A stretch of DNA of 64,000 nt from an uncultured Verrucomicrobiota bacterium (GCA_903916195.1 CAIWVP010000020.1:1-64000); one strand, 5' to 3'. Shown: positions 1 through 64,000, numbered from the stretch's first letter. Notes: generated by a model from the sequence alone, not told the origin. Numbers and translations are program-made.

Positions 1-22
1 CGCGCGGCAGCGCGGACCCTAC

Positions 23-53
23 CCACGAGGGACGGGCTGCCGCCCGTCCGTGG
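23..53. other. GC-rich hairpin in the first 211 non-coding bases
   Basis: Two 8-base arms (30-37 and 42-49) flank a 4-base loop and are extended by CCAC/GTGG (23-26 and 50-53) with a 3-base bulge at 27-29. There is no T-run, so it is not a clear intrinsic terminator. No gene is visible in the remaining bases before the first coding sequence. It could close a gene lying to the left of the window. Confidence 0.3.
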
Positions 54-211
54 ATTCTTCCCGCGTCGTCGGGAGATCCGCCTTCAGGCACCTAGACCGC
101 ACACCCGGCCGGGCTGCGCTCCATCCGCCAACCTGACCGCCACTTCTGATCACACCCTTCGCGCGGCTGCCCGTTTGCGTTCTGGAGGACTTAAGCTATA
201 TCTTCCGCCCC

Positions 212-1084
212 ATGTTCGCCCGAACCGCTCTCCTGATCACCGCCGTGCTTCCGCTGGCTGCCCAAAGCCCGGCCCGGCCCGCCTACGCCGCTACCGTCGA
301 CGTCGTCACAGAATACGTCCCTGGGTCCGGGATCCGGGAGGGTTCCCTGGAACTCGGGGATATCGACACCTTGCACACCCGCTTCCAGTACACTGGAGTC
401 ATCAACGGCGGCGGTCCCGTGAGTTGGTCCGTGGGCCTCGCCGCGGATCGTTTTGGATTCGGGTTGGAGAAGAAGTCCCTCCTGCCGACGGCGCTCGGTT
501 CGGTCAGCGTCCCGCTGGGTGTCACTTGGAAGATCGACCCGCGATGGTCGTTCCGGGCTGAAGTGGCGCCGGGCATCTACAGCGATTTCAGCGACATCGG
601 TTGGAGCGACTTCAACGCGCCGATCATCGCCGGTGTCTCCTACGCCGTGAATGATGACCTGCAACTCTTCCTCCAGGTGAGCGTCGATGCGCGCCGCGAC
701 ATGCCCATCGTGGGTGGTCCCGGGCTGCGCTGGCAGATCAACCGGCAATGGACGCTTTCGATCCTCGTGCCCAGGCCACGGATCGAGTACCGGCCCGACG
801 ATTCTTGGCTTCTCTATGCGGGCGCGGAGCTCGTCGGCGGGGCTTACCAGCTGAGCGCCCATCACGGCACCGATCGCGGTGATGCACAATTCGATGACGT
901 CAACATCACCTACCGCGAGATCCGCGCCGGTGTGGGCGCGGTCTGGAACATCGGTCATGGTTTCCGGGTGGAGGCGGCGGGCGGTTGGATGTTCGATCGC
1001 CGGTTCCTTGTCGATGAGCGGAACCGCCAATGGAACGGGGACGCCGCCCTCTACAGCCGTCTCCAACTTTCCTACCGCTACTGA
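212..1084 (+). CDS. Exported outer-membrane beta-barrel-like protein
   Basis: A 290-residue protein with an N-terminal signal peptide (hydrophobic stretch at residues 6-17, Ala-rich cleavage region near 20-27). The rest alternates short polar and aromatic segments and ends in Leu-Gln-Leu-Ser-Tyr-Arg-Tyr. A terminal aromatic residue in an alternating strand is the usual C-terminal signature of an outer-membrane barrel. The composition resembles DUF6268-type barrels common in Verrucomicrobiota and Bacteroidota, but the family call is inferred by eye. Substrate and role are unknown. It stands alone and converges on the methyltransferase gene to its right. Confidence 0.7.
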   Translation: MFARTALLITAVLPLAAQSPARPAYAATVDVVTEYVPGSGIREGSLELGDIDTLHTRFQYTGVINGGGPVSWSVGLAADRFGFGLEKKSLLPTALGSVSVPLGVTWKIDPRWSFRAEVAPGIYSDFSDIGWSDFNAPIIAGVSYAVNDDLQLFLQVSVDARRDMPIVGGPGLRWQINRQWTLSILVPRPRIEYRPDDSWLLYAGAELVGGAYQLSAHHGTDRGDAQFDDVNITYREIRAGVGAVWNIGHGFRVEAAGGWMFDRRFLVDERNRQWNGDAALYSRLQLSYRY

Positions 1085-1155
1085 TCGGCGGTCCAGGCCG
1101 GGAGGCGCTCTGGAACCGAGGAGTGGGTGGGTGCTCCCGATGGACCGGGCCGGGC

Positions 1156-1374
1156 TTATCGGCTCGCCCTTGGGTTTTCACGGCCGGCCGACCGCACCCT
1201 GCGGCCGACGGCCCGGTCGATCACGTCGATCGTCGGGGCCGGTTCCAGTTCGGTTCCCGTGACGATCAGCGAACGTTCTCCCTCGTCGTGGTGCCTGATG
1301 CGGAGCCCTGGTTCCTTCAACTGCCCGAGGCAGGCCGGACGAAGCTCAAGGAAAGCGAGGGTCCCCCCCTCCGC
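1156..1374 (-). other. Open, protein-like frame directly after the MnmC-like stop codon
   Basis: On the minus strand, the frame that ends with the TGA of the methyltransferase-like gene stays open for another 72 codons to a TAA at 1156-1158. It reads plausibly (for example ERSLIVTGTELEPAP followed by TIDVIDRAV). It has no ATG or GTG near its beginning; a TTG would give about 54 residues. It could be a C-terminal part separated by a nonsense change, a small unrecognised gene, or chance. The rest of the 1085-1374 gap holds nothing recognisable. Confidence 0.2.
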
Positions 1375-2229
1375 TCAAGCAGCAGCGAACATCGGATGCT
1401 CCCGGAGCGCGGCTTCGCTGGCTGCCGAGAGCGGAGCTTGCCGGTAGACCGCTTCGGTCATCGGTTCGGCGCTGGTCGAACGTTGTGCGCGGCCGAGCCA
1501 TGCGCGGTCGAGCGGCGCGACGAGCAGTTCCGGCGTGTTCGCCGCGATGGTCGTCTCCTCCTTCTCGCCGGTCGCGGATCCGGCGCCGACCGACCAACCG
1601 GCCAACAGCAGCGTCACCCGTAACAGCGTCGCGCGCGAATACGTGGCCAGCGCGCACGGCCGCGCCGGATCGAGGCGTGCGTGGATCCCGCGGAAGAGCG
1701 GGAGCGTCCACATCGCCGGGTTCTTCGCGGGCGAATAGGCGTCGAAGAGGATCGCGTGCGGCTTCGGCCAAGCATCGGAAGCCGGCGAGGCCAATAGCGT
1801 CGGGAAATCGCCGTCATGGACCTCCCACTTCACCGTTCCGAGGCCGTTCACGGCCTCGGCCCTCTTCTCCGCCAGCAACGTTGCCACGAGTTCTTCGTGG
1901 CCGCTGAAGTAGCCGAGCGCCTCCGCATGACGGAGCGCGAAGCGGAGCGGTTCCAGTGTATGGTCGAAGCTCACGACGCGGACGCGGCCGGGCACGTCGC
2001 GCAACGCGCTCAGCACCGTGAGCACGTTCGCCGCAGCGCCGAGACCGACGTCCCAGACGACGAACTCGCTGTCTCCGTGGGCAGCGAGGCGTTCCGGCAG
2101 GCGCAGTTGCCGCACGTAGAGCGCCTCCGCTTCGGCGACGGGGCCGACGACCGGGTGGAAGGTCTCCCCCTCCGCGAGCGAGCGGACGCTCCAACTGCCG
2201 TTCTTGAGCTGTACCAGCTGGTATCCCAT
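1375..2229 (-). CDS. MnmC-like SAM-dependent methyltransferase (Methyltransf_30 type)
   Basis: A 284-residue protein of the family that includes the methyltransferase half of MnmC, which finishes the 5-methylaminomethyl group on U34 of certain tRNAs. The N-terminus (YQLVQLKNGSWSVRSL, then GETFHPVVGP) matches the family entry region. A SAM-binding loop follows (VWDVGLGAAANVL, about residues 60-72), and the acidic segment ILFDAYSPAKNPAMW corresponds to the catalytic-site FDGFxPxxNPxMW of MnmC. The start at 2229 was chosen because conserved sequence begins there; the frame is open upstream to an ATG at 2409 without recognisable domain sequence. The FAD oxidase half of full MnmC is absent, so the exact tRNA step is inferred. 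Confidence 0.7.
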   Translation of the reverse strand: MGYQLVQLKNGSWSVRSLAEGETFHPVVGPVAEAEALYVRQLRLPERLAAHGDSEFVVWDVGLGAAANVLTVLSALRDVPGRVRVVSFDHTLEPLRFALRHAEALGYFSGHEELVATLLAEKRAEAVNGLGTVKWEVHDGDFPTLLASPASDAWPKPHAILFDAYSPAKNPAMWTLPLFRGIHARLDPARPCALATYSRATLLRVTLLLAGWSVGAGSATGEKEETTIAANTPELLVAPLDRAWLGRAQRSTSAEPMTEAVYRQAPLSAASEAALREHPMFAAA

Positions 2230-2571
2230 AGGTTTCACGCCCGTCAGCGGGCCGAGACCGGGACTTTCCGACAACCACCACCGGCACCAAGCAGAAACCG
2301 CGGCCCCCTCCGACTCTCCCGATCCCGGCGTCGCATCGAAGGCCCTCGTTATGCGAGGCATCGCGTCGGGGCTTTCCATCGATTGGATCGGCCGAAAGCG
2401 GATCTCCACCGGCTGCGGGTCGCTCGTTGAGAGGCTTGCCCCGGTCGAACGCGTCCGTGCCCGACCGTGCCGAGGAACGGCCCGTCATCGCCCGGAGACC
2501 AGGTCCCACCTCAGATATCGGCGGGCGTTGCCCGAGAAGTAATCCCCGAAATGACGCTCGGGCGCGGACGA
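2230..2571. other. Gap without a recognised gene
   Basis: This 342-base stretch separates two minus-strand genes. The methyltransferase frame stays open to an ATG at 2409, so up to 60 extra N-terminal residues are possible, but they resemble no domain. No promoter, terminator hairpin or RNA gene was seen. Confidence 0.4.
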
Positions 2572-3321
2572 TCAACAACCGGTGTCGGCGGCCGACATCT
2601 TCTTCTTGGCCGGGCGGGTGCCAGCGCTGGAGCTCCGCCGGGACGTGCGCGGGTGGTCCGCCGGCTTGAAACTCTTGGCCATCGCCCTGGAACCGAAGAT
2701 CTGGGACCACTTGCCGTTCTTGAAGACCGGCATGTATCCACCGGGCCGGATCTCGAACGGCTTCTTGCAGCTCCCAAGATGGTCGAATTTGACGGAACCC
2801 GGCTTGTGGAACGCCTCGAACCATGAGGGGTAGACGAAGTTCGACATCGCGATGGCGTCCACGTCGAACGCTTCCCGTTCCACGGCATCCGCCGTCTCGT
2901 AGGCATACCAGACGCCTTTCGGATCGAGTGCACCGAGCTGGATGCCGGGATCGACCAGCATCTCGGCCAACTCGTGGGACGCGGTGACCGAAACCTCCTC
3001 ACCGTTGGAGACGGTGGTCCTCACGAAGACCTTGGACAGGGGCATCCCCGCCCTTGTGAGGTCGTGGTACCCGAGGGCGTCGGCCGCATCGGCGTCGTCG
3101 AGGAACAGGAAGCCCCAGTGGTCCTTGGGGATCCTGCCGTCCGGGGAGATCACCAGGCGGCACGGGGTGCCCCAGACCGGTGTGAAATGCCGGTCCGCGT
3201 AGACCTGCAACGCGGCGACAAGTTTTTTGAAGTCCGCGCCGAGCGGTGTCTTGGCCAGGTTGGCGCAGCTGATGGTCGGGATGGTGCCTTGGTTGAAGGC
3301 GGCGAGGATGGTCTTTTTCAT
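2572..3321 (-). CDS. HExxE-containing putative metalloprotein
   Basis: A 249-residue protein with no signal peptide. The key motif is H116-E117-L-A-E120 followed by a Val-Asp-Pro turn (ASHELAEMLVDP), which looks like a zinc-binding metallopeptidase helix. Further on come an acidic stretch and a conserved-looking block NFVYPSWFE, then FDHLG, PFEIRPGGYMP and a Trp-Ser-Gln-Ile-Phe ending. The last 35 residues are Ser/Arg/Lys-rich and probably disordered. It lies 48 bases downstream of the DUF4331-catalase fusion on the same strand, so it may be the last gene of that transcript. Substrate and peptidase activity are unproven; a non-catalytic metal-binding role is possible. Confidence 0.6.
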   Translation of the reverse strand: MKKTILAAFNQGTIPTISCANLAKTPLGADFKKLVAALQVYADRHFTPVWGTPCRLVISPDGRIPKDHWGFLFLDDADAADALGYHDLTRAGMPLSKVFVRTTVSNGEEVSVTASHELAEMLVDPGIQLGALDPKGVWYAYETADAVEREAFDVDAIAMSNFVYPSWFEAFHKPGSVKFDHLGSCKKPFEIRPGGYMPVFKNGKWSQIFGSRAMAKSFKPADHPRTSRRSSSAGTRPAKKKMSAADTGC

Positions 3322-3369
3322 ATAAGGATGCTGGGTGACCGGATGCAGAAAAGGGCGTGCCTGGGCGGA

Positions 3370-6261
3370 TCAGTTCTTCCTGGAGACGAGGCTGAAAACG
3401 CCGCCGATGAGGTCCGCCAGCCCGTTGATCGCGCGCGCGGCCCGGCCGGGGCCCGTGACGGAACCGGGATCATCGACATCATCGCGCCACTTCGGATGGT
3501 GGAAGTGGATGACGAAGTCGCCGTTGTAGGAAGCCGCCGCCTCATCGAACGCGATGTCCCCGATGGTGCGCCAATCGGCGCCGACGAGCTTTTTGTCGAT
3601 CAGCCCCTCGATCTCGCCCTTGTCGGAGACCTGGATGTCGAACACGAGGCGGCGCTTCGGGAGGTCGCTACCGCGGTCGTAGATCTGGGCCAGCACCTCG
3701 TCGCGGAAATCGGCGGTCGCCTCGCCGCCACCGATCTTGGGGCTGGAGATCTTCAGCTGCATGTACCGCGGGCAACGCGTCCGCACGCCTGCGGGCTTGC
3801 CGAGCTCGGCGACCTCGTAGAGCTGGCGGACCGTCTTCTGCTTGTCGGCGCGGCCGAAGGTGAAGGCGACCAGGAGCAACGTGCCGATGTCGAACCCGCG
3901 GGCCGAGGTGGTGACGTCCGGCGCGTTGCGCAGCAGCGCGTCGTGGATCCCCGGCGAGAAGGCGGCACCGAGGTCCTCTTGGGTGATGAAGCTCGCCGTG
4001 CGTCGTCGGTCCTGAGGATCCAGTGTCGGAAAGAGCTTTCCGACCATCGACAGCGTCCGTTTCTCGCCGCGGCGGACGCCCAGACCGGTCGAATAGCGTC
4101 CGATCACGAGACCTTGGCTGCCCTTGCTGAAGTATCCGGTGTACGGCGTGTCCTCGGTGATGCGCCACGTGCCGGCCAAGCAGACCCCGTTCGGATGGAG
4201 CAGCCGGCGCACGCCCTTGCGCTCCGGCCCGCCCCAGCGGAGGTCGGCGTGGCTGACGAGGGTGCGCTTCGCGGCATCGAGGAAGACGAAGCGTTTTCCG
4301 ATGTCGAACAGACCGGTCGCGAGGCCCCAGAACGTCGTCATGTGGACGGGAAGTGGTTTGTCGCCGTCCTGGCCCCAGGTCGTCCCGTGATACGGCTCGT
4401 CGAGGACGGCATCGCGGACTTCTTGGAAGGTCGACCCGACGTATTGCCGGTCGTCGATGGTCTCGCTCTGGCTCCCGAGCGTGTCGGCTTTCCCGGCCGC
4501 CGCGGCGCGGATCCCGCGCCGGACCCCGAACCCGTACAGCGCGACCAACCCGAGCGCGCCGATCAGGCCCGTCCCGCCGATGCTCATCAGCATCCGCCGC
4601 TGCGGCTGCGGCATGGACAGGGGATCCATCGTCCCGAGTTTCTTGGCCGCGACCGGTTGGACCATCATCAGCCCCAAGATGCCGACGATGACGGTGGAGA
4701 TCCTGGCCGGCACCGTCCGGACGGCGAGGAACACGAGCCCCGCCGTCGCCGCGATCCCGATGACCAATCCGAGCCAGATGCTGTGCCAGACCGGCAGCGC
4801 GAGGTCGGGAAGGGCGATGGCGCCGGAATCCGGCGCGTCCGGGACGCGGTAGTCGCCGATCATCGTGCCCGGTTGCATGTGGTTGGTGGTCTGCAGTCCG
4901 GTCCATCGTTCCGCCAGATAGGGGAAATCCTTCCGGAACGGTTTGTCGTTCCGTGTCGCGCGGGGGAACTGCTTGGACTCGGCGTACGACAACTCGACGA
5001 GCAAGGTCTCGCCCGCATCGGCAAGGGTCCGGGCCACATCGTCCTCGAACCACCGGCCGTTCGGGAACTTCGCCGGCTTGCGGAGGTCGAACACCATCAC
5101 GTCCGGCGCATTGTCGTAGTGGCGATGCGCCTCGAGCGGCGAGATGAAGGTGGCGAGGATGTTCTCGAAGAGGTCCGGTTCGCCGTGGACCTGCATGATC
5201 TTGGCGACGTGCCGGGACGGATGGAGGCCGTTCAGATATCCGAAGCGCGGCAGCTGCGTCCGCAAGGACCGGCCCACATGATCGCTCTGTCTGCCGTCCG
5301 GCGTGTGGGTCGTCGCCCAGAAGAAGACCGGTCCCCCGGCGGCCGGAGAGCCATCGGGCCGCCGGAGCCGCTTGAGAGGTATGCTCGCGACGATGCCGAC
5401 GACGTTCCCGCGGAAGAACCGCGGGAAGATGAACGGGTCGTCGAAGATCCCGCACTGGATGTTGACCACCCCGGGTTTCCAGGCCGAAGGCCGGACGAGC
5501 TCGCCGGAACCATCGGCCTTCAGGCGGCCGGGGCCCACCATGTTGATCGGTCCCGGGATGCCTTCGATGCGGGTCTTCTCCAGGTCGAGGTCGACCTCCG
5601 AGTTCTCGGCGTCCGATTCGAACTTGAGATGAAAATCGAGCACGACCTCTTCGGCGATATGGTCGGGGTTGGCGATGATCCCGCCGTACAGCGCCTGCGT
5701 GGACGCGTCCTCCTGGTGCTGGGAGACCAGCCCGCCGCGTTCGGTCAAGAGCCTCCGGACCAGGGCATGCGCCTGGTCATGCGCGGCCAAAGGGACTTTC
5801 ATCCCCGCGGGGATGGCGCGGTCGGCCGCATCGCTGGCGGCCATCGCTTCGGCGACCTTCTGGTCGAGATCGGCGAGGGTCGCGTCGTAGGCGCGGCCGT
5901 CCCGCGTCTTCGCCGGGTCGAAGAATCGCACCTCGGGATCGAGGTCGAGATGCACCCGGAACGAGTACTTCGGGACATCCTTGCCGATGCCCGCGATCTG
6001 CCAAGGCAGCAGCCGGCGCCGGACACAGAGGCTCACGATCAACTGGTCCGCCGACCCGACCCGCGCGGCGTCGAGGACCGGTGACCGATCCGCGTCGACC
6101 AGGAACGCGTGGAGGTCGGTGATGTTGGCGACCGGATCGTCCTGGAGCTTGAACGGGTTGACCGTGCTCATCGGATCCGCGTGGTCCGAGGCGCGCACGG
6201 GCGACAAGAACGTCGTGAAGGCGAGCAACGCGGTTCCGAAGAGAGGGAAGCGGAGGTTCAT
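3370..6261 (-). CDS. DUF4331 domain fused through membrane helices to a catalase-like haem domain
   Basis: A 963-residue exported protein. Residues 1-24 form a signal peptide. The mature part opens with Ser-Asp-His-Ala-Asp-Pro and runs to about 480 as a DUF4331-like region (NPFKLQDDPVANITDLHAF; DDPF at 274-277). Three probable membrane helices follow (about 488-515, 520-540, 558-580). Residues 640-930 resemble the small catalase / allene-oxide-synthase-like fold: LHPNGVCLAGTW (688-699, His689 as candidate distal residue), PYTGYFSKGSQGLVIGRYS (706-724), DFRDE (851-855), and a terminal HFHHPKW (919-925). The proximal haem tyrosine was not identified. It sits 26 bases after the GMC-patatin gene on the same strand. 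Function is inferred: haem-dependent handling of peroxide or lipid hydroperoxide at a membrane. Confidence 0.7.
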   Translation of the reverse strand: MNLRFPLFGTALLAFTTFLSPVRASDHADPMSTVNPFKLQDDPVANITDLHAFLVDADRSPVLDAARVGSADQLIVSLCVRRRLLPWQIAGIGKDVPKYSFRVHLDLDPEVRFFDPAKTRDGRAYDATLADLDQKVAEAMAASDAADRAIPAGMKVPLAAHDQAHALVRRLLTERGGLVSQHQEDASTQALYGGIIANPDHIAEEVVLDFHLKFESDAENSEVDLDLEKTRIEGIPGPINMVGPGRLKADGSGELVRPSAWKPGVVNIQCGIFDDPFIFPRFFRGNVVGIVASIPLKRLRRPDGSPAAGGPVFFWATTHTPDGRQSDHVGRSLRTQLPRFGYLNGLHPSRHVAKIMQVHGEPDLFENILATFISPLEAHRHYDNAPDVMVFDLRKPAKFPNGRWFEDDVARTLADAGETLLVELSYAESKQFPRATRNDKPFRKDFPYLAERWTGLQTTNHMQPGTMIGDYRVPDAPDSGAIALPDLALPVWHSIWLGLVIGIAATAGLVFLAVRTVPARISTVIVGILGLMMVQPVAAKKLGTMDPLSMPQPQRRMLMSIGGTGLIGALGLVALYGFGVRRGIRAAAAGKADTLGSQSETIDDRQYVGSTFQEVRDAVLDEPYHGTTWGQDGDKPLPVHMTTFWGLATGLFDIGKRFVFLDAAKRTLVSHADLRWGGPERKGVRRLLHPNGVCLAGTWRITEDTPYTGYFSKGSQGLVIGRYSTGLGVRRGEKRTLSMVGKLFPTLDPQDRRRTASFITQEDLGAAFSPGIHDALLRNAPDVTTSARGFDIGTLLLVAFTFGRADKQKTVRQLYEVAELGKPAGVRTRCPRYMQLKISSPKIGGGEATADFRDEVLAQIYDRGSDLPKRRLVFDIQVSDKGEIEGLIDKKLVGADWRTIGDIAFDEAAASYNGDFVIHFHHPKWRDDVDDPGSVTGPGRAARAINGLADLIGGVFSLVSRKN

Positions 6262-6287
6262 GGTCGGTCGGGTCTCGGGCTTGGATC

Positions 6288-9200
6288 TCAGCGGATCACG
6301 GCGGCGGCGGCCTTCTGACCGAGCCGGCGATAGCTTTCCCAGCGGTTCTCGTCGAAGAACTGGTCCGCCGTGGAATCCTGGGGGAAGTCGGGGTTGAGCT
6401 TGGCGAACCGCGCGACGTCGAGCGGTTCATCCCCGGTGAGGCTGGACTTGATCATGAGCAGCCACGAATCCGGTGTGCGGCGGTCTTGGTAGACGATCCG
6501 GGCGATCGCGGCGTGCTTGGTGCCGGGGCCGCCGTGGGACGGGTTGCCCTTGATGTCGCCGAGGCTGCCGATCGGCCCGTCGGTGAGGTGTTTGTCATCC
6601 AGCGCGATCCAGTGCCGCACGATCGCCGGCGGCACGGCCTCGACCGCGTCGCTCAGAGTGAACTCCGACGGATCGACCCACACCACTTCCGCACTGAAAT
6701 CGACACGGACGGCCTCGACCCAGGTCCCGAGGTCGTCGAACGCGTACCCGACATCGCGCGTGGCGTCGGTGGCGATGATGAACGGGACCCGCCGCCGCAC
6801 GAGCTCGTACAGCGAGCTGTTGTCCAGATGGCCGCCGTCCGAGAGGTTCCAGAGCTCGCACGAAGGGCCGCCGAACCGGGCGGTCCATTCCGACAGCAAA
6901 AGGAACTGGGTGCGGAAGACCGAGCTCGGGAGCTCCTTCAGGCGTCTCCACACGTTGGCTGGGTAACGGCCGGGCCGCTCGGTGGCGCGGATCCCTGAGT
7001 CCCACCAGAAGCCGAGCCGGAGGTTGACGATGCCCATGAACAAGGCCTCCAACGCGTTGGTGGACCGGCCGCGGCCGGTCGAGAACGCCGCGCCCGAGGT
7101 CCCCACCCAGTCTCCCAGCGAGAGCCCTTGGACGACCGCCGGATATCCATCGCGGCGCGCCAGCGGATGGAACGAACCGGGGTCCGCGTCGATCCGCAGG
7201 GCGTCGAGCGTCGGCGGCGTGTCCTGGTCGAGGTCGATGCCTTCGACCCAGCGGCGGAACCGGAGCCAGGCCGGGACTTCGACCCGCCGAGACCATGTGG
7301 CGAAGTACCGCCGGCCGACGCTCGCACCGAACGATCCCACGGTCATGAGCGTGCCCTTGCGGGTCGCGTCGTGCCGCTGCGACGCGTGGTCCACCGTCTC
7401 GTTGACGCAGACCGAGATCAGATGCAACGGGCCGCCGTGGTCCTCCGGCCGGTAGAGATGGTGCGGGATGTCGTCCCCGGGTTGGGCGATCGACACGTCG
7501 GCCGCGACGGCGTCCTTTCCGCTCGTCCGGTCGGTGTTCGTCGCTCCCAGGAACGTGCGGACGATGCGGGACGAGTAGGTGGCGTGGAGCGACGTGAGGT
7601 TGAGGAAATCGTACGCCCGTCCGAGCACCACCGAGAACAGCAGGGCGACCGACACGACGGCCCATGCCGTCACCGGCGAGGTGGCGAGGAACAGCTTGTG
7701 CGCGGCGACGTCCACCACGAACAACAGGAGCAAGGCGAGCAGCACCGCGGTCAGCTTGAGCATCGTGGCGGCGTCCGCCCCGTCGCCCTTCGGGAGCACG
7801 CGATCGGCCCAGGTGCGCAACAACCGGAGTCCAGGCGCCAAGGCGAGGAACACCCCGACCGCTTCGCCGAGATGCCGTTTCCCGGCGACGGTTCCCGCCA
7901 ACGAATCGAGCCCGACCCAGACCACGGTCCCGGCGAAGAGGAGCAACGCCTCGCCCAGACCGCGGCTCAGGCGGTTGCGGGCGGCCGACCCTTCCTGTTG
8001 CAGTTGCCGGGTCGTCGTCTCGGGCAATCCGCGCCGCGCGGATTCCTGCCAGAGCCACGCGAGCCCGAGGATGCCGAGCGCTCCGCCCGCCCAGAGGCCG
8101 CTACCGGACAACCCGAGCGCGACCGAGGCGCCCGCGATCAGGACGACCCAAGCCGCGAACGGATACGGCGGATGCGCACGGTACGAGGACGTCTTGGGAG
8201 CCAGCCAGTAGCCGAGCGTCATCGGCACGACGACCCCGCCGAGCATCGCCACCGGGACCCACCACCAAGCGGACGGCGTCACCGGCCCCCACATCGACGG
8301 CCCTGGCGGATGCGCGAGCAGCCCGGAGAAGAGTGCCGATCGAGCGGTCCCGGCCAACAGCGCGAACAGCGCGAAGACCAGGGCTCCGACGACGATGTGC
8401 ACCGCGAACAGGTTGCGGAAAAAGATGCCGACCGCGATGAGCCAGTCGTTGGTCCCGCTCGCGACCAGGTAATCCGACTGCGACCTGAGCCAGCGCAACG
8501 GGGCGCTCCGGTTGTCGGCGAGGATGTCCTGCGCTCTGCCGCACGGATCGCTCGAGCTAGTGACCATCTTCCGGGTGAAGAGCCGGCCCAAGAAACTTCC
8601 CGTGAACGCTCCGCCGGAGACGGTCGAGAGGAAGTCGATGTGGCGGAGCCGGCCCTTCGCCGCGAGTTCCTGGACCACGCCGAGCGAGAAGGTGGCGCTG
8701 CGGATGCCTCCGCCGGAGAGCGCCAGTCCGACCACGTTCCGCATCGGTCTCTCCGAGGCGCCACCGTCGGCATCGCATCCGGCGGCCGCCGCGGCGACCG
8801 GCCGCCGGGCGGGCGGCACGAAGACGTTGTCCTGGTCCACCGCCGCCACGGAGCGGCGTTTGGCGATGGCGGCCGTCTCGAGGTCGCGGATCTCGTCCGG
8901 GTAGACCGCGTCGCACCGCTCATGCAGGAAGGTCTCGGCAGCCTTCTCGCTGACCATGAAGATCGGCGCGAGGATGAAATAGCCTGGGATCTTCGGGAAC
9001 ACCGAGGCGTCGACGACGCGGAGCCCCCGGACGCCATGGACCCGGAAATGGCTGTCCAGGACGGCGTTCTTGTCGGACAGGTCCGCGGCGTCGGCCTGCC
9101 AACGATCGCTGCCGATGCGGCACGTCCCGCACGCGTGATGCCCCCACGCTTCGTTGATGATCCAGTCGCGCAGCGACCACGGTGGAAGGCCTTTGGCCGC

Positions 9201-11201
9201 GCGGCCGGCGTTCGCGGCCTCGAGGTAGCCGGCCGGCTGGATCTCCCGGGCGAACGCCGTGCCGGTCGCCTGGGTGATCTCGCGCATCGACCCGATCGCC
9301 TCGACCATCGCGTCGACATCGTCCGCCCAACCGGGACCGCCGCCCTGTTTCTCGGCCTGGTCGAATGAATTGAAACAGATGTCCGGCGTGTCGAGCGGGT
9401 CCGCGCTCCGGAGGCGCACGGTGCCGCCGTCGTTCCTCGTGTAGGCCTTGAGGATCACCCAGGTCCAGAGGTTCCGCTGGTCGCACGGCGCACCTTTGAC
9501 CGGGCGCAACAGCTCCTTGGACCAGCGCCAATAATATCCGCGGAACGCCGCCGGGGCGCCGAACGTCAGGAGGTCCGGTTCCGGCCCGTCGGCAGCGGCG
9601 GATCGCTGGAGCACAGCGATGGTGCCGCCGTTGGTGGCGTACAGGCCTTCGCGCTTCGCCTTCCATTCCGCCAGCAGCTTGTCCTCCGGGTCGGTCGGAT
9701 CGAAGGCGATGGTGTCGAGCGACCGCAGGTCGTCTCGGAGTTCGCTGACGACGCCGACCTCGTACCGGTCCTGCAGGTTCCGTCCCACACCGGGAAGCAC
9801 GACGCGGCTGCGGATGCCGTGCTTGGCGAGTTCCGTCCCGGGTCCGATGCCGCTGAGCATCAGCAACTGCGGTGTGTTGAAGGAACCACCGCACAGCACG
9901 ACCTCGCCCTTGGCCTGGAAGGTCGGTGTCCCCGCCGCAGCGCGATCCTCCGCGGCGTGCCGCACGAAAAACTGGACCTCGCTCTGCGGCTGCCCCCGGC
10001 CGTGCTTCGGGCTCGCCCGGTAAAGGTCATCGCCGCGGATGCCTTTGACGCCGATCGCGCGCGGGGTGCCGCTGGTCCCGGCCGCCCGGTCGAACAACAC
10101 CTCGGTGACATGGACGCCCTTCGCGATGACCAAGCGGTCCGGGTGCGCCTTCTGGGTCTTGAGGATGAACTCGCGGACACCTGCCCGCCGGCCTTTCGTG
10201 GAATGTCCGTCCTCATCGCGGACCTTGTCGCCTCCGATGCCGGTCGGGATCAGGAACACGCCGCCGTCAGGGTTATCGGCCCGTGTCCCGTTGTCGTTGG
10301 GGTCGAAGGCCCGGACGAAACCCAGGGTGACCAGCATGCGCTTGAGCACCGCCGTCAGGGTCGAGCTGTCCTCGATCACCTTGAACGCCGACCGGACCAA
10401 TACTTTGGTGAATTCCGCGTCGGTCGCCACGATCCGGGTGATCAGCTTGGGCGGGATGAAACTGGTCGGCTGCCAGCCCTTGCGCCCGTGCCCTCCTTCG
10501 TCGAGCACCGACTTCGGGTTGATGAAGCGCATGACGGCCAAGAAGGCCGTGTAGAACCATCCGAGCACGGCGGACAAGAATCCGCGGTACTCGTCGATGT
10601 AGAGGCACTGCTCGAACTTCGCGAAGTAAGGCCCCATGTTGTCCGGGCTCCAGGACTCGTCGCCGGTCAGGTCGGCGATCTGCTGCCAATCGCGGTCGTT
10701 GGGCCGGATCACGATCATCGCATGGTGTCCCGTGCATCCGCCGATGCCGGAACTCCGCGGATAGAAGATGCCTCCTTTGCCTCCGCTGCCGATCGGCGGC
10801 GACCCGGGCTTCGCCGGGTCCAAGGACGGGGACGACGGGTCCCGCTCGGCATCGTACTTGTGGTCCTCGCGCTGCCTCGCGTCGTCCTCGTAATGGCGGA
10901 CCGAGTATTGCCAGCTCAGCGTCTCGTCCTCGGTCGATGCGCCATGGAACAGCGGCGCTTCCAGCACGGCGGTCGCGTCTTCCGGGCGCTGTCCGGACCG
11001 TTTCGCCGCCTCGGCCAGCGCTTCCTTCGGATCGTGGCCGGCCTCGACCAACAACACCTTCTTGCCCGCTTCGGCGAGGCGGCAGGCGAGGGGGCCGCCA
11101 CCGGCCCCGGATCCGACGATGATGTAGTCGAACGGCGACGTCTCGGGCGAGCGGGCCGGGGCCTCGGACGTTGCCGCGTGGTTTCTTTCCTGCGCATCCA
11201 T
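6288..11201 (-). CDS. GMC oxidoreductase fused to a membrane-embedded patatin-like phospholipase
   Basis: A 1637-residue two-enzyme fusion. Residues 23-760 form an FAD-dependent GMC (glucose-methanol-choline) oxidoreductase: dinucleotide motif GSGAGGGPLA (30-39), FAD loop GIGGCTGHHAM (152-162), CGGSFNTPQLLMLSGIGP (437-454) and catalytic-region WGHHACGTC (686-694). The usual second His/Asn segment reads PGYFILAP, which is atypical. Residues 820-1640 are patatin-like: oxyanion motif SGGGIRSATFSLG (829-841), candidate nucleophile Ser862 in TVSGGA, and Asp1455 in SDGGHLDN. Between Ser862 and Asp1455 lie roughly seven hydrophobic helices (about 918-1195). No N-terminal signal peptide is visible. 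It sits 27 bases downstream of the dihaem cytochrome gene. Likely role (inferred): release and oxidation of lipid-derived substrates at the membrane. Confidence 0.8.
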   Translation of the reverse strand: MDAQERNHAATSEAPARSPETSPFDYIIVGSGAGGGPLACRLAEAGKKVLLVEAGHDPKEALAEAAKRSGQRPEDATAVLEAPLFHGASTEDETLSWQYSVRHYEDDARQREDHKYDAERDPSSPSLDPAKPGSPPIGSGGKGGIFYPRSSGIGGCTGHHAMIVIRPNDRDWQQIADLTGDESWSPDNMGPYFAKFEQCLYIDEYRGFLSAVLGWFYTAFLAVMRFINPKSVLDEGGHGRKGWQPTSFIPPKLITRIVATDAEFTKVLVRSAFKVIEDSSTLTAVLKRMLVTLGFVRAFDPNDNGTRADNPDGGVFLIPTGIGGDKVRDEDGHSTKGRRAGVREFILKTQKAHPDRLVIAKGVHVTEVLFDRAAGTSGTPRAIGVKGIRGDDLYRASPKHGRGQPQSEVQFFVRHAAEDRAAAGTPTFQAKGEVVLCGGSFNTPQLLMLSGIGPGTELAKHGIRSRVVLPGVGRNLQDRYEVGVVSELRDDLRSLDTIAFDPTDPEDKLLAEWKAKREGLYATNGGTIAVLQRSAAADGPEPDLLTFGAPAAFRGYYWRWSKELLRPVKGAPCDQRNLWTWVILKAYTRNDGGTVRLRSADPLDTPDICFNSFDQAEKQGGGPGWADDVDAMVEAIGSMREITQATGTAFAREIQPAGYLEAANAGRAAKGLPPWSLRDWIINEAWGHHACGTCRIGSDRWQADAADLSDKNAVLDSHFRVHGVRGLRVVDASVFPKIPGYFILAPIFMVSEKAAETFLHERCDAVYPDEIRDLETAAIAKRRSVAAVDQDNVFVPPARRPVAAAAAGCDADGGASERPMRNVVGLALSGGGIRSATFSLGVVQELAAKGRLRHIDFLSTVSGGAFTGSFLGRLFTRKMVTSSSDPCGRAQDILADNRSAPLRWLRSQSDYLVASGTNDWLIAVGIFFRNLFAVHIVVGALVFALFALLAGTARSALFSGLLAHPPGPSMWGPVTPSAWWWVPVAMLGGVVVPMTLGYWLAPKTSSYRAHPPYPFAAWVVLIAGASVALGLSGSGLWAGGALGILGLAWLWQESARRGLPETTTRQLQQEGSAARNRLSRGLGEALLLFAGTVVWVGLDSLAGTVAGKRHLGEAVGVFLALAPGLRLLRTWADRVLPKGDGADAATMLKLTAVLLALLLLFVVDVAAHKLFLATSPVTAWAVVSVALLFSVVLGRAYDFLNLTSLHATYSSRIVRTFLGATNTDRTSGKDAVAADVSIAQPGDDIPHHLYRPEDHGGPLHLISVCVNETVDHASQRHDATRKGTLMTVGSFGASVGRRYFATWSRRVEVPAWLRFRRWVEGIDLDQDTPPTLDALRIDADPGSFHPLARRDGYPAVVQGLSLGDWVGTSGAAFSTGRGRSTNALEALFMGIVNLRLGFWWDSGIRATERPGRYPANVWRRLKELPSSVFRTQFLLLSEWTARFGGPSCELWNLSDGGHLDNSSLYELVRRRVPFIIATDATRDVGYAFDDLGTWVEAVRVDFSAEVVWVDPSEFTLSDAVEAVPPAIVRHWIALDDKHLTDGPIGSLGDIKGNPSHGGPGTKHAAIARIVYQDRRTPDSWLLMIKSSLTGDEPLDVARFAKLNPDFPQDSTADQFFDENRWESYRRLGQKAAAAVIR

Positions 11202-11228
11202 GGCGGGGCGGGGTGAGGGGCCGGGAGA

Positions 11229-14200
11229 TCAGAGGGTCTTCAAGAACGCGATCAGGTCCTGTTTCTCGGTGTCGCTGAGCGACTCTCCGAACAGGTGTCC
11301 GCGGTCCATCACGAAGTCGGGGCACTTGCTCGCGTCCAACAACGGTTGGCCCGCGCGCCGGATGAAGAGCTGGTAGGCCTCGTCCCCGGTGAGGCCCTGT
11401 TTCTTGATCTCGGCCATCGCGAGGACGAGCGAGAGCACCGCCTTGGGCAGCTTCGGCGATTCCGGGTCCATGCTCATGACGAGGCTGACCGGAGTGCCCC
11501 GGGGGATGGGGCCGACCTGGACCGGGAACGGCCCGATCGCGACGTTGGCGACCGGGAGGGTCAACAGCGCGCGACCGTTGATGAAGCTGTTCGCCGCGTG
11601 ACCGATCAGTGCGACGACGACGGCAAGGGTCGCGAAGAACGCCCGGGAGAAACCCGGCAGCGTCGGGCGCGCTTTCCAGCCGATGAGCAAGGCGACGACC
11701 GCCGCGCCGCCACCGGCCCACGGGCCCGCCCAGCGGAAGACGACGTACGCCACGGCGAGCAACAGGAGCCAGAGCAAGGTCCGGGCGGTCTTATCGCAAT
11801 CGGGCCGGGCCTGGATGAAGATGACCCCGTAGAAAGCCAAGGCGACCGCGATGATCCACCACTGACCCGAACTGAGCTCGAGCAGACCGGCGGCGCCCAT
11901 CAGCAGGACGCCGGCAGTGCTGCCGCCGCCGCCCAGGCCGGTCAACGCGATGCCGGCAGCGACGATCACCGACAGGAGCAACAAGGCGACCCCGAGGTAG
12001 CGAGGACGGTGTTTCCAGGCGAGGGCCGCCAAGAGCGCGACCCAGAAGACCCAGAGCCAGAGCGAGACCACGGCCGTCACGACCGGGCCGGCGACCCCCT
12101 CGACCAGCGGCCGGACGAACGCCGGCGCGAACGCGACGCTGGTGTCCTGCGGCACCCGGTAGATGAAGCCGGGATCCCGGGCGGCAGAGGGCGAGACGCC
12201 GCCCCGCAGATCGCCTGGACGTGTCACGACCATCGCCGGATCGATCCGCGGCCCGGCATCGCCGCCGGACTGGAGGGCGTCCAACCAGCGGAGCTCGTCG
12301 GCCGACAACACGAGCGACCGGTTCGCGCGCTTGTCCTTCCACAGCAGCCGCCGCATCGCGTCGGTGAACTGGACGAGCCGGCCCTTGACCGAAGGGTCGT
12401 CGAGATAGAGGCCCAGCGAGTTGTTGTGCAGATAGGGTGCCGTGGCCCACAGCGAGTTGTGGGTCGCCGGCCGGAAATATCCACGGCCGCCGCCCGGCGC
12501 GATGAAGGTGTCGGTCCCTCCGCTCACCGGGTTGAAGTAGGAGACCGCGCCGACGGCGGGCAGTTCCTTGTACGTGGTGGAGCTGAAGTTGTCCCAGACG
12601 TGGCCTTCGATGCCGTTGCTCGCGACCGCGCGGGCCGTCGAGGTGCCGACCAGCGTGATCGGGACACGGATGTCCGTGGAAAGATAGTTGTCGTCCCAGA
12701 AGGGGTGAGGATCGGTCAGCGGATCCCCCCCAAGGTCCTTGGTGGAGCGCACCAGGTCATGAAGACGTTCCTTGTAGTCCCTGTATGCGGGGCTCGCCTT
12801 GTAGGCGTCCCAATGGGTCGCATCCATCGGCAGGACGTACCATGCGTTGGTGGGCGCGGCTTGATCGGCCCACGACGCGCTGCCCGGTTTGTGCCCGAAG
12901 CCGAGACCGAAGCCCGCGGGTTGCTTGCTTGAATGACAGACCGCGCAGTGGTCGAGCCACACTTGGCGCCCGTGCTTCCGCTGATCAGGCGAGTCGAGGG
13001 CGAGCAGCGACGCGGCGGCCTTGCTCGGGGTCGCTCCGTCCGGTTCCTTGGCCGCGGCCAACTTCATCGGCTGCGTGCTCGTGTGCGGGCCGGCGGCGGG
13101 AGGCAAGGGGACGGTTGCGGAGGCGGCCTTCGGGACTCCGCCGCCCTGGTTGAGGAACGTGAAGTAGGCGGCCAGATAGGGCACGCGGTACCGGTCGTTG
13201 ACCATCCAGTACACGGAGTTCTTCTGGCAGACCTCGAGGCTGAAAGGAATCTGCGGGCGGAACCCGATGAGCGGGTTGTGGCAGAGGTTCCACTGCTCGT
13301 AGAAGGTGCCGATGTTCAGGTACACACGGGCGAGGGCTCCGAAAGCGCCGATCGAATCCGAGCCGTCGAGCAGCACCCGCGGCGTGTGCCGCCAGTCTTG
13401 GCCGTCGTGCCGGACCGGCAGGCCGGGATCCTCGATGCTCGGGGCGAGGACGTTGGCCGGGCTCTGGCGCTCCGTCGGGTTCACCTCGGCGCGGGCAAGG
13501 CGCGCGTTGATGTTGAACACGGCGTTCATCGTGTTCGCGTTGACGATGTGGTCGGTGCTGACGAGCGAGGTGTCCACCGTGCCCGGTTGTTGGCTCGCCA
13601 AAAAATGGAACAAGAAGCTGTTCGGCGTCTGGAGGTTCCCGAACGCCGGCTGCGGTTTCCAATATTGGGCGCCGATGTTGGACGAGAGGTTCGCCCAGTC
13701 CGGCGCCTCCCGGTCGGCCGGCGGGTTCAGCGGATGCGGCCCGATATGGCAGAATCCGCACGAGACGCTGACCCGGAACGGCCGGACCAGCTTCGGGTCC
13801 ACCGTGATCTTCGGGTCCGTGTAGTAGCGGTCGTGCGTCTCGAGCACCTGGTGGGTCCAATACGCCCGTGCCGTCGCCGGGCCTTTGCCCGGTCCGAAGA
13901 AATCGGGGTTGAAGAACAACCGGAGACCGAAGATCCCGCTGGGATACCCATAGATCGTGTAGTCCAGGCCGTCGCCGGCCGCGTCGAGTCTGGATTTCGT
14001 GTCCTCGAAAAGGGCCTTGTCGCCGGGTTCGAACAACGGCTTGCCCGCGTGGTCGCCCGGGATGACGGGACGCTTCGCATCGGGGTCCCACGGAGGGTTG
14101 CCGAGCACCGCGCCCTGGCTCCGGTAGCCTTCAGGAAGATCCGAATTGGCGTGGTCGGGCGCGACCGGAAGGTCGAGATAGAGCCCGAGGATGCGTTTCG

Positions 14201-14789
14201 ACGGGTCCGTGTTCGACCGGTATCCCGGCTGGTTGATCAGTCCGGCCCGCACGAACCGGTCACCGCGCCGTCGTGAATCCAGCGTCACCAAGAAATCGGT
14301 GATGCCGTAGCCGTCCTGCGCCAGCCAGTTCCAGAAGCTCTCGTTGCCGGCGCCCCAGAGCAGCCACGTGTTCCGGCCGCGGATGGCGTCGCGCTCCTTG
14401 CCGTCGATCTTGCCGTCGCCGTCGGTGTCGAAATCCAGGGGCCGCAACTGCCCGTCCTTGCCCGACGGCACCATGTCCATCCGCCAGAACAGGTCGCGGG
14501 TCTCGGCAGGGAAACACTCCGGCGTGCGCGGTGTGATCTCGGTGCCGTTCCGGGTCCGACCGCCGAGCGCTTCGTCCAGCGGATGCCCCGGCACCGCCTT
14601 CTTCCGTAGCGCCTCGATGCTCTCGTACGGGTGCTTCGGTGGCGCCGCCTTCATGGCCGGGTTCGACGCCCCTGTTCCGGCGGGGGGCGGAGCGGCAGGA
14701 TGATAGGTGTCCGCGAAGGTGGCCATGGCCGTGACGGAGGCCATCGCGACAACGCGGCGGAGCCGCAGGAAAGGGAGGGCAGGGGGCAT
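11229..14789 (-). CDS. Membrane-anchored dihaem cytochrome c, RoxA/MauG-like, with multi-helix C-terminus
   Basis: An 1186-residue exported protein with two c-type haem sites, CGFCH (344-348) and CAVCH (615-619). Residues 1-27 form a signal peptide. An EF-hand-like calcium loop (DTDGDGKIDG, 121-130) precedes GRNTWLLWGAGNESFW (138-153). After the second haem comes LWATAPYLHNNS (780-791), a motif shared by dihaem cytochrome peroxidase/MauG relatives and rubber oxygenase RoxA-type proteins. Residues 900-1070 contain about six or seven transmembrane helices, which is unusual for this family. The tail RGHLFGESLSDTEKQDLIAFLKTL is a typical cytochrome c C-terminal helix, apparently displaced behind the membrane block. 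It is the first gene of the three-gene run. Electron transfer or haem-based oxygenation is inferred. Confidence 0.75.
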   Translation of the reverse strand: MPPALPFLRLRRVVAMASVTAMATFADTYHPAAPPPAGTGASNPAMKAAPPKHPYESIEALRKKAVPGHPLDEALGGRTRNGTEITPRTPECFPAETRDLFWRMDMVPSGKDGQLRPLDFDTDGDGKIDGKERDAIRGRNTWLLWGAGNESFWNWLAQDGYGITDFLVTLDSRRRGDRFVRAGLINQPGYRSNTDPSKRILGLYLDLPVAPDHANSDLPEGYRSQGAVLGNPPWDPDAKRPVIPGDHAGKPLFEPGDKALFEDTKSRLDAAGDGLDYTIYGYPSGIFGLRLFFNPDFFGPGKGPATARAYWTHQVLETHDRYYTDPKITVDPKLVRPFRVSVSCGFCHIGPHPLNPPADREAPDWANLSSNIGAQYWKPQPAFGNLQTPNSFLFHFLASQQPGTVDTSLVSTDHIVNANTMNAVFNINARLARAEVNPTERQSPANVLAPSIEDPGLPVRHDGQDWRHTPRVLLDGSDSIGAFGALARVYLNIGTFYEQWNLCHNPLIGFRPQIPFSLEVCQKNSVYWMVNDRYRVPYLAAYFTFLNQGGGVPKAASATVPLPPAAGPHTSTQPMKLAAAKEPDGATPSKAAASLLALDSPDQRKHGRQVWLDHCAVCHSSKQPAGFGLGFGHKPGSASWADQAAPTNAWYVLPMDATHWDAYKASPAYRDYKERLHDLVRSTKDLGGDPLTDPHPFWDDNYLSTDIRVPITLVGTSTARAVASNGIEGHVWDNFSSTTYKELPAVGAVSYFNPVSGGTDTFIAPGGGRGYFRPATHNSLWATAPYLHNNSLGLYLDDPSVKGRLVQFTDAMRRLLWKDKRANRSLVLSADELRWLDALQSGGDAGPRIDPAMVVTRPGDLRGGVSPSAARDPGFIYRVPQDTSVAFAPAFVRPLVEGVAGPVVTAVVSLWLWVFWVALLAALAWKHRPRYLGVALLLLSVIVAAGIALTGLGGGGSTAGVLLMGAAGLLELSSGQWWIIAVALAFYGVIFIQARPDCDKTARTLLWLLLLAVAYVVFRWAGPWAGGGAAVVALLIGWKARPTLPGFSRAFFATLAVVVALIGHAANSFINGRALLTLPVANVAIGPFPVQVGPIPRGTPVSLVMSMDPESPKLPKAVLSLVLAMAEIKKQGLTGDEAYQLFIRRAGQPLLDASKCPDFVMDRGHLFGESLSDTEKQDLIAFLKTL

Positions 14790-14867
14790 GGCGGGGTTCG
14801 GTTCGGGTTGCCAGACGGAGGAAGGAGGCGTCCGCGGCTGGGGATCCCACTGTCTCCTCTAAAATGA

Positions 14868-14896
14868 TATATAGGGTCAATGATAAATGATTGAAA
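14868..14896 (-). promoter_or_regulatory. Sigma-70-like promoter for the cytochrome / GMC-patatin / catalase operon
   Basis: On the minus strand a -35-like TTTCAA (14891-14896) is separated by 17 bases from a -10-like TATATA (14868-14873). A start about 7 bases beyond would give a leader of about 70 bases to the ATG at 14789. The surrounding bases are AT-rich, unlike the rest of the window. Confidence 0.4.
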
Positions 14897-14906
14897 CGCA
14901 GCATAT

Positions 14907-14941
14907 CCTAAGATATATTAGGTCCTACTAAACATCTTAGG
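14907..14941. promoter_or_regulatory. Overlapping inverted repeats, possible operator
   Basis: CCTAAGAT (14907-14914) is mirrored by ATCTTAGG (14934-14941), and CCTAA (14907-14911) also pairs with TTAGG (14918-14922), giving three related half-sites. They lie just upstream of the -35 of the minus-strand promoter. This is the usual place for an activator or co-regulator site. No cognate regulator gene is adjacent. Confidence 0.35.
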
Positions 14942-15262
14942 GAAAAGATAGAATCCATATCCACTCGGGCCGTTGAAACCACAAACCTGGTTGCTGTCGG
15001 TCTTCGATGGTAGGTGCTTAGACCGGGCCCTAGGAGCCGTGGTTGTGCCCGTGTCGTTGTCGTGGAACCTGGTGGGCCAGAGATCGAAAGCCGTCCTTGC
15101 GCCCTCCCGTTCATCCCTCATCGGATGCCTGTGGCCACGGAGGGGAGCCCGTTTCGGGAACGCCGGTCTTCGCGACCGGCCGGCGCGGATCCAGGCGCGG
15201 TCCGATGGCGCCCCCGCGTCACGGAAGCCCGCAGAGGGACGGTCAAGCGCCGCTGCTGGCGG

Positions 15263-18200
15263 TCACTTCTTCCCGAGCTGGGAGAGGAACTTCACCAAGT
15301 CGCAGAACTCCGCCCGGCTGAGCGGGTCGGCGATACCGTCCGGCATCAGGGAACCGAGTTGGCGACGTTCCGTGATCTGCGATGGCCGAAGGTGGACGAT
15401 CTTTCCGGAGAGATGGTCGAGCAAGGTGAGCTCCTCGGCCGACTCGCCGCGCAGGTAGCCTTGGTAGGTCGTGCCGTCAGCGGCCACGACCTCGTGGGCC
15501 ATGAAACCTTCTTTCACTTCCTTCTGCGGTTCGAGGATCGCGCCGATGACGAACTCCACGGTCTGGGCCGTGCCGAGCGGGCTGAGGTCGGGGCCGATCT
15601 TTCCCGGCGTGCCGTCCACGCTGTGGCAGGCAGAACAGGCAAGGCCGGGCCGCATGAAGATATCGCGGCCACGGGCGATGTCGCCCAGGGACCGGACCTC
15701 GGCCGCCAACGTGGCCGGATCACCGAACCGGGCAGGCCCGGCGGCCGCTGGGACACCTGCGGACGTCTCCAGCGCCAAGGCCAGTGCTGCATCGCGGCGG
15801 CCGGCAGCTCCGAGCACCGCGAGCCCGGTCTCGGCGGCGGTCTTCGGGATCGTCTTGCCGGCCAAGGCGGCGGCAAGCGCCGGGGGACCGTCGCGCCGGA
15901 GCAGGAACGCCTTGAAGACCTCGGTCGTCGGGGCCGGGTCCTGGGTATCGGCGAGCCAGACAACGGCCGCGCGCGCCGCGGCGGACGGATCCAGCGGTAC
16001 CAAGCGGAGGATGGCCGCCCGACGGGATCTGGCGTCCGGAGCCGTCGCAGCCAGGCCGCGGAGGATCTCGCGGTCCGGTTCGCCGCCATACATGCCAAGG
16101 GCGTCGATCGCGGCGGTGCGGAGCCCGGGAGATGCAGTCGTATCGACTGCATCGGCCGCCACACGGTCGCGCACGGCGGCGATCCGCCATGCGCCGGCCA
16201 ACCGGACCGCGGCATCCCTCAACGCCGGCCGGTCCTGGGCGAGCAAAGGTTTGAGCAGCGCCGCCAGATCCCCTTCTGGACGGAGGTCGCGTTCGCGCGC
16301 CGCCGCGAGCAATGCGCCGAGGCTGCGGATGTGGGAGGCGGAGTCGTAGTTCGTGCCCGTGGTGTGTGCGCGAGCCGAGAGCAGCACGCCGAGCTCCTTC
16401 GGTCCGCCCGCTTCGGCGACGACCTGGAGCAGCCCTCGTTGGGTGGCCTCGTCAAGCGCGACCTCCCCGATGCGCCGCAGACGGTTCGCCGCGAGCGAGA
16501 CGGTGCCGGCGCTGCGGTCGACACGGTTGAAGGCCGCGAGCCGGGCCGGCTGGCCATCGAACTTCAGGTCGCCGCGTGCCAAGGCGTCCTGCCAATGCGG
16601 CCGGAGCGCGTGCACGCACTGGGTGAAAGCATAATCGATCACCGGATCCCAAGGCAGGTCGGCCGCTATGGCGGCGGTCTCGACCGCGCGGGCGTCGGCG
16701 ACATAGCTGCACGCGACCACGGCTTCGAGCCGGACGCGCGGGGACGGATCGGCGGCCAACCGGGCGAGCAAGTCCAACGGTCGGGGCAGGCGGTCCGCCC
16801 AGATCCCGGCGACGTGGGCGGCGTAGGCGCGCGCTTCCGGCGCCTTGGCGGAGGCCAACCGCGACAACAGCCCCGCCTCGACCACTTCGTGGGACGCATG
16901 GACGCCGAGCGCCTCGAAGAGCGCGTGCTCATCCGTCGCCGCCGGAGACGAGGTCCATGCTGCGAGCGCGGCCGTGACGTTTGCGGTCGGCCGGTCGGCG
17001 AGGACGCGCTTGGCCATCTGCCGGTACCAGCGTTCCGGCGAGGCGAGCATCGCCACGAGTTCGGGCGTCGGCAGCTGCGTCAGCCTTTTCCGGGGCACGA
17101 GAGGCCGGCCCTTGGCGGTGACGCGCCAGATGCGGCCGTGCGACTTGTCGCGGTCCGGATGGCGAAAGCTCGTCTGGTAGTGCCCGATGACAGGATTATA
17201 CCAGTCGCAGAGATAGAGCGCGCCGTCGGGTCCGAACCGAGCGTCGACGACGCGGAAGGCGGTGTCGGTCGACTCGATCAAGGGAGGCAGGCGCTCGGCT
17301 GTGAAGCCCGACGCGGCATCAGTGAAGCGGAATCGTTCGACCGAGTTCTGGAGATATCCGCCGCTGACGGCCTCGCCTTGGTTGGCCGCCGGGAAGTGGC
17401 CGTTCTCGACGAAATCGGCGCCGCCGAATTTCCGCCCCTGGTTCCAGATCGAGCGCTGTTCCAGGAAGTGGTCGGTGCGGATCATCGCCTGCGTCAGGTG
17501 ATGGACACCATGCCCGTTGCCGGCGAAGACGAAAGGCCGGCCCCAGCGGTCGAAGGCGTTGCCGAATGGATTGTGCGCGCCCATCGCGCCGGTCCAGAAA
17601 GGATCGAGGCGGAGCCGTCGCGGCCACAGGCGGAAGACGCCGGCCTGGCGGAGCTCCTCGATGCCCCACGGCGTCTCGACGCGCGAATTGGCGTGCAGGC
17701 CCTGGCTCATGAGCAGTTCGCCGCTCGGGCCCCAGGTGAACGAGTTCACCGTCTGATGCGTGTCGCCGGTGCCGAAGCCGCGGAGCACCACACGGCGGTC
17801 GTCGGCCTTGCCGTCGCCGTCGGTGTCGCGCAGGTGGAGCAACTCCGTCGAACTGCCGACGTAGAGCCCGCCGTCCCCGAGCTCGAGCCCGGTGGGCATC
17901 AGCAGGTCGTCGGCGAAGACCGTCGTCTTGTCCGCGCGGCCATCGCCGTCGGTGTCCTCCAGCACGACCACCTGGTCGCGGGCAGGATCGCCGGGCTTGA
18001 TCTGCGGATAGGTGACGCTGCCGGAGACCCAGAGACGTCCGTCCGGATCGAAGCGGATCTGGATCGGTTTGACCACCCCGTCGACCTCCGACGCGAAGAG
18101 GTCCACATCGAAGCCATCGAGCACCCGGAAAGATGCCTTCTCAGCCGCGGGCGGATGAGGATCGTCCGCCGCGCCGAGGCGGACCGCCGACAGGCACAGG

Positions 18201-18343
18201 CACAGGCAGAGTAGCCCGCGAAAGACGCGAAGGCCCTCGAAAAAGAGAGAGGCTTCGGAGCTCTGAGGACCGGTGGCGGGACGACCGCGCTTCACGGGTC
18301 CAGATCGGTCCGTTCCCGGAGAGGATGTGCCACAGTGTTTCAT
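15263..18343 (-). CDS. PVC-type haem-binding CxxCH protein with beta-propeller and HEAT-like repeats
   Basis: A 1026-residue exported protein. A membrane-targeting segment (about 40-58) follows an unusually long polar start; a GTG at codon 17 is an alternative start. Residues 70-420 form a glucose-dehydrogenase-like six-bladed propeller (PIQIRFDPDGRLWVSGS; repeated DTDGDGKADD calcium-like loops; FGPDGALYLCDW). A long alpha-helical HEAT-like region follows to about 890. The C-terminal domain carries haem motif CSACH (903-907) with GKIGPDLS and the tail LMPDGIADPLSRAEFCDLVKFL. This architecture is typical of the large cytochrome families expanded in Planctomycetes and Verrucomicrobiota. It is the last gene of a likely four-gene operon, 44 bases after the SGNH-like gene. 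Sugar or alcohol oxidation is possible but substrate is unknown. Confidence 0.85.
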   Translation of the reverse strand: MKHCGTSSPGTDRSGPVKRGRPATGPQSSEASLFFEGLRVFRGLLCLCLCLSAVRLGAADDPHPPAAEKASFRVLDGFDVDLFASEVDGVVKPIQIRFDPDGRLWVSGSVTYPQIKPGDPARDQVVVLEDTDGDGRADKTTVFADDLLMPTGLELGDGGLYVGSSTELLHLRDTDGDGKADDRRVVLRGFGTGDTHQTVNSFTWGPSGELLMSQGLHANSRVETPWGIEELRQAGVFRLWPRRLRLDPFWTGAMGAHNPFGNAFDRWGRPFVFAGNGHGVHHLTQAMIRTDHFLEQRSIWNQGRKFGGADFVENGHFPAANQGEAVSGGYLQNSVERFRFTDAASGFTAERLPPLIESTDTAFRVVDARFGPDGALYLCDWYNPVIGHYQTSFRHPDRDKSHGRIWRVTAKGRPLVPRKRLTQLPTPELVAMLASPERWYRQMAKRVLADRPTANVTAALAAWTSSPAATDEHALFEALGVHASHEVVEAGLLSRLASAKAPEARAYAAHVAGIWADRLPRPLDLLARLAADPSPRVRLEAVVACSYVADARAVETAAIAADLPWDPVIDYAFTQCVHALRPHWQDALARGDLKFDGQPARLAAFNRVDRSAGTVSLAANRLRRIGEVALDEATQRGLLQVVAEAGGPKELGVLLSARAHTTGTNYDSASHIRSLGALLAAARERDLRPEGDLAALLKPLLAQDRPALRDAAVRLAGAWRIAAVRDRVAADAVDTTASPGLRTAAIDALGMYGGEPDREILRGLAATAPDARSRRAAILRLVPLDPSAAARAAVVWLADTQDPAPTTEVFKAFLLRRDGPPALAAALAGKTIPKTAAETGLAVLGAAGRRDAALALALETSAGVPAAAGPARFGDPATLAAEVRSLGDIARGRDIFMRPGLACSACHSVDGTPGKIGPDLSPLGTAQTVEFVIGAILEPQKEVKEGFMAHEVVAADGTTYQGYLRGESAEELTLLDHLSGKIVHLRPSQITERRQLGSLMPDGIADPLSRAEFCDLVKFLSQLGKK

Positions 18344-18348
18344 TCGCT

Positions 18349-18375
18349 TGATCCGTGTGATCCGTGTGATCCGTG
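18349..18375. repeat. Three tandem copies of a 9-base unit
   Basis: TGATCCGTG occurs three times in succession, filling most of the 44-base gap between the SGNH-like stop and the haem protein start. Short GATCCGTGT-type tandem units are seen between genes in many environmental genomes; no function is assigned. It lies upstream of the haem protein start where the ribosome-binding site would be expected. Confidence 0.7.
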
Positions 18376-18387
18376 GACGTGATTTTT

Positions 18388-19371
18388 TCAGCGGCTGGAG
18401 TCCGGCGTCATCGGCGCGAGCTTCTCGATGCGGTGTTCGGCCTCGGCGATGAGCGGCACGAACTGCTCCAGCTCGGACGGGAACCAGCGGACCTTCAGGT
18501 CGCGATGGTCGCGGCTGCTCGGTTGTTCGGTTCGATCACCGGCGAGGAAGGCCCAGTTGGTCGGGCGCGTGTAGCGGAACCACAGCGTGTTCTTCTCCGC
18601 GACCGCGACCCGCACCGGCTCGAAGCCCGGCGCGCTCCATCTTCCCGCCACATCGGCGCGGCCGGCGCGCGATGCGACCTCGCCCAGCCCGAGCTGCCGG
18701 GCGAACACGGCAGCCACCCTCGCCTGGCCGGCCGGCGTCAGCTGCCATCCATCCCGGGTCAGCCGGCCGGGGGCGTTCTCTTCCGCGAGGCCGCGGGTGA
18801 GGTCGACCAACGTCGCGCCCCGTTGCGCCGCGATCTCCCGGATGGCGGCGGCGTAGCGGACGAGAACGGTGTTGTGGGCGGACAGGTCCGGGAGCGTGGT
18901 TTCGATCGGACGCTCGAACAGCGGAGGTGTCACCAGCACGAACCGCGGCGCGACCGCGGCGCACGTATCGAGCAGCTGTCCGTAGGCGCGGATGAAGTCG
19001 TCGACCTTCGCTTCGCCGGCCATCGATTCGGTCTGTCCGAACTGGACCACCACGACCGTCGCGCCGGTTCTCCGCAGCTGTTCGGCAAGCGTCGGATAGT
19101 TCAGCTCGCGCGGCCGGGCGAAGACGGTGTCGCCTTCCCATGCGAGTCCGCGGAACGAGAGATGATGGCCCGGCCCCGCGATCGTCAGCAGTGTCTCGAG
19201 GTGCCCGGATTGTTGGGCAGCGACGACGTTGGCGCCGCCGAGGAACGCGACGACGTCGTTCGTGCGGAGCGGGAAGGCCGCGGCGCCGAGCGCCGGGACC
19301 CCGGTGACGAACGCCACCATCGCGGCGCAACGGCATGCGCGCCGCACGATTTCTGTCATGAGGGTGCCCAT
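18388..19371 (-). CDS. Exported SGNH/GDSL-hydrolase-fold protein with degenerate active site
   Basis: A 327-residue protein with a signal peptide (about residues 5-27). Residues 30-245 follow the SGNH layout seen next to or fused with PVC cytochromes: NDVVAFLGGANVV where GDS is normally found, SFRGLAWEGDTVFARP, VQFGQTES in place of the GxND block, and DGWQLTPAG where DxxH is expected. The nucleophile Ser and the catalytic His are therefore not in their usual places, so esterase activity is doubtful. ATGs at 19371 and 19359 are both possible starts and both keep the signal peptide. It lies 44 bases before the PVC haem protein and probably works with it. Confidence 0.7.
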   Translation of the reverse strand: MGTLMTEIVRRACRCAAMVAFVTGVPALGAAAFPLRTNDVVAFLGGANVVAAQQSGHLETLLTIAGPGHHLSFRGLAWEGDTVFARPRELNYPTLAEQLRRTGATVVVVQFGQTESMAGEAKVDDFIRAYGQLLDTCAAVAPRFVLVTPPLFERPIETTLPDLSAHNTVLVRYAAAIREIAAQRGATLVDLTRGLAEENAPGRLTRDGWQLTPAGQARVAAVFARQLGLGEVASRAGRADVAGRWSAPGFEPVRVAVAEKNTLWFRYTRPTNWAFLAGDRTEQPSSRDHRDLKVRWFPSELEQFVPLIAEAEHRIEKLAPMTPDSSR

Positions 19372-19457
19372 GGGGATCGCCGTGGAAGTTGCCGCGGCAC
19401 CCTGCGATCTGGCCAGCATCGATTGCCGAGGCGGCGATATGGCCGCACGGCCGGGCG

Positions 19458-19745
19458 TCAGTGGCCCGCCCGTAGGACGACTTCGCCCTTGAGGATCCGG
19501 TTGCAGCAGGTGAGCCGGAACTTCTCCGGGTCCTTGTTCCACTGGTCGAGCACGTCGAGCTCCTCGTCGGTGGGTCCGGAGAGGTTGTCCATGCCGCTGA
19601 CGACCTCGGCGACGCAGGTCCCGCAGGAGCAATTGAAGCAACCGGCCTCCATCTCCACGCCCGCCGTCTCGCCGGCTTCGATGAGGTTCTCGCCGTCCGG
19701 GACTTCGGCGGAGACGTTGGAGGGGAGGATGGTGAGCTTGGCCAT
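19458..19745 (-). CDS. [2Fe-2S] ferredoxin, plant/adrenodoxin-like fold
   Basis: A 95-residue soluble protein. Cys36, Cys41, Cys44 and Cys80 match the CxxxxCxxC...C ligands of [2Fe-2S] ferredoxins (EAGCFNCSCGTC and LTCCN); Cys39 and Cys81 are extra. The start at 19745 (MAKLTILP) begins directly with the ferredoxin beta strand; an upstream in-frame ATG at 19802 would only add a polar tail. An acidic stretch (about 57-70) is typical for partner docking. It is the second gene of the likely FAH-ferredoxin-SGNH-haem operon and is a candidate electron carrier for a redox enzyme. Confidence 0.85.
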   Translation of the reverse strand: MAKLTILPSNVSAEVPDGENLIEAGETAGVEMEAGCFNCSCGTCVAEVVSGMDNLSGPTDEELDVLDQWNKDPEKFRLTCCNRILKGEVVLRAGH

Positions 19746-19836
19746 GGGACGATCGTGTCGTGAGACGGGGCGGAGAGATAGCGGGCAGGAGAACGAAGTC
19801 AACGCGCGGCCCGGGATCGGTTCCGTCGGGCGGCCT

Positions 19837-20697
19837 TCAGACGACGGCGACGGTGTTCACCAGTTCGCCGATGCCCGAGATCGCGATGCGCACCACGTCG
19901 CCCGCGGCGAGGGTGAACTCGTTGGCCGGAACGACGCCGGTGCCGGTCAGCAGCACGGCTCCGTGCGGGAACTCCTGGCTGCGGCACAGATAGCCGGCGA
20001 GTTCCGGGAAGCTGCGCTTGATCTGGTCCACGCCGGTCTGGCCGGCGAAGACCTCGGTGCCGTCGCGGACGATGCGGATGGAGATCATCCAAGTGCGGGC
20101 CTCGGCTTCGGACGCGCCGATGGTGATGAAAGGTCCGAGGGCGCAGGACGCGCGGTAGACCTTCGCCTGCGGCAAGTAGAGGAGATTTTCTCCCTCGATA
20201 TCGCGCGAGCTCATGTCGTTCCCGATGGTGTGGCCGACGATGTCGCCGCGGGAGTTGAGCACCAGCGCGAGCTCGGGCTCGGGGACGTTCCATCTCGCAT
20301 CGGAACGGATGCCGACCTCCCCGCCGGTGGCGACGACCTTCTCGGCGACTGATTTGAAGAAGATCTCCGGACGGGCCGCGTCGTAGACCCGGTCGTAGGC
20401 GGTGGCACTGAAATCCGATTCCTCCATGCGCGCCTTCTTGCTCCGGAGGTAGGTCACGCCGGCGGCCCAGACCTCCTGGCGGTCGACCGGAGCGAGCAGG
20501 GTCGCCGCGTCGAGCGGCACGCGGCGGAGGCTCCGCTTCGAGAGGTCCGCGATCCGCTCCGGAAGATCGGCGGCATCGAGCAGTTCCGCGAGACGGGCGA
20601 CACCGGCGTCGGTGAGGTCGAGCAGCGTGGAATCATCCACGAGCAATCCGACGGAGGGCCACGGCGTGGCTGGAGAACGGAAGCGGCAGAGTTTCAT
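19837..20697 (-). CDS. Fumarylacetoacetate hydrolase (FAH) family protein
   Basis: A 286-residue cytosolic protein. The C-terminal two thirds carry FAH-fold motifs: VWAAGVTYLRSK near residue 75 (usually VGxNY), RPEIFFKS, the metal-ligand region VPEPELALVL (about 135-145), IGNDMSSRDIEGEN (about 158-171) and an ending GDVVRIAISGIGELVNTV. The E-x-E and D ligands of the divalent metal site are present. Relatives cleave C-C bonds of beta-diketo acids or act as 2-keto-3-deoxy sugar acid or oxaloacetate enzymes, so the substrate cannot be fixed. It is the first gene of the minus-strand set ending with the PVC haem protein. Confidence 0.85.
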   Translation of the reverse strand: MKLCRFRSPATPWPSVGLLVDDSTLLDLTDAGVARLAELLDAADLPERIADLSKRSLRRVPLDAATLLAPVDRQEVWAAGVTYLRSKKARMEESDFSATAYDRVYDAARPEIFFKSVAEKVVATGGEVGIRSDARWNVPEPELALVLNSRGDIVGHTIGNDMSSRDIEGENLLYLPQAKVYRASCALGPFITIGASEAEARTWMISIRIVRDGTEVFAGQTGVDQIKRSFPELAGYLCRSQEFPHGAVLLTGTGVVPANEFTLAAGDVVRIAISGIGELVNTVAVV

Positions 20698-20816
20698 GTG
20701 CGGCGAGGTTGGCGGGCGCGGGAGCCGACCTCAAGCCGGGATGCGGCCGGCCAAGGTCCGGCGGGCCGCCACGATGGGCCACCGCAGAGTGCCGGAGTGT
20801 CGGCCGGGGCAGGGCA

Positions 20817-20850
20817 CAAAAAAGCGGAAGCAGGCGAACCTGCTTCCGCT
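20817..20850 (-). terminator. Strong intrinsic terminator of the RRM gene
   Basis: A perfect 12-base stem (20823-20834 with 20839-20850) has a 4-base loop (TTCG on the minus strand) followed by six T on the minus strand. It lies about 20 bases beyond the RRM stop codon. It isolates that gene from the FAH operon. Confidence 0.9.
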
Positions 20851-20870
20851 CCGAAATCCTGGGCCGAAGC

Positions 20871-21260
20871 TCAGTAACGGCTGCCGCCGCCGCTGTAGCC
20901 GCCGCCGCCACCGCCACGACCACCACGGTCGCCGCCGCCGCCGCCACCACCACGGTAGCCGCCGCCGCCGCCGCCGCCGTAGCCGCCGCCGCCACCGGAG
21001 CGGGGACGCTCTTCCTTCGGCTTCGCCTCGTTGACGGTCAACGAACGGCCGTCGAGCTGCGCGCCGCTCATGGCCTGGATGGCCGCCTGGGCGGACTCAA
21101 CGGTGTCCATGGTCACGAAGGCGAACCCGCGGGAACGACCGGTCTCGCGGTCGAGCATGAGGGCCACTTCGACCACGACGCCGTGCTGCGAGAACGCGTC
21201 CTGCAGCTGGTTCTGAGTGGTGTTGAACGATAGATTACCGACGAACAATTTTGTTCCCAT
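20871..21260 (-). CDS. Glycine-rich RRM RNA-binding protein
   Basis: A 129-residue protein. Residues 3-80 form a single RNA recognition motif with RNP2 (LFVGNL, 5-10) and RNP1 (RGFAFV, 44-49). The tail from about 85 is almost only Gly with interspersed Arg and Tyr (RGG/GYGG-type), ending SRY. This matches the bacterial and cyanobacterial Rbp family of single-RRM glycine-rich proteins, often cold-regulated, which bind single-stranded RNA. It is monocistronic with its own terminator. The 270-base divergent region upstream contains a small hairpin (21304-21316) within the possible 5' leader. Confidence 0.9.
   Translation of the reverse strand: MGTKLFVGNLSFNTTQNQLQDAFSQHGVVVEVALMLDRETGRSRGFAFVTMDTVESAQAAIQAMSGAQLDGRSLTVNEAKPKEERPRSGGGGGYGGGGGGGYRGGGGGGGDRGGRGGGGGGYSGGGSRY
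20877..20998. repeat. GGC/CCG-rich low-complexity coding repeat
   Basis: Imperfect trinucleotide repeats encode the glycine-rich tail of the RRM protein. Such tracts are prone to length change by slippage. They are not a CRISPR or an independent element. Confidence 0.8.
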
Positions 21261-21535
21261 ATGTGATGTTTGCTGCCGACCTAGTTGCGAGTCTCGAACT
21301 GTTCCCGATTGTCGGGTTTCAAATCATCACTGAAACGTGTTCAACTGAAGATCCACCAAGTGCCGAAGAGCAAGCCGTCTGACGGATAGCGGCGGCACAA
21401 TGCCTTTCTGTGGGCGGAGCACAAGTCGAATCTCATGGCGCCGATGCCGTCGCGGTCCGCGAGTGGATCGGACCCGATGTTCTTCCGTCGAGCCTCGCGG
21501 TTGGCCTCGGTGCCGGCGCGCGGTATCTTCCGCTC

Positions 21536-21898
21536 ATGACCAAGGTCTACGCCTACTCCGGCTGCGGCACGTGCCGGACAGCCCTGAAGTTCCTCAAGAC
21601 CCATGGAGTCGCGCACGGATCGGTGCCCGTCCGCGAGCAGCCTCCGACGATGGCGGAGCTTCGTAAGATGCTGGCTTTCCAAGGGGGCGCGGTGCGCCGT
21701 TTGTTCAACACGTCGGGCGCCGATTACCGCGCGCTCGGACTGGCCTCGACGTTGTCGGCGATGTCCCCGGATGCCGCCCTCGATCTGCTGGCGACGAACG
21801 GAAACCTGGTGAAACGGCCGTTCCTGCTCACCGCGGACGGCGGGACGGTCGGCTTCGACGAGAACGTTTGGCGAGAGCTCCTAGGCATCCAGGGCTAG
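21536..21898 (+). CDS. ArsC/Spx/MgsR-family thioredoxin-fold protein
   Basis: A 120-residue protein. The N-terminus MTKVYAYSGCGTCRTAL places Cys10 and Cys13 (CxxC) at the start of helix 1 as in Spx/MgsR and YffB relatives. The rest fits the family: LRKML, FNTSGADYRALGL and LVKRPFLLT, the last being the KRPxl substrate-binding loop. True arsenate reductases use a single Cys with three Arg, so this is more likely an Spx-like or glutathione-dependent reductase than ArsC. The start at 21536 was preferred over an upstream in-frame ATG at 21410 because the fold begins there. Confidence 0.8.
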   Translation: MTKVYAYSGCGTCRTALKFLKTHGVAHGSVPVREQPPTMAELRKMLAFQGGAVRRLFNTSGADYRALGLASTLSAMSPDAALDLLATNGNLVKRPFLLTADGGTVGFDENVWRELLGIQG

Positions 21899-21967
21899 CC
21901 GTCGGTTCTGGCTGTCGGTTCTTGGTTGCCGAAGGACTTCCGTCGGAACCACGCTGGCCTCCTCCCC

Positions 21968-23155
21968 ATGAAAGTCGCCGCCACCACCGTCCTTCTGCTC
22001 GCCGCGGACATCCTTGTCGCGGCGCCGCCGGAACCCAGGTTCCGCGCGGTCGACATCGATACCGCGATCGGCATCGGTTATGGCTTGGCGATCGCCGATG
22101 TCGACGGCGATCGGCGGCCGGACATCGTGCTTTGCGACAAGGACAAGATCGTCTGGTACCACAACCCGGGCTGGGAGAAGCACGTGATCGCGGAAAAGCT
22201 CACCGAGCTCGACCACGTGTGCGTCGCCGCAGCGGACATCGACGGCGACGGCAAGGCCGAGATCGCGGTCGGCGCGGGTTGGAACCCTGGCGACACGGTC
22301 GGGTCCGGCGCGCTCTTCTATCTGGTGGCACCGGCCGACCGCACGCAGCGCTGGACGCCGATGAAGCTGCCGCACGAGCCGACGGTCCACCGGATCCGCT
22401 GGGCCAAAGACCGCGCCGGCAAGAGCATGCTCATCAGCGTCCCTCTCCATGGCCGGGGCGACAACCCGGGCAAGGGCGAAGGCGTCGGCGCCCGGATCCA
22501 GCGGCATACGCCACCGGCATCGCCGGGCGGCGAGTGGAAGGTCGATGTCTTGGACGAAGGGTTGCACAAGGTCCACAACCTGGAGCCGGTCCGATGGGGC
22601 GATGATCCTGAACAGGAGTTCCTCGTCGCGGCCAAGGAAGGTGTCTTCAAGCTGGGGCGGTCGCGCGAGAACGGACCCTTGATCCGCGAGCAGATCGGTT
22701 CCGGCGAGAACGGCGGTTGCGGCGAGGTCCGGCCCGGTTCGGCCGGTGGTGGCAAGCGCTTCGTGGCCGCGGTCTCGCCGATGCACGGCAACCAGCTCGT
22801 CGTGTTCACTCCGCCGATCGACGCGCCGGGCAAGCTCTGGCAGCGCCGGGTGCTGGACGAGACGTTGGTGGACGGCCATGCGCTCGCGTGCGGCGACCTG
22901 CTCGGACTCGGCCGGGACCAGATCGTGGTCGGCTGGCGGGCGATGGGGAAACCCAAGGCGGTGAAGGTCGGCATCAAGCTGTTCACGCCGATGGACGCCG
23001 AGGGCAAAGAGTGGCGGACCACCGTGGTCGACGACGACACGATGGCCTGCGAGGACCTCCAACTCGCCGACCTCGATGGCGACGGCCGGTTGGACATCAT
23101 CGCCGCCGGTCGCGCGACGAAGAACCTGAAGGTCTGGTTCAATATACGCCCCTGA
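21968..23155 (+). CDS. Exported FG-GAP/VCBS repeat beta-propeller protein
   Basis: A 395-residue protein with a signal peptide (residues 1-18). Calcium-loop repeats typical of FG-GAP/VCBS blades occur several times: ADVDGDRRPDIVL, ADIDGDGKAEIAV and ADLDGDGRLDIIA. Between them are Trp/Gly-rich blade segments. The protein probably folds into a seven-bladed extracellular or periplasmic propeller used for binding. There is no enzyme motif. The ATG at 21968 is chosen because the signal peptide starts there; an ATG at 21926 in frame would add a charged segment in front. Confidence 0.8.
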   Translation: MKVAATTVLLLAADILVAAPPEPRFRAVDIDTAIGIGYGLAIADVDGDRRPDIVLCDKDKIVWYHNPGWEKHVIAEKLTELDHVCVAAADIDGDGKAEIAVGAGWNPGDTVGSGALFYLVAPADRTQRWTPMKLPHEPTVHRIRWAKDRAGKSMLISVPLHGRGDNPGKGEGVGARIQRHTPPASPGGEWKVDVLDEGLHKVHNLEPVRWGDDPEQEFLVAAKEGVFKLGRSRENGPLIREQIGSGENGGCGEVRPGSAGGGKRFVAAVSPMHGNQLVVFTPPIDAPGKLWQRRVLDETLVDGHALACGDLLGLGRDQIVVGWRAMGKPKAVKVGIKLFTPMDAEGKEWRTTVVDDDTMACEDLQLADLDGDGRLDIIAAGRATKNLKVWFNIRP

Positions 23156-23369
23156 GCCGGCCGCCCGGCGAAGATCTGGTGGCGGAATCCGGTGATCCAG
23201 CCACGATTCCCGCCGCCTTCCCGATGCTTTCGGGAGGCGATTCCGACGCCGGCGTCCCGTGGAACACCTACCCCCATCGATCTTGGAGACCGCGTCCGTC
23301 GCGGCCCGTCCGGGCCTCTGGTAGGTCGGGTTCTACTTCAGGCACTTCCTTCTCATCGCGGGCCTCGGT

Positions 23370-23837
23370 ATGCCGGCCGCGGTCTTGGGAGGCGTCCTCG
23401 TGGTCCGCGCTTGGAAGATGCCGGCGACCGCTCAGTGGTCGGTCCGCGGGGCGGTGGCGGCCCTCCGGACCGTGCTCTTGGCCGGACTGCTCGGCACCGC
23501 GCTGCTCGGACAATTAGAAGGTGGCCCGTCGGAGGTCATCTCGTTGGCTTTCAGTTGGACCGAGGTGATCCGGTTGGCTGCCGCTTATACGAAGGATACT
23601 TGGCCGGCGCCGCTCGGGAATTGGATCGGGTCCGGGGCCCTGCAGAGTTTGGTGCTGCTGCTCTGGACGGGCCTGACCCACGTCGGCGTGGTCTCCTCGG
23701 CGTTGCTGCTCGCGGGCGTCCGCGACTTCTCCGCGGAGATGCTGGGCAAGGTGATCCAGACCGCCACCTGGGGCTTGGTGGTGTTCCCCATGGGGGTGAT
23801 CCAGACCCTCGGGATCCTGCTTCCGGTGAGCGGTTGA
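23370..23837 (+). CDS. Small multi-spanning membrane protein, unrecognised
   Basis: A 155-residue hydrophobic protein with about four membrane helices (roughly residues 2-14, 28-46, 90-113 and 132-155). No known motif was recognised. The frame is open upstream for 15 codons with hydrophobic content ([13 protein letters not shown]) back to a TAG at 23322-23324 but contains no ATG, GTG or TTG there. The true N-terminus may therefore be longer with a rare start, or the gene may be 5'-truncated. It ends 44 bases before the response-regulator gene. Confidence 0.5.
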
Positions 23838-23881
23838 GCCGGAGGCTCGCCTGCCACGGGGCCTTGCCCCAGACTCGCCCC

Positions 23882-25309
23882 ATGGCGTCCGCACCGCTCA
23901 CCGGCCTCAATGTCCTGTTGCTCGACGACGAGCCGTTGCTGCGCCGCCAGCTCACCGCCGCCCTGGAGCGGCTCGGCGCCGATGTCGTCGTCGCCGACTG
24001 CCTCGGGGCCGCGCGCCGGCTCGCGTCCGAGATGAGCTTCGATTTCGCGCTGCTCGACGTGAACCTGCCGGATGGCCTCGGGACTGACTTGATCCGCGAC
24101 AAGGTCTTCCCTGCCTCCACCGGCGTGGTGGTGATGACCGCGGAAGGCGCGGTGGACGGTGCCGTCGAGGCGATGAAATCGGGCGCGCTCGATTATCTCA
24201 CGAAACCGTTCGAGCCGGCGGCGCTCGCCCTCGTGCTGGCCCGGGCACGGCAGACGCGGCAGAACACGCGGGCCGCCGAACATCAGCGCGCCGGGGCGCC
24301 GGAGCGGGATTTCTTCTTCGGAGGCGCCCTCGCGCCGCTGCAGGCGCAGCTGGACAAGATCGTCGCCGCCGACCGGCGGATGCAGACCGGTCTCGCGCCG
24401 GTGCTCATCCAGGGCGAGACCGGCACCGGCAAGACGACCCTCGCGCGCTGGATCCACGCGAACGGCCCGCGCGCCGCGGCGCCATTGGTCGAGGCGAACT
24501 GCGCCGCCATCCCGGAAAACCTCGCGGAATCGGAGCTTTTCGGCCACGAGAAGGGCGCTTTCACCGACGCGCGGTCGACCCGCATGGGGCTTTTCGAGGC
24601 GGCGGACGGCGGCACGCTTTTCCTCGACGAGCTGGCGAGCCTGCCGCTCGGGATGCAGGCCAAGCTGCTCACCGCGCTCGAGGACCGGCGCATCCGGCGC
24701 GTCGGCGGGTCGCGGGACATCCCGGTCGACGTCCGCGTCATCGGCGCCGCCAACCGCGATCTCCGGCAACTGGTGGCGGAGAAAGCCTTCCGGGAAGATC
24801 TCTACCACCGCCTCGACCTCTTCCGCATCGCCATCCCGCCCCTGCGCGAACGCGCCACGGATATCATCGCGCTCGCCGAATCGCTGCTCGCCCGCCAAGC
24901 GCGCCGGCATCACCTGCCGTCCCGGCCGATCTCCGCGACCGGCCGACGCCGGCTGCTCGCCTACGCTTGGCCCGGCAACGTCCGCGAGCTGTCGCATGAA
25001 TTGGAGCGGGCCCTGGTGTTCGAGGACGGCGACGAGCTGGCCTTCGACCCGCTGATGGGCGCCGCCGGTGCCGACATCCCCGCGGTCCCGTCGGCCGGAG
25101 CACCGGCTGCACAAGGCGATTGGATGAGTCCCGGTTTCCGCTTCCCTGGATCCGGCTTCTCGCTCGAGGACGCCATCCTCCGGTTGATCCGGCACGCCTT
25201 GGCGCAGACCGAAGGGAACGTCTCCGGCGCCGCCCGGTTGTTGGGGGTGTCACGGGATTACCTCCGTTACCGGCTCGGCGGTTGGAAGGACGACAACAAG
25301 GGCGGATGA
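23882..25309 (+). CDS. NtrC-family sigma-54-dependent response regulator
   Basis: A 475-residue transcription activator. The receiver domain (8-120) has Asp15-Asp16, phosphoacceptor Asp59 (LLDVNLPDG) and Lys108. The AAA+ domain has Walker A GETGTGKT (178-185), [15 protein letters not shown] (216-230) where the sigma-54 contact loop is GAFTDA instead of GAFTGA, Walker B FLDE (247-250) and the arginine-finger region REDLYHRL. The C-terminus is a Fis-type helix-turn-helix ([21 protein letters not shown]). The histidine kinase about 1.9 kb downstream is the likely partner. A sigma-54-like promoter lies 140 bases beyond the stop, suggesting local targets. Confidence 0.9.
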
Positions 25310-25450
25310 GCCCCGATCGGGGAGTATCCCCCAGCGCTCCGGAAACGGATCGGGGAACCGCCCCCGGAAAGGACCGGCATCCAAGGACGGAAGGTCCAGG
25401 AAGCGCAGGGAAAACTCTGATTTCTGCGCGATCTGCCGAACGGGAACGGT

Positions 25451-25466
25451 TGGCATCCATCACGCT
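25451..25466 (+). promoter_or_regulatory. Sigma-54-like promoter (-24/-12)
   Basis: TGGCA at 25451-25455 is followed by GC at 25464-25465 with exactly ten bases between the GG and GC dinucleotides. That is the spacing required for sigma-54 RNA polymerase. The TT usually preceding GC is AC here. A start near 25477 would leave about 54 bases of leader before the exported protein at 25531. It lies directly downstream of a gene for a sigma-54 activator. Confidence 0.45.
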
Positions 25467-25530
25467 TGGGAGGACGCAGCAGCGGGACGGGATGTTCCGC
25501 CAGAACGACAACATCACACCGTATCCAGTC

Positions 25531-25992
25531 ATGAAAAAACTCAACAAGCTCACGCTCCTGGCCGCGCTCGTCGCCGGCCTTTCCGCCTTCACCCCCGTCC
25601 GTGCCGACGACAAGCCGGCGAAGCCCGAAAAGGTCGAAAAACCGGAAGGCGGCCCGGGAAAACCCGGTGGCGATGTCGGCATCCGCGTGCCGGACCGCTT
25701 CAAGGACGATGCCAAGCTCCAGGAGCTCATCGCCGCAGCCAAGATCCAGCGCGAGGCCTTCGTCGCCAAGCAAAAGGACATCGCGGCGGCGCTCAAGGGC
25801 TCCACGGCCGACCAGAAGGAGAAGATCAAGGAGCAGCTGAAGGCCAACAAAGACCAGTTCCTCGGGGACACCAAGCAGCTCCGCACCGATATCCGCGACC
25901 GCGTGAAGGAGCTCGTCGGCGAGCTCAAGGCCGGCAACGTCAAAGGCGCTGGCACCGAGGGCGCCGGCCACGGCCGTCGCGGCGGGAACTGA
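25531..25992 (+). CDS. Small exported helical, Lys/Ala-rich protein
   Basis: A 153-residue protein. Residues 1-25 form a signal peptide ending in VRADD. A Pro/Lys/Gly-rich linker (30-50) leads to a highly charged alpha-helical region (about 60-140), consistent with a coiled coil. The end is Gly/Arg-rich (GHGRRGGN). No catalytic motif or family was recognised; layout is reminiscent of periplasmic chaperone-like stress proteins, without sequence support. It is preceded by a sigma-54-like promoter and followed by a terminator, so it looks like a single-gene transcript controlled by the adjacent regulator. Confidence 0.7.
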   Translation: MKKLNKLTLLAALVAGLSAFTPVRADDKPAKPEKVEKPEGGPGKPGGDVGIRVPDRFKDDAKLQELIAAAKIQREAFVAKQKDIAAALKGSTADQKEKIKEQLKANKDQFLGDTKQLRTDIRDRVKELVGELKAGNVKGAGTEGAGHGRRGGN

Positions 25993-26045
25993 TCCTTGGA
26001 TCGGGACGTCCGACAGGGGGGCCGGATGGAGTAGTTGACACAACG

Positions 26046-26077
26046 GCCGGCGATTCCCTATGGGTCGCCGGCTTTTT
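26046..26077 (+). terminator. Intrinsic terminator after the small exported protein
   Basis: An 8-base perfect GC-rich stem (26046-26053 with 26065-26072) and 11-base loop are followed by five T (26073-26077). It lies 54 bases beyond the stop codon and separates this gene from the barrel-kinase pair. Confidence 0.85.
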
Positions 26078-26105
26078 CCTTGGCCCGGTCTCTTCGTACG
26101 AACCG

Positions 26106-27251
26106 ATGTTCTCCTGCCGATTTCTTCTCCGCACGATCGCGGTGGTGTCCTTCGCGGCCCGGGCACTGTTCGCCGGGCCTTTCGAACGGTCCGTCCCGAT
26201 GGCGGAGCCGGGCCCGTTTCTCCTCTGGGACACGTCGCTGACCCTCCGGTCCGGCGGCGGCCACGCGGACAACCCGAGTTACGCGCCGAGCTTCCGCGAG
26301 CCGTCCGGCTTCATGGCGCTCGGGGCCGATCTGCTGATCCTTCGGCTGCCGTCGGACGGCAACTCGGGCTATCTTTTCTTCACCGGCGACGATCGGCGGT
26401 TCTTCAGCGCCCCGAGCGTGCGAAAGGAGCAGACCTTCGCGACCCAGGGGCTGCTCAAGCACGAGTGGACGGATTGGACCGGAACCCTTGCTGCACAGCA
26501 TCTGTTCGCCGACCAGGTCTTCGACCTTTCCGAGGAAGGCAGCGGCACCAACGCCCCGGTGCAAGGCCACGTCCAGGCCAGCGGCCACACCCTCGGCATC
26601 CGTCCCGCTCTGCGTCGTTCCCTCGGCGACGGCGGGTGGGCCGAGGGCGAGGTCGGGTTCGCGCGGCAGTATTTCAGCGAACCGCTCGACAGCTCCGGCG
26701 AACGTTCGATGAAGCTCACCCTCGGACGCCTCTACGCGCCGAAGTGCTCCCTGGAGCTGGCGCTCGCCGGATCCCTGCGGCTCTACGACGACTCGGCATT
26801 GCTCGCCGCGGACGGCTCTTATCTTACCGGCACCCGTGAGGAACTGGCGACCCGCGCCATCGAAGGGATCTGGCGGCACGCGTGGGGCGCGAAGGGCCGG
26901 TGGCGGACCGTTCTCCGAGGCTCGGCGACGCGCGTGGAGGACAACGGCCAAGGATATTTCGACCACGACACGCTGTCGGCTTCGGCGCAGGTCCAGTTCG
27001 AGTCCGGTCGCTGGACCGCCAAGCTCACCGGGAAGTTCGTCCGCTTCACCTATGCGGTGCAACAGGTGCCGGCGCCGGGATCCGGGGCGCGGGCCCGCGA
27101 CGAGGTCACGGGCGAGGCGAGGCTAGAATACCGGCTGCGCCCGCAGCTCAAGTGCGTCGCCATCGTGTCGGAGGAACGTTCGCTCGGGAACTCCGCGTTC
27201 GACACCTACTCGGCGCGGACCGTCTCGGCGGGATTGGAATGGGACCTATGA
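26106..27251 (+). CDS. Exported outer-membrane beta-barrel-like protein upstream of the kinase
   Basis: A 381-residue protein with a signal peptide (about residues 1-23). The mature sequence alternates polar and aromatic residues throughout, with repeated strands such as WRTVLRGSATRVE and FTYAVQQV, and ends SAGLEWDL. A barrel is the best structural guess; no named family was recognised. Its stop codon TGA overlaps the ATG of the histidine kinase (ATGA at 27248-27251), so the two are translationally coupled. Coupling to a kinase suggests an envelope-sensing role, which is inference. Confidence 0.65.
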   Translation: MFSCRFLLRTIAVVSFAARALFAGPFERSVPMAEPGPFLLWDTSLTLRSGGGHADNPSYAPSFREPSGFMALGADLLILRLPSDGNSGYLFFTGDDRRFFSAPSVRKEQTFATQGLLKHEWTDWTGTLAAQHLFADQVFDLSEEGSGTNAPVQGHVQASGHTLGIRPALRRSLGDGGWAEGEVGFARQYFSEPLDSSGERSMKLTLGRLYAPKCSLELALAGSLRLYDDSALLAADGSYLTGTREELATRAIEGIWRHAWGAKGRWRTVLRGSATRVEDNGQGYFDHDTLSASAQVQFESGRWTAKLTGKFVRFTYAVQQVPAPGSGARARDEVTGEARLEYRLRPQLKCVAIVSEERSLGNSAFDTYSARTVSAGLEWDL

Positions 27252-28651
27252 CCCCGCGCGGTCATCTTCTCAGCGGCAGCGGCCCCGGGACGCTCCGGAC
27301 CATCCCGTGGGCTTCGCTTTCCGGGATCGTCTTCGCGCTCGTCTTTTTGGCCGGCGCGATCCTCCACACCCAGGTCCAGCTGCGGACCGAGCTGCGGACC
27401 CAGCTGGCCCGGCGCGACGGCGTGCTCCTGTCGGCGTTGCTCCGGCAACAGCTCGCGGCTCATGGCGAGGGCGTCCCGGCGGATCCATTGCTCGCGGTGC
27501 TCGAGACGATCCGCTTGCCGCAGCTTCCGGGCGTGCTCTCGGTCGGGCTCTACGACCTGGAAAGCCGTTTCACAGCCGCGGTCCCGGCCACCGCCGCGGA
27601 GACGCCGCTCGATCCGGAACTCGCCGCGGCGGCGCTACGGTCGAAGGTCGGCAGCCGGTTCCGACCGGACGCCGTGCTCGCGGGCGAATCGGTGCTGACC
27701 GATCCCGAGGCGGCTCCCTCGGTGCCGGTGCCGGTCTTGGAAGTGGTCGTGCCGGTGCCGGATCCGGAGACCGGTGCGACCGCGGGTTTCGCGCGGTTCC
27801 TGCTCCGGGGCGAAGGCCTCGCGGCCGAGTACGCCGAGCTGGATGCCAATCTGCGCCAGCAGGCCCTGACCGCCTTCGCTCTCGCCGGCGGCGCGATGAC
27901 GCTCGTGCTGGGATGGGCCTTCCACCGGTTGGGCCAGTCCAACCGGCGTCTCCTCCGGGCCAATCACGAGCTCGCGCTCGCTGCCAAGACCTCCGCGGTC
28001 GGCGCGGTCGCGTCGCACCTGATCCACGGCCTGAGGAACCCGCTCGCGGGCTTGCAGCAGTTCGTGCTCGGCCGCGGCGACGGCGCGAGCGGAGGCGATT
28101 GGACCGATGCCGCTGCCACGGCGCGCCGCATGAAGGCGATGATCGACGACGTGGTCCGCGTGCTCCGCGAGGATTCCGGCGACGCCAGCTACGAGATCAG
28201 CACCGATGAACTGCTCCATCTGATCGGACGCAAGGTCGGGCCGCGCGCGGAGGAACGGCAGGTCCTGCTCAAGACCTCCGCCCAAGGTGGCGCCATGCTC
28301 GCCAACCGTGATGCGAACCTCGTCCTGCTCATCCTGGAGAACCTCGCGGTCAACGCGGTCCAGGCAACGCCGTCCGGCCGCGAGGTCTCGGTGACGATGC
28401 GATCGGTGCAAGGGCGGTTGTCCTTCGCCGTGACCGACCAAGGCCCGGGATTGCCGGCGGCCGTGCAGGCGGCCCTTTTCACGCCGGTGACCTCGACCAA
28501 GGCCGGCGGCACCGGGATCGGCCTCGCCCTGAGCGGACAACTGGCGCGCCATCTCGGCGCCGAGCTCGGCTTGGTCCGCACCGGCGCCGAGGGCACGGAG
28601 TTCTGCCTGCGCCTGCCGTCGGCGGAGGGGGCCGCGGTTCCTACGGGATGA
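27248..28651 (+). CDS. Membrane sensor histidine kinase, partner of the NtrC-type regulator
   Basis: A 467-residue kinase. Two membrane helices (about 23-42 and 207-228) enclose a periplasmic sensor region of roughly 160 residues. The dimerisation/phosphorylation segment has His260 in SHLIHGLRNPLAGLQ. The ATP-binding domain has the N box (ENLAVNAVQATP), G1 (DQGPGLP) and G2 (GGTGIGLAL). This arrangement is NtrB-like, fitting the sigma-54 regulator encoded 1.9 kb upstream on the same strand. It overlaps the barrel gene by ATGA. The sensed signal is unknown. Confidence 0.85.
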   Translation: MTPRGHLLSGSGPGTLRTIPWASLSGIVFALVFLAGAILHTQVQLRTELRTQLARRDGVLLSALLRQQLAAHGEGVPADPLLAVLETIRLPQLPGVLSVGLYDLESRFTAAVPATAAETPLDPELAAAALRSKVGSRFRPDAVLAGESVLTDPEAAPSVPVPVLEVVVPVPDPETGATAGFARFLLRGEGLAAEYAELDANLRQQALTAFALAGGAMTLVLGWAFHRLGQSNRRLLRANHELALAAKTSAVGAVASHLIHGLRNPLAGLQQFVLGRGDGASGGDWTDAAATARRMKAMIDDVVRVLREDSGDASYEISTDELLHLIGRKVGPRAEERQVLLKTSAQGGAMLANRDANLVLLILENLAVNAVQATPSGREVSVTMRSVQGRLSFAVTDQGPGLPAAVQAALFTPVTSTKAGGTGIGLALSGQLARHLGAELGLVRTGAEGTEFCLRLPSAEGAAVPTG

Positions 28652-28713
28652 CTTGGCGGTCCCGGACATCCCGTTGCCCGGCGCGTCGACCCTCGCTACG
28701 GTAGGATCATCGC

Positions 28714-30873
28714 ATGAACCGCCTGCCCGCCGCGCTCGTCGCGCTCCTGTTCTCGCTCGCCGCCGCGGCCGCTCCGCTCCGCTGGCATTGGTCGAACCCG
28801 TCGCCCCACGGCAACAACATCGCCGGCATCGCGTTCCACGCCGACCGTGGCTACGTCCAGGTCACCGACCACGGGCAGTGCTACACCAGCCCGGACCTGG
28901 CGACCTGGACACCGAACGACACCGGCACATCGAAGGCGCTGCGCTGCGTGCGTTACTTCGGCACACGGATGGTGGCCGTCGGCGAGTCGGGCCTCGTCCT
29001 GTGGTCCGACCAACCGGAGACCTTCAACCTTCTGGACCTCGGCACGGCGGATTGGTTGGAGAGTGTCGCGGCCTCGCCCACGAAGCTCGTCGCGGTCGGC
29101 GACAACGCGGCGATCTACACGAGCGACACCGGCACCAACTGGACACGCCAAGCCGTCGGCTTCTCCGATTGGCTGCGGGGCGTGGCCTACGGCGGCGGGA
29201 ACTTCGTCGCGGTCGGCGAGAACGGCCGCATCGCTGTCAGCGCCGACGGGGTGAAGTGGAACACCCGCTCCAGCGGTTCGACGGCGCACCTGAGCAGCGT
29301 CGCCTTCACCGGCACCGTCTTCATGGCGGTCGGCGATGCCGGTACGGTGCTCCTCAGCAACGCCGGAGGGACCGCGTGGACCAAGCAGTCGGGCACCGGG
29401 GCCACCGGCGACCTGGGCATGGTCGCCATCGAAGCGGCCGGAAGCCGCCTCGTCGGCGGCGAGAACGAGTTGCGCTTGGACACGTCGTTCGGCTTCAGCT
29501 CGACCTGGACGGACCAGGTCGCCGTCTCGAAGGCCTCCCCCGCGCCGAAGGCCACCTACCTCGCGGCGTTGTGGGACGGCACGAACTTCGTGGCCGGCGG
29601 CCGCGGCGGCCTGACGGTCACAGGCAAGCGTCCGACGGCCGGCGCGGAATTCGGCTGGAGCACCTTCCCGAGCCCGACGCGGAGCTGGCTGTTCGACATC
29701 ACCACCGCGGTGGGCACCGGGACGAACCTCTCGGCGACCTGGGCGGGCGGTGCCGTCCGCTACGCGACGAACCGGACGACCAACACCTTCTACGTCGCCG
29801 TCGGCGACCAGGCCACCATCGTCACCAGCGACAACGGCGCGGCTTGGAGCACTGCGTTGACCCCGGCGTCCTCGACCGGTGCCATCTATCTCGGCGTGGC
29901 CGGCGATACGCGCGGTCTGGTGGCGGTGGGCAACAAAGGCACGCTGTCGTTCAGTCCCGTGGACCACGTCGCGACCCTCGTCACGAACTTCTTCACCAAC
30001 GGGGCCGTGGTCGCCACCGTCGTCTTCACCAACCAGGTGAACGCCCTCGGCCTCGGTTGGTATGCAGGACGGTCGCCGACCGCCGTCGACCTCCAAGCGG
30101 TCTGCGCCGGCTCCGGGACCTACGTGGTGGGCGGCGACCAAGGGTTCCTCGCCACCAGTCCGGACGGCACGAACTGGACCGCCCGGGCCAGCGGCACGAC
30201 CCGGTTTCTCTCCGGGCTCGAAGCGTGGCCGGGCGGGTTCGTCGCGGTGGGCGACCAGGGCACCGTCCTCACATCGCCCGACGCGGTGACCTGGTCCAAC
30301 CGGTCGCTCGCGACCACGAATTGGATCTACCGCGTGCGCTGGCTCGGCGGGCAGCTGGTCGCCGCAGGACAGAACGGCACGATCTACACCAGCCCCGACG
30401 CCGCGGTCTGGACCGCCCGCAACTCCGGCACGACGACCTGGATCAATGACCTCGAGTCCGTCGACGGGACCTACTTCGCGGTCGGGAACCAAGGCCTCTT
30501 GATCACGAGCCCGGACGGGGTCCGCTGGACCGCCGACACCTCGGTGATCTCGGGCAAATCGATCTACGGTGCCGCCACGCTCGACGGCAGGCTCGTCGTG
30601 GTGGGCATCGAAGGACTGATCCTCCGCACCCAGGTCGGTGCGTTCCCGGAGCCGGTCAGGATCGTCGATTGGCCGAAGCAGCCGACCGACCCGTTCTTCC
30701 TGTTCACCGGCAGCCCTGACCAGCGGTTCCGTCTCGACCGCGGCACCGACCTGAAGACCTGGGAGAACGGGGCCGCTCGCGAGATCACCGACCCGGCGGG
30801 CACGTTCCTGCTGCTGGACGACGGCACCAACAGCCCTCTCCATCAGTTCTTCCGTTCGGTGGACTTGCCTTGA
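28714..30873 (+). CDS. Exported beta-propeller (BNR/YCF48-like) protein with PVC C-terminal domain
   Basis: A 719-residue protein with a signal peptide (residues 1-20). About ten to twelve repeats of the type VAVGxxGxxxxSxDGxxW run from 30 to 640 (for example FVAVGENGRIAVSADGVKW and LVAVGDNAAIYTSDTGTNW), a photosynthesis-factor/BNR-like propeller pattern. The last 75 residues form a separate unit, RFRLDRGTDLKTWENG then HQFFRSVDL. Its G-x-x-Y-x-L-E-x-x-x-D-L-x-x-W pattern is also repeated in the giant protease of this window. It is probably a surface or secreted binding protein; no enzyme site was seen. Confidence 0.75.
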   Translation: MNRLPAALVALLFSLAAAAAPLRWHWSNPSPHGNNIAGIAFHADRGYVQVTDHGQCYTSPDLATWTPNDTGTSKALRCVRYFGTRMVAVGESGLVLWSDQPETFNLLDLGTADWLESVAASPTKLVAVGDNAAIYTSDTGTNWTRQAVGFSDWLRGVAYGGGNFVAVGENGRIAVSADGVKWNTRSSGSTAHLSSVAFTGTVFMAVGDAGTVLLSNAGGTAWTKQSGTGATGDLGMVAIEAAGSRLVGGENELRLDTSFGFSSTWTDQVAVSKASPAPKATYLAALWDGTNFVAGGRGGLTVTGKRPTAGAEFGWSTFPSPTRSWLFDITTAVGTGTNLSATWAGGAVRYATNRTTNTFYVAVGDQATIVTSDNGAAWSTALTPASSTGAIYLGVAGDTRGLVAVGNKGTLSFSPVDHVATLVTNFFTNGAVVATVVFTNQVNALGLGWYAGRSPTAVDLQAVCAGSGTYVVGGDQGFLATSPDGTNWTARASGTTRFLSGLEAWPGGFVAVGDQGTVLTSPDAVTWSNRSLATTNWIYRVRWLGGQLVAAGQNGTIYTSPDAAVWTARNSGTTTWINDLESVDGTYFAVGNQGLLITSPDGVRWTADTSVISGKSIYGAATLDGRLVVVGIEGLILRTQVGAFPEPVRIVDWPKQPTDPFFLFTGSPDQRFRLDRGTDLKTWENGAAREITDPAGTFLLLDDGTNSPLHQFFRSVDLP

Positions 30874-30992
30874 AGCGAGGTGAGCGGCCCGAGATGCGGA
30901 TACCGTGCCGGTCGCCCCCCGCACCCCGTTCTCTGCTCTCATTCCGCCAAATTCCCTCGCCTGCCACGGAGCACCTTCGTGATGCTCATGAC

Positions 30993-31799
30993 ATGTCCGG
31001 ACCGCTCGAAGGCAAGTGCATCGTCATCATCGGTGGCACCACCGGATTAGGGCTCTCCGCGGCCCGCGCCGTGGTCGCCGCCGGCGGCCGGGTGGTCGCG
31101 GTCGGACGCGATCCGGACAACGTGGCCGCGGCGGCGGCGGCGCTCGGGTCCTCGGCCCGCGTGGTCGTCGGCGACGCCACCGACCCGGCCACCGCACCGG
31201 CGGCGATCGCGACGGCGGCGAGCGGGTTCGGCGGCTTCCACGGGCTCTACCACGTCGCCGGCGGGAGTGGACGTCGCCGCGGCGACGGACCGTTGCACGA
31301 GCTCACCGACGATGGCTGGGACTTCACCTTGGACCTGAACCTGAAGTCCGTCTTCCACTCCGCCCGCGCCGCGGTGCGGCAGTTCCTCGCCCAAGGCAGC
31401 GGAGGCAGCATCGTCCACTGCGGGTCCGTGCTGGGTTCGTCGCCGTCGCCGAAGTTCTTCGCGACCCACGCCTACGCGACCGCGAAGGCAGGCGTGGTCG
31501 GCTTGAGCCGCGCGGCGGCGGCCCGTTACGCCGCCGATGGGATCCGGGTGAACGTGCTCGCCCCCGGGTTGGTCGCGACGCCGATGTCGAAGCGCGCCCA
31601 GGACGACGAGGCGATCCTCGGATTCATCCGCACCAAGCAACCTCTCGATGGGGGACGCATCGGCGTGCCCGAGGACCTCGACGCCGCGGTCGTGTGGCTG
31701 CTCTCGGACGCCTCGCGGTTCGTCACCGGACAGGTCATCGCCATCGACGGCGGCTGGGAAGTGAGCGAAGGCCGATGGACAGAGGCAAACGACGAGTGA
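30993..31799 (+). CDS. Short-chain dehydrogenase/reductase (SDR)
   Basis: A 268-residue Rossmann-fold oxidoreductase. The NAD(P)-binding motif is GGTTGLG (14-20). Catalytic residues are Ser145 (CGSVLGSS), Tyr161 and Lys165 (YATAK). The C-terminus has the classical SDR ending DASRFVTGQVIAIDGGW. The Gly-rich motif begins with Gly instead of Thr, a minor variation. The start at 30993 leaves two residues before the first strand, as is usual. It is followed after 41 bases by a ROK-family gene, suggesting sugar or polyol metabolism, but the substrate cannot be read from sequence. Confidence 0.9.
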   Translation: MSGPLEGKCIVIIGGTTGLGLSAARAVVAAGGRVVAVGRDPDNVAAAAAALGSSARVVVGDATDPATAPAAIATAASGFGGFHGLYHVAGGSGRRRGDGPLHELTDDGWDFTLDLNLKSVFHSARAAVRQFLAQGSGGSIVHCGSVLGSSPSPKFFATHAYATAKAGVVGLSRAAAARYAADGIRVNVLAPGLVATPMSKRAQDDEAILGFIRTKQPLDGGRIGVPEDLDAAVVWLLSDASRFVTGQVIAIDGGWEVSEGRWTEANDE

Positions 31800-31840
31800 C
31801 GAAGGCCGCGCGAAGCAAACTGACGGCGGATGCCTTTCCC

Positions 31841-32779
31841 ATGGACCCACGAACGAAATCGACGCCCGGCGCCCGGTCCGCTGCTTACACGCTCGGGCTC
31901 GACCTTGGCGGCACCAGCGTCAAGAGCGTCGCGGTCACCTCGGCGGGCGAGACGCTCGGGCGGTTCCATGAACCGTTCGACCTGGGTCAGCCGATGGCCT
32001 TCGCCCGGTGCGTCGCATCGGTGGTCGCCCAGGCTTCGGACGCCTTGGGTGCTCCGGCGCGGATCGGGTTGTCCGCTCCGGGGATCGCCTCCAAGGACGG
32101 CCGATCGATCGCGGTGATGCCGGGGCGGTTCGATGGGTTGGAGGGGCTCGTCTGGGCCGAATTCCTGTCGCGTCCGGACGGCGTGCCGGTCCTCAACGAT
32201 GCCCATGCGGCGTTGCTGGGCGAGGTCTGGCTCGGCGCCGCGCGCGGATGTCGCGACGTGCTCCTGCTCACGCTCGGCACCGGCGTGGGTGGCGCCGCGA
32301 TGTCGGACGGACGTCTCCTCCGCGGTCACGTCGGCAAAGCCGGCCACCTCGGCCACGTCTCGTTGGATCCCGAGGGCGCGCCCGACATCTGCGGGACGCC
32401 CGGTTCGCTGGAGGATGCCATCGGCAACCACAACATCGCGGTGCGCACGGGCGGACGCTTCAGCACCACCCACGATCTCATCCGTGCGTGTGCCGACGGC
32501 GATGCAGCCGCCCGTGAAGTCTGGCAGCGCTCGCTCCGCGCCCTGGCGGCGGCGCTGGTCTCGTTCGGCAACGTGCTCGACCCGGAGGTCGTGGTCCTCG
32601 GCGGCGGGATCGCCCGCGCGGACGAGGCGCTGTTCACTCCGTTGCAAGACCTGCTGGCAACCCGTGAATGGCGACCGGGAGGGCAGGGGATGCGCCTGGT
32701 CGCGGCCCTGCTCGGCGAGCATGCCGGCGCCTACGGAGCCGCTTGGAACGCCGCTCTCTCGCCGACCGATACGAGGTGA
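31841..32779 (+). CDS. ROK-family sugar kinase-like protein without the usual zinc cysteines
   Basis: A 312-residue protein with the ROK ATPase core: GLDLGGTSVKS near residue 19, VPVLNDAHAALLGE with the catalytic-base Asp, TLGTGVGGAAMSDG and VVLGGGIA. Relatives phosphorylate glucose, fructose or N-acetyl sugars, or act as repressors; no DNA-binding domain is present. The normal zinc motif C-x-C-G-x-x-G-C-x-E reads D-I-C-G-T-P-G-S-L-E, so only one of three cysteines remains, although the preceding zinc-site His (GHLGH) is kept. It follows the SDR gene by 41 bases; a start at 31775 overlapping the SDR is also possible. Confidence 0.8.
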   Translation: MDPRTKSTPGARSAAYTLGLDLGGTSVKSVAVTSAGETLGRFHEPFDLGQPMAFARCVASVVAQASDALGAPARIGLSAPGIASKDGRSIAVMPGRFDGLEGLVWAEFLSRPDGVPVLNDAHAALLGEVWLGAARGCRDVLLLTLGTGVGGAAMSDGRLLRGHVGKAGHLGHVSLDPEGAPDICGTPGSLEDAIGNHNIAVRTGGRFSTTHDLIRACADGDAAAREVWQRSLRALAAALVSFGNVLDPEVVVLGGGIARADEALFTPLQDLLATREWRPGGQGMRLVAALLGEHAGAYGAAWNAALSPTDTR

Positions 32780-33001
32780 ACCGGCCCGGTGTCGGTCCTC
32801 GCAGGACGGTCCCGGTCGGGCGCATCGCCGGGATCCGGGCCGCCGCCGCCTTCGGTCCACGTTCGCGACGCCGCGCCTCGGTCGCAAAGCGCCCTCGGCG
32901 AGATATCCCACGATACCTGTAGAGAGCCGAGGGCCTGAGGGCCTCACCGACGCCACGACCGGCTTGCGTCTGGATCTTCGCGCAATATCGTCACCGACTT
33001 T

Positions 33002-36000
33002 ATGCCGCTGTCCGCTCCGCTCTCGCTCCGTCGCGCCGTGCTTGGCGCGCTTGCCATCGCAGCCATCGTGCCCGCGCTCGCCCAGCACAAACTCGGGCCT
33101 CAGGGCAGTTTCGACGCCCCGAAGATCGCCGCCGCGTCAGACGAGGGGGAAAAGAACCTGAAGCGCTTCCAACTGCCTCCCGGATGGAAGGGCGAGCTTT
33201 GGGCCGCCGAGCCCCAGGTGGCGCATCCGGTGGCGTTCGACATCGCCGATGACGGGCGAGTGTTCGTCTCCGAGACCTTCCGGGCCTGGCGCGGCGTCCC
33301 GGACATCCGCGGCATCATGGATTGGCTCGACGAGGACCTCGCCAGCACCTCGGTGGAGGACCGGCTCGCGGAGATGAAGCGGCATCTCGGCGACGAGGGG
33401 ATGAAGGACTACTACAAAAACACCGAACGTGTCCGCTTGCTCACCGATCCGACCGGGACCGGCAAGGCGACCCGGTCGCAGGTGTTCGCCGAGAACTTCG
33501 CCACCCCGCTGGACGGCGTCGCCTCCGGCGTCCTCGCCCGCGGGAACGAGGTCTGGTTCGCGAACATCCCGAACATCTGGCGCCTCCGCGACGCGGACGG
33601 CGACGGTGCGGCCGATTTCCGGCAGAGCATCAGCTACGGCCACGGGATCCGCGTCGGCTTCCTCGGGCACGATCTCCACGGCCTCACCTGGGGACCGGAC
33701 GGCAAGCTCTACTTCAGCATCGGCGACCGCGCTTCGGTGCTGAAGACCGAGGGCCGTGTCGTGGGCACGCCGGACAGCGGCGCGGTGTTCCGTTGCAATC
33801 CGGACGGCTCCGAGATGCAGATGCTCTACAAGGGCCTGCGCAACCCGCAGCAGCTGGTGTTCGATGAATGGGGCGACCTCTTCACCGGCGACAACAACTC
33901 CGACGGCGGCGACCAGGCGCGCTGGACCTATCTGATCGAGGGCGGCGACAGCGGTTGGCGCATCGGCTGGCAGTTCTTGGAGCAGCCGAATCCCCGGGGC
34001 CCGTGGAACTCGGAGAAGATGTGGTATCCGCAGAACGAGACCCAGCCGGCGTTCATCACCCCGCCGATCAAGAACATCTCCGCGGGGCCTTCGGGCGTCA
34101 GCTATTACCCCGGCACCGGGCTCGGACCGGAATGGCAGGGGACCTACACGCTGTGCGATTTCCGGGGCAGCGGCGCCGGGTCGGGCGTGTGGAGCTTCAA
34201 GCACAAGCCGAAGGGAGCCAGCTTCGAGATCGTCGAGGACAAGAAGATGGTCTGGGCCATCGAGGCGACCGACGCCAAATGGGGTCCGGACGGCGCGTTC
34301 TGGATCACCGATTGGGTGGACGGCTGGGAAGGGGTCGGCAAAGGCCGCATCTATCGGTTCCATGACCCGGCGACCCTCGGCCGGCCCATCGTCAAAGCGA
34401 CGCAGGCGCTGCTCAAGACCGGGTTCGCCAAGCGCCCGGAGAAGGAGCTGCTGAAGCTGCTCGCGCATCCGAACCAGCGCGTGCGCCAAGGCGCGCAGTT
34501 CGAGCTCGCCGCGCGCGGCGACAAGAGCGTCCCGGCGCTGGTGAAGCTCACCAAGGCGGGCAACGAGGTCCATGCCCGCTTGCACGCGATCTGGGCGCTC
34601 GGCCAGGTCCAAAGCCATGCCCACAAAGCGCGCCGCGAGGCGTCGTCGGTGGAACTCGACGCCTTGGTGCCGTTGCTCTCGGACGCCGATGCGCATGTGC
34701 GCGGGAACGCGGCCCGCGTGCTCGGCGATGCCGGCTACGCCAAGGCCTATGACGTGCTCGTCAAGGGGACGACCGATAGCGATGCCCATGCCCGCGCGCT
34801 GGCGACCATCGCCCTCGGCAAACTCGGCAAACGCGAGGCGGTACCGGCGTTGTTCGCATCGCTCAAGGCGAACGCCGACCGCGATCCGCATCTCCGCCAC
34901 GCGGCGGTGACGGCGCTCGTCGCGGTGGACGACTTCGATGCGCTCCAGGCCGCGATCAAGGACCCGGATGCATCGGTCCGGATGGGCGTGCTGCTCGCGA
35001 TGCGCCGGCTCCAGCGCAACGAGATCGGCGCGTTCTTGGCCGATGCCGACGACAAGATCGTGGTGGAGGCCGCGCGTGCCATCAACGACGAGCCGATCTC
35101 CGGCGCGATGGACCTGTTGGCGGCCCGGATCGCAGGCCCTGTCATGGCGAGCAAGGCCCTGGCCCAGAACGTCCCGTTCTTGCGCCGCGCGGTGAACGCC
35201 AACTATCGCCACGGCACGCAGCAGACCGCGGCCCGGTTGGCCAAGGTCGCCACGGACGCCGTGTTCCCGGACGACGTGCGGGCCGAGGCGTTGGATGCGC
35301 TCGCGGAATGGCCGAAGAACGCCGGACGCGACCGCATCACCGGGCTCTGGCGTCCGACCGCGTTCGCCCGCGATGCGAAGGTCCCCGGCGCCGCCGCGAG
35401 TCCGGTGGTGGACGCGCTCCTCGCCGATGCGCCCGAGAAGGTCCGGACCGCCGCCGCGCACGCCGCGGGTGAGCTGAAGATCGCTTCCGCGTCGGGTCCC
35501 CTCGCCAAGCTGGTCAACCAGAAGCTCGGGAACGCCGCGTCACGCGTGGCGGCGTTGACGGCGCTTTCCCGGTTGCAGACGCCCGATTATCCGGTCGCCT
35601 TGGAGGCAGCCCAGAAGGATCCCGAGGAGGCGGTCCGCAAAGCTGCGCTCAAGCTGAGCGTGGATGCCCCGCCGGCGGTCGCCTCGGGTGCCGCGGCCGC
35701 GCCTTCGACGGGTTCCGGCCCGCTGGCGAAACTGATCGACGTCATCGCCCACGGTTCTCTGGCCGAGAAACAGAACGCCTATGCCGCGTTGGCGAAGCTT
35801 CCCGGCGTCCAGGCCGACGAGTTCATCAGCCAACGGGTGGCTGATCTCGTCGCCGGGAAGATCCCGGCGGTTCTTCAGCTCGATGTGCTGGACGCGGCTG
35901 CGGCCCGTCCGGCGCTCAAGGCGGCGGTCGCCGGCTGGGAGGCCGCGTTGCCCAAAGCCACGGAGTTCGACGTGAACCCGTGGAAGGTCTGTCTCACCGG

Positions 36001-36418
36001 TGGCAACGCGGAGGAAGGCAAGAAGGTGTTCCTCGAGAAGGCCGAAGTCAGTTGCGTCCGGTGCCACAAGATCAACGCCGAGGGCGGCGAGGTCGGCCCC
36101 GAACTCACCGGTCTCGGCGAGAAGAAGGGCCGCGAATACCTTTTGCAGTCCTTGCTCTATCCGAACGCCTCCATCGCCCAAGGATTCGAGAGCGTCTTGG
36201 TCACGCTGAAGAACGGGACGACTTACGCCGGGGTCATCAAGTCGGAGACCGATGCCGAGTTGGAGATCAATTCGCCGGAGGACGGCCTGCTCAAGTTGAA
36301 GAAGGCGGAGATCACCGCCCGGGAAAAGGGCCTGAGCGGCATGCCGGACGGATTCGGAGGCGTGCTCACCAAGCAGGAGATCCGCAACTTGGTCGAGTTC
36401 ATCGCGACCTCGAAGTGA
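33002..36418 (+). CDS. PVC-type haem-binding CxxCH protein with propeller and HEAT repeats
   Basis: An 1138-residue exported protein. A signal peptide (1-27) precedes a glucose-dehydrogenase-like propeller (about 55-460; FANIPNIWRLRDADGDGAAD, LTWGPDGKLYFSIGDRAS, LRNPQQLVFDEWGDLFTGD). Residues 470-960 are HEAT-like repeats. The C-terminal domain has the c-type haem site CVRCH (1018-1022), GGEVGPELTGLG and the tail LSGMPDGFGGVLTKQEIRNLVEFIA. It shares architecture with the haem protein at 15.3-18.3 kb but is not a recent copy. It is monocistronic by spacing (222 bases upstream, 200 downstream). Oxidation of a sugar or alcohol with electrons passed to the haem is plausible, unproven. Confidence 0.85.
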   Translation: MPLSAPLSLRRAVLGALAIAAIVPALAQHKLGPQGSFDAPKIAAASDEGEKNLKRFQLPPGWKGELWAAEPQVAHPVAFDIADDGRVFVSETFRAWRGVPDIRGIMDWLDEDLASTSVEDRLAEMKRHLGDEGMKDYYKNTERVRLLTDPTGTGKATRSQVFAENFATPLDGVASGVLARGNEVWFANIPNIWRLRDADGDGAADFRQSISYGHGIRVGFLGHDLHGLTWGPDGKLYFSIGDRASVLKTEGRVVGTPDSGAVFRCNPDGSEMQMLYKGLRNPQQLVFDEWGDLFTGDNNSDGGDQARWTYLIEGGDSGWRIGWQFLEQPNPRGPWNSEKMWYPQNETQPAFITPPIKNISAGPSGVSYYPGTGLGPEWQGTYTLCDFRGSGAGSGVWSFKHKPKGASFEIVEDKKMVWAIEATDAKWGPDGAFWITDWVDGWEGVGKGRIYRFHDPATLGRPIVKATQALLKTGFAKRPEKELLKLLAHPNQRVRQGAQFELAARGDKSVPALVKLTKAGNEVHARLHAIWALGQVQSHAHKARREASSVELDALVPLLSDADAHVRGNAARVLGDAGYAKAYDVLVKGTTDSDAHARALATIALGKLGKREAVPALFASLKANADRDPHLRHAAVTALVAVDDFDALQAAIKDPDASVRMGVLLAMRRLQRNEIGAFLADADDKIVVEAARAINDEPISGAMDLLAARIAGPVMASKALAQNVPFLRRAVNANYRHGTQQTAARLAKVATDAVFPDDVRAEALDALAEWPKNAGRDRITGLWRPTAFARDAKVPGAAASPVVDALLADAPEKVRTAAAHAAGELKIASASGPLAKLVNQKLGNAASRVAALTALSRLQTPDYPVALEAAQKDPEEAVRKAALKLSVDAPPAVASGAAAAPSTGSGPLAKLIDVIAHGSLAEKQNAYAALAKLPGVQADEFISQRVADLVAGKIPAVLQLDVLDAAAARPALKAAVAGWEAALPKATEFDVNPWKVCLTGGNAEEGKKVFLEKAEVSCVRCHKINAEGGEVGPELTGLGEKKGREYLLQSLLYPNASIAQGFESVLVTLKNGTTYAGVIKSETDAELEINSPEDGLLKLKKAEITAREKGLSGMPDGFGGVLTKQEIRNLVEFIATSK

Positions 36419-36545
36419 GGCGTGCGCCCGGCACCGGGCGATACTCATCGAAGGCGCCGGGAGGGAAGGCCGGTCCGGTCGGGCCCTCGGCGCCCCAAGA
36501 ATCATTGAAACCCATGGTTGGGAGGGCTCAAGCTCACCCGGAGTG

Positions 36546-36574
36546 TTGACAGCCAGCGCTCGGGTGTGTAAATA
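36546..36574 (+). promoter_or_regulatory. Consensus-like sigma-70 promoter of brnTA
   Basis: A perfect -35 TTGACA (36546-36551) is followed after 17 bases by -10 TAAATA (36569-36574). A start near 36581 would leave about 40 bases before the toxin ATG. It is the best-matching sigma-70 promoter seen in the window. Confidence 0.75.
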
Positions 36575-36588
36575 CAAAGTAGTTACAC
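36566..36588. promoter_or_regulatory. Palindromic operator overlapping the brnTA -10 element
   Basis: GTGTAA-n-TAC-nnn-GTA-n-TTACAC forms a 23-base interrupted palindrome covering the -10 box and probable transcription start. BrnTA systems are known to repress their own promoter through the ribbon-helix-helix antitoxin, so this is the likely BrnA site. Confidence 0.65.
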
Positions 36589-36622
36589 CGCATTGGCGAT
36601 CGCTTTACGAACGGCTCCCCAA

Positions 36623-36910
36623 ATGGAGTTCGACTGGAACAACCCGCCCTTCGCGTTCGATGGATCTTTGAAGGTCCGGGACATCGAGGAATCCTTCGAG
36701 GACCCCTTCGCGGTGAGGCTTTTGCCCGATTCGCCGCGATTCGGGGTGCAGGCCCGGTATTTCAGCTTGGGCAAGTCGGCATCGGGTGTCGGAGTGTTCT
36801 GCGTGTACCGGACGAACGGGCGGGTGATCCGGGTGATCTGTGGACGGGGCTTCACCGAGGCGGAAGAGTTCTTCTACCAACGGAAGGTCAAGCAGACGAT
36901 GGAGGTCTGA
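36623..36910 (+). CDS. brnT: BrnT-type ribonuclease toxin
   Basis: A 95-residue protein fitting the BrnT RelE-like fold: N-terminal MEFDWNN, a central FEDPFAVRL, the strand VFCVYRTNGRVIRVICGRGFTEAEEFFY, and basic residues near the end. In the family the toxin cleaves RNA and blocks translation. Toxin-before-antitoxin order and a 5-base gap to the next gene are typical of brnTA. The first helix deviates from the usual NxxKHGV motif (it reads SLKVRDIEESF), so it is a divergent member. An in-frame ATG at 36593 would add ten residues. Confidence 0.75.
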   Translation: MEFDWNNPPFAFDGSLKVRDIEESFEDPFAVRLLPDSPRFGVQARYFSLGKSASGVGVFCVYRTNGRVIRVICGRGFTEAEEFFYQRKVKQTMEV

Positions 36911-36915
36911 GAATC

Positions 36916-37197
36916 ATGGCACTGAACGTGGTAAGTGCTTGGGAAGAGGTCCCCTTGTTCGACAGCGAACAGGCGGAGGCGGCGTTCTGGGCCGACAGCC
37001 AGATCGATCTGCGGCTCATGGAGGGAGCGACGGCGGCGGGTGCGGAGCTCTCGGAATCGGTGACCATCACCCTCCGGATGGATCCGCGGATGCTGGGCCG
37101 GATCAAGCGGGTCGCCCGGGAGCGCTACTTGAACTACCAGAGCATGATCAAGCAATGGTTGAGCGAACGGATGGAAAAGGAATTGAAGGATCGTTGA
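36916..37197 (+). CDS. brnA: BrnA-type ribbon-helix-helix antitoxin
   Basis: A 93-residue protein. The N-terminal part PLFDSEQAEAAFWADSQIDL matches the toxin-neutralising FxSexExxxFWxxxD segment of BrnA. The C-terminal half TITLRMDPRMLGRIKRVARERYLNYQSMIKQWL is a ribbon-helix-helix DNA-binding motif. It should neutralise BrnT and repress the shared promoter through the palindrome overlapping the -10 box. It ends only 37 bases before the first pseudopilin gene, so read-through into the pilin cluster is conceivable. Confidence 0.85.
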   Translation: MALNVVSAWEEVPLFDSEQAEAAFWADSQIDLRLMEGATAAGAELSESVTITLRMDPRMLGRIKRVARERYLNYQSMIKQWLSERMEKELKDR

Positions 37198-37234
37198 CGG
37201 TTGAGGAAGGCTGGTCGGACACCTTAGGGCGGAC

Positions 37235-37990
37235 ATGAAATCTTCCGGTCATATCTTGGGCGGCGCGAGCCGGCCCGCTGCGTCGGTCCGCCGTGCGGTC
37301 GCGTTCACGCTCATCGAGCTGTTGACGGTGATCGCCATCATCTCCGTCTTGGCCGGCTTGCTCGTGGGCCTCGCCCCGATCGCCACCACGCGGATCCGCG
37401 AAGCGCGGCTCAAGGGCGAGCTCAACGACCTCGTCACCGCCATCGAATCCTACAAGGCCAAGTACGGCGTCTATCCGCCGGACAGCTACAACGCCGACAA
37501 GAACGAGGTGGATGCGGTGGTCAACCCGCTCTACTACGAGCTGACCGGCTTGGTCGTCGTCAATAGCGGGGACACCGGCTACTTCGAGACGGTAGATGAC
37601 GCGACCCGTTTTCTTCCTGCGACCGCGCAACAGTATTTCCATCGCGACGGGTTCCTGAACGCGGCGACCCGCGACCGGTTCCGCCGCCTGTTCCGGCACA
37701 CCTTCAAGGCCAGCCAGCACGCCAGCGTCCTCCGGACCGCCGGGGCCGGGACCAAGAATGCCGAGGTGCTCACGGTGGGCTTCGCGGCGGATGCCTCCGG
37801 CAAGAAGAACTCCGGGTTCGCGTGGCCGTTGAACGACGCGCGTCATCCGCAGCCGGTCCCCACCAATCCCGGCCTCAACCCGTGGCGCTACGTCTCGACG
37901 AACCCCACCAACAACCCCGGGACCTTCGATCTCTGGGCCGAGGTGATCGTCCGCGGCCAGAAGAAGACCTACGGCAATTGGAAGCAGTGA
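37235..37990 (+). CDS. Type II secretion/pseudopilin-like protein 1
   Basis: A 251-residue protein with a class III prepilin signal: a basic leader of 23 residues, cleavage Ala23-Phe24 (AFTLIELL) and the conserved Glu at mature position 5. A 20-residue hydrophobic helix follows, then a GspG-like amphipathic region (ESYKAKYGVYPPDS). Ala rather than Gly precedes the cleavage site. The remainder is a globular domain rich in Asn and Pro. It opens a run of seven same-strand genes ending with the giant protease. A prepilin peptidase must come from outside the window. Confidence 0.85.
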   Translation: MKSSGHILGGASRPAASVRRAVAFTLIELLTVIAIISVLAGLLVGLAPIATTRIREARLKGELNDLVTAIESYKAKYGVYPPDSYNADKNEVDAVVNPLYYELTGLVVVNSGDTGYFETVDDATRFLPATAQQYFHRDGFLNAATRDRFRRLFRHTFKASQHASVLRTAGAGTKNAEVLTVGFAADASGKKNSGFAWPLNDARHPQPVPTNPGLNPWRYVSTNPTNNPGTFDLWAEVIVRGQKKTYGNWKQ

Positions 37991-38030
37991 ACCCGCGCCC
38001 CACGTCCCGAACCCGTCCTCCCGTCATCCC

Positions 38031-38831
38031 ATGAACCTACGCCCGCATCTGCGCCGCCGTCAGCCGAGCGCCTTCACGCTCATCGAACTGCTCGTCGTCA
38101 TCGCCATCATCGCCATCCTCGCCGGCATGTTGTTGCCGGCCTTGGCGGGCGCGAAGAGGTCGGCCAACAAGAGGAAGGCCTCGGTGGACATCAGCAACCT
38201 GCACGCCGCCATCACCGCGTACCAGGCGGCCTATGGACGCCTCCCGTCCTCCCAAGCGGCCCGCGCCGAGGTCAACGCCCAGTACCCGGACTTCACCTAC
38301 GGCACGCAGCAGAAGGGCGTCCAGGTGTTCGATTCCAAGGGCGTGGTCAATTACGACACCGTGAAGAATATCGGCGGGAACACCGACCGGCAGCTGAGCA
38401 ACGCCGAGATCATCGCCATCCTGACCGACACCTCTCTGGCCGCCGACAAGTTCCCCGTCGCCAACGCCTACAACGCCGTCAACGACACCGACAATAGTCC
38501 GGTGAACTTCAAGTCCGCGTTGAACCCGCAGCACAACACCTTCCTCAACATCAAGACGGCCAAGGGCTACGGCCCGAACGGCGTCGGCGAGAACGACGGC
38601 GTGTACCGGGATCCGTGGGGCCATCCCTTCATCGTCACCCTCGACCTCGATTACGACAACCGGGTGCGCGATCCGTTCGGTGCGCAGTGGCCGGCGTCCG
38701 ACGACCGCTTCCGCAGCATCAAGGCCAGCGCCGTCGTCTGGTCCTTGGGGCCGGACGGAAAGGTCGATTTCACCAAGGGCGTGAACGAGAAGGGGACCGT
38801 GAACGAGGACAACCTCTACAGTTGGCGCTGA
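38031..38831 (+). CDS. Type II secretion/pseudopilin-like protein 2
   Basis: A 266-residue protein. The prepilin signal is a 14-residue basic leader, Ala14-Phe15 cleavage (AFTLIELL) and Glu at mature position 5, then the hydrophobic helix VVIAIIAILAGMLLPALAGA. The following AITAYQAAYGRLPSS matches major-pseudopilin organisation, and WGHPFIVTLDLDYDNRV near 198-214 resembles the C-terminal block of GspG-like proteins. It lies 40 bases after pseudopilin 1 and 25 bases before cassette protein D. Confidence 0.85.
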   Translation: MNLRPHLRRRQPSAFTLIELLVVIAIIAILAGMLLPALAGAKRSANKRKASVDISNLHAAITAYQAAYGRLPSSQAARAEVNAQYPDFTYGTQQKGVQVFDSKGVVNYDTVKNIGGNTDRQLSNAEIIAILTDTSLAADKFPVANAYNAVNDTDNSPVNFKSALNPQHNTFLNIKTAKGYGPNGVGENDGVYRDPWGHPFIVTLDLDYDNRVRDPFGAQWPASDDRFRSIKASAVVWSLGPDGKVDFTKGVNEKGTVNEDNLYSWR

Positions 38832-38856
38832 TCTGCGACGTACGACCGAGCTTGCC

Positions 38857-39795
38857 ATGAATGCGCCTTGCCCCAACCCAGCCGGACCCGGCAGCGCGCT
38901 GCCGCCGCGCCGGCAGCGCGCGTTCACGCTGATCGAGCTGCTGGTCGTCATCGCGCTGATCGGCGTGCTCACGTTCGTGGCGGTGCCGGCCTTCAAGGGA
39001 TTCGGGCAGACCAACACCTTGGCGGCCGCCCAGCGGCAGGTGCAGGACGACCTCGCGCTGGCGCGGCAGTTCGCCATCAAGACCCGCTCGCCGGTCTATA
39101 TGGTGTTCTTCTCGCCCGCGGCGGACCAGACCGCCAAGGTCGCGGGGGTCCACAACCAGTTGATCGCGCTCCAAGGTTCGGGAGGCACGATCGGCGAGTT
39201 CGCCGCCAACGCACTGCGGGTGATGACCAACGTCATCGCGTCCTCCCATTCCAGCTACGCATTCTTCGCGGAGCGCAACGTCGGCGACCAGCCCGGAGTC
39301 GTCCGGCCGAGGTACCTCACCGCCGGCGGCACGCTCTGGAAGACCTTGCCGGACGGCGTGGTCTTCCCCGAGCAGATGATCTTCCCCTACACCAGCACGA
39401 CGTCCGGGGCCTTGGTCTTCACCAATCTCCAAGCCAAGCCGGTCCCGTTCCCGCTGGCCCCGCCGTTCAAGGAGCTTACGACCGTCCAACTCGATAGCAT
39501 CTCGCTCTACCTCCCCGTCCTCGCCTTCGACGCCCAAGGACGGTGCGTCCGACTGGACGACAGCCAAGTGCCGAGGATCCCGCCGTCGCTGACCGCGCAG
39601 TTGCGGGACGGCTTCGTCTCGGTCGGGCTCGGCAGCGTGTTCGTGCCGAGGGACAGCGTGCAGACCAACAGCTTCGATTTCGGCCGGGCGGCCGATGTGG
39701 TGGAGACGCCGCGGGGCAACTTCACCAACACCATCTTCCGCGTGAACGGCCTCACCGGCCGGTCCAAGCGCTTGTTCTGGGGGACGCAGCCATGA
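38857..39795 (+). CDS. Verru_Chthon cassette protein D (pseudopilin)
   Basis: A 312-residue pseudopilin. Leader of 22 residues, cleavage Ala22-Phe23 (AFTLIELL), Glu at mature position 5, hydrophobic helix to about 48. The block LAAAQRQVQDDLALARQFAIKTRSPVYMVFF is typical of cassette protein D, a family known from Verrucomicrobium and Chthoniobacter and found with proteins A, B and C. Its stop TGA overlaps the next ATG (ATGA at 39792-39795), so D and B are coupled. The molecular function of the cassette is not established. Confidence 0.8.
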   Translation: MNAPCPNPAGPGSALPPRRQRAFTLIELLVVIALIGVLTFVAVPAFKGFGQTNTLAAAQRQVQDDLALARQFAIKTRSPVYMVFFSPAADQTAKVAGVHNQLIALQGSGGTIGEFAANALRVMTNVIASSHSSYAFFAERNVGDQPGVVRPRYLTAGGTLWKTLPDGVVFPEQMIFPYTSTTSGALVFTNLQAKPVPFPLAPPFKELTTVQLDSISLYLPVLAFDAQGRCVRLDDSQVPRIPPSLTAQLRDGFVSVGLGSVFVPRDSVQTNSFDFGRAADVVETPRGNFTNTIFRVNGLTGRSKRLFWGTQP

Positions 39796-40664
39796 ACCCT
39801 GTCCGCAACCAATCGCCGCGCCGCGCCGCGGGCTTCACCATGGTGGAGCTGGCGCTCTGCATCGCCGTGGTCGCCATCGCGATGGTCGCCATCATCGGCG
39901 TGCTCCCGGCCGGCCTCAACGTCCAGCAGCAGAACCGCGAGGACACCATCATCGACCAGGATGCGACGATGCTCATGGATGCCCTGCGCAACGGTGCCAT
40001 CCGGTTCGACGACCTGACCAACTACGTCGACTACATCGTGGTCGAGCGGGGGCGGGTCAACGCGGTCCGCGGCACCGGCGTCGGCGTCAACGGCTTCGTC
40101 GGCCAATGGTTCAACGGCACCTTGGGCAATGTGCCGAACCCCAAGCGCAAGCTGACCACCTCGCAGGAGATCATGGGACTGCTTTCGCTGCCGAAATATG
40201 ATTTCGCCATCGAGACGGATACCCCCAGCTACACCAACCGCGTCACCGCCCAGTTCCGCGCCTTCAGCGGCGCGCTGAACGACAAGGTGCTGCCCCAGCG
40301 CGTGGACGACATCCCGCCCGCCGGTCAACTCAACTTCGCCTTCCGTTATCTCGTCACCGTCGAGATCGTGCCCGTGGTCTCCCGCCCGATGGACGCTTCG
40401 GATCCTGTCGGGCTCGCCCAGCAAGGGGTGATGGGCGGGAACCTGTACGACGTGCTTTTGACCTATCGTTGGCCGGTGGTCGGCGAAGAGATCCCGGCCC
40501 GGGTCGGGTCCGGTCTGAAGACCTTCCGCACCCAGGTGGCGGCGCGGCTCCGCTATCCGGTGGACCCCTCCACCGGGTCCATCACCAACATGCCGGGGAC
40601 GGACATCCGCATCCGCCGGTTCGATCCGGGCAGCCCGTGGAACCCGGCCAGCCCGGTCAACTGA
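39792..40664 (+). CDS. Verru_Chthon cassette protein B (pseudopilin)
   Basis: A 290-residue pseudopilin with cleavage Gly14-Phe15 (GFTMVELAL) and Glu at mature position 5. The segment IGVLPAGLNVQQQNREDTI after the hydrophobic helix matches cassette protein B, whose helix ends in a characteristic LLPxGL. It is translationally coupled to D by an ATGA overlap and is followed after 17 bases by C. It probably forms part of a minor-pilin complex with C, D and A. Confidence 0.8.
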   Translation: MNPVRNQSPRRAAGFTMVELALCIAVVAIAMVAIIGVLPAGLNVQQQNREDTIIDQDATMLMDALRNGAIRFDDLTNYVDYIVVERGRVNAVRGTGVGVNGFVGQWFNGTLGNVPNPKRKLTTSQEIMGLLSLPKYDFAIETDTPSYTNRVTAQFRAFSGALNDKVLPQRVDDIPPAGQLNFAFRYLVTVEIVPVVSRPMDASDPVGLAQQGVMGGNLYDVLLTYRWPVVGEEIPARVGSGLKTFRTQVAARLRYPVDPSTGSITNMPGTDIRIRRFDPGSPWNPASPVN

Positions 40665-40681
40665 CTTCTAGCGAGCCGCGT

Positions 40682-41656
40682 ATGAACCTGCGAGACCACC
40701 ACCCCGTTTTACGGGCCGCGCGCCGGGCGTTCTCCCTGCTCGAGCTGCTGGTCGCCATCGGTCTGCTGACCGTGGTGATCCTCACGCTCTACGCGATGTT
40801 CGACCAGACGCAGAAGGCGCTGCACGCGAACATCTCCCAGACCGATGTCATGGAGTCGGGCCGGTCGGTGATGGAGCTGATCGTGCGCGACATCGAGCGC
40901 GCCCAATCGCCGAACCTCGCCGGAGCGATCAACCTCGCCATCCAGAAGTCCGATTTCGTCAAATCCGCCTCGGCCCCGGACACGTTCATCCCGCCGGGCA
41001 CCACCGATGCCAAGCATCGCGACTACCCGCTGAACAGCCTGTTCTTCCTTGGGCAGGCCCAGAGCAACCTGTGGACCGCGTTCGGCTTCTACGTCGGCCA
41101 CAATGCCGATGCGAGCCGGCAACCCGATGAGACCTTGGGCACACTGTACCGTTTCCAGGATCCATATGTGCAATCGGCGCGCGGCCTCGCCGCCGCGGAC
41201 CGGTTCAGGGCGTTCTACATTTTTCCGAAATCAAGCAGCTACGCGCTGAACCGTCCGGATCCGCAGGATGAGAAGAACTACCTGAATCGCTTCCACCGCG
41301 CGACGAACTCCACGCGCCTGCTCGACAACGTGCTCTTCTTCCGCGTCCTTCCCTTCGGCCGCGAAGGTCTGCCCATCGACCAGAACACCCTCCGGACCTA
41401 CTTCGCTGCGACCAACCCGTTGGCCAAAGGCATCACGGTGACGAACCAAATCGCGTCCCCGTACTTCAGCACCGGTTTCACCGGCACGGCGCTGCCCTCC
41501 GCCGTCGAGATCGAGCTCGGCATGCTCTCGCCGCGGCTGTGGACCCAGTACACCAACCAGGTGAGCTTCAACCTGAAGACGAACTTCCTGGCGAAACACA
41601 AAGCGGACATCCTCGTGTTCCGCCAACGCATCCCTCTCCGCACCGCTCTCCAATGA
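40682..41656 (+). CDS. Verru_Chthon cassette protein C (pseudopilin)
   Basis: A 324-residue pseudopilin. Leader of 16 residues, cleavage Ala16-Phe17 (AFSLLELLV), Glu at mature position 5. The stretch VMESGRSVMELIVRDIERAQ and later LLDNVLFFRVLPF fit cassette protein C. Its stop codon overlaps the ATG of protein A (ATGA at 41653-41656), so production of A is coupled to C. GspJ-like minor pseudopilins are the closest functional analogues; that link is inference. Confidence 0.8.
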   Translation: MNLRDHHPVLRAARRAFSLLELLVAIGLLTVVILTLYAMFDQTQKALHANISQTDVMESGRSVMELIVRDIERAQSPNLAGAINLAIQKSDFVKSASAPDTFIPPGTTDAKHRDYPLNSLFFLGQAQSNLWTAFGFYVGHNADASRQPDETLGTLYRFQDPYVQSARGLAAADRFRAFYIFPKSSSYALNRPDPQDEKNYLNRFHRATNSTRLLDNVLFFRVLPFGREGLPIDQNTLRTYFAATNPLAKGITVTNQIASPYFSTGFTGTALPSAVEIELGMLSPRLWTQYTNQVSFNLKTNFLAKHKADILVFRQRIPLRTALQ

Positions 41657-44600
41657 ACCTCCACGCCGTCCAGGCCCGTCGAGGGATCGCGCTGGTCATC
41701 ACGTTGATCATGCTGTCGGTGGTGACCATCACCGCCGTCGCGTTCCTCGCCGTGAGCCGCCGTGAGCGCAGCTCGGTGGCGGCCGCCGCCGAGCAGATCG
41801 ACGCCCGCTACGCCGCCGATGCGGCGCTCAACCGGGTGAAGGCGGAGATCACCTCGGGCATCATCGCCACCACCAACCGCTTCGCCTACGGGTTGAAGGT
41901 CTCCACGAACTTCATCAACCCTCGGTTCGACCCGACCAAGCCGTCCGCCGCCGATCTGCCCGCCGGCTCCACCAACGCCTTCAACCAGTTGACCAACGTC
42001 AACTACCTGATCAATCCGAAGAACGGGACGCCGTTCCAGCTCCCCGGCGACAACCTCGCCTACCGGAAGATGCTGGCGAACCTGTACTACGACCCGCGTC
42101 CGCCGGTCTTCTACGCCACCAACCGGAATCCCCGCCTGCCGACCGAGTTCCGCTACACGCTCGACCTGAACCGCAACGGTCGCATCGAGACCAACGGCCT
42201 CGTCATCCCTTCCGACCGCACCGGCCGCACCAACGGTTTCTTCCCGCAATCCATGGTCGGTGATCCGGAATGGGTCGGCGTGCTCGAGAACCCCGACGCG
42301 CCCCACTCCGGCACCAACCGCTTCCTTTACCGCTACGCCTATCTGGTCGTCCCGGCCGGACGCACGCTCGACGTCAACTCCATCCACAACTCGGCCAAGA
42401 ACGTCAACGCGACGGCGGATCTCTCCAAGTTCAGCCGCAACGAGGGCGTCGGCGCCTGGGAGATCAACGGCGCGGGATTCCTCGGCGCGCTGAACACCAA
42501 CATCTGGTCGGCGAACGAATATTTGTCGTATGACGCGGACCGGGCTGCCTTGGCGAGAGGCCTGGCCTTCGACGACGCCAACAGCCTCGTCCAAGCGCGA
42601 CGCCGCGACGCCGGGAGGATCGATCATCCGCCGTCCACCGCGGCCAGGTACTTCGGACAGGAGATCGGGCAGACGGTCGATCCCAGCGCCCAAGCTCGCC
42701 TTGCCAACGGACGAGTGGATCTCTATTCCGACGGACCCTACCTGAAGACGGTCGCGGATCTGCGGAAACCGCCGACTGGAGACGACCAACCTGCGTCGGC
42801 TTGGTCCGGCGGCGACTACACGAACGCATTCACCGACATCAACCAGCTCTTCGATTCGTCGCTCGGGTTGGGCACGAGGCTCACCGGCATCGACAGCCGG
42901 CCCGGAGTGACCTCCGCCCGGAGCACCTACGACAACTACACTTTCTACCGACTGCTCGGCCAGTTGGGCACCGACAGCACGGATGCCCGGTTCGAGACCG
43001 GTTTCGACCGCAGCCAGACCATCCGGACCTTGTCGACCGGCATCCTGACCGAAGGTGCCTACTACCGCCGCGCGAAGCTCAACTTGAACTACCGGCAGAC
43101 CGATCCGAACGGCGGGGAATCCGTGAACGCGAGCGTCGCCGGCTTCAATGATTGGACGGCCATCAACTGGTTCACCAACGCGGTCCATCGTCTGCTCCTC
43201 ACCGAGTTCACCAACGGCCTGCCTTATCTGCAGGCGGACGTCGATCCCGACCTGAGCCTCGGTCTCGCCATCCACGGTCAGGTGGCCGTGCGCTCCTTTT
43301 CGCCGGACGCCTCGGGCCGGCCCCGTTTTGCCCTCACGAACCACACCTACAGCGCCCAGGCGCACCGACTTCTCCAACTGGCGGCGAACATCTACGACTA
43401 CTCCAACCACCGGACCAATCTGCCGAGCAGGAGTGGGTATCCGTATGTCCCGTCGGTGTTCCAGCCGGTCCTCTATCGCGCGACCTACCTGAACGACCTG
43501 AACCGGTTCCCCCGTTTCCGGAACCGGACTCTGCAGCCGGACAACTTGACCCGCCTCGGAGGCTTCGTCGAGGTGACCCGCGCCGACACTTTCCTGAACC
43601 TGCCGTGGGTCGATCTGGAGGACCCGGGTTTCAATGCCCTGTTCGGGCGAGGGTTCGACCTCAACTCCATCCGCTTGAGCACCGACCGTCCGGTCGTCGG
43701 CCAGAACGTCGCGAACGTTCCCCGGGCGCGGTATGTCGGCGTTCCATTGGTGATCGGCGCCAAGAAGGGCTACCCGAATTTCAACGAAGGATTCTGGCAA
43801 TCCGCGCTCCAGGTGACCCGCCGGCTCTTCGTCCTGAAGACCCGGGGCAGCACCACGCCGGCGCTGGCGCTGACCGAGACGCCGTTCGTCGGCGGGAACG
43901 GCAAGGGTGTCGCCACCGAGGCCCAATACCGTTTCGACCTCCGCCACAACGTCTCCACCGAACTGTGGAACTCGTACAGCAACGCGTTCCCGCGGGGCGT
44001 CCGCATCGTCGTGACCAACGTCCTTTCGTTCGGCCTCTACAATGTCCTGCCCAACGGCACCTCCAACTTTGTCCAAGGCACCAACAACTACATCCGCGGC
44101 ACCAACGTCCTCTTGACCTCAGGCCAGTGGGAAGGCGGGCAGTTCCGCACGCCGCTCAACGAGCTGCTCGGCTACAGTTTCGTCTACGACCACATCAACG
44201 GCCGTTCTTACGGGGTCAATGAGACCAACCGAGGTCGGGTGAACGTGGTGGTCACGCCGCCGGTGTTGGACTTGTACGTCACCAACCGGCTGTTCTACGC
44301 CTTGGTGGACACGGTCAACAACGCCGTCCTCGACTCCGTCAGCTTCAAGAGTGTGGTCTCCGAGACCAACGTCCTGCGCTTCCTCGAACTCGACGGCAGG
44401 AGCGGCACCTCCGCGAACCTGCCGGGCATCCGCCAAGCCGCCGGCACCGAGCTCCGCATGACGGATTTCTGGCGGACGAACCGGTTGGCGATCGGCGGCA
44501 CCGCCGGCATCTCCAACCAGATGGCCGTCTCCTTGGGCAAGGCCAAGGTGAACGCGACCCTGTGGCGGAACCCGTTCGGCAACATCGGCGGCACCACCCA

Positions 44601-46002
44601 GGATCGGGTCAAGGCCATCAACGGCCTCTACTACTATCTGTACCGCCAGTTCCCCACCGACCCGGAGCTGCAATTGTCCGATCTGCCGAGCCAAAACGCA
44701 GCTCTCCAGCGGCAGATCGCTTCCCAGTTCGCGGGGGTCACCAACGTCCAGGTCGGCTTCAACCCGTCGCCGACGATCTATCTCACCGACCGCCGCCAGG
44801 CGAACGACCCGTTGGTCCATTACACGTCCGAGGATTTGCAACCGGGATACAGCCTGTTCAGCGATTCGGGGAACTACAGCGAGCTGCTGACGTCCGCTGG
44901 CCGCATCGATTCGCTCCGCGGCGGGTTCCAGTTGACCACGAACTCGGTGGCCAATCTCGCCGGCCTGCCGATCAACCAGAAACTCGGCCTCCGCGGCGTG
45001 GTGGCCTATGCGCCGTGGGGCAGGGACTCGCAGCTGCAGCTCCGGGCGACGGCCGGGACCGACACCGGCCTCAACACGGCCTACGATCTCGCCTACAAAG
45101 ACCCGTTCATCAGCCGGTCCGACGACTGGGCCTTCCCGACCAATGCCCAGACCAAGCTGCCCAACATCGGACACCTCGGCCGCGTCCATCGCGGCACGCC
45201 GTGGCAGACGGTCTATCTCAAATCGAAGGTCGCCGATCTCGGCGTCCTCGTCGACCGCGTCGGCGCGAAGAAGAGCTGGAGCGCTTGGTCCGGCAGCCAG
45301 GCCACCCATCCGGTCAACGACTGGAAGCTGATGGATCTATTCACCACCGCGGTGAACGACAACGCGGCTCGCGGCCTGTTGTCGGTCAACCAGACCAACA
45401 TCGCCTCGTGGTCGGCGCTCCTCTCCGGCGTGCCCTTGCTCACCGATATCAAGAACGCCGCCGACCCCGTGCCGACGCTCTTGCGGCCGGATTCCCCGGA
45501 GCTCCGGCAGGTCCTCGCCGGATACACGACCCCGGCGAACGTCTTTGTGCCGGGCCTGCTCCAGTGGCTGAATCCGTCGAACTCCCTCGCCAAGGTGGCC
45601 GCGGGTTTTGCGCCGACGCTGTTGGCCCCGGGCGGCTATTTCACCAACCTCGGTTCCATCCTGTCGGTCCCGACCCTCTCGGACCGTTCCCCGCTGCTCA
45701 ACGCGAAGGTCGATTGGGCGGTCCACACCAACGTCATCGACGAGGTCGTGGAACGCATCCCGCAACAGGTCTTGTCGCTGATGAAGGCCGATGAGCCGCG
45801 GGTCGTGGTCTACAGCTTCGGCCAATCGCTGAAGCCGGCGCCGAACTCGTTGGTCACCACCCCGGGCCGCTATTTCGGTCTCTGCACCAACTACCAGGTC
45901 ACCGGCGAATCCGCCACCCGCACGCTCCTCCGCTTCGACGGTCCTCCACGTGAACCTCGGACCGTGGTGGAAGACCACCGCACCCTGTTCCCGAGCAATT
46001 GA
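41653..46002 (+). CDS. Verru_Chthon cassette protein A, large PilX/GspK-like protein
   Basis: A 1449-residue protein. It starts with a short basic leader and a single membrane segment (RGIALVITLIMLSVVTITAVAFLAV, about 10-33) followed by RRERSSVAAAAEQIDARYAADAALNRVKAEI. This resembles PilX/GspK-type minor pilins that lack the Phe-Glu prepilin motif. The remaining 1400 residues are extracytoplasmic, rich in Asn, Thr and aromatic residues, without an enzyme motif. Size, order (D-B-C-A) and coupling to C match the Verru_Chthon cassette. The usual role of GspK as a pseudopilus tip suggests a tip or adhesin function, which is inference. Confidence 0.8.
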   Translation: MNLHAVQARRGIALVITLIMLSVVTITAVAFLAVSRRERSSVAAAAEQIDARYAADAALNRVKAEITSGIIATTNRFAYGLKVSTNFINPRFDPTKPSAADLPAGSTNAFNQLTNVNYLINPKNGTPFQLPGDNLAYRKMLANLYYDPRPPVFYATNRNPRLPTEFRYTLDLNRNGRIETNGLVIPSDRTGRTNGFFPQSMVGDPEWVGVLENPDAPHSGTNRFLYRYAYLVVPAGRTLDVNSIHNSAKNVNATADLSKFSRNEGVGAWEINGAGFLGALNTNIWSANEYLSYDADRAALARGLAFDDANSLVQARRRDAGRIDHPPSTAARYFGQEIGQTVDPSAQARLANGRVDLYSDGPYLKTVADLRKPPTGDDQPASAWSGGDYTNAFTDINQLFDSSLGLGTRLTGIDSRPGVTSARSTYDNYTFYRLLGQLGTDSTDARFETGFDRSQTIRTLSTGILTEGAYYRRAKLNLNYRQTDPNGGESVNASVAGFNDWTAINWFTNAVHRLLLTEFTNGLPYLQADVDPDLSLGLAIHGQVAVRSFSPDASGRPRFALTNHTYSAQAHRLLQLAANIYDYSNHRTNLPSRSGYPYVPSVFQPVLYRATYLNDLNRFPRFRNRTLQPDNLTRLGGFVEVTRADTFLNLPWVDLEDPGFNALFGRGFDLNSIRLSTDRPVVGQNVANVPRARYVGVPLVIGAKKGYPNFNEGFWQSALQVTRRLFVLKTRGSTTPALALTETPFVGGNGKGVATEAQYRFDLRHNVSTELWNSYSNAFPRGVRIVVTNVLSFGLYNVLPNGTSNFVQGTNNYIRGTNVLLTSGQWEGGQFRTPLNELLGYSFVYDHINGRSYGVNETNRGRVNVVVTPPVLDLYVTNRLFYALVDTVNNAVLDSVSFKSVVSETNVLRFLELDGRSGTSANLPGIRQAAGTELRMTDFWRTNRLAIGGTAGISNQMAVSLGKAKVNATLWRNPFGNIGGTTQDRVKAINGLYYYLYRQFPTDPELQLSDLPSQNAALQRQIASQFAGVTNVQVGFNPSPTIYLTDRRQANDPLVHYTSEDLQPGYSLFSDSGNYSELLTSAGRIDSLRGGFQLTTNSVANLAGLPINQKLGLRGVVAYAPWGRDSQLQLRATAGTDTGLNTAYDLAYKDPFISRSDDWAFPTNAQTKLPNIGHLGRVHRGTPWQTVYLKSKVADLGVLVDRVGAKKSWSAWSGSQATHPVNDWKLMDLFTTAVNDNAARGLLSVNQTNIASWSALLSGVPLLTDIKNAADPVPTLLRPDSPELRQVLAGYTTPANVFVPGLLQWLNPSNSLAKVAAGFAPTLLAPGGYFTNLGSILSVPTLSDRSPLLNAKVDWAVHTNVIDEVVERIPQQVLSLMKADEPRVVVYSFGQSLKPAPNSLVTTPGRYFGLCTNYQVTGESATRTLLRFDGPPREPRTVVEDHRTLFPSN

Positions 46003-46047
46003 TCGACCGTCATCATCGGCCGCGCCTTTCCGCCTGAACCGCCCGCT

Positions 46048-49000
46048 ATGTCCTCGCCCCGCCGCAACGTCCTCGGTGCTCTCGCTCTGCTCCTGCTGTG
46101 CTCGGTCCTGGGCTGGCGGGTGATCCAACGGCACGGCAACGGCCGCGACCTGGAGCGCTTGGTCGCGGCACGGTCCACGACGACCACGACGACCACGGCG
46201 GCTCCGGCGGCCGCGGCTTCCGTTCCGACGGTCGCGTCGCAGCCGATCTCCAAGTGGGTGCCGACTCGTTCACTGGCGGCGGGCGAAAAGGCGAAGTTCA
46301 CCGACGCCAAGTCCACCAACCGGCTCCGCAACACGGCGGCCAGCGCCGACCGGCTCGTCCGGGAAGGCCATGCATTGCTGCTCAGGAACGCGTTCGTGGA
46401 CACCGCCAGCGGCGAACCGCTCGCCATTCCCTCGGCGCTCCGCTCGTCCGAACCGGGCGCCTACGTCGTCCAGTCCAAGGGCCCGATCGGACACGCCTTC
46501 CGGGCGCGGCTGGCCTCGGCCGGTGCGCGGATCATCGGCTACATGCCGGTCGATGCGTTCTTGGTGCAGGCGACGTCCGCCGCTGCGCAGTCGTTGGCCG
46601 ATGCCCCCGAGACCGCCGCGGTGCTCGCGTATGAACCCTATTTCAAGCTGGAGCCCGGCCTGCTGCCGCTGGCGCTGGCGGCCACGGCGTCGGTCGATCC
46701 GCTCAAGCTGGTCCTGACCGTCCCGGAGCCGGACGCGACGATGCCGCAGATCACCGCGCTCGGCGGACGCGAGGTGTTCCGGGAACGCGGTGTGGACGGC
46801 ACGTTGGTCACGGTCGAGGCGCCTGGATCGGCGCTGGTGCCGTTGGCCCAGGTCGCCGGTGTCCACTTGATCGAACGCTGGCTGGCCCCGGTGTTCGCCA
46901 ACGACAAGGCCGGCTATGCGCTCGGTTCCAGCACGGTGGCGGAGAACACCGATTCCTACCTTGGCCTGACCGGCGCCGGCGTACTGGTGAACATCAACGA
47001 TTCCGGCGTCGATGCCGATCATCCCGACCTGACCAACCGCGTCTTCACCGTCGATTCCGTGCCCGCGATCCTCCGTGATGTCGACGGCCACGGCACGCAT
47101 GTCGCGGGCATCATCGCCGGCAACGGCGCCGCGTCCGCGACCGTGGCAGGGACGCCCCAAGGCTCGGTCACCAACGCCCGCTTCAAGGGCAAGGCGCCGG
47201 CTGCCGAGTTGTTCGTCTTGCCGGTCGACCTCATCCAAGGCCCGGCGTCCGGCGATATCTACCTGCAGGAGACCGCGGCGCGGACCAGCCGTCGCAAGAA
47301 CCCGGACGGCGAGCCGCTCATCTCGAACAACAGCTGGGGCTATGGTTCGACCGAGTACGGCTCGCACTCGGCAAGCTACGACGCCGCGGTGCGCGATGCC
47401 CTGCCAGAGAAGTCCGGGGACCAGCCGATCCTGTACGTCTTCAGCGCAGGCAACAGCGGCTTCGGCGGGGACAACGGGCAAGGCGGGGACTTCGACAGCA
47501 TCAACACCCCGGGCAACGCCAAGAACGTCATCACCGTCGGCGCGCTCGAATCTTCGCGCGACCTGACGAACTCCATCGTCACCGTCTACACGAACACGGA
47601 CCCGGAATCGCTGTTGATCACCGTGGCGATCGGTTCGACCTTGGTCCGCCCCGATCTCTGGCCGCCCTCGGAGACCAACCAAGACCTCACCTACGAGACG
47701 AATTTTCCGTTCGCGGCGCTGACCGACAGCGCGTTCCAGATCGCCGGATATTCCAGCCGTGGCAACATCGGCATCGGCACCGAAGGCGATTCCGGCCGGT
47801 TCAAGCCGGACCTCGTCGCGCCCGGCACCTTCGTGCTCTCGGCCCGTTCCTCGCAGTGGAGGTTGGATACCGATTTTCCCCCGGAGCTGTACCCTGACGA
47901 CTACAGCCTCTTCCAGGACCTGACCGCTGAAGGTGCCCCGTACTACCGTTATGAAACGGGCACCAGCATGTCGGCCCCGGCCGTGGCGGGTCTGCTCGCG
48001 CAGATGCAGGAGTATTTCCAAGGCCAGCCTGGCCGACGCCCGTCCGCCGCGGGCTACAAGGCGCTCTTGTTGAACAGCGCCCAGCCGACCAGCCCGACCT
48101 ATTTCCCGGACACCAAAGAGGCAGGGAACTACGGCGGTTGGGGCCAACCCAACTTGCCTCGCGCGCTCTCCGGTCGGGTGAAGACCGACGGTCAGTCGGT
48201 CGGCTTGGTCGAATCCGATGACGCCGGCCAATCCATCGGCCTCTCCACGGGTGAAGCACGTTCCTACAGACTGGACCTCGCGGAGGATGCCGCCAATGCG
48301 CCGCTCCGGCTGACGCTGGTGTGGACCGATCCTCCCGGCAATCCCGCTGCCGCGGCGAAGCTGGTCAACGACCTCGATCTGGTGGTCTCCAACACCATCA
48401 CCGGCGAGGTGATCTACGGGAACGACTTCGCGCCGGGCGTGGGCACCAGCGCGGTGCGGGCGACCAACGATATCAGCCAGTTCGACCGCCTGAACAACGT
48501 CGAGCGGATCGTGTTCGATCCCGCCGGCGGCACCAACTTCGTCATCTCCGTCGTCGGTTATCGGGTCAACGTCAACGCCCGGACCGACCACACCAACGCG
48601 ATCGTGCAGGACTTCGCATTGGCCATCGCGTCGGCGGCACCCGTCGGGACGAATGCCGCCGCGCCGGCCGGGACGCTGACCTCGACGGTCCCGGCGCTGT
48701 CGCCTCCCGGAGCCGGCCGCGGGATCGTGACCGGCGTCACCAACGGCGGAGCTCTCTTCAGCGAGCGGGTCGGCGCCAATTCGCCCTTGGTCAACGGTCG
48801 CATCGGCCAGACCAACCAGTGGCACTTCTACACCTTCACCAATTCACCGGGAACGAACCTCGACATCTTCACCGTGTCCGACACCGGGGTGACCAACTAC
48901 CTCATCAACGGCAGCAACGTCGCTTTCGTCACCTTCCCGGTCGGCAACCTTTCCCGCTCCCGCACCAACGGCCCCGACATCGATCTCTATGTGTCCACCA

Positions 49001-52000
49001 ACGCCGCGCTGCTCGACCTCGCGCCGGATGTGGTGAAATCGGCGTCCCGCTCGGCCGGACGTGACGCGAACGAACTGGTGTTCTTCACCAACTCGCCGGT
49101 GGACGGCATCGTCTATTACGTCGGCGTGAAGTCGGAGGACCAGCAGGCCGCCGAGTACGGTTTCATCGGCATCAGCTCCAAGGAGCCGTTCAACCGGGTC
49201 GATGCCAACGGGGTCAACCATCCGCTCTCGATCCCGATCCTGCAGCCGATCCCCGACGGTACGCCGAACCTGCCCGGCTTCGGCCTCTACCTGTCGATCA
49301 GCATCATCCCGGGCGAGGTCCGGACCGTGACACCGCGGGTGACTTTCACCCACCAGAACTTCGGCGACCTCTTGGGCAACCTGTCGCATACGCGGAGCTT
49401 CGCTGTCTTGGACAACCATGGGCAGATCCTCCGGAACGACTACGGCACCAATGTCGTCGTCACCTACGACGACCTCGGCCAAAGGGCGCTTCCCGGCCGT
49501 GCGCGCTCGGACGGGCCGGGATCGCTGGTGGACTTCATGGGCTTCCCCGGCGTCGGCGCCTGGTTCTTCTCCACGTCCGACAACGCCCGCGGGAATGTCG
49601 GCCGGATCAACGGGTTCGACCTGGGTCTCTTGCCCAACGATTTTGGCGCGACCTTCGTGGAGCGGTGCGTGGACGGCGGCCTCATCGAGTACGAGGTCAT
49701 CAATGTCCCGGCCGATGCCAGCAAGATGACCATCACGGTCACCAACATGGACCCGGCCTTGCCGCTGGAGGTCTTCATCCGCCGCGAGGAACTGCCGGAC
49801 CTGACGGATCCTGCGAACAACGACAAGCACGCCACGATCCTCCCGCCCGGCGGCGACGTCGTGCTGGGTGTGCGCGACAGCCCGCCGCTCCAGGCCGGGC
49901 GCTACTTCATCGCGGTGTACAACCCCCACGGCGTGCGCGTCTGCTACCGCATCCGCGGCCGGCTGGAGCGCGAGCTGGACAGCACCTTCTCGCGGACCTT
50001 CACGTCTGACGGGCCGTCGGATCTCACCGATCGGGGCGTGGCCTACTCGAAGATCACCATCAACGAGACGCGTCCGGTCAGCGCGATCCAGGTCGGCATC
50101 CGCGTCGAGCATCCGAGGGAATCGGACCTGGCGATCCGCTTGGTGAACCCGGCCGGCGCCAGTTCGTTGCTGGCCGAGAGCCGCGGGACGACGAACGGGC
50201 AGGGCTTCGGCAGCGAACTGGTCACGGTGAACGGAGCGTTCTCGCACTTTGCCTTCGTGTATGACCGGGCATCCACCCGGGGCGTGCTCTATGTGAACGG
50301 CGTCAATGTCGCGGAAGGGATGTTCCCGGGCTACGCGCCGGTGACCTCGACGCCGCTCTACTTCGGTTTTGATCCGTCGCCGGGCGCCACCACGGGAGCC
50401 AAGCCCAGGTTCGATGATTTCGCGCTGTGGGGCGGCCCGCTGCGCTCGGTCGAGGTCTTGAACATCTTCCGCAACGGCCTCGGTGGACTCGGCAAGAACG
50501 CCGACAGCGCCAGCTCGACGTTGATCTCGCTCTGGCCCTTCGATGCCGACGGCACGGACCACGTCGGGACCAACGACATCTATTTTAGTAAGGTCGCGAT
50601 TTCCCGCGGCGGTCGGATTGGATCTTTTCTCACAGTCATCTCGGACGGTACCGCCGATTCCGCGCTGGCATCGCCGTCGCTCGATGTCGCGAAGGGGCGC
50701 GGATTCACCTTGGACGGATGGGTCGGCGCTGTGACGAAGCCCGACGTGGCCATCGCCGGCTGGGGCGGGACCAACGGACTGGCTCCGGTGGTGCTCGCCA
50801 ACGCGACCGGTGAACTGGGCAACGGCCCGGGCTCCGTCTCCGTCTTGCTGAGCCGCAGTCCGCTGCGCGTGCTGAAGTCCCCCGCGGGCTCGATCACGGC
50901 CACCGGGAAGACCACCAACACGCTCTACGCCATCTTCACCGAGCTCACCAACCAGACCTCTCAGCTCATCAAGTTCGCGGAACCTCCGTTCTTCACCGAC
51001 ACGCGGACCCGGCTGATTGCCAAGTCGGGCTTCAACACCATCACCACCAACAACGATAAATTTTACCGGCCCGGAGACCTCATCGATGGATGGCTCGTGG
51101 TGAGCAACCTCGTGCTGGGTTTGTCGGACGCCAGCGTGTCCTATGAGGGTGTCGGCTGCATCTCGCTCTTCCCGCAGCCGAAGCCGACCCGCATCCGACG
51201 GACGATGGCCACCCTCCCGGGCCGATATTACACCGCCAGCTTCGCCTATCGGAAATCGCCCAACGCCTCTTCGGCCGTCGCCCAGGTCGAGTTGCTCACC
51301 GGCGGCGTCCCGCTCACCACGATCGACGCCACGAGCCTGTGGCAGACCAACGCGTACACCTTCCTCGCGGTCAGCAACACGCTTCCCTTGGATGTCCGCG
51401 AGACGACGAACTCGAAGAACGGCGTCCTGCTCGATGCCTTCCGGTTCATCGAGGAACCCACCGGATATTATCTGGCCGAAGAGCCGATCAAAGCGGCCGC
51501 CTTGGTCAACGCGCTCGGCGACTGGCGGCTCGAAGTCACCGACGGCCGCGGATCGCAGGTCGGCAAGGTCCTGGGTTGGCAGATCACCTTGACCTTCGCG
51601 CCGACCAATCCGGTCGCGGTGCTGCTCACCAACACCTCGCCTTACGCCACCCACGTCGTCGGCAACGATATCAAGTACTTCATCGTCGACGTCCCGCCCG
51701 AGGCGGCCCGGACGACGAACTTCCTGCAGAGCCTGACGGGAGGGCCTCTGAACCTGCTCTTCGCCCAGAACGGCATCCCCGACGGCAACCAACCGGAAGA
51801 TCACGTCCTCCTCACCGGGGTCGGATCCACCGGCGGCACGTCGGTGCTCACGACCAACCTCCCGCCCGTCCTGGTGCCGGGCCAACGGTACTATCTGGGC
51901 GTGCAGAACGCGGCGCCCGGCGCCTCGAACAACTTCGCGATCCGCGTCGACCTCGGCATCGACGTCGTCGCTCTCTCCGACGGCATCCCGTACATCGTCG

Positions 52001-54576
52001 CCTCGACCAACGACGCGCACGGGTTCTTGCCGCGCGGGCTGATCGACTACTACAGCTACGACGTCTCCACCAACGCGATCGGCGTCCGCTTCGCCGTCAC
52101 CGACATCAAAGGCGACCTGGACCTGATCGTGGGCCGCGGCCCGCGGTTCCCGGACCGGCTCAAGGCCGATTACGCGAGCTCCAATCCCGGCACCGAGCCG
52201 GAAGAGGTCTTCATCACGCCGGAGAGCACGCCGGTGCCGTTGACGGCCGGGCGCTGGTATCTCGGGGTCTACTCGTTGGGCGCACCGACCGCCCCGTACC
52301 GCTATAGCATCGTGGCCGAGGAGACCTTGCCCATCATGCTGACCAACCACGTGCCCCGCGTGGACAGCATCGCCACCAACGGCGGCGCGCTCTTCTACGC
52401 CTTCGATGTCCGTGGCACCAACGCGACCTCCGCGACCTTCACGGTGACCAACCTCACCGGGAACGCCGACCTCTATCTGCGGAAGGGCTTGCCGCTGCCG
52501 GTGCCAGGATCCTTCGACTACGCGAGCGAGAATCTGGGCACGAACGCCGAGCAGATCGTCATCACGCCGACGAACTCGCCGGTGGCGCTCTCGCCCGGCC
52601 GCTGGTTCCTATCGGTCGTCCCGGCACCCGATCAAGCGGTCTCGTACACCATCGTCGCCGACCTGGTGGTTCCGCCGGATGCCGTGACCGATCTGGTCGA
52701 CGGCATCGGTTTCGCGGATTCCAAGGACGCCGCCGAAACGGTCCGCCGCTATCGGTTCACCGCGCCGGCCGGGACCAGCGGGATCCTGTTCGAGCTCTAC
52801 GGCATGACCGGCGACCTCGACCTCTTCGTCGCGAAGGACGTCTTCCCGTCGTCCACGAACGCTTTCTTGTCCAGCGTTCGGAGAGGCCTGCTCTCCGACC
52901 TCGTCGTGGTCCGTGCGGACGCCGCGACGGCCGATCTCGTCGGCACCTACTATCTCGAGGTCCGCGGCCCCGCGGTGGGCAACGTCGCCTTCACCGTCCG
53001 CGCCGCGACCCGCAAGGACGGCCTGCTGGTGAGCGGGCAACCGATCGTGGCGGTCGTCTCCGGTGATCCGCTCTCGCTGAGCTTCGACACCATCCCGGGC
53101 GAGACCTACAAGCTGGAATCCACCACCGATCTCTTCGCGGTGCCGGTGATCTGGAAACTGGTCCCGCCGTACATCGTGGCCACCGGGTTCTCGACCACGG
53201 TCCCGTTGCCGCCGCTGCCGGACGGAGTGCCGTTCTTGGCGTATCGCTTGACGCAGGTCGCGGGCGCCGATCCGGTCGTTCCGCCGGTGGATCCTCCGGT
53301 CGACGTCCCGGCCACGGTCATCGTGCCGGCGGATCCGAGCAGACCGCTGACCCTCAGCTTCGCCAGCACCATCGGGGCGAAGTACCAGGTCGAGTCCACC
53401 GCGGATGTCTTCGCTGCGCCTGTCGTCTGGACCCCAGCGTTGCCGGTGATCACGGCGAAGGGCCCGATCACGGTGGTGGAGTTGCCCGCGACCGCCGACA
53501 GCGGCTTGAAGGCCTATCGGGTCCGCCAAGTGTCGGGCACGGTGACACCACCGACTGACGTTCCGAGCACGATCATCGTGCCGGCGGATCCGAGCAAACC
53601 TCTGACCCTCAGCTTCGCCAGCACCACCGGAGCGAAGTACCAGGTCGAGTCCACCGCGGATGTCTTCGCTTCGACCGTCGTTTGGACCCCTGCGTTGCAG
53701 GTGATCACGGCGTCGGCCGCGATCACGGTGGTGGAGTTGCCCGCGACCGCCGGCGGAGGCTTGAAGGTCTATCGGGTCCGTCAAGTGACCGGCGCGGTCA
53801 CGCCCCCTCCCACATCTGTTTCCGCGGTGATCACGCTGCCGTCGACGGCGGGTGGACCGGTCACCGTGAGCTTCGATAGCGCCATCGGAGCGATGTACCA
53901 GGTCGAATTCGCCGTGGACCCCTTCGCTTCGACCGTCGCTTGGACCCCTGCGTTGCCGGTGATCACGGCGTTGGGCGCCATCACTGTGGTGGAGTTGCCC
54001 GCGACCGCCGGCGATGGCTTGAAGGTCTATCGGGTCCGCCAAGTGTCGGGCACGGTCACACCGCCGACCGATGTCCCATCCGTGATCCAGCCGTCGGCGA
54101 CGCCCGGTGGCCCGGTGACCATCACTTTCGCCAGCACCCTCGGCGCGATGTACCAGGTCGAGTCCACGGATGATCTGTTCGCCTCGTCGATCACTTGGGT
54201 TGCGGCGTTGCCGGTGGTCACGGCGAAGGGCCCGGTCACCGGGGTCGAGGTGCCAACCGCGCCGGCCGGTGTGCTGCGGATCTTCCGGGTCCGTCAAGTG
54301 ACCGGTACGGTCACGCCCCCTCCCACATCTGTTTCCGCGGTGATCACGCTGCCGTCGACGGCGGGTGGACCGGTCACTGTGAGCTTCGACAGCACCATCG
54401 GAGCCATCTACCAGGTCGAGTCCACCGACGACCTGTCCGCATTCTTGGGTGTCTGGCGGTCGGTGGGAGCCCCGATCAAGGCGCTCACGACGACGACCGC
54501 GGTGCCATTCACCGATCCGGCACCGACCGGCACCGGTCTGAGATTATACCGGGTCCGCTATATCAGCGGGCCTTGA
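46048..54576 (+). CDS. Giant exported subtilisin-like (S8) protease with C-terminal repeats
   Basis: A 2842-residue protein. The N-terminal membrane/signal segment (8-22) is followed by a Thr/Ala linker. The S8 catalytic domain spans about 295-700: Asp318 (NDSGVDADHPDL), His348 (GHGTHVAGI), oxyanion Asn469 (SAGNS) and Ser640 (GTSMSAPAVAG), all intact. After a jelly-roll-like region come repeated pre-peptidase C-like beta domains (TFTNSPGTNLDIF; LTGNADLYLRKG), a P-domain-like block (SKITINETRPVSAIQVGIRVEHP), a LamG-like segment (FAFVYDRAS, YVNGVNVAEG) and, from about 2332, six units of about 85 residues. It lies 45 bases after cassette protein A. It may be the cargo of the pseudopilin machinery; this is inference. 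Confidence 0.9.
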   Translation: MSSPRRNVLGALALLLLCSVLGWRVIQRHGNGRDLERLVAARSTTTTTTTAAPAAAASVPTVASQPISKWVPTRSLAAGEKAKFTDAKSTNRLRNTAASADRLVREGHALLLRNAFVDTASGEPLAIPSALRSSEPGAYVVQSKGPIGHAFRARLASAGARIIGYMPVDAFLVQATSAAAQSLADAPETAAVLAYEPYFKLEPGLLPLALAATASVDPLKLVLTVPEPDATMPQITALGGREVFRERGVDGTLVTVEAPGSALVPLAQVAGVHLIERWLAPVFANDKAGYALGSSTVAENTDSYLGLTGAGVLVNINDSGVDADHPDLTNRVFTVDSVPAILRDVDGHGTHVAGIIAGNGAASATVAGTPQGSVTNARFKGKAPAAELFVLPVDLIQGPASGDIYLQETAARTSRRKNPDGEPLISNNSWGYGSTEYGSHSASYDAAVRDALPEKSGDQPILYVFSAGNSGFGGDNGQGGDFDSINTPGNAKNVITVGALESSRDLTNSIVTVYTNTDPESLLITVAIGSTLVRPDLWPPSETNQDLTYETNFPFAALTDSAFQIAGYSSRGNIGIGTEGDSGRFKPDLVAPGTFVLSARSSQWRLDTDFPPELYPDDYSLFQDLTAEGAPYYRYETGTSMSAPAVAGLLAQMQEYFQGQPGRRPSAAGYKALLLNSAQPTSPTYFPDTKEAGNYGGWGQPNLPRALSGRVKTDGQSVGLVESDDAGQSIGLSTGEARSYRLDLAEDAANAPLRLTLVWTDPPGNPAAAAKLVNDLDLVVSNTITGEVIYGNDFAPGVGTSAVRATNDISQFDRLNNVERIVFDPAGGTNFVISVVGYRVNVNARTDHTNAIVQDFALAIASAAPVGTNAAAPAGTLTSTVPALSPPGAGRGIVTGVTNGGALFSERVGANSPLVNGRIGQTNQWHFYTFTNSPGTNLDIFTVSDTGVTNYLINGSNVAFVTFPVGNLSRSRTNGPDIDLYVSTNAALLDLAPDVVKSASRSAGRDANELVFFTNSPVDGIVYYVGVKSEDQQAAEYGFIGISSKEPFNRVDANGVNHPLSIPILQPIPDGTPNLPGFGLYLSISIIPGEVRTVTPRVTFTHQNFGDLLGNLSHTRSFAVLDNHGQILRNDYGTNVVVTYDDLGQRALPGRARSDGPGSLVDFMGFPGVGAWFFSTSDNARGNVGRINGFDLGLLPNDFGATFVERCVDGGLIEYEVINVPADASKMTITVTNMDPALPLEVFIRREELPDLTDPANNDKHATILPPGGDVVLGVRDSPPLQAGRYFIAVYNPHGVRVCYRIRGRLERELDSTFSRTFTSDGPSDLTDRGVAYSKITINETRPVSAIQVGIRVEHPRESDLAIRLVNPAGASSLLAESRGTTNGQGFGSELVTVNGAFSHFAFVYDRASTRGVLYVNGVNVAEGMFPGYAPVTSTPLYFGFDPSPGATTGAKPRFDDFALWGGPLRSVEVLNIFRNGLGGLGKNADSASSTLISLWPFDADGTDHVGTNDIYFSKVAISRGGRIGSFLTVISDGTADSALASPSLDVAKGRGFTLDGWVGAVTKPDVAIAGWGGTNGLAPVVLANATGELGNGPGSVSVLLSRSPLRVLKSPAGSITATGKTTNTLYAIFTELTNQTSQLIKFAEPPFFTDTRTRLIAKSGFNTITTNNDKFYRPGDLIDGWLVVSNLVLGLSDASVSYEGVGCISLFPQPKPTRIRRTMATLPGRYYTASFAYRKSPNASSAVAQVELLTGGVPLTTIDATSLWQTNAYTFLAVSNTLPLDVRETTNSKNGVLLDAFRFIEEPTGYYLAEEPIKAAALVNALGDWRLEVTDGRGSQVGKVLGWQITLTFAPTNPVAVLLTNTSPYATHVVGNDIKYFIVDVPPEAARTTNFLQSLTGGPLNLLFAQNGIPDGNQPEDHVLLTGVGSTGGTSVLTTNLPPVLVPGQRYYLGVQNAAPGASNNFAIRVDLGIDVVALSDGIPYIVASTNDAHGFLPRGLIDYYSYDVSTNAIGVRFAVTDIKGDLDLIVGRGPRFPDRLKADYASSNPGTEPEEVFITPESTPVPLTAGRWYLGVYSLGAPTAPYRYSIVAEETLPIMLTNHVPRVDSIATNGGALFYAFDVRGTNATSATFTVTNLTGNADLYLRKGLPLPVPGSFDYASENLGTNAEQIVITPTNSPVALSPGRWFLSVVPAPDQAVSYTIVADLVVPPDAVTDLVDGIGFADSKDAAETVRRYRFTAPAGTSGILFELYGMTGDLDLFVAKDVFPSSTNAFLSSVRRGLLSDLVVVRADAATADLVGTYYLEVRGPAVGNVAFTVRAATRKDGLLVSGQPIVAVVSGDPLSLSFDTIPGETYKLESTTDLFAVPVIWKLVPPYIVATGFSTTVPLPPLPDGVPFLAYRLTQVAGADPVVPPVDPPVDVPATVIVPADPSRPLTLSFASTIGAKYQVESTADVFAAPVVWTPALPVITAKGPITVVELPATADSGLKAYRVRQVSGTVTPPTDVPSTIIVPADPSKPLTLSFASTTGAKYQVESTADVFASTVVWTPALQVITASAAITVVELPATAGGGLKVYRVRQVTGAVTPPPTSVSAVITLPSTAGGPVTVSFDSAIGAMYQVEFAVDPFASTVAWTPALPVITALGAITVVELPATAGDGLKVYRVRQVSGTVTPPTDVPSVIQPSATPGGPVTITFASTLGAMYQVESTDDLFASSITWVAALPVVTAKGPVTGVEVPTAPAGVLRIFRVRQVTGTVTPPPTSVSAVITLPSTAGGPVTVSFDSTIGAIYQVESTDDLSAFLGVWRSVGAPIKALTTTTAVPFTDPAPTGTGLRLYRVRYISGP
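53041..54573. repeat. Six tandem ~255-base coding repeats in the protease 3' end
   Basis: Each unit encodes about 85 residues with the pattern LSFxSxxGxxYxVESTxDxFAxxVxW, then ITVVELPAT, ending YRVRQVxG. The first unit is the most divergent. A 68-base block is identical in units 3 and 5 (53797-53864 and 54310-54377). This indicates recent duplication or gene conversion. The pattern also closes the propeller protein at 28.7-30.9 kb. Confidence 0.85.
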
Positions 54577-54589
54577 CCGGACCGCCGCC

Positions 54590-55525
54590 GTGACCCCGTT
54601 GGTTCTCTCGCTGAACCCGGCCGTGGACGCGGAATGGCGCGTCCGGGAAGTCGTGCCGGAGGAAAAGAACGAGCTGGTCGACGAACGTCGTTGGCCGGGT
54701 GGCAAAGGCGTCAATGTGGCGCGTTGGCTGAAGTGGCTCGGGACGGAGGCCCGCTTGTTCCTCCCGCTGGGCGGTGTGACCGGTGATGAACTGGCGGCCG
54801 GGCTTCGTTCTGAGAAGATCCGTTTCACCCGCTTTCGGCTCGGGCAGCCGACGCGTGTCAACGTCGTCGTCACCCCGGATACCGGACCCCAATACCGTTT
54901 TAATCCCTCTTGGCCGCGGGTGGGCCGCGCCGAGGCGGCCCGTCTCTTGTCGGCGGCCACGGCCTTGGCGATGCGGTCGGATCCGGTGGTGGTATCCGGC
55001 ACCTTGGCGTTCGGTGCTCCGAGCGATACCTACGCCAAGCTGGTACGGTGCGCCCGCGAGGCGGGCCGACGGGTCTTCCTCGATTGCGACCGCGAGCCGT
55101 TCGCGCTGGCCGCGGAGTGTCGCCCGTTCCTGGTCAAACCGAACGAATCCGAGCTGGCGCAGTGGGCGGGAAGACCGCTCCGGACCGAAGCCGCGCTACG
55201 ACGCGCGGTGACCGCGCTGTCGGTGAGGACGGGCGGTTGGGTGCTGTTGTCACGCGGCGAGAACGGGGCGTGGCTCCGGAACACAGGACAGGGGGCATGG
55301 CTTTCGGCGGACGCCCCTCGCGTGATGCCGCGCAACCAGGTCGGGGCGGGCGACGCGCTCTTGGCAGGCGCGGTCGCCTCGGTCGCCCAGTCGGACGACC
55401 CGGCCGTCTGGCTCCGTCAGGCCGTGGCGACCGGCACCGCCGCGACCCAGGTGCCTCCAGGCTGCACGCCATCGCGAAAGGTGTGGCGCGACCTCCTCGC
55501 AGCCGTACGGGTGACGCCGCTATGA
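54590..55525 (+). CDS. PfkB/1-phosphofructokinase-family sugar kinase
   Basis: A 311-residue cytosolic ribokinase-superfamily kinase. The N-terminus LSLNPAVDAEWRV, the substrate loop WPGGKGVNVARWLKWLG (35-51), LVKPNESELAQW (about 180-191) and the catalytic anion-hole block NQVGAGDALLAGAV (about 249-262, catalytic Asp in GAGD) are all present. These match LacC/FruK-type hexose-phosphate kinases, which phosphorylate fructose-1-phosphate or tagatose-6-phosphate; the exact sugar is not determined. It begins with GTG only 13 bases after the protease stop, so it may be read from the same transcript although functionally unrelated. Confidence 0.85.
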   Translation: MTPLVLSLNPAVDAEWRVREVVPEEKNELVDERRWPGGKGVNVARWLKWLGTEARLFLPLGGVTGDELAAGLRSEKIRFTRFRLGQPTRVNVVVTPDTGPQYRFNPSWPRVGRAEAARLLSAATALAMRSDPVVVSGTLAFGAPSDTYAKLVRCAREAGRRVFLDCDREPFALAAECRPFLVKPNESELAQWAGRPLRTEAALRRAVTALSVRTGGWVLLSRGENGAWLRNTGQGAWLSADAPRVMPRNQVGAGDALLAGAVASVAQSDDPAVWLRQAVATGTAATQVPPGCTPSRKVWRDLLAAVRVTPL

Positions 55526-55598
55526 GCCGGGCCTGGCCTTGGTCGGACGCCCGGCACGACCGATGCCCAAGAAAATCCGTCTACGGACCCAACGAGGC

Positions 55599-58259
55599 TC
55601 ACGGCCAAGCGAAACCAGGATGCTTCGCCTTGATGGTCGCGCGGAGCTTGGGATAGGCGCCCGCCTTCCAAGCGGGAAAATCGGTCGTGCTGTCGAGGCG
55701 TTTGCCGTCGGGCGCCTGGAGCCAGATCTTCACCGGGATCTTGCCCTCGGCCAGGACCGGATGTTCCTTCAGCTGCCAGCATTCGCTCAGTTTCACCTGC
55801 ACCGACGGGCACGGCGGACCGTCTTCCTCCTCGTCGTGGCCGGGTTCGGGATAGGTGAGCTTCAACGTCTTGCCGTCGGGCCAGCGGACCGTGGTCGGCA
55901 GCAGTTCGTCGAGCCAGCCGGTCTGCTCCGGGCCCAAGTGCGCGCGGAAATGAGGCCGCAACTCAGCGGCCTGCGCCTCCTTGACCAGCGTGAGGCCGTC
56001 GAAAGCCCGGGTGAGCGCCGTCAACATCGCCGCGCCATCGAACCGCGGGAACTCCAGCTCCGGCCGCGCGGTGGCGAGCAGATCGGCGCGGGCGATGAAC
56101 TGCTTCACCTCGTGGTCCAGCTTCGGCAGCTCGAACCAGCCCTTCGCGAAGGCATCCGCGAGCGCGCGTCCGGATGCCGCCGGCTCGACGTCGCGCTGAT
56201 GCTCCTGGCCGATGACGAGCCCGAGGCAACGCACCTGGCGGATGGCCGCCACGCGCTTGTGCAGGCGGTCGAAGACGTGGTCGGTCGTGGTCGTGATGTG
56301 CTGCGGGAAGAGCTCCTCGAGCCACGGCTGCTTCACGGCCGTCGCCAAGGTCAGCAAGGTCATCCGGCCCGTCCGTCCGTCCACCTCGCGGATCGCCGCG
56401 GTCACGAACAGCGGCGATGTGACGACGCTCTCCCGCACCAGCGTGCCGGTCCGGCCCTCGGTCAGTAGACAATCGAGCGTGCCGCTGTCGCGCCGCACGA
56501 CGAGCTGGTCGATGAACCCGGCGAGCAGGCACTTGGCCAAGGCATCCGGATCGGTGTGCGAAGGCTGGTCGGCACCCGCCGCGTCCGCCGTCGGTTCTTC
56601 TTGGATCAGGCGTTCCCGTTCGGCGATCTGGAGGATCTGGCGGAAGGTGTCCTCGACCTGCCGCGCCGATTGCGCGTGGACCCCGTGGCGACGGCATTGG
56701 TTGACGTCGAAGCGCGCGTTCTTCGCGAATTGTTGCGCCCGCATCAGCGTGTGGAAATCCGTGAGCGCACTGCCCTCGAACAGCTCGCGCGCTTCTTTCA
56801 CATGGCCGTCGTCCCGTCCGAGGCGCATGAGCAGGTCGCGTCCGCTCACCAGCGCGGCGCACTGTGCGGCGGCAGGGACGCAACCGCGGCGCGAGGCCTC
56901 CACGAGCATGCGCGAATAGCGCGGGTGCATCGGCAGGCGCAGCATCTGCCGACCGATCGGGGTCAGATCGGAGTGGTCGCGTCCCGGAGCCCGCGTCCCG
57001 GGGCCCGCGCCCGGAGACGACGCATCGGGTTGCGTCTTGAGCGCGCCGAGAGTGGTGAGCAGACGTTCGGCGCGGACGACCGCGGCGAGGTCGGGCTTGT
57101 CGAGCCAATCGAAGCGCGCGGCCTCGCGGATGCCGAGCGAGTGCAGCAGGAGCACGACCTCCGCGAGGTCGGCGCGCTGGATCTCCGGGGTGTTCTTCGC
57201 GGGACGGTCCAGATGGGCGCTCTCGGTCCAGAGGCGCCAGCAGGTCCCCGGCGCGGTCCGGCCCGCGCGCCCGGACCGCTGGTCGGCGCTCGCCCGGCTG
57301 ATGGCCTCCACCGTGAGCGTCTGGATCCCGCGCTCCGCGTCGTGGCGGGCGACGCGGGCGAGCCCGGCATCCACGACATGGCAGACGCCGTCGATGGTGA
57401 CGCTGGTCTCGGCGACGTTGGTGGAGACGACGATCTTGCGCACCTCGCTCGCTTGGAAGGCGCGGTCCTGGTCCTCCGGTGGCAGGTCGCCGTGCAGCGG
57501 GATGAACGCGCAGCGCTCGCCGAGACGCGCGTCCCGCAGCGCGTTGATCGTCGAGTTGATCTCGCCCATGCCGGGCATGAACACCAGGATGTCGCCCGGA
57601 TCGCCGTTGCGGACGATGCGCTCGACGGCGTCCGCGGCCTGCTCCGAGGCGGGACGTTCGTCGCCGTACTCGGCCCAGCGGACCGACACAGGGAACGTGC
57701 GGCCTTCCGACGCGAGCATCGGCGCGGGCGCGTCGTCGTCGTCGGAGAGATAACGGGCGACCGGTCCGGCCTCGAGCGTCGCCGACATGACCACGATCTT
57801 CAGGTCGGGCCGTGTGGTCTGTTGCAGGCGCTTCACCAAGGCGAGCGCGACGTCGCTGAGCAGGTTCCGCTCGTGGAACTCGTCGAACATCACGACGCCG
57901 ACGTCGTCGAGATCGCGGTCATCCTGGAGCCAGCGCAGCAGGATCCCCTCGGTGACGAAGCACAGCCGCGAGGCCCGGGAAAGATGGTCCTCGAAACGGA
58001 CCTGGTACCCGACTTCGCCGCCGAGCTTGCTGTCCCGTTCCCACGCCACCCGCGAGGCGACGGTGCGCGCTGCGACCCGGCGCGGCTGGAGGACGACGAT
58101 GCGCTTGTCGCCGGCGAGCCCGGCGTCGAGGAGCATCTGCGGCACCTGGGTCGTCTTGCCGGAGCCGGTGGCCGCGACGAGGACGAGCTGGTTGCCTTCG
58201 GTGAGCACGCGGACGATATCGGCGTGCAGCTGCCAGACCGGCAGATCGCGAGGAGCCAT
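55599..58259 (-). CDS. hrpB: HrpB-type ATP-dependent helicase
   Basis: An 886-residue DExH-box helicase. Walker A GSGKT (32-36), QPRRVAA (motif Ia), DEFH box (126-129, MFDEFHERN), SAT (motif III), TNVAETSVTIDGV and QRSGRAGRTAPGTCWRLW (motif VI) appear in order. The DEFH variant and the C-terminal block ending YPKLRATIKAKHPGFAWP point to HrpB rather than HrpA. Family members unwind RNA; the cellular role of HrpB is poorly defined. The start at 58259 is preferred; an in-frame ATG at 58361 adds an Arg/Pro-rich stretch. It converges on the PfkB gene with a 73-base gap. Confidence 0.9.
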   Translation of the reverse strand: MAPRDLPVWQLHADIVRVLTEGNQLVLVAATGSGKTTQVPQMLLDAGLAGDKRIVVLQPRRVAARTVASRVAWERDSKLGGEVGYQVRFEDHLSRASRLCFVTEGILLRWLQDDRDLDDVGVVMFDEFHERNLLSDVALALVKRLQQTTRPDLKIVVMSATLEAGPVARYLSDDDDAPAPMLASEGRTFPVSVRWAEYGDERPASEQAADAVERIVRNGDPGDILVFMPGMGEINSTINALRDARLGERCAFIPLHGDLPPEDQDRAFQASEVRKIVVSTNVAETSVTIDGVCHVVDAGLARVARHDAERGIQTLTVEAISRASADQRSGRAGRTAPGTCWRLWTESAHLDRPAKNTPEIQRADLAEVVLLLHSLGIREAARFDWLDKPDLAAVVRAERLLTTLGALKTQPDASSPGAGPGTRAPGRDHSDLTPIGRQMLRLPMHPRYSRMLVEASRRGCVPAAAQCAALVSGRDLLMRLGRDDGHVKEARELFEGSALTDFHTLMRAQQFAKNARFDVNQCRRHGVHAQSARQVEDTFRQILQIAERERLIQEEPTADAAGADQPSHTDPDALAKCLLAGFIDQLVVRRDSGTLDCLLTEGRTGTLVRESVVTSPLFVTAAIREVDGRTGRMTLLTLATAVKQPWLEELFPQHITTTTDHVFDRLHKRVAAIRQVRCLGLVIGQEHQRDVEPAASGRALADAFAKGWFELPKLDHEVKQFIARADLLATARPELEFPRFDGAAMLTALTRAFDGLTLVKEAQAAELRPHFRAHLGPEQTGWLDELLPTTVRWPDGKTLKLTYPEPGHDEEEDGPPCPSVQVKLSECWQLKEHPVLAEGKIPVKIWLQAPDGKRLDSTTDFPAWKAGAYPKLRATIKAKHPGFAWP

Positions 58260-58383
58260 GTGCGGAGAAACGCGGAAAGGGAACGGAAACAGGGAACGCG
58301 GAGCGGATGGCCGTCGGGCGGGATCTGAGCCGTGGCGAGACGTGGCTCGCGACGGCGTCACCGGTCCGCGGCCTGATGCGGGA

Positions 58384-58677
58384 TCAGCGGGTGGCGAAGA
58401 AGGCGAACAATCCGGCGGCGAGCGAGCCCGCGGCCAGCAGACCGCCGGGCATGAACTTCTTGGTCCGGACGAACCGGACCGCGAAGTAGATGAAGTGGAT
58501 CCCGAGCACCACCAGCGACACGTCGATCGGCCAGCGCAAGAGCAGCGCGAGCACCAACGGCACGGCGAAACCCAAGGAAGCGAAGAGGGAGATCTTGCTA
58601 CCCGCCTTCACGTAGCCGATCGCGCCTCCGACGACGAGCAGCGCGATATAGGTCCAGACGACATTTTGCCAGTTCAT
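58384..58677 (-). CDS. TMEM14/UPF0136-like small membrane protein
   Basis: A 97-residue protein with four predicted membrane helices. The N-terminal IALLVVGGAIGYVKAGSKISLFASL matches the Gly-x-x-Gly-Tyr-x-Lys-x-x-Ser hallmark of the TMEM14/UPF0136 family. A second half KKFMPGGLLAAGSLAAGLFAFF repeats the helix-hairpin pattern. Eukaryotic relatives transport haem precursors or fatty acids in mitochondria and plastids; the bacterial role is unknown. It lies 124 bases upstream of hrpB on the same strand. Confidence 0.85.
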   Translation of the reverse strand: MNWQNVVWTYIALLVVGGAIGYVKAGSKISLFASLGFAVPLVLALLLRWPIDVSLVVLGIHFIYFAVRFVRTKKFMPGGLLAAGSLAAGLFAFFATR

Positions 58678-58904
58678 GGGACGCCGACGATAGCCGGGAA
58701 ACAGAGACCGCCACACGAAACTTTTGTGCTGGGTCGAAGGCTGGGGCGCGGCCTGGCTTGTCCGGCCGCCAAGGAAGCGGACCGGAGCCGCCGCCCGGGC
58801 CGCCTCCAGCGGAGCGCCGGGGGATCCCCGGGGCGCGTTCTCGACCGCCGCACGGGTCAGAAAATCAACGATCTCTGTCGGCTTTGGCCGCCAGGGGCGA
58901 CCGG

Positions 58905-60185
58905 CTATTCCTTCACGATGCGCGCCAGCTTGTCGCTCGCCACCCCGGTGAACCAGCCGCCGTACTCCACGAAGTAGAGAGCGCCGTCCGGCCCCAGTTG
59001 CATCGCCATCACGCCCGCGGTCATGCCGCGCGCGAACGGTTCGGTCTTCACCACCGTGTTGCTCACGGGATCTACCGTGGCGAAGCGGATCCATTTGCGG
59101 ACCCAGTCGGCGTAGAACATGCCGCCGTGGAAAGCCTGGGGAAAATCATGTCCCTTGCCGGCGGGCCGGTAGACCGGGCCGCTGGTCGCGTTGGAACCGC
59201 CCTCGTGGATCCAGGAGATCCAGGGTTCGGTCGCGTCCGGCAACGGGCACGGCCCACCGCCGTAGGTCGCGTAATTGGTGCCCATGCAGCGCGGCCAGCC
59301 GTAGTTCTTGCCGGGGCGAAGCCAGTTGATCTCCTCCCAGTCCTGCTTACGGTCGAAGCCCACCTCGCCGACGTACACGTTGCCGGTGGTGCGGTCGATG
59401 TTGAGGGAATACGGGTTGCGGTGGCCGTAGGTGTAGACGGCGGGATGCGCATCCGCGCGGCCGACGAACGGGTTGTCGGTCGGGATGGAGCCGTCGAGGT
59501 TGATGCGGAGGGTCTTGCCTTGGAGCGCGCCGAGCACCTGCGGCGGGTTGTTCGTGTCGGCCCAGAACTTCTCGGTGTCGGACGACACGTTGTTGTCGCC
59601 GGCGGTCACGTAGAGCTTGCCGTCGCGCGGGTTGATGCCCATCGCGCCGCCTTGGTGGAAGCCCCGGAGGCTCGGCACCGTGAGCAGGATCTTCTCGGAA
59701 TCCATCTTCAGACCGGTCGCGCGGACCGGGTTGTCGACGGCGAAACGGGAGACGCGGTTGCTCCAAGCGGTCGCGTTCGTCGGTGCCCAGGGGGCGTAGT
59801 GCAGATAGAGCAGGCCGTTCTTGAGGTAGCCCGGATCGAACTCGATGCCGTGCAGCCCGCGTTCGTTGGCCTCGCGCCCCGGCGTCGGTTCCCAGCAGAC
59901 GTCGAGCTTGGCGATGTGCTCGTGCTTCTTGGTGGCGAGGTCGTAGGCCCAGATATCGCCGCGCCGCCCGGTGAACCAGAGGCGACCGTCCGGGCTGAAC
60001 TGGAGAGAGACCGGTTCCGCGATACCGCCCATCACGAGCACTTCGTAGCGGAGACCGCTGGGGAGCTTCACCGCCTTCTCGGCTTTTTCCAGGTCGGTGA
60101 GCGGTTTCGTCGGGGAGGGATCGGCCGGGGTCTGGGCGAAAGCCGCGGACACCAGCAACATCATCAAGGTCAACGTGCGGAACAT
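58905..60185 (-). CDS. Exported PQQ-dependent sugar dehydrogenase-like protein (GSDH family)
   Basis: A 426-residue protein with a signal peptide (residues 1-18). The six-bladed GSDH propeller is supported by PVSLQFSPDGRLWFTGRRG, ERGLHGIEFDPGYLKNGLLYLHYAP (the His in GLHGIEFDP is the usual active-site base), INPRDGKLYVTAGDN, YGHRNPYSLNID and GEVGFDRKQDWEEINWLRPGKNYGWP. Soluble aldose dehydrogenases of this family oxidise sugars with PQQ in the periplasm. PQQ biosynthesis genes are not in the window, and many PVC members may be only binding proteins. It is transcribed away from the TlpA-like gene. Confidence 0.85.
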   Translation of the reverse strand: MFRTLTLMMLLVSAAFAQTPADPSPTKPLTDLEKAEKAVKLPSGLRYEVLVMGGIAEPVSLQFSPDGRLWFTGRRGDIWAYDLATKKHEHIAKLDVCWEPTPGREANERGLHGIEFDPGYLKNGLLYLHYAPWAPTNATAWSNRVSRFAVDNPVRATGLKMDSEKILLTVPSLRGFHQGGAMGINPRDGKLYVTAGDNNVSSDTEKFWADTNNPPQVLGALQGKTLRINLDGSIPTDNPFVGRADAHPAVYTYGHRNPYSLNIDRTTGNVYVGEVGFDRKQDWEEINWLRPGKNYGWPRCMGTNYATYGGGPCPLPDATEPWISWIHEGGSNATSGPVYRPAGKGHDFPQAFHGGMFYADWVRKWIRFATVDPVSNTVVKTEPFARGMTAGVMAMQLGPDGALYFVEYGGWFTGVASDKLARIVKE

Positions 60186-60723
60186 CGGAAGCTAGACTAC
60201 CGATATCGCCCGAGGATTCAACTTCGCTCGCCAGAGCGGGGAATCCGCGTCCGAGGCAGACCTGAGATGCCGAGGAGTGCGATCGGCTCCGTGGAAGCGA
60301 CCGATCTGGAAAACAGGAACGGAGCGGCGAAGCTCCGGATCTCCTGCTTTCCAGACCCTCTCTCCGGCCCGTGCTTTCTAAAGACCGGCGAAGGAGGGTC
60401 CCATTTCTCGATCGTGCAGGACCTGACGTTGACGCCGGTGCTCGACGCGCGGTTGGCGGCAGCGATCGGGCGACACATCGCGGAGCAGCCGCGTTCGCGG
60501 TTCTTCTTCCCCGAAGACTCGCCGAAGCCGGACCCCGGCAAGCCGCTCACACTGAAGTTCTGCGCCCGGTGCCACTCCGAGGAAGGCGACCGCGACGGGC
60601 TGCGCCAGGTCCATTCGCATCCCATCAGGGTGCGGGTGGACTTCGGCGATATGCCGCCGGTCCGAGGTCGCCCGGGCCAACTATCGTTTGGCAAGTGCTC
60701 ACCGTGTCGTCACCTTCTGACAA
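60186..60723. other. Divergent intergenic region with a possible gene remnant
   Basis: This 538-base region separates the PQQ dehydrogenase start from the TlpA-like gene. It must contain both promoters, but no consensus pair was recognised. The second half holds a cytochrome-like open segment described separately. The first 200 bases show nothing recognisable. Confidence 0.5.
60411..60720 (+). pseudogene. Possible c-type cytochrome fragment with a CARCH haem motif
   Basis: One plus-strand frame reads LTPVLDARLAAAIG, then KPLTLKFCARCHSEEGD and VDFGDMPP. A Cys-Ala-Arg-Cys-His haem site (codons at 60561-60575) is followed some 30 residues later by Met-Pro-Pro, where a cytochrome c axial Met is common. 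There is no convincing start, no signal peptide and no terminal helix. The frame runs on into the TlpA-like gene in a different phase. This suggests a decayed or truncated cytochrome, or a chance match. Confidence 0.3.
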
Positions 60724-61878
60724 ATGAACCGCCTCCTTCTGGTCGCCCTGATCGCCGCGGCCCTCGCTCCGGTCCACGCCGCGGATCCGGCGAAACCTGC
60801 CGCCACGCCCGCTGCCGGGACGAAGAACCTCCTGCCCGATGACGGCGATGCCGCGTGGAAGGACATCATGGCCGCCACCACGCCGCCGGTGCCGCCCGCG
60901 GAATGGAACCAGAAAGAGCCCAACAAGGACGAATATGACGCCTTCCGGTTGAAGATGGGCGAATCCGCCGCGGTCGCCGCCGACAAGGCCAAGGAATTCC
61001 AGGCACGCTTCCCGAAGCACGCCCACGTGGACGACGCCAAAGAACTCCGGACCGAGATGCTCAAGGCGGCCGTGTCGCTGGGCGTCAAAACTCGCGAGGA
61101 CGAACTCGTCGCGCTGGTCGGCAAAGGCGGCGGGGCAGGGAACAGCGGCGCCGCCGCCGCGCCCGCTCCGGGCGATGCGTTCGGAAAGCGGATGTCCGAG
61201 GCCGTGACCGCGGCGCGGAAGCTGGAAGGGAAGGGAATGAAGGCGATGCTCGCCGAGTTCGAGGCGCAGATCCGGTCCATCCAGAAAGATTTCCCCGACC
61301 GGCCCGAGGTCTATGGCGCGTTGCTCGAAGTGGCGCAGGGATTGGGTGGCGAGAAGGGCATCGCCATCACCAAGGAAGTCGAGGCGTCGAAGGCGCCGGA
61401 CGAGTTCAAGAAGATGGCGTCGGGAGCCCGCGAGGAGATCCTCGCCGAGCAGAAGAAGACCGAGCGCATCGGAAAGCCTCTGGACCTGAAGTTCACGGCC
61501 ATCGACGGCCGCGCGGTGGACGTCGCCGCCATGAAGGGCAAGGTCGTGCTCATCGATTTCTGGGCGACCTGGTGCGGTCCGTGCATCGGCGAGTTGCCCA
61601 ACGTCCTCGCCGCCTACGAGAAGCTCCATCCGAAGGGCTTCGAGATCGTCGGCATCAGCTTCGACCAGGAGAAGGACACCCTCGAAGCCTTCGTGAAGAA
61701 GCGCAAGATGGCCTGGGTGCAGTACTTCGACGGCGAAGGCTGGGGGAACAAGTTCGGCAAGGAGTTCGGTATCCGCGGCATCCCGTCCATGTGGTTGATC
61801 GACAAGAAAGGCAACCTGCGCGACCTCGAGGCGCGGGACGGACTGGCCGCAAAGGTCGAGAAGCTGCTGGCCGAGTGA
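60724..61878 (+). CDS. TlpA/ResA-like thioredoxin-fold disulfide reductase, exported
   Basis: A 384-residue protein with a signal peptide (residues 1-19). Residues 30-250 form a helical, Ala/Lys-rich region of unknown function with a Gly/Ala linker near 135-150. The C-terminal 130 residues are a TlpA/ResA-type thioredoxin domain: GKPLDLKFTAIDGRAVDV, KVVLIDFWATWCGPC (active-site CGPC at 284-287), VGISFDQEKDTLEAFV and the cis-Pro loop GIRGIPSMWLI (Pro354). Such proteins reduce disulfides outside the cytoplasm, for example for cytochrome c maturation, which would suit this haem-rich region. Confidence 0.9.
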   Translation: MNRLLLVALIAAALAPVHAADPAKPAATPAAGTKNLLPDDGDAAWKDIMAATTPPVPPAEWNQKEPNKDEYDAFRLKMGESAAVAADKAKEFQARFPKHAHVDDAKELRTEMLKAAVSLGVKTREDELVALVGKGGGAGNSGAAAAPAPGDAFGKRMSEAVTAARKLEGKGMKAMLAEFEAQIRSIQKDFPDRPEVYGALLEVAQGLGGEKGIAITKEVEASKAPDEFKKMASGAREEILAEQKKTERIGKPLDLKFTAIDGRAVDVAAMKGKVVLIDFWATWCGPCIGELPNVLAAYEKLHPKGFEIVGISFDQEKDTLEAFVKKRKMAWVQYFDGEGWGNKFGKEFGIRGIPSMWLIDKKGNLRDLEARDGLAAKVEKLLAE

Positions 61879-61976
61879 TTTTTGCGGTCCGCCGGCAGAA
61901 CAGACCTCCGCTTCGTCGCAGGAACGCGACGTCGCCGCCTCGGGACCGTAACCGGTTTCGGGGATTTTGCTTATTC

Positions 61977-62909
61977 ATGCCTGACTCCACGCTGAGCACC
62001 CGGATGCGGTCCTTTCTCCACGCATTGTTCTTGGTTTTCACCGCCGCGGCGGGGCTTCCTGCCGTCATCGGCGCGGTGCCCGCGGTGGAGCACGTCGTCG
62101 TCATCGGCTGCGACGGCATGGGGTCGCTGGCGTTCACGGAGACCAACGCACCGGTGATGCACCGGCTGATGCGCGAGGGCGCCCACACGTTGCGGGCCCG
62201 CGGCGTCATGCCGACGTCGAGTTCGCCGAACTGGGCCTCGATGATCATGGGGGCCGGACCGGAGCAGCACGGGATCACCTCGAACGACTGGCTCACGAAC
62301 AAGTTCGAGATCCCGGCGCTGGAGGTCGGGCCGGAAGGGATGTTCCCCACCATATTCCGCGTGATCCGCGAGCAACGTCCGGCGTCGAGCATCGTGTGCG
62401 TGCATGATTGGGACGGCTTCGGCCGGCTGTTCGAACGCGGCGCGGCCGACCACATCGCGTGGGTCAAGGGCTCGCCCAACACCGCGGAACATGTCATCGG
62501 CGTCATCAAGGAGCGGAAGCCGACCTTCACGTTCATCCATTTCGACGACGTCGACCACGCCGGGCACAGCTTCAACTGGAAGTCGCCGACCTACTACAAG
62601 GCGGTCGAGCTGGTCGACGGCCTCATCGGCGACGTGCTCAAGGCGGTCAACGATGCCGGCATGGGCGGCAAGACGCTCGTGCTCATCACCGCGGACCACG
62701 GCGGCATCGGCACCAAGCACGGCGGTCCGACCATCGAGGAGCTGGAGATCCCTTGGATCATCCACGGTCCCGGCGTTGCCAAAGGCAAGGTGATCGGCTC
62801 ACCGGTGAACACCTACGACACCGCGGCCACCATCGCGTGGGTCTTCGGTCTCAAGCCCCCGGCCGTGTGGATCGGCAAGCCGGTCACGGACGCCTTCATC
62901 GCCCGCTGA
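61977..62909 (+). CDS. Exported alkaline-phosphatase-superfamily nucleotide pyrophosphatase/phosphodiesterase
   Basis: A 310-residue protein with a signal peptide (about residues 10-33; ATG at 62004 is an alternative start). Metal and catalytic motifs are in order: VVIGCDGMGS (Asp46), the nucleophile region MPTSSSPNWASMIMGAGPEQHGI (Ser82 sits where NPP enzymes have Thr), FDDVDHAGHSF (metal Asp/His), TADHGGIGTKHGG. It resembles NPP-type phosphodiesterases and also phosphonoacetate hydrolases of the same superfamily. The next gene is a phosphonate transaminase, which makes a phosphonate or phosphate-scavenging role possible, but a terminator-like hairpin lies between them. Confidence 0.8.
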   Translation: MPDSTLSTRMRSFLHALFLVFTAAAGLPAVIGAVPAVEHVVVIGCDGMGSLAFTETNAPVMHRLMREGAHTLRARGVMPTSSSPNWASMIMGAGPEQHGITSNDWLTNKFEIPALEVGPEGMFPTIFRVIREQRPASSIVCVHDWDGFGRLFERGAADHIAWVKGSPNTAEHVIGVIKERKPTFTFIHFDDVDHAGHSFNWKSPTYYKAVELVDGLIGDVLKAVNDAGMGGKTLVLITADHGGIGTKHGGPTIEELEIPWIIHGPGVAKGKVIGSPVNTYDTAATIAWVFGLKPPAVWIGKPVTDAFIAR

Positions 62910-62919
62910 GGCGGGTTTT
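62902..62919 (+). terminator. Short intrinsic terminator overlapping the phosphodiesterase stop
   Basis: A 5-base GC stem (62902-62906 with 62911-62915) with a 4-base loop containing the stop codon is followed by TTTT, then a T-rich stretch to about 62928. It could end the phosphodiesterase transcript. The stem is short, so efficiency is uncertain. Confidence 0.5.
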
Positions 62920-62965
62920 CTCCTTTTCGTCCCCGATTCTTTAGACGCCCAAAGCCCCTATCCCG

Positions 62966-64000
62966 ATGCCATTGCCCACCGCCAAGGACAAACCGCTCTT
63001 CACTCCCGGCCCGCTGACCACGTCGCTCTCGGTCAAGCAGGCCATGCTCCACGATGCCGGGTCCTGGCACTGGGAGTTCAACGCCAAGGTCAAGGCTCTC
63101 CGCGCCCGCATCCTCGGCATCGCCGGCCTGCACCAGGCCGGTGGCTGGGAAGCCGTGCTGCTCCAGGGCAGCGGCACGTTCGGCGTGGAATCGGTCTTCG
63201 CCACCTGCGTGCCGCCCACGGGCAAGGTGGCCGTGCTGAGCAACGGGGCCTACGGCGAGCGCATGGTGCTGATGCTCCAGGCGCAGCGGATCCCGCATGC
63301 CGTCCTTCGCACCATCGAGGACACGCCGAACGATCCGGCGGCGCTCGACGCGCTGCTCGCGGCCGATCCGGCCATCACCCACGTCGCCGCCGTCCATTGC
63401 GAGACGACCACCGGCATCCTCAACGACATCGCCGCGCTCGGCGCGGTCACCCGCAAGCACGGGCGCACCTACATCGTCGACGCGATGAGCAGCTTCGGCG
63501 CCTATCCGATCGACTTCGACGCCTGCTCCATCGATTTCCTCATCTCCTCGGCGAACAAGTGCCTCGAAGGCGTTCCCGGCTTCAGCTTCGTCATCGGCCG
63601 ACGCGCGGCGTTCTTCGCCACCGAAGGCTGGGCGCGGAGCCTGAGCCTGGATCTGCTCAGCCAGTTGAAGGGGTTCGAGAAGACCGGCCAGTTCCGCTAC
63701 ACGCCGCCGACCCACAGCATCCTCGCTTTCGAGCAGGCGCTCGACGAGTTCGACGGGGAAGGGGGGATCGAGGGCCGCGCGGCGCGCTACCGGCACAACC
63801 ACGAGACGCTCCTCGCCGGCATGGCCATGCTCGGGATGCGGCCGTACCTCCGTCCCGAGGTGCAGAGCCACATCATCACCAGCTTTCCGTTCCCGACGGA
63901 TCCGAAGTTCACTTTCGACGTGTTCTACCGCCTCGTGTCCGACAAGGGATTCATCCTCTATCCCGGCAAGATCAGCCAGGCCGACACCTTCCGCATCGGC
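62966..64000 (+). CDS. phnW: 2-aminoethylphosphonate-pyruvate transaminase, 3' end outside window
   Basis: The first 345 residues of a class-V aminotransferase. The start LFTPGPLTTSLSVKQAML, the substrate loop GSWHWEFNAKV, LQGSGTFGVESV, VHCETTTGILNDI, VDAMSSFGAYP and the PLP-binding Lys198 in SSANKCLEGVPGF are all diagnostic for PhnW. PhnW moves the amino group of 2-aminoethylphosphonate to pyruvate, giving phosphonoacetaldehyde and alanine, the first step of that phosphonate degradation route. The window ends about 20-30 codons before the expected stop. PhnX or PhnA/PhnY partners may lie beyond the edge. Confidence 0.9.
   Translation, partial: MPLPTAKDKPLFTPGPLTTSLSVKQAMLHDAGSWHWEFNAKVKALRARILGIAGLHQAGGWEAVLLQGSGTFGVESVFATCVPPTGKVAVLSNGAYGERMVLMLQAQRIPHAVLRTIEDTPNDPAALDALLAADPAITHVAAVHCETTTGILNDIAALGAVTRKHGRTYIVDAMSSFGAYPIDFDACSIDFLISSANKCLEGVPGFSFVIGRRAAFFATEGWARSLSLDLLSQLKGFEKTGQFRYTPPTHSILAFEQALDEFDGEGGIEGRAARYRHNHETLLAGMAMLGMRPYLRPEVQSHIITSFPFPTDPKFTFDVFYRLVSDKGFILYPGKISQADTFRIG

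Follow-up and report, generated by a model that had tools for sequence, protein, structure and literature searches.

A recurrent gene pair of dihaem cytochrome and GMC flavoprotein with patatin, DUF4331 and catalase-related modules in an uncultured Verrucomicrobiota bacterium

Genes and features of the locus

The window analysed here, a stretch of 64,000 nucleotides from an uncultured Verrucomicrobiota bacterium, carries on its minus strand three large adjacent genes, P4, P3 and P2, followed by a smaller one, P1 (Table 1). The intergenic gaps calculated from the ORF coordinates are 27 bases between P4 and P3, 26 between P3 and P2 and 48 between P2 and P1, which confirms the tight same-strand arrangement of three large genes (gaps of 26-27 bases) described in the initial annotation, as well as the HExxE protein placed there 48 bases beyond P2: it is P1, with HELAE at residues 116-120. 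The coding status of the four reading frames is backed by their codon-position GC content (GC3 0.87-0.89, GC2 0.46-0.51). PADLOC models of anti-phage defence gave no match for P1-P4, and a defence reading of these genes was dropped.

A gene for a DUF7133/HEAT/cytochrome c protein (15263-18343) precedes P4 by 473 bases on the same strand; other lineages did not show it as a recurring neighbour of P4. What looks like a cassette for pilin-type secretion or assembly occupies 37235-54576 on the plus strand: a series of genes there has pseudopilin-type N-termini (FTLIELL), and behind them come a 1487-aa and a 2842-aa ORF with a Thr run.

Table 1. Genes, domains and motifs of the island, in positions of the window.
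Feature	Position	Strand	Remark
P4	11229-14789	-	1186 aa ORF
CGFCH, N-terminal of the two haem attachment motifs of P4	13746-13760	-	residues 344-348; all three Cys and His residues invariant (66 homologues)
CAVCH, C-terminal of the two haem attachment motifs of P4	12933-12947	-	residues 615-619; all three Cys and His residues invariant (66 homologues)
DRGHLFG, C-terminal candidate haem-ligand motif of P4	11286-11306	-	His1165 invariant in 66 homologues
P3	6288-11201	-	1637 aa ORF
P3 N-terminal part, GMC flavoprotein domain	8862-11201	-	FAD motif GSGAGGG
WGHHACGTC, conserved GMC catalytic His	9120-9146	-	alignment with E. coli BetA
KIPGYF, Phe742 at the position of the E. coli BetA catalytic Asn	8976-8993	-	family hallmark IPG[YFL]F
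P3 C-terminal part, patatin-like lipase domain	6291-8726	-	Ser and Asp motifs separated by membrane helices
STVSGG, nucleophile elbow, Ser862	8610-8627	-	patatin dyad
LSDGG, catalytic Asp1455	6831-6845	-	patatin dyad
P2	3370-6261	-	963 aa ORF
P2 N-terminal part, DUF4331-related domain with signal peptide	4822-6261	-	sub-cut-off Pfam match; homologues
P2 linker, three predicted membrane helices	4534-4803	-	residues 487-576
P2 C-terminal part, divergent catalase-related (CAT) domain	3442-4476	-	stand-alone protein in other genomes
RRLLHPNG, candidate distal His689 and Arg three residues earlier	4186-4209	-	profile alignment
P1	2572-3321	-	249 aa ORF; zincin-like HELAE protein

The dihaem cytochrome P4

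P4 begins with a signal peptide and contains exactly two CxxCH motifs, in agreement with the dihaem protein initially proposed. The roughly seven membrane helices once attributed to it are reached only if the N-terminal signal or anchor is included: hydropathy gives five C-terminal membrane helices, and the AlphaFold2 model (pLDDT 81) five long helices and a short one at the C-terminus together with one at the N-terminus.

Sequence searches with P4 itself returned weak cytochrome and RoxA-like matches in Pfam, a weak di-haem peroxidase match in NCBIfam and no match in direct searches of the PDB. The clearer link runs through F1, the sister proteins of the Rhizobium-type cluster, which match RoxA (4b2n) at 3e-25. 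The alignment of P4 with the F1 profile is collinear (P 2e-6; 94% for the confident part alone) and takes in both CxxCH motifs, the APYxHN motif and the C-terminus. Because F1 matches RoxA and P4 aligns collinearly with F1, these comparisons place P4 as a predicted exported, distant member of the RoxA/FadCcp dihaem superfamily. Its last 25 residues also align without gaps to RoxA 4b2n, where His641, the C-terminal haem ligand, corresponds to His1165 of P4. Structural searches with the P4 model (Foldseek and VIA-align) were swamped by the helices and listed only membrane-helix matches, RoxA not among them, which says nothing against the kinship.

The fatty acid dioxygenase and diol synthase of P. 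aeruginosa belong to the same superfamily as the rubber oxygenase RoxA, and FadCcp members oxygenate oleate (PMC4496055). With RoxA and FadCcp (PA2077/PA2078) P4 shares the two CxxCH motifs in the same order and a C-terminal GH...L(I)xFLKTL segment containing the His that serves as second haem ligand; in the window it also shows a motif of the APYxHNxS type. P4 differs from them in being far larger, in its block of membrane helices, in its pairing with a GMC gene and in having almost no similarity beyond the haem motifs. The MauG-like PYxHNGS motif reads APYLHNNS in the P4 of the window, whereas its His is replaced by Leu in the Rhizobium homologues of P4. The region of RoxA Trp302, the bridge between the haems, and of Phe317 has no confident alignment in P4; no equivalent of either residue can be assigned with confidence, and no clear counterpart of Trp302 was seen. 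Oxygenase activity of P4 does not follow from its superfamily membership.

The GMC-patatin fusion P3

Both GMC domains of P3 exceed the Pfam cut-off (GMC_oxred_N 53 bits, GMC_oxred_C 80 bits), and downstream of them a Patatin domain does so as well (31 bits), with membrane helices between Ser862 and Asp1455; the proposed fusion of a GMC oxidoreductase to a membrane-embedded patatin was thus borne out. In the GMC superfamily the second catalytic residue, besides the catalytic His, is generally His or Asn. The alignment with BetA revealed that the His is retained in our system and that the second residue is Phe (IPG[YFL]F) in 70 of the 72 members, so that the usual pair of His with His or Asn was not found. 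The role of the His as base in GMC enzymes is established (PMC12198266). Compared with BetA, MftG, cholesterol oxidase and aryl-alcohol oxidase, the protein has the FAD motif, the GMC_N and GMC_C domains and the catalytic His in common, but it differs in the Phe (Asn in BetA), in its fusion to patatin and in being the constant neighbour of P4. Kinship to the GMC superfamily stands by the domains detected, and since the second catalytic residue is Phe, ordinary alcohol oxidation appears uncertain; the initial annotation, which took alcohol oxidation over from the superfamily, was right about the domains, but the activity cannot simply be transferred. A second, cholesterol-oxidase-like GMC protein, which retains Asn in this region, adjoins the catalase-related gene at three loci (L024, L106, L107).

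The oxyanion glycines, Ser862 and Asp1455 of the patatin part are present in P3 and kept in nearly all members, and to judge from these motifs the domain should be a hydrolase that is active and embedded in the membrane. Whether fused or separate, patatin genes occur at no fewer than 25 P4 loci and are missing from many other P4-GMC loci; the link to lipids is therefore not obligatory.

The DUF4331 and catalase-related protein P2

P2 starts with a signal peptide, and positive charge follows the last of its three helices. Its N-terminal part matches DUF4331 (PF14224), to our knowledge a domain without known function, at 20.8 bits against a cut-off of 27, and homologous separate genes at L036 and L117 exceed the cut-off. 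The C-terminal third, termed CAT below, gave no sequence match in Pfam, NCBIfam or the PDB, and PDB searches with CAT profiles returned chance hits only. The AlphaFold2 model of P2, built from a six-row alignment, reached pLDDT 36 and was unusable. The link to catalases comes from profile-profile comparison alone: a profile of 15 CAT homologues matched SrpA-like catalases at 81% (hhalign, E 1.2e-5) and classical catalases at 4%, compared with at most 0.3% for nine unrelated control profiles.

In coral allene oxide synthase (cAOS) the reference residues are R64, H67, R102 and N137 and, on the proximal side, Y353 with R360 (PMC5617202). CAT retains the equivalents of the distal R64, H67 and N137 and of R102 within the patterns R-x-x-H, R-[YF]-S and N-x-P, which align with those of SrpA-like catalases and are each present in 13-14 of the 15 sequences. 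No conserved C-terminal Tyr was found among the same 15 sequences, whereas most F5 (AOS-type) and SrpA-like controls keep the proximal Tyr as R-x-R-x-x-x-Y or RxxxY. A catalase-type fold is likely for CAT on this profile evidence; haem binding is unproven because the proximal Tyr is not conserved, and AOS activity would be a guess. CAT also differs from coral AOS/HPL, minicatalases and SrpA-like catalases in lacking a significant sequence match to any catalase model and in being joined to DUF4331 via membrane helices. The comparison of the CAT and F5 profiles gave 0.1-0.6%, although F5 matches SrpA-like catalases at 99%, and a single family of the two was not supported.

Of the earlier description of P2 as DUF4331 fused through helices to a catalase-like haem domain, the fusion held, with the DUF4331 match below cut-off in P2 itself and the catalase relation seen at profile level, without a conserved proximal Tyr. 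The fusion is shared by three genomes of another family (G275, G741, G742), and it is therefore no assembly artefact.

Conservation of the island across phyla

When one genome per species was scanned with the P4 alignment, 80 loci emerged, which span Verrucomicrobiota, Planctomycetes, Acidobacteria, Nitrospirales, Rokubacteria, Myxobacteria and Alpha-, Beta- and Gammaproteobacteria, with P4 identities down to about 33% among the sampled loci; plasmid loci were found by tblastn. Among the 85 testable loci, defined as P4 with at least 1.5 kb downstream and taken from the scan and the plasmids together, a GMC gene lies directly downstream of P4 on the same strand in 71 (gaps of -196 to 259 bases), in a sample chosen on P4 alone and with many of the 71 being near relatives, so that the independent events are fewer. 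The count is on the low side, since two loci scored without GMC by ORF picking (L007, L081) have one adjoining P4 in the annotated record. The two families also diverge in step: their distance matrices correlate with r 0.89 over 70 pairs (mirror comparison), and the largest value in 1000 shuffles was 0.13.

The additional modules recur in fused and in separate form. On plasmid pOM4 of Mesorhizobium onobrychidis and in Rhizobium CCGE531, P4 is followed by a fused GMC-patatin gene, and in Rhizobium johnstonii pRL11 by separate GMC and patatin genes; on pOM4 the DUF4331 and catalase-like proteins are separate genes near P4 and GMC. G275 and its relatives G741 and G742 have P4, GMC-patatin and DUF4331-CAT, that is both fusions in the same order as the window. 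In the acidobacterial genome G469 (L117) the five modules are separate genes in one single-strand run with short gaps, in the order DUF4331, TPR protein, P4, GMC, a patatin of 283 aa, a protein of 141 aa and CAT, and at L104 DUF4331 and CAT adjoin P4-GMC. As genes that are separate in one lineage and fused in another are a classical sign of partners in one process, and as GMC with patatin and DUF4331 with the catalase-related part are fused in the present lineage, these parts appear to be tied into one assembly.

CAT occurs together with P4 in only two of the 338 genomes of the phylum, that of the window and G275. Among 58 near relatives it was found only in the window's genome and at one contig edge, which taken alone would suit a chance gathering of unrelated neighbours in this genome. 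Genes for P4, GMC or F1-type dihaem proteins lie no more than about 10 kb away at 12 of the 17 CAT loci and are absent at four, while one locus is ended by a contig end. The initial annotation had named homologues that are scattered and never adjacent as the outcome that would speak against it; the opposite was found, and with adjacency and the same fusions recurring in unrelated phyla, chance has a negligible probability. The island is a conserved system.

In a sister species the island is split over contig ends (contig C214 of G003 and the contig end L009): one contig carries P4, GMC-patatin and the start of P2, and another begins with P1, apparently preceded by the last 37 residues of P2. 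A LodA/GoxA-type CTQ oxidase lies beside a flavoprotein monooxygenase a few kb upstream of P4 on pOM4 (L004, 318-3879).

P1 has no Pfam match over its whole length. It occurs in three of 21 genomes, those of the window, its sister and Crenobacter (L012), where the homologue lies just upstream of P4; P1 was accordingly rejected as a core component and is a rare, weakly linked companion of the system.

Other versions of the cluster

A second version of the cluster (L031, L040, L043, L048-L050, L056, L059, L033) comprises P4, GMC, F4 (149 aa), F6 (433 aa), the DyP-type peroxidase F7 and the AOS-type catalase relative F5, whose match to coral allene oxide synthase (1u5u) reaches 3e-8; F4 and F6 matched no Pfam family. 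F5 and F7 take the place next to P4-GMC in the Rhodobacter-type clusters of alphaproteobacteria, and F5 and CAT were never found together in the mapped loci. The Rhizobium/Paracoccus version (L005, L007, L044, L061, L066, L077, L081) contains an NADH:flavin oxidoreductase, two dihaem cytochromes of the RoxA superfamily, the small membrane protein F10, P4 and GMC, frequently joined by patatin. At L107 CAT is fused to an F10-like domain, and at L024 it is preceded by a membrane domain of similar kind that is duplicated. Subunits resembling a Mo-dependent aldehyde dehydrogenase, F9 with [2Fe-2S] and F11 with MoCoBD, one of them with a TAT signal, stand beside P4/GMC or CAT at L083/L102, L119, L017, L018 and L046.

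The tight pairing and co-divergence of one flavoprotein with one c-type cytochrome, together with the additional dihaem cytochromes (F1) upstream in Rhizobium-type clusters, might be expected of a respiratory dehydrogenase, in which GMC would oxidise a substrate and the membrane dihaem cytochrome would carry the electrons to the respiratory chain. Fructose dehydrogenase-type complexes are dehydrogenases of this kind, composed of a GMC flavoprotein and a c-type cytochrome. The island resembles them in a GMC flavoprotein gene beside a membrane c-type cytochrome and differs in that P4 comes from another cytochrome superfamily, that a small subunit, of TAT type, was not seen and that lipase and catalase-related modules are added. 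A respiratory role is improbable, given that P4 belongs to the RoxA superfamily and differs from mono- and tri-haem electron carriers, that the GMC active site is of the His/Phe type and that the patatin, DUF4331 and catalase-related parts would be left unexplained.

Topology and proposed function

The GMC domain of P3 and the stand-alone CAT proteins of pOM4 and L117 have no signal peptide, in contrast to P4 and P2, which suggests that P4 and DUF4331 face the outside and GMC and CAT the inside of the membrane; the three P2 helices with the positive charge after the last one likewise argue for CAT inside, and the patatin active site would probably lie on the inner side as well.

We propose, with a probability of roughly 0.45, a membrane-associated system that oxidises a lipid-type or other hydrophobic substrate. 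The conserved pairing shows what its core is: the dihaem cytochrome P4 of the RoxA/fatty-acid-dihaem superfamily, predicted to be exported and anchored in the membrane, and the GMC protein with the His/Phe active site encoded by the next gene. The membrane-embedded patatin and proteins of haem peroxidase superfamilies (CAT here, AOS-type and DyP elsewhere) recur as accessory modules, fused or separate, and DUF4331 may act as the exported partner of the catalase-related domain. As to the order of steps and the role of each haem protein, we infer that patatin may act at the membrane to free or trim an acyl chain or ester, the dihaem protein would activate O2 or peroxide and oxygenate or cleave the substrate, the flavoprotein would transfer electrons to or from the product, and the catalase-related protein would rearrange or remove the (hydro)peroxide. 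The theme of lipid or hydrophobic-substrate oxidation put forward initially agrees with the membrane setting, the patatin dyad, the RoxA/FadCcp kinship and the AOS relative in other clusters; its oxylipin product and polymer substrate found no support. Against the proposal, relatives of DyP, catalase and CCP would be just as suitable for dealing with peroxide.

Aryl-alcohol oxidases and peroxidases cooperate in wood decay, and a comparable peroxide-fuelled or peroxide-guarding redox system could be imagined here, with GMC oxidising a small alcohol, sugar or aromatic compound to yield H2O2, the CCP-like P4 and the catalase-related or DyP proteins consuming or removing it, and patatin as an accessory membrane part. 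P4, CAT/F5 and F7 all lie in or are related to haem peroxidase superfamilies, the constant element is the P4-GMC pair and patatin is variable, and Mo-dependent aldehyde dehydrogenase genes (F9 with F11) occur in several clusters. With a signal peptide on P4 and none on GMC, however, source and user of H2O2 would be on opposite sides of the membrane; the second catalytic residue of GMC is lost, and the fused patatin has no explanation in such a scheme, which we regard as unlikely.

A narrower variant of the proposed lipid oxidation is an oxylipin pathway proper, in which patatin would free an unsaturated fatty acid, P4 would act as a 10S-DOX-like dioxygenase and CAT would convert the hydroperoxide to allene oxide, epoxy alcohol or aldehydes. 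The kinship of P4 to the RoxA superfamily, the AOS-type F5 in sister clusters and the intact active-site motifs of patatin are consistent with it, but the predicted compartments offer no simple match, and CAT has no counterpart of the proximal Tyr common to AOS and catalase. A specific oxylipin pathway is speculation and quite unlikely.

Significance

Every part of the island comes from a known superfamily, and the set as a whole is unlike any system found in the open-access literature, in which we found no description of it. That the island represents a new kind of system is a tentative suggestion. Few bacterial oxylipin or lipid-oxidation enzymes are known, among them the P. aeruginosa diol synthase, RoxA and scattered lipoxygenases. 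Hydrophobic-substrate oxidation, the reading preferred above, might possibly be extended to a phylum-spanning system in which a dihaem protein of the RoxA superfamily is the obligate partner of a His/Phe GMC protein and makes or breaks oxidised membrane lipids with exchangeable peroxidase-type (catalase-related, AOS-type, DyP) and lipase modules, though we consider this broader form rather unlikely. The core pair found in many phyla, the fusions that indicate partnership and the non-textbook GMC site would open a defined entry to new oxidative chemistry at the membrane, and DUF4331 gains a recurrent genomic partner.
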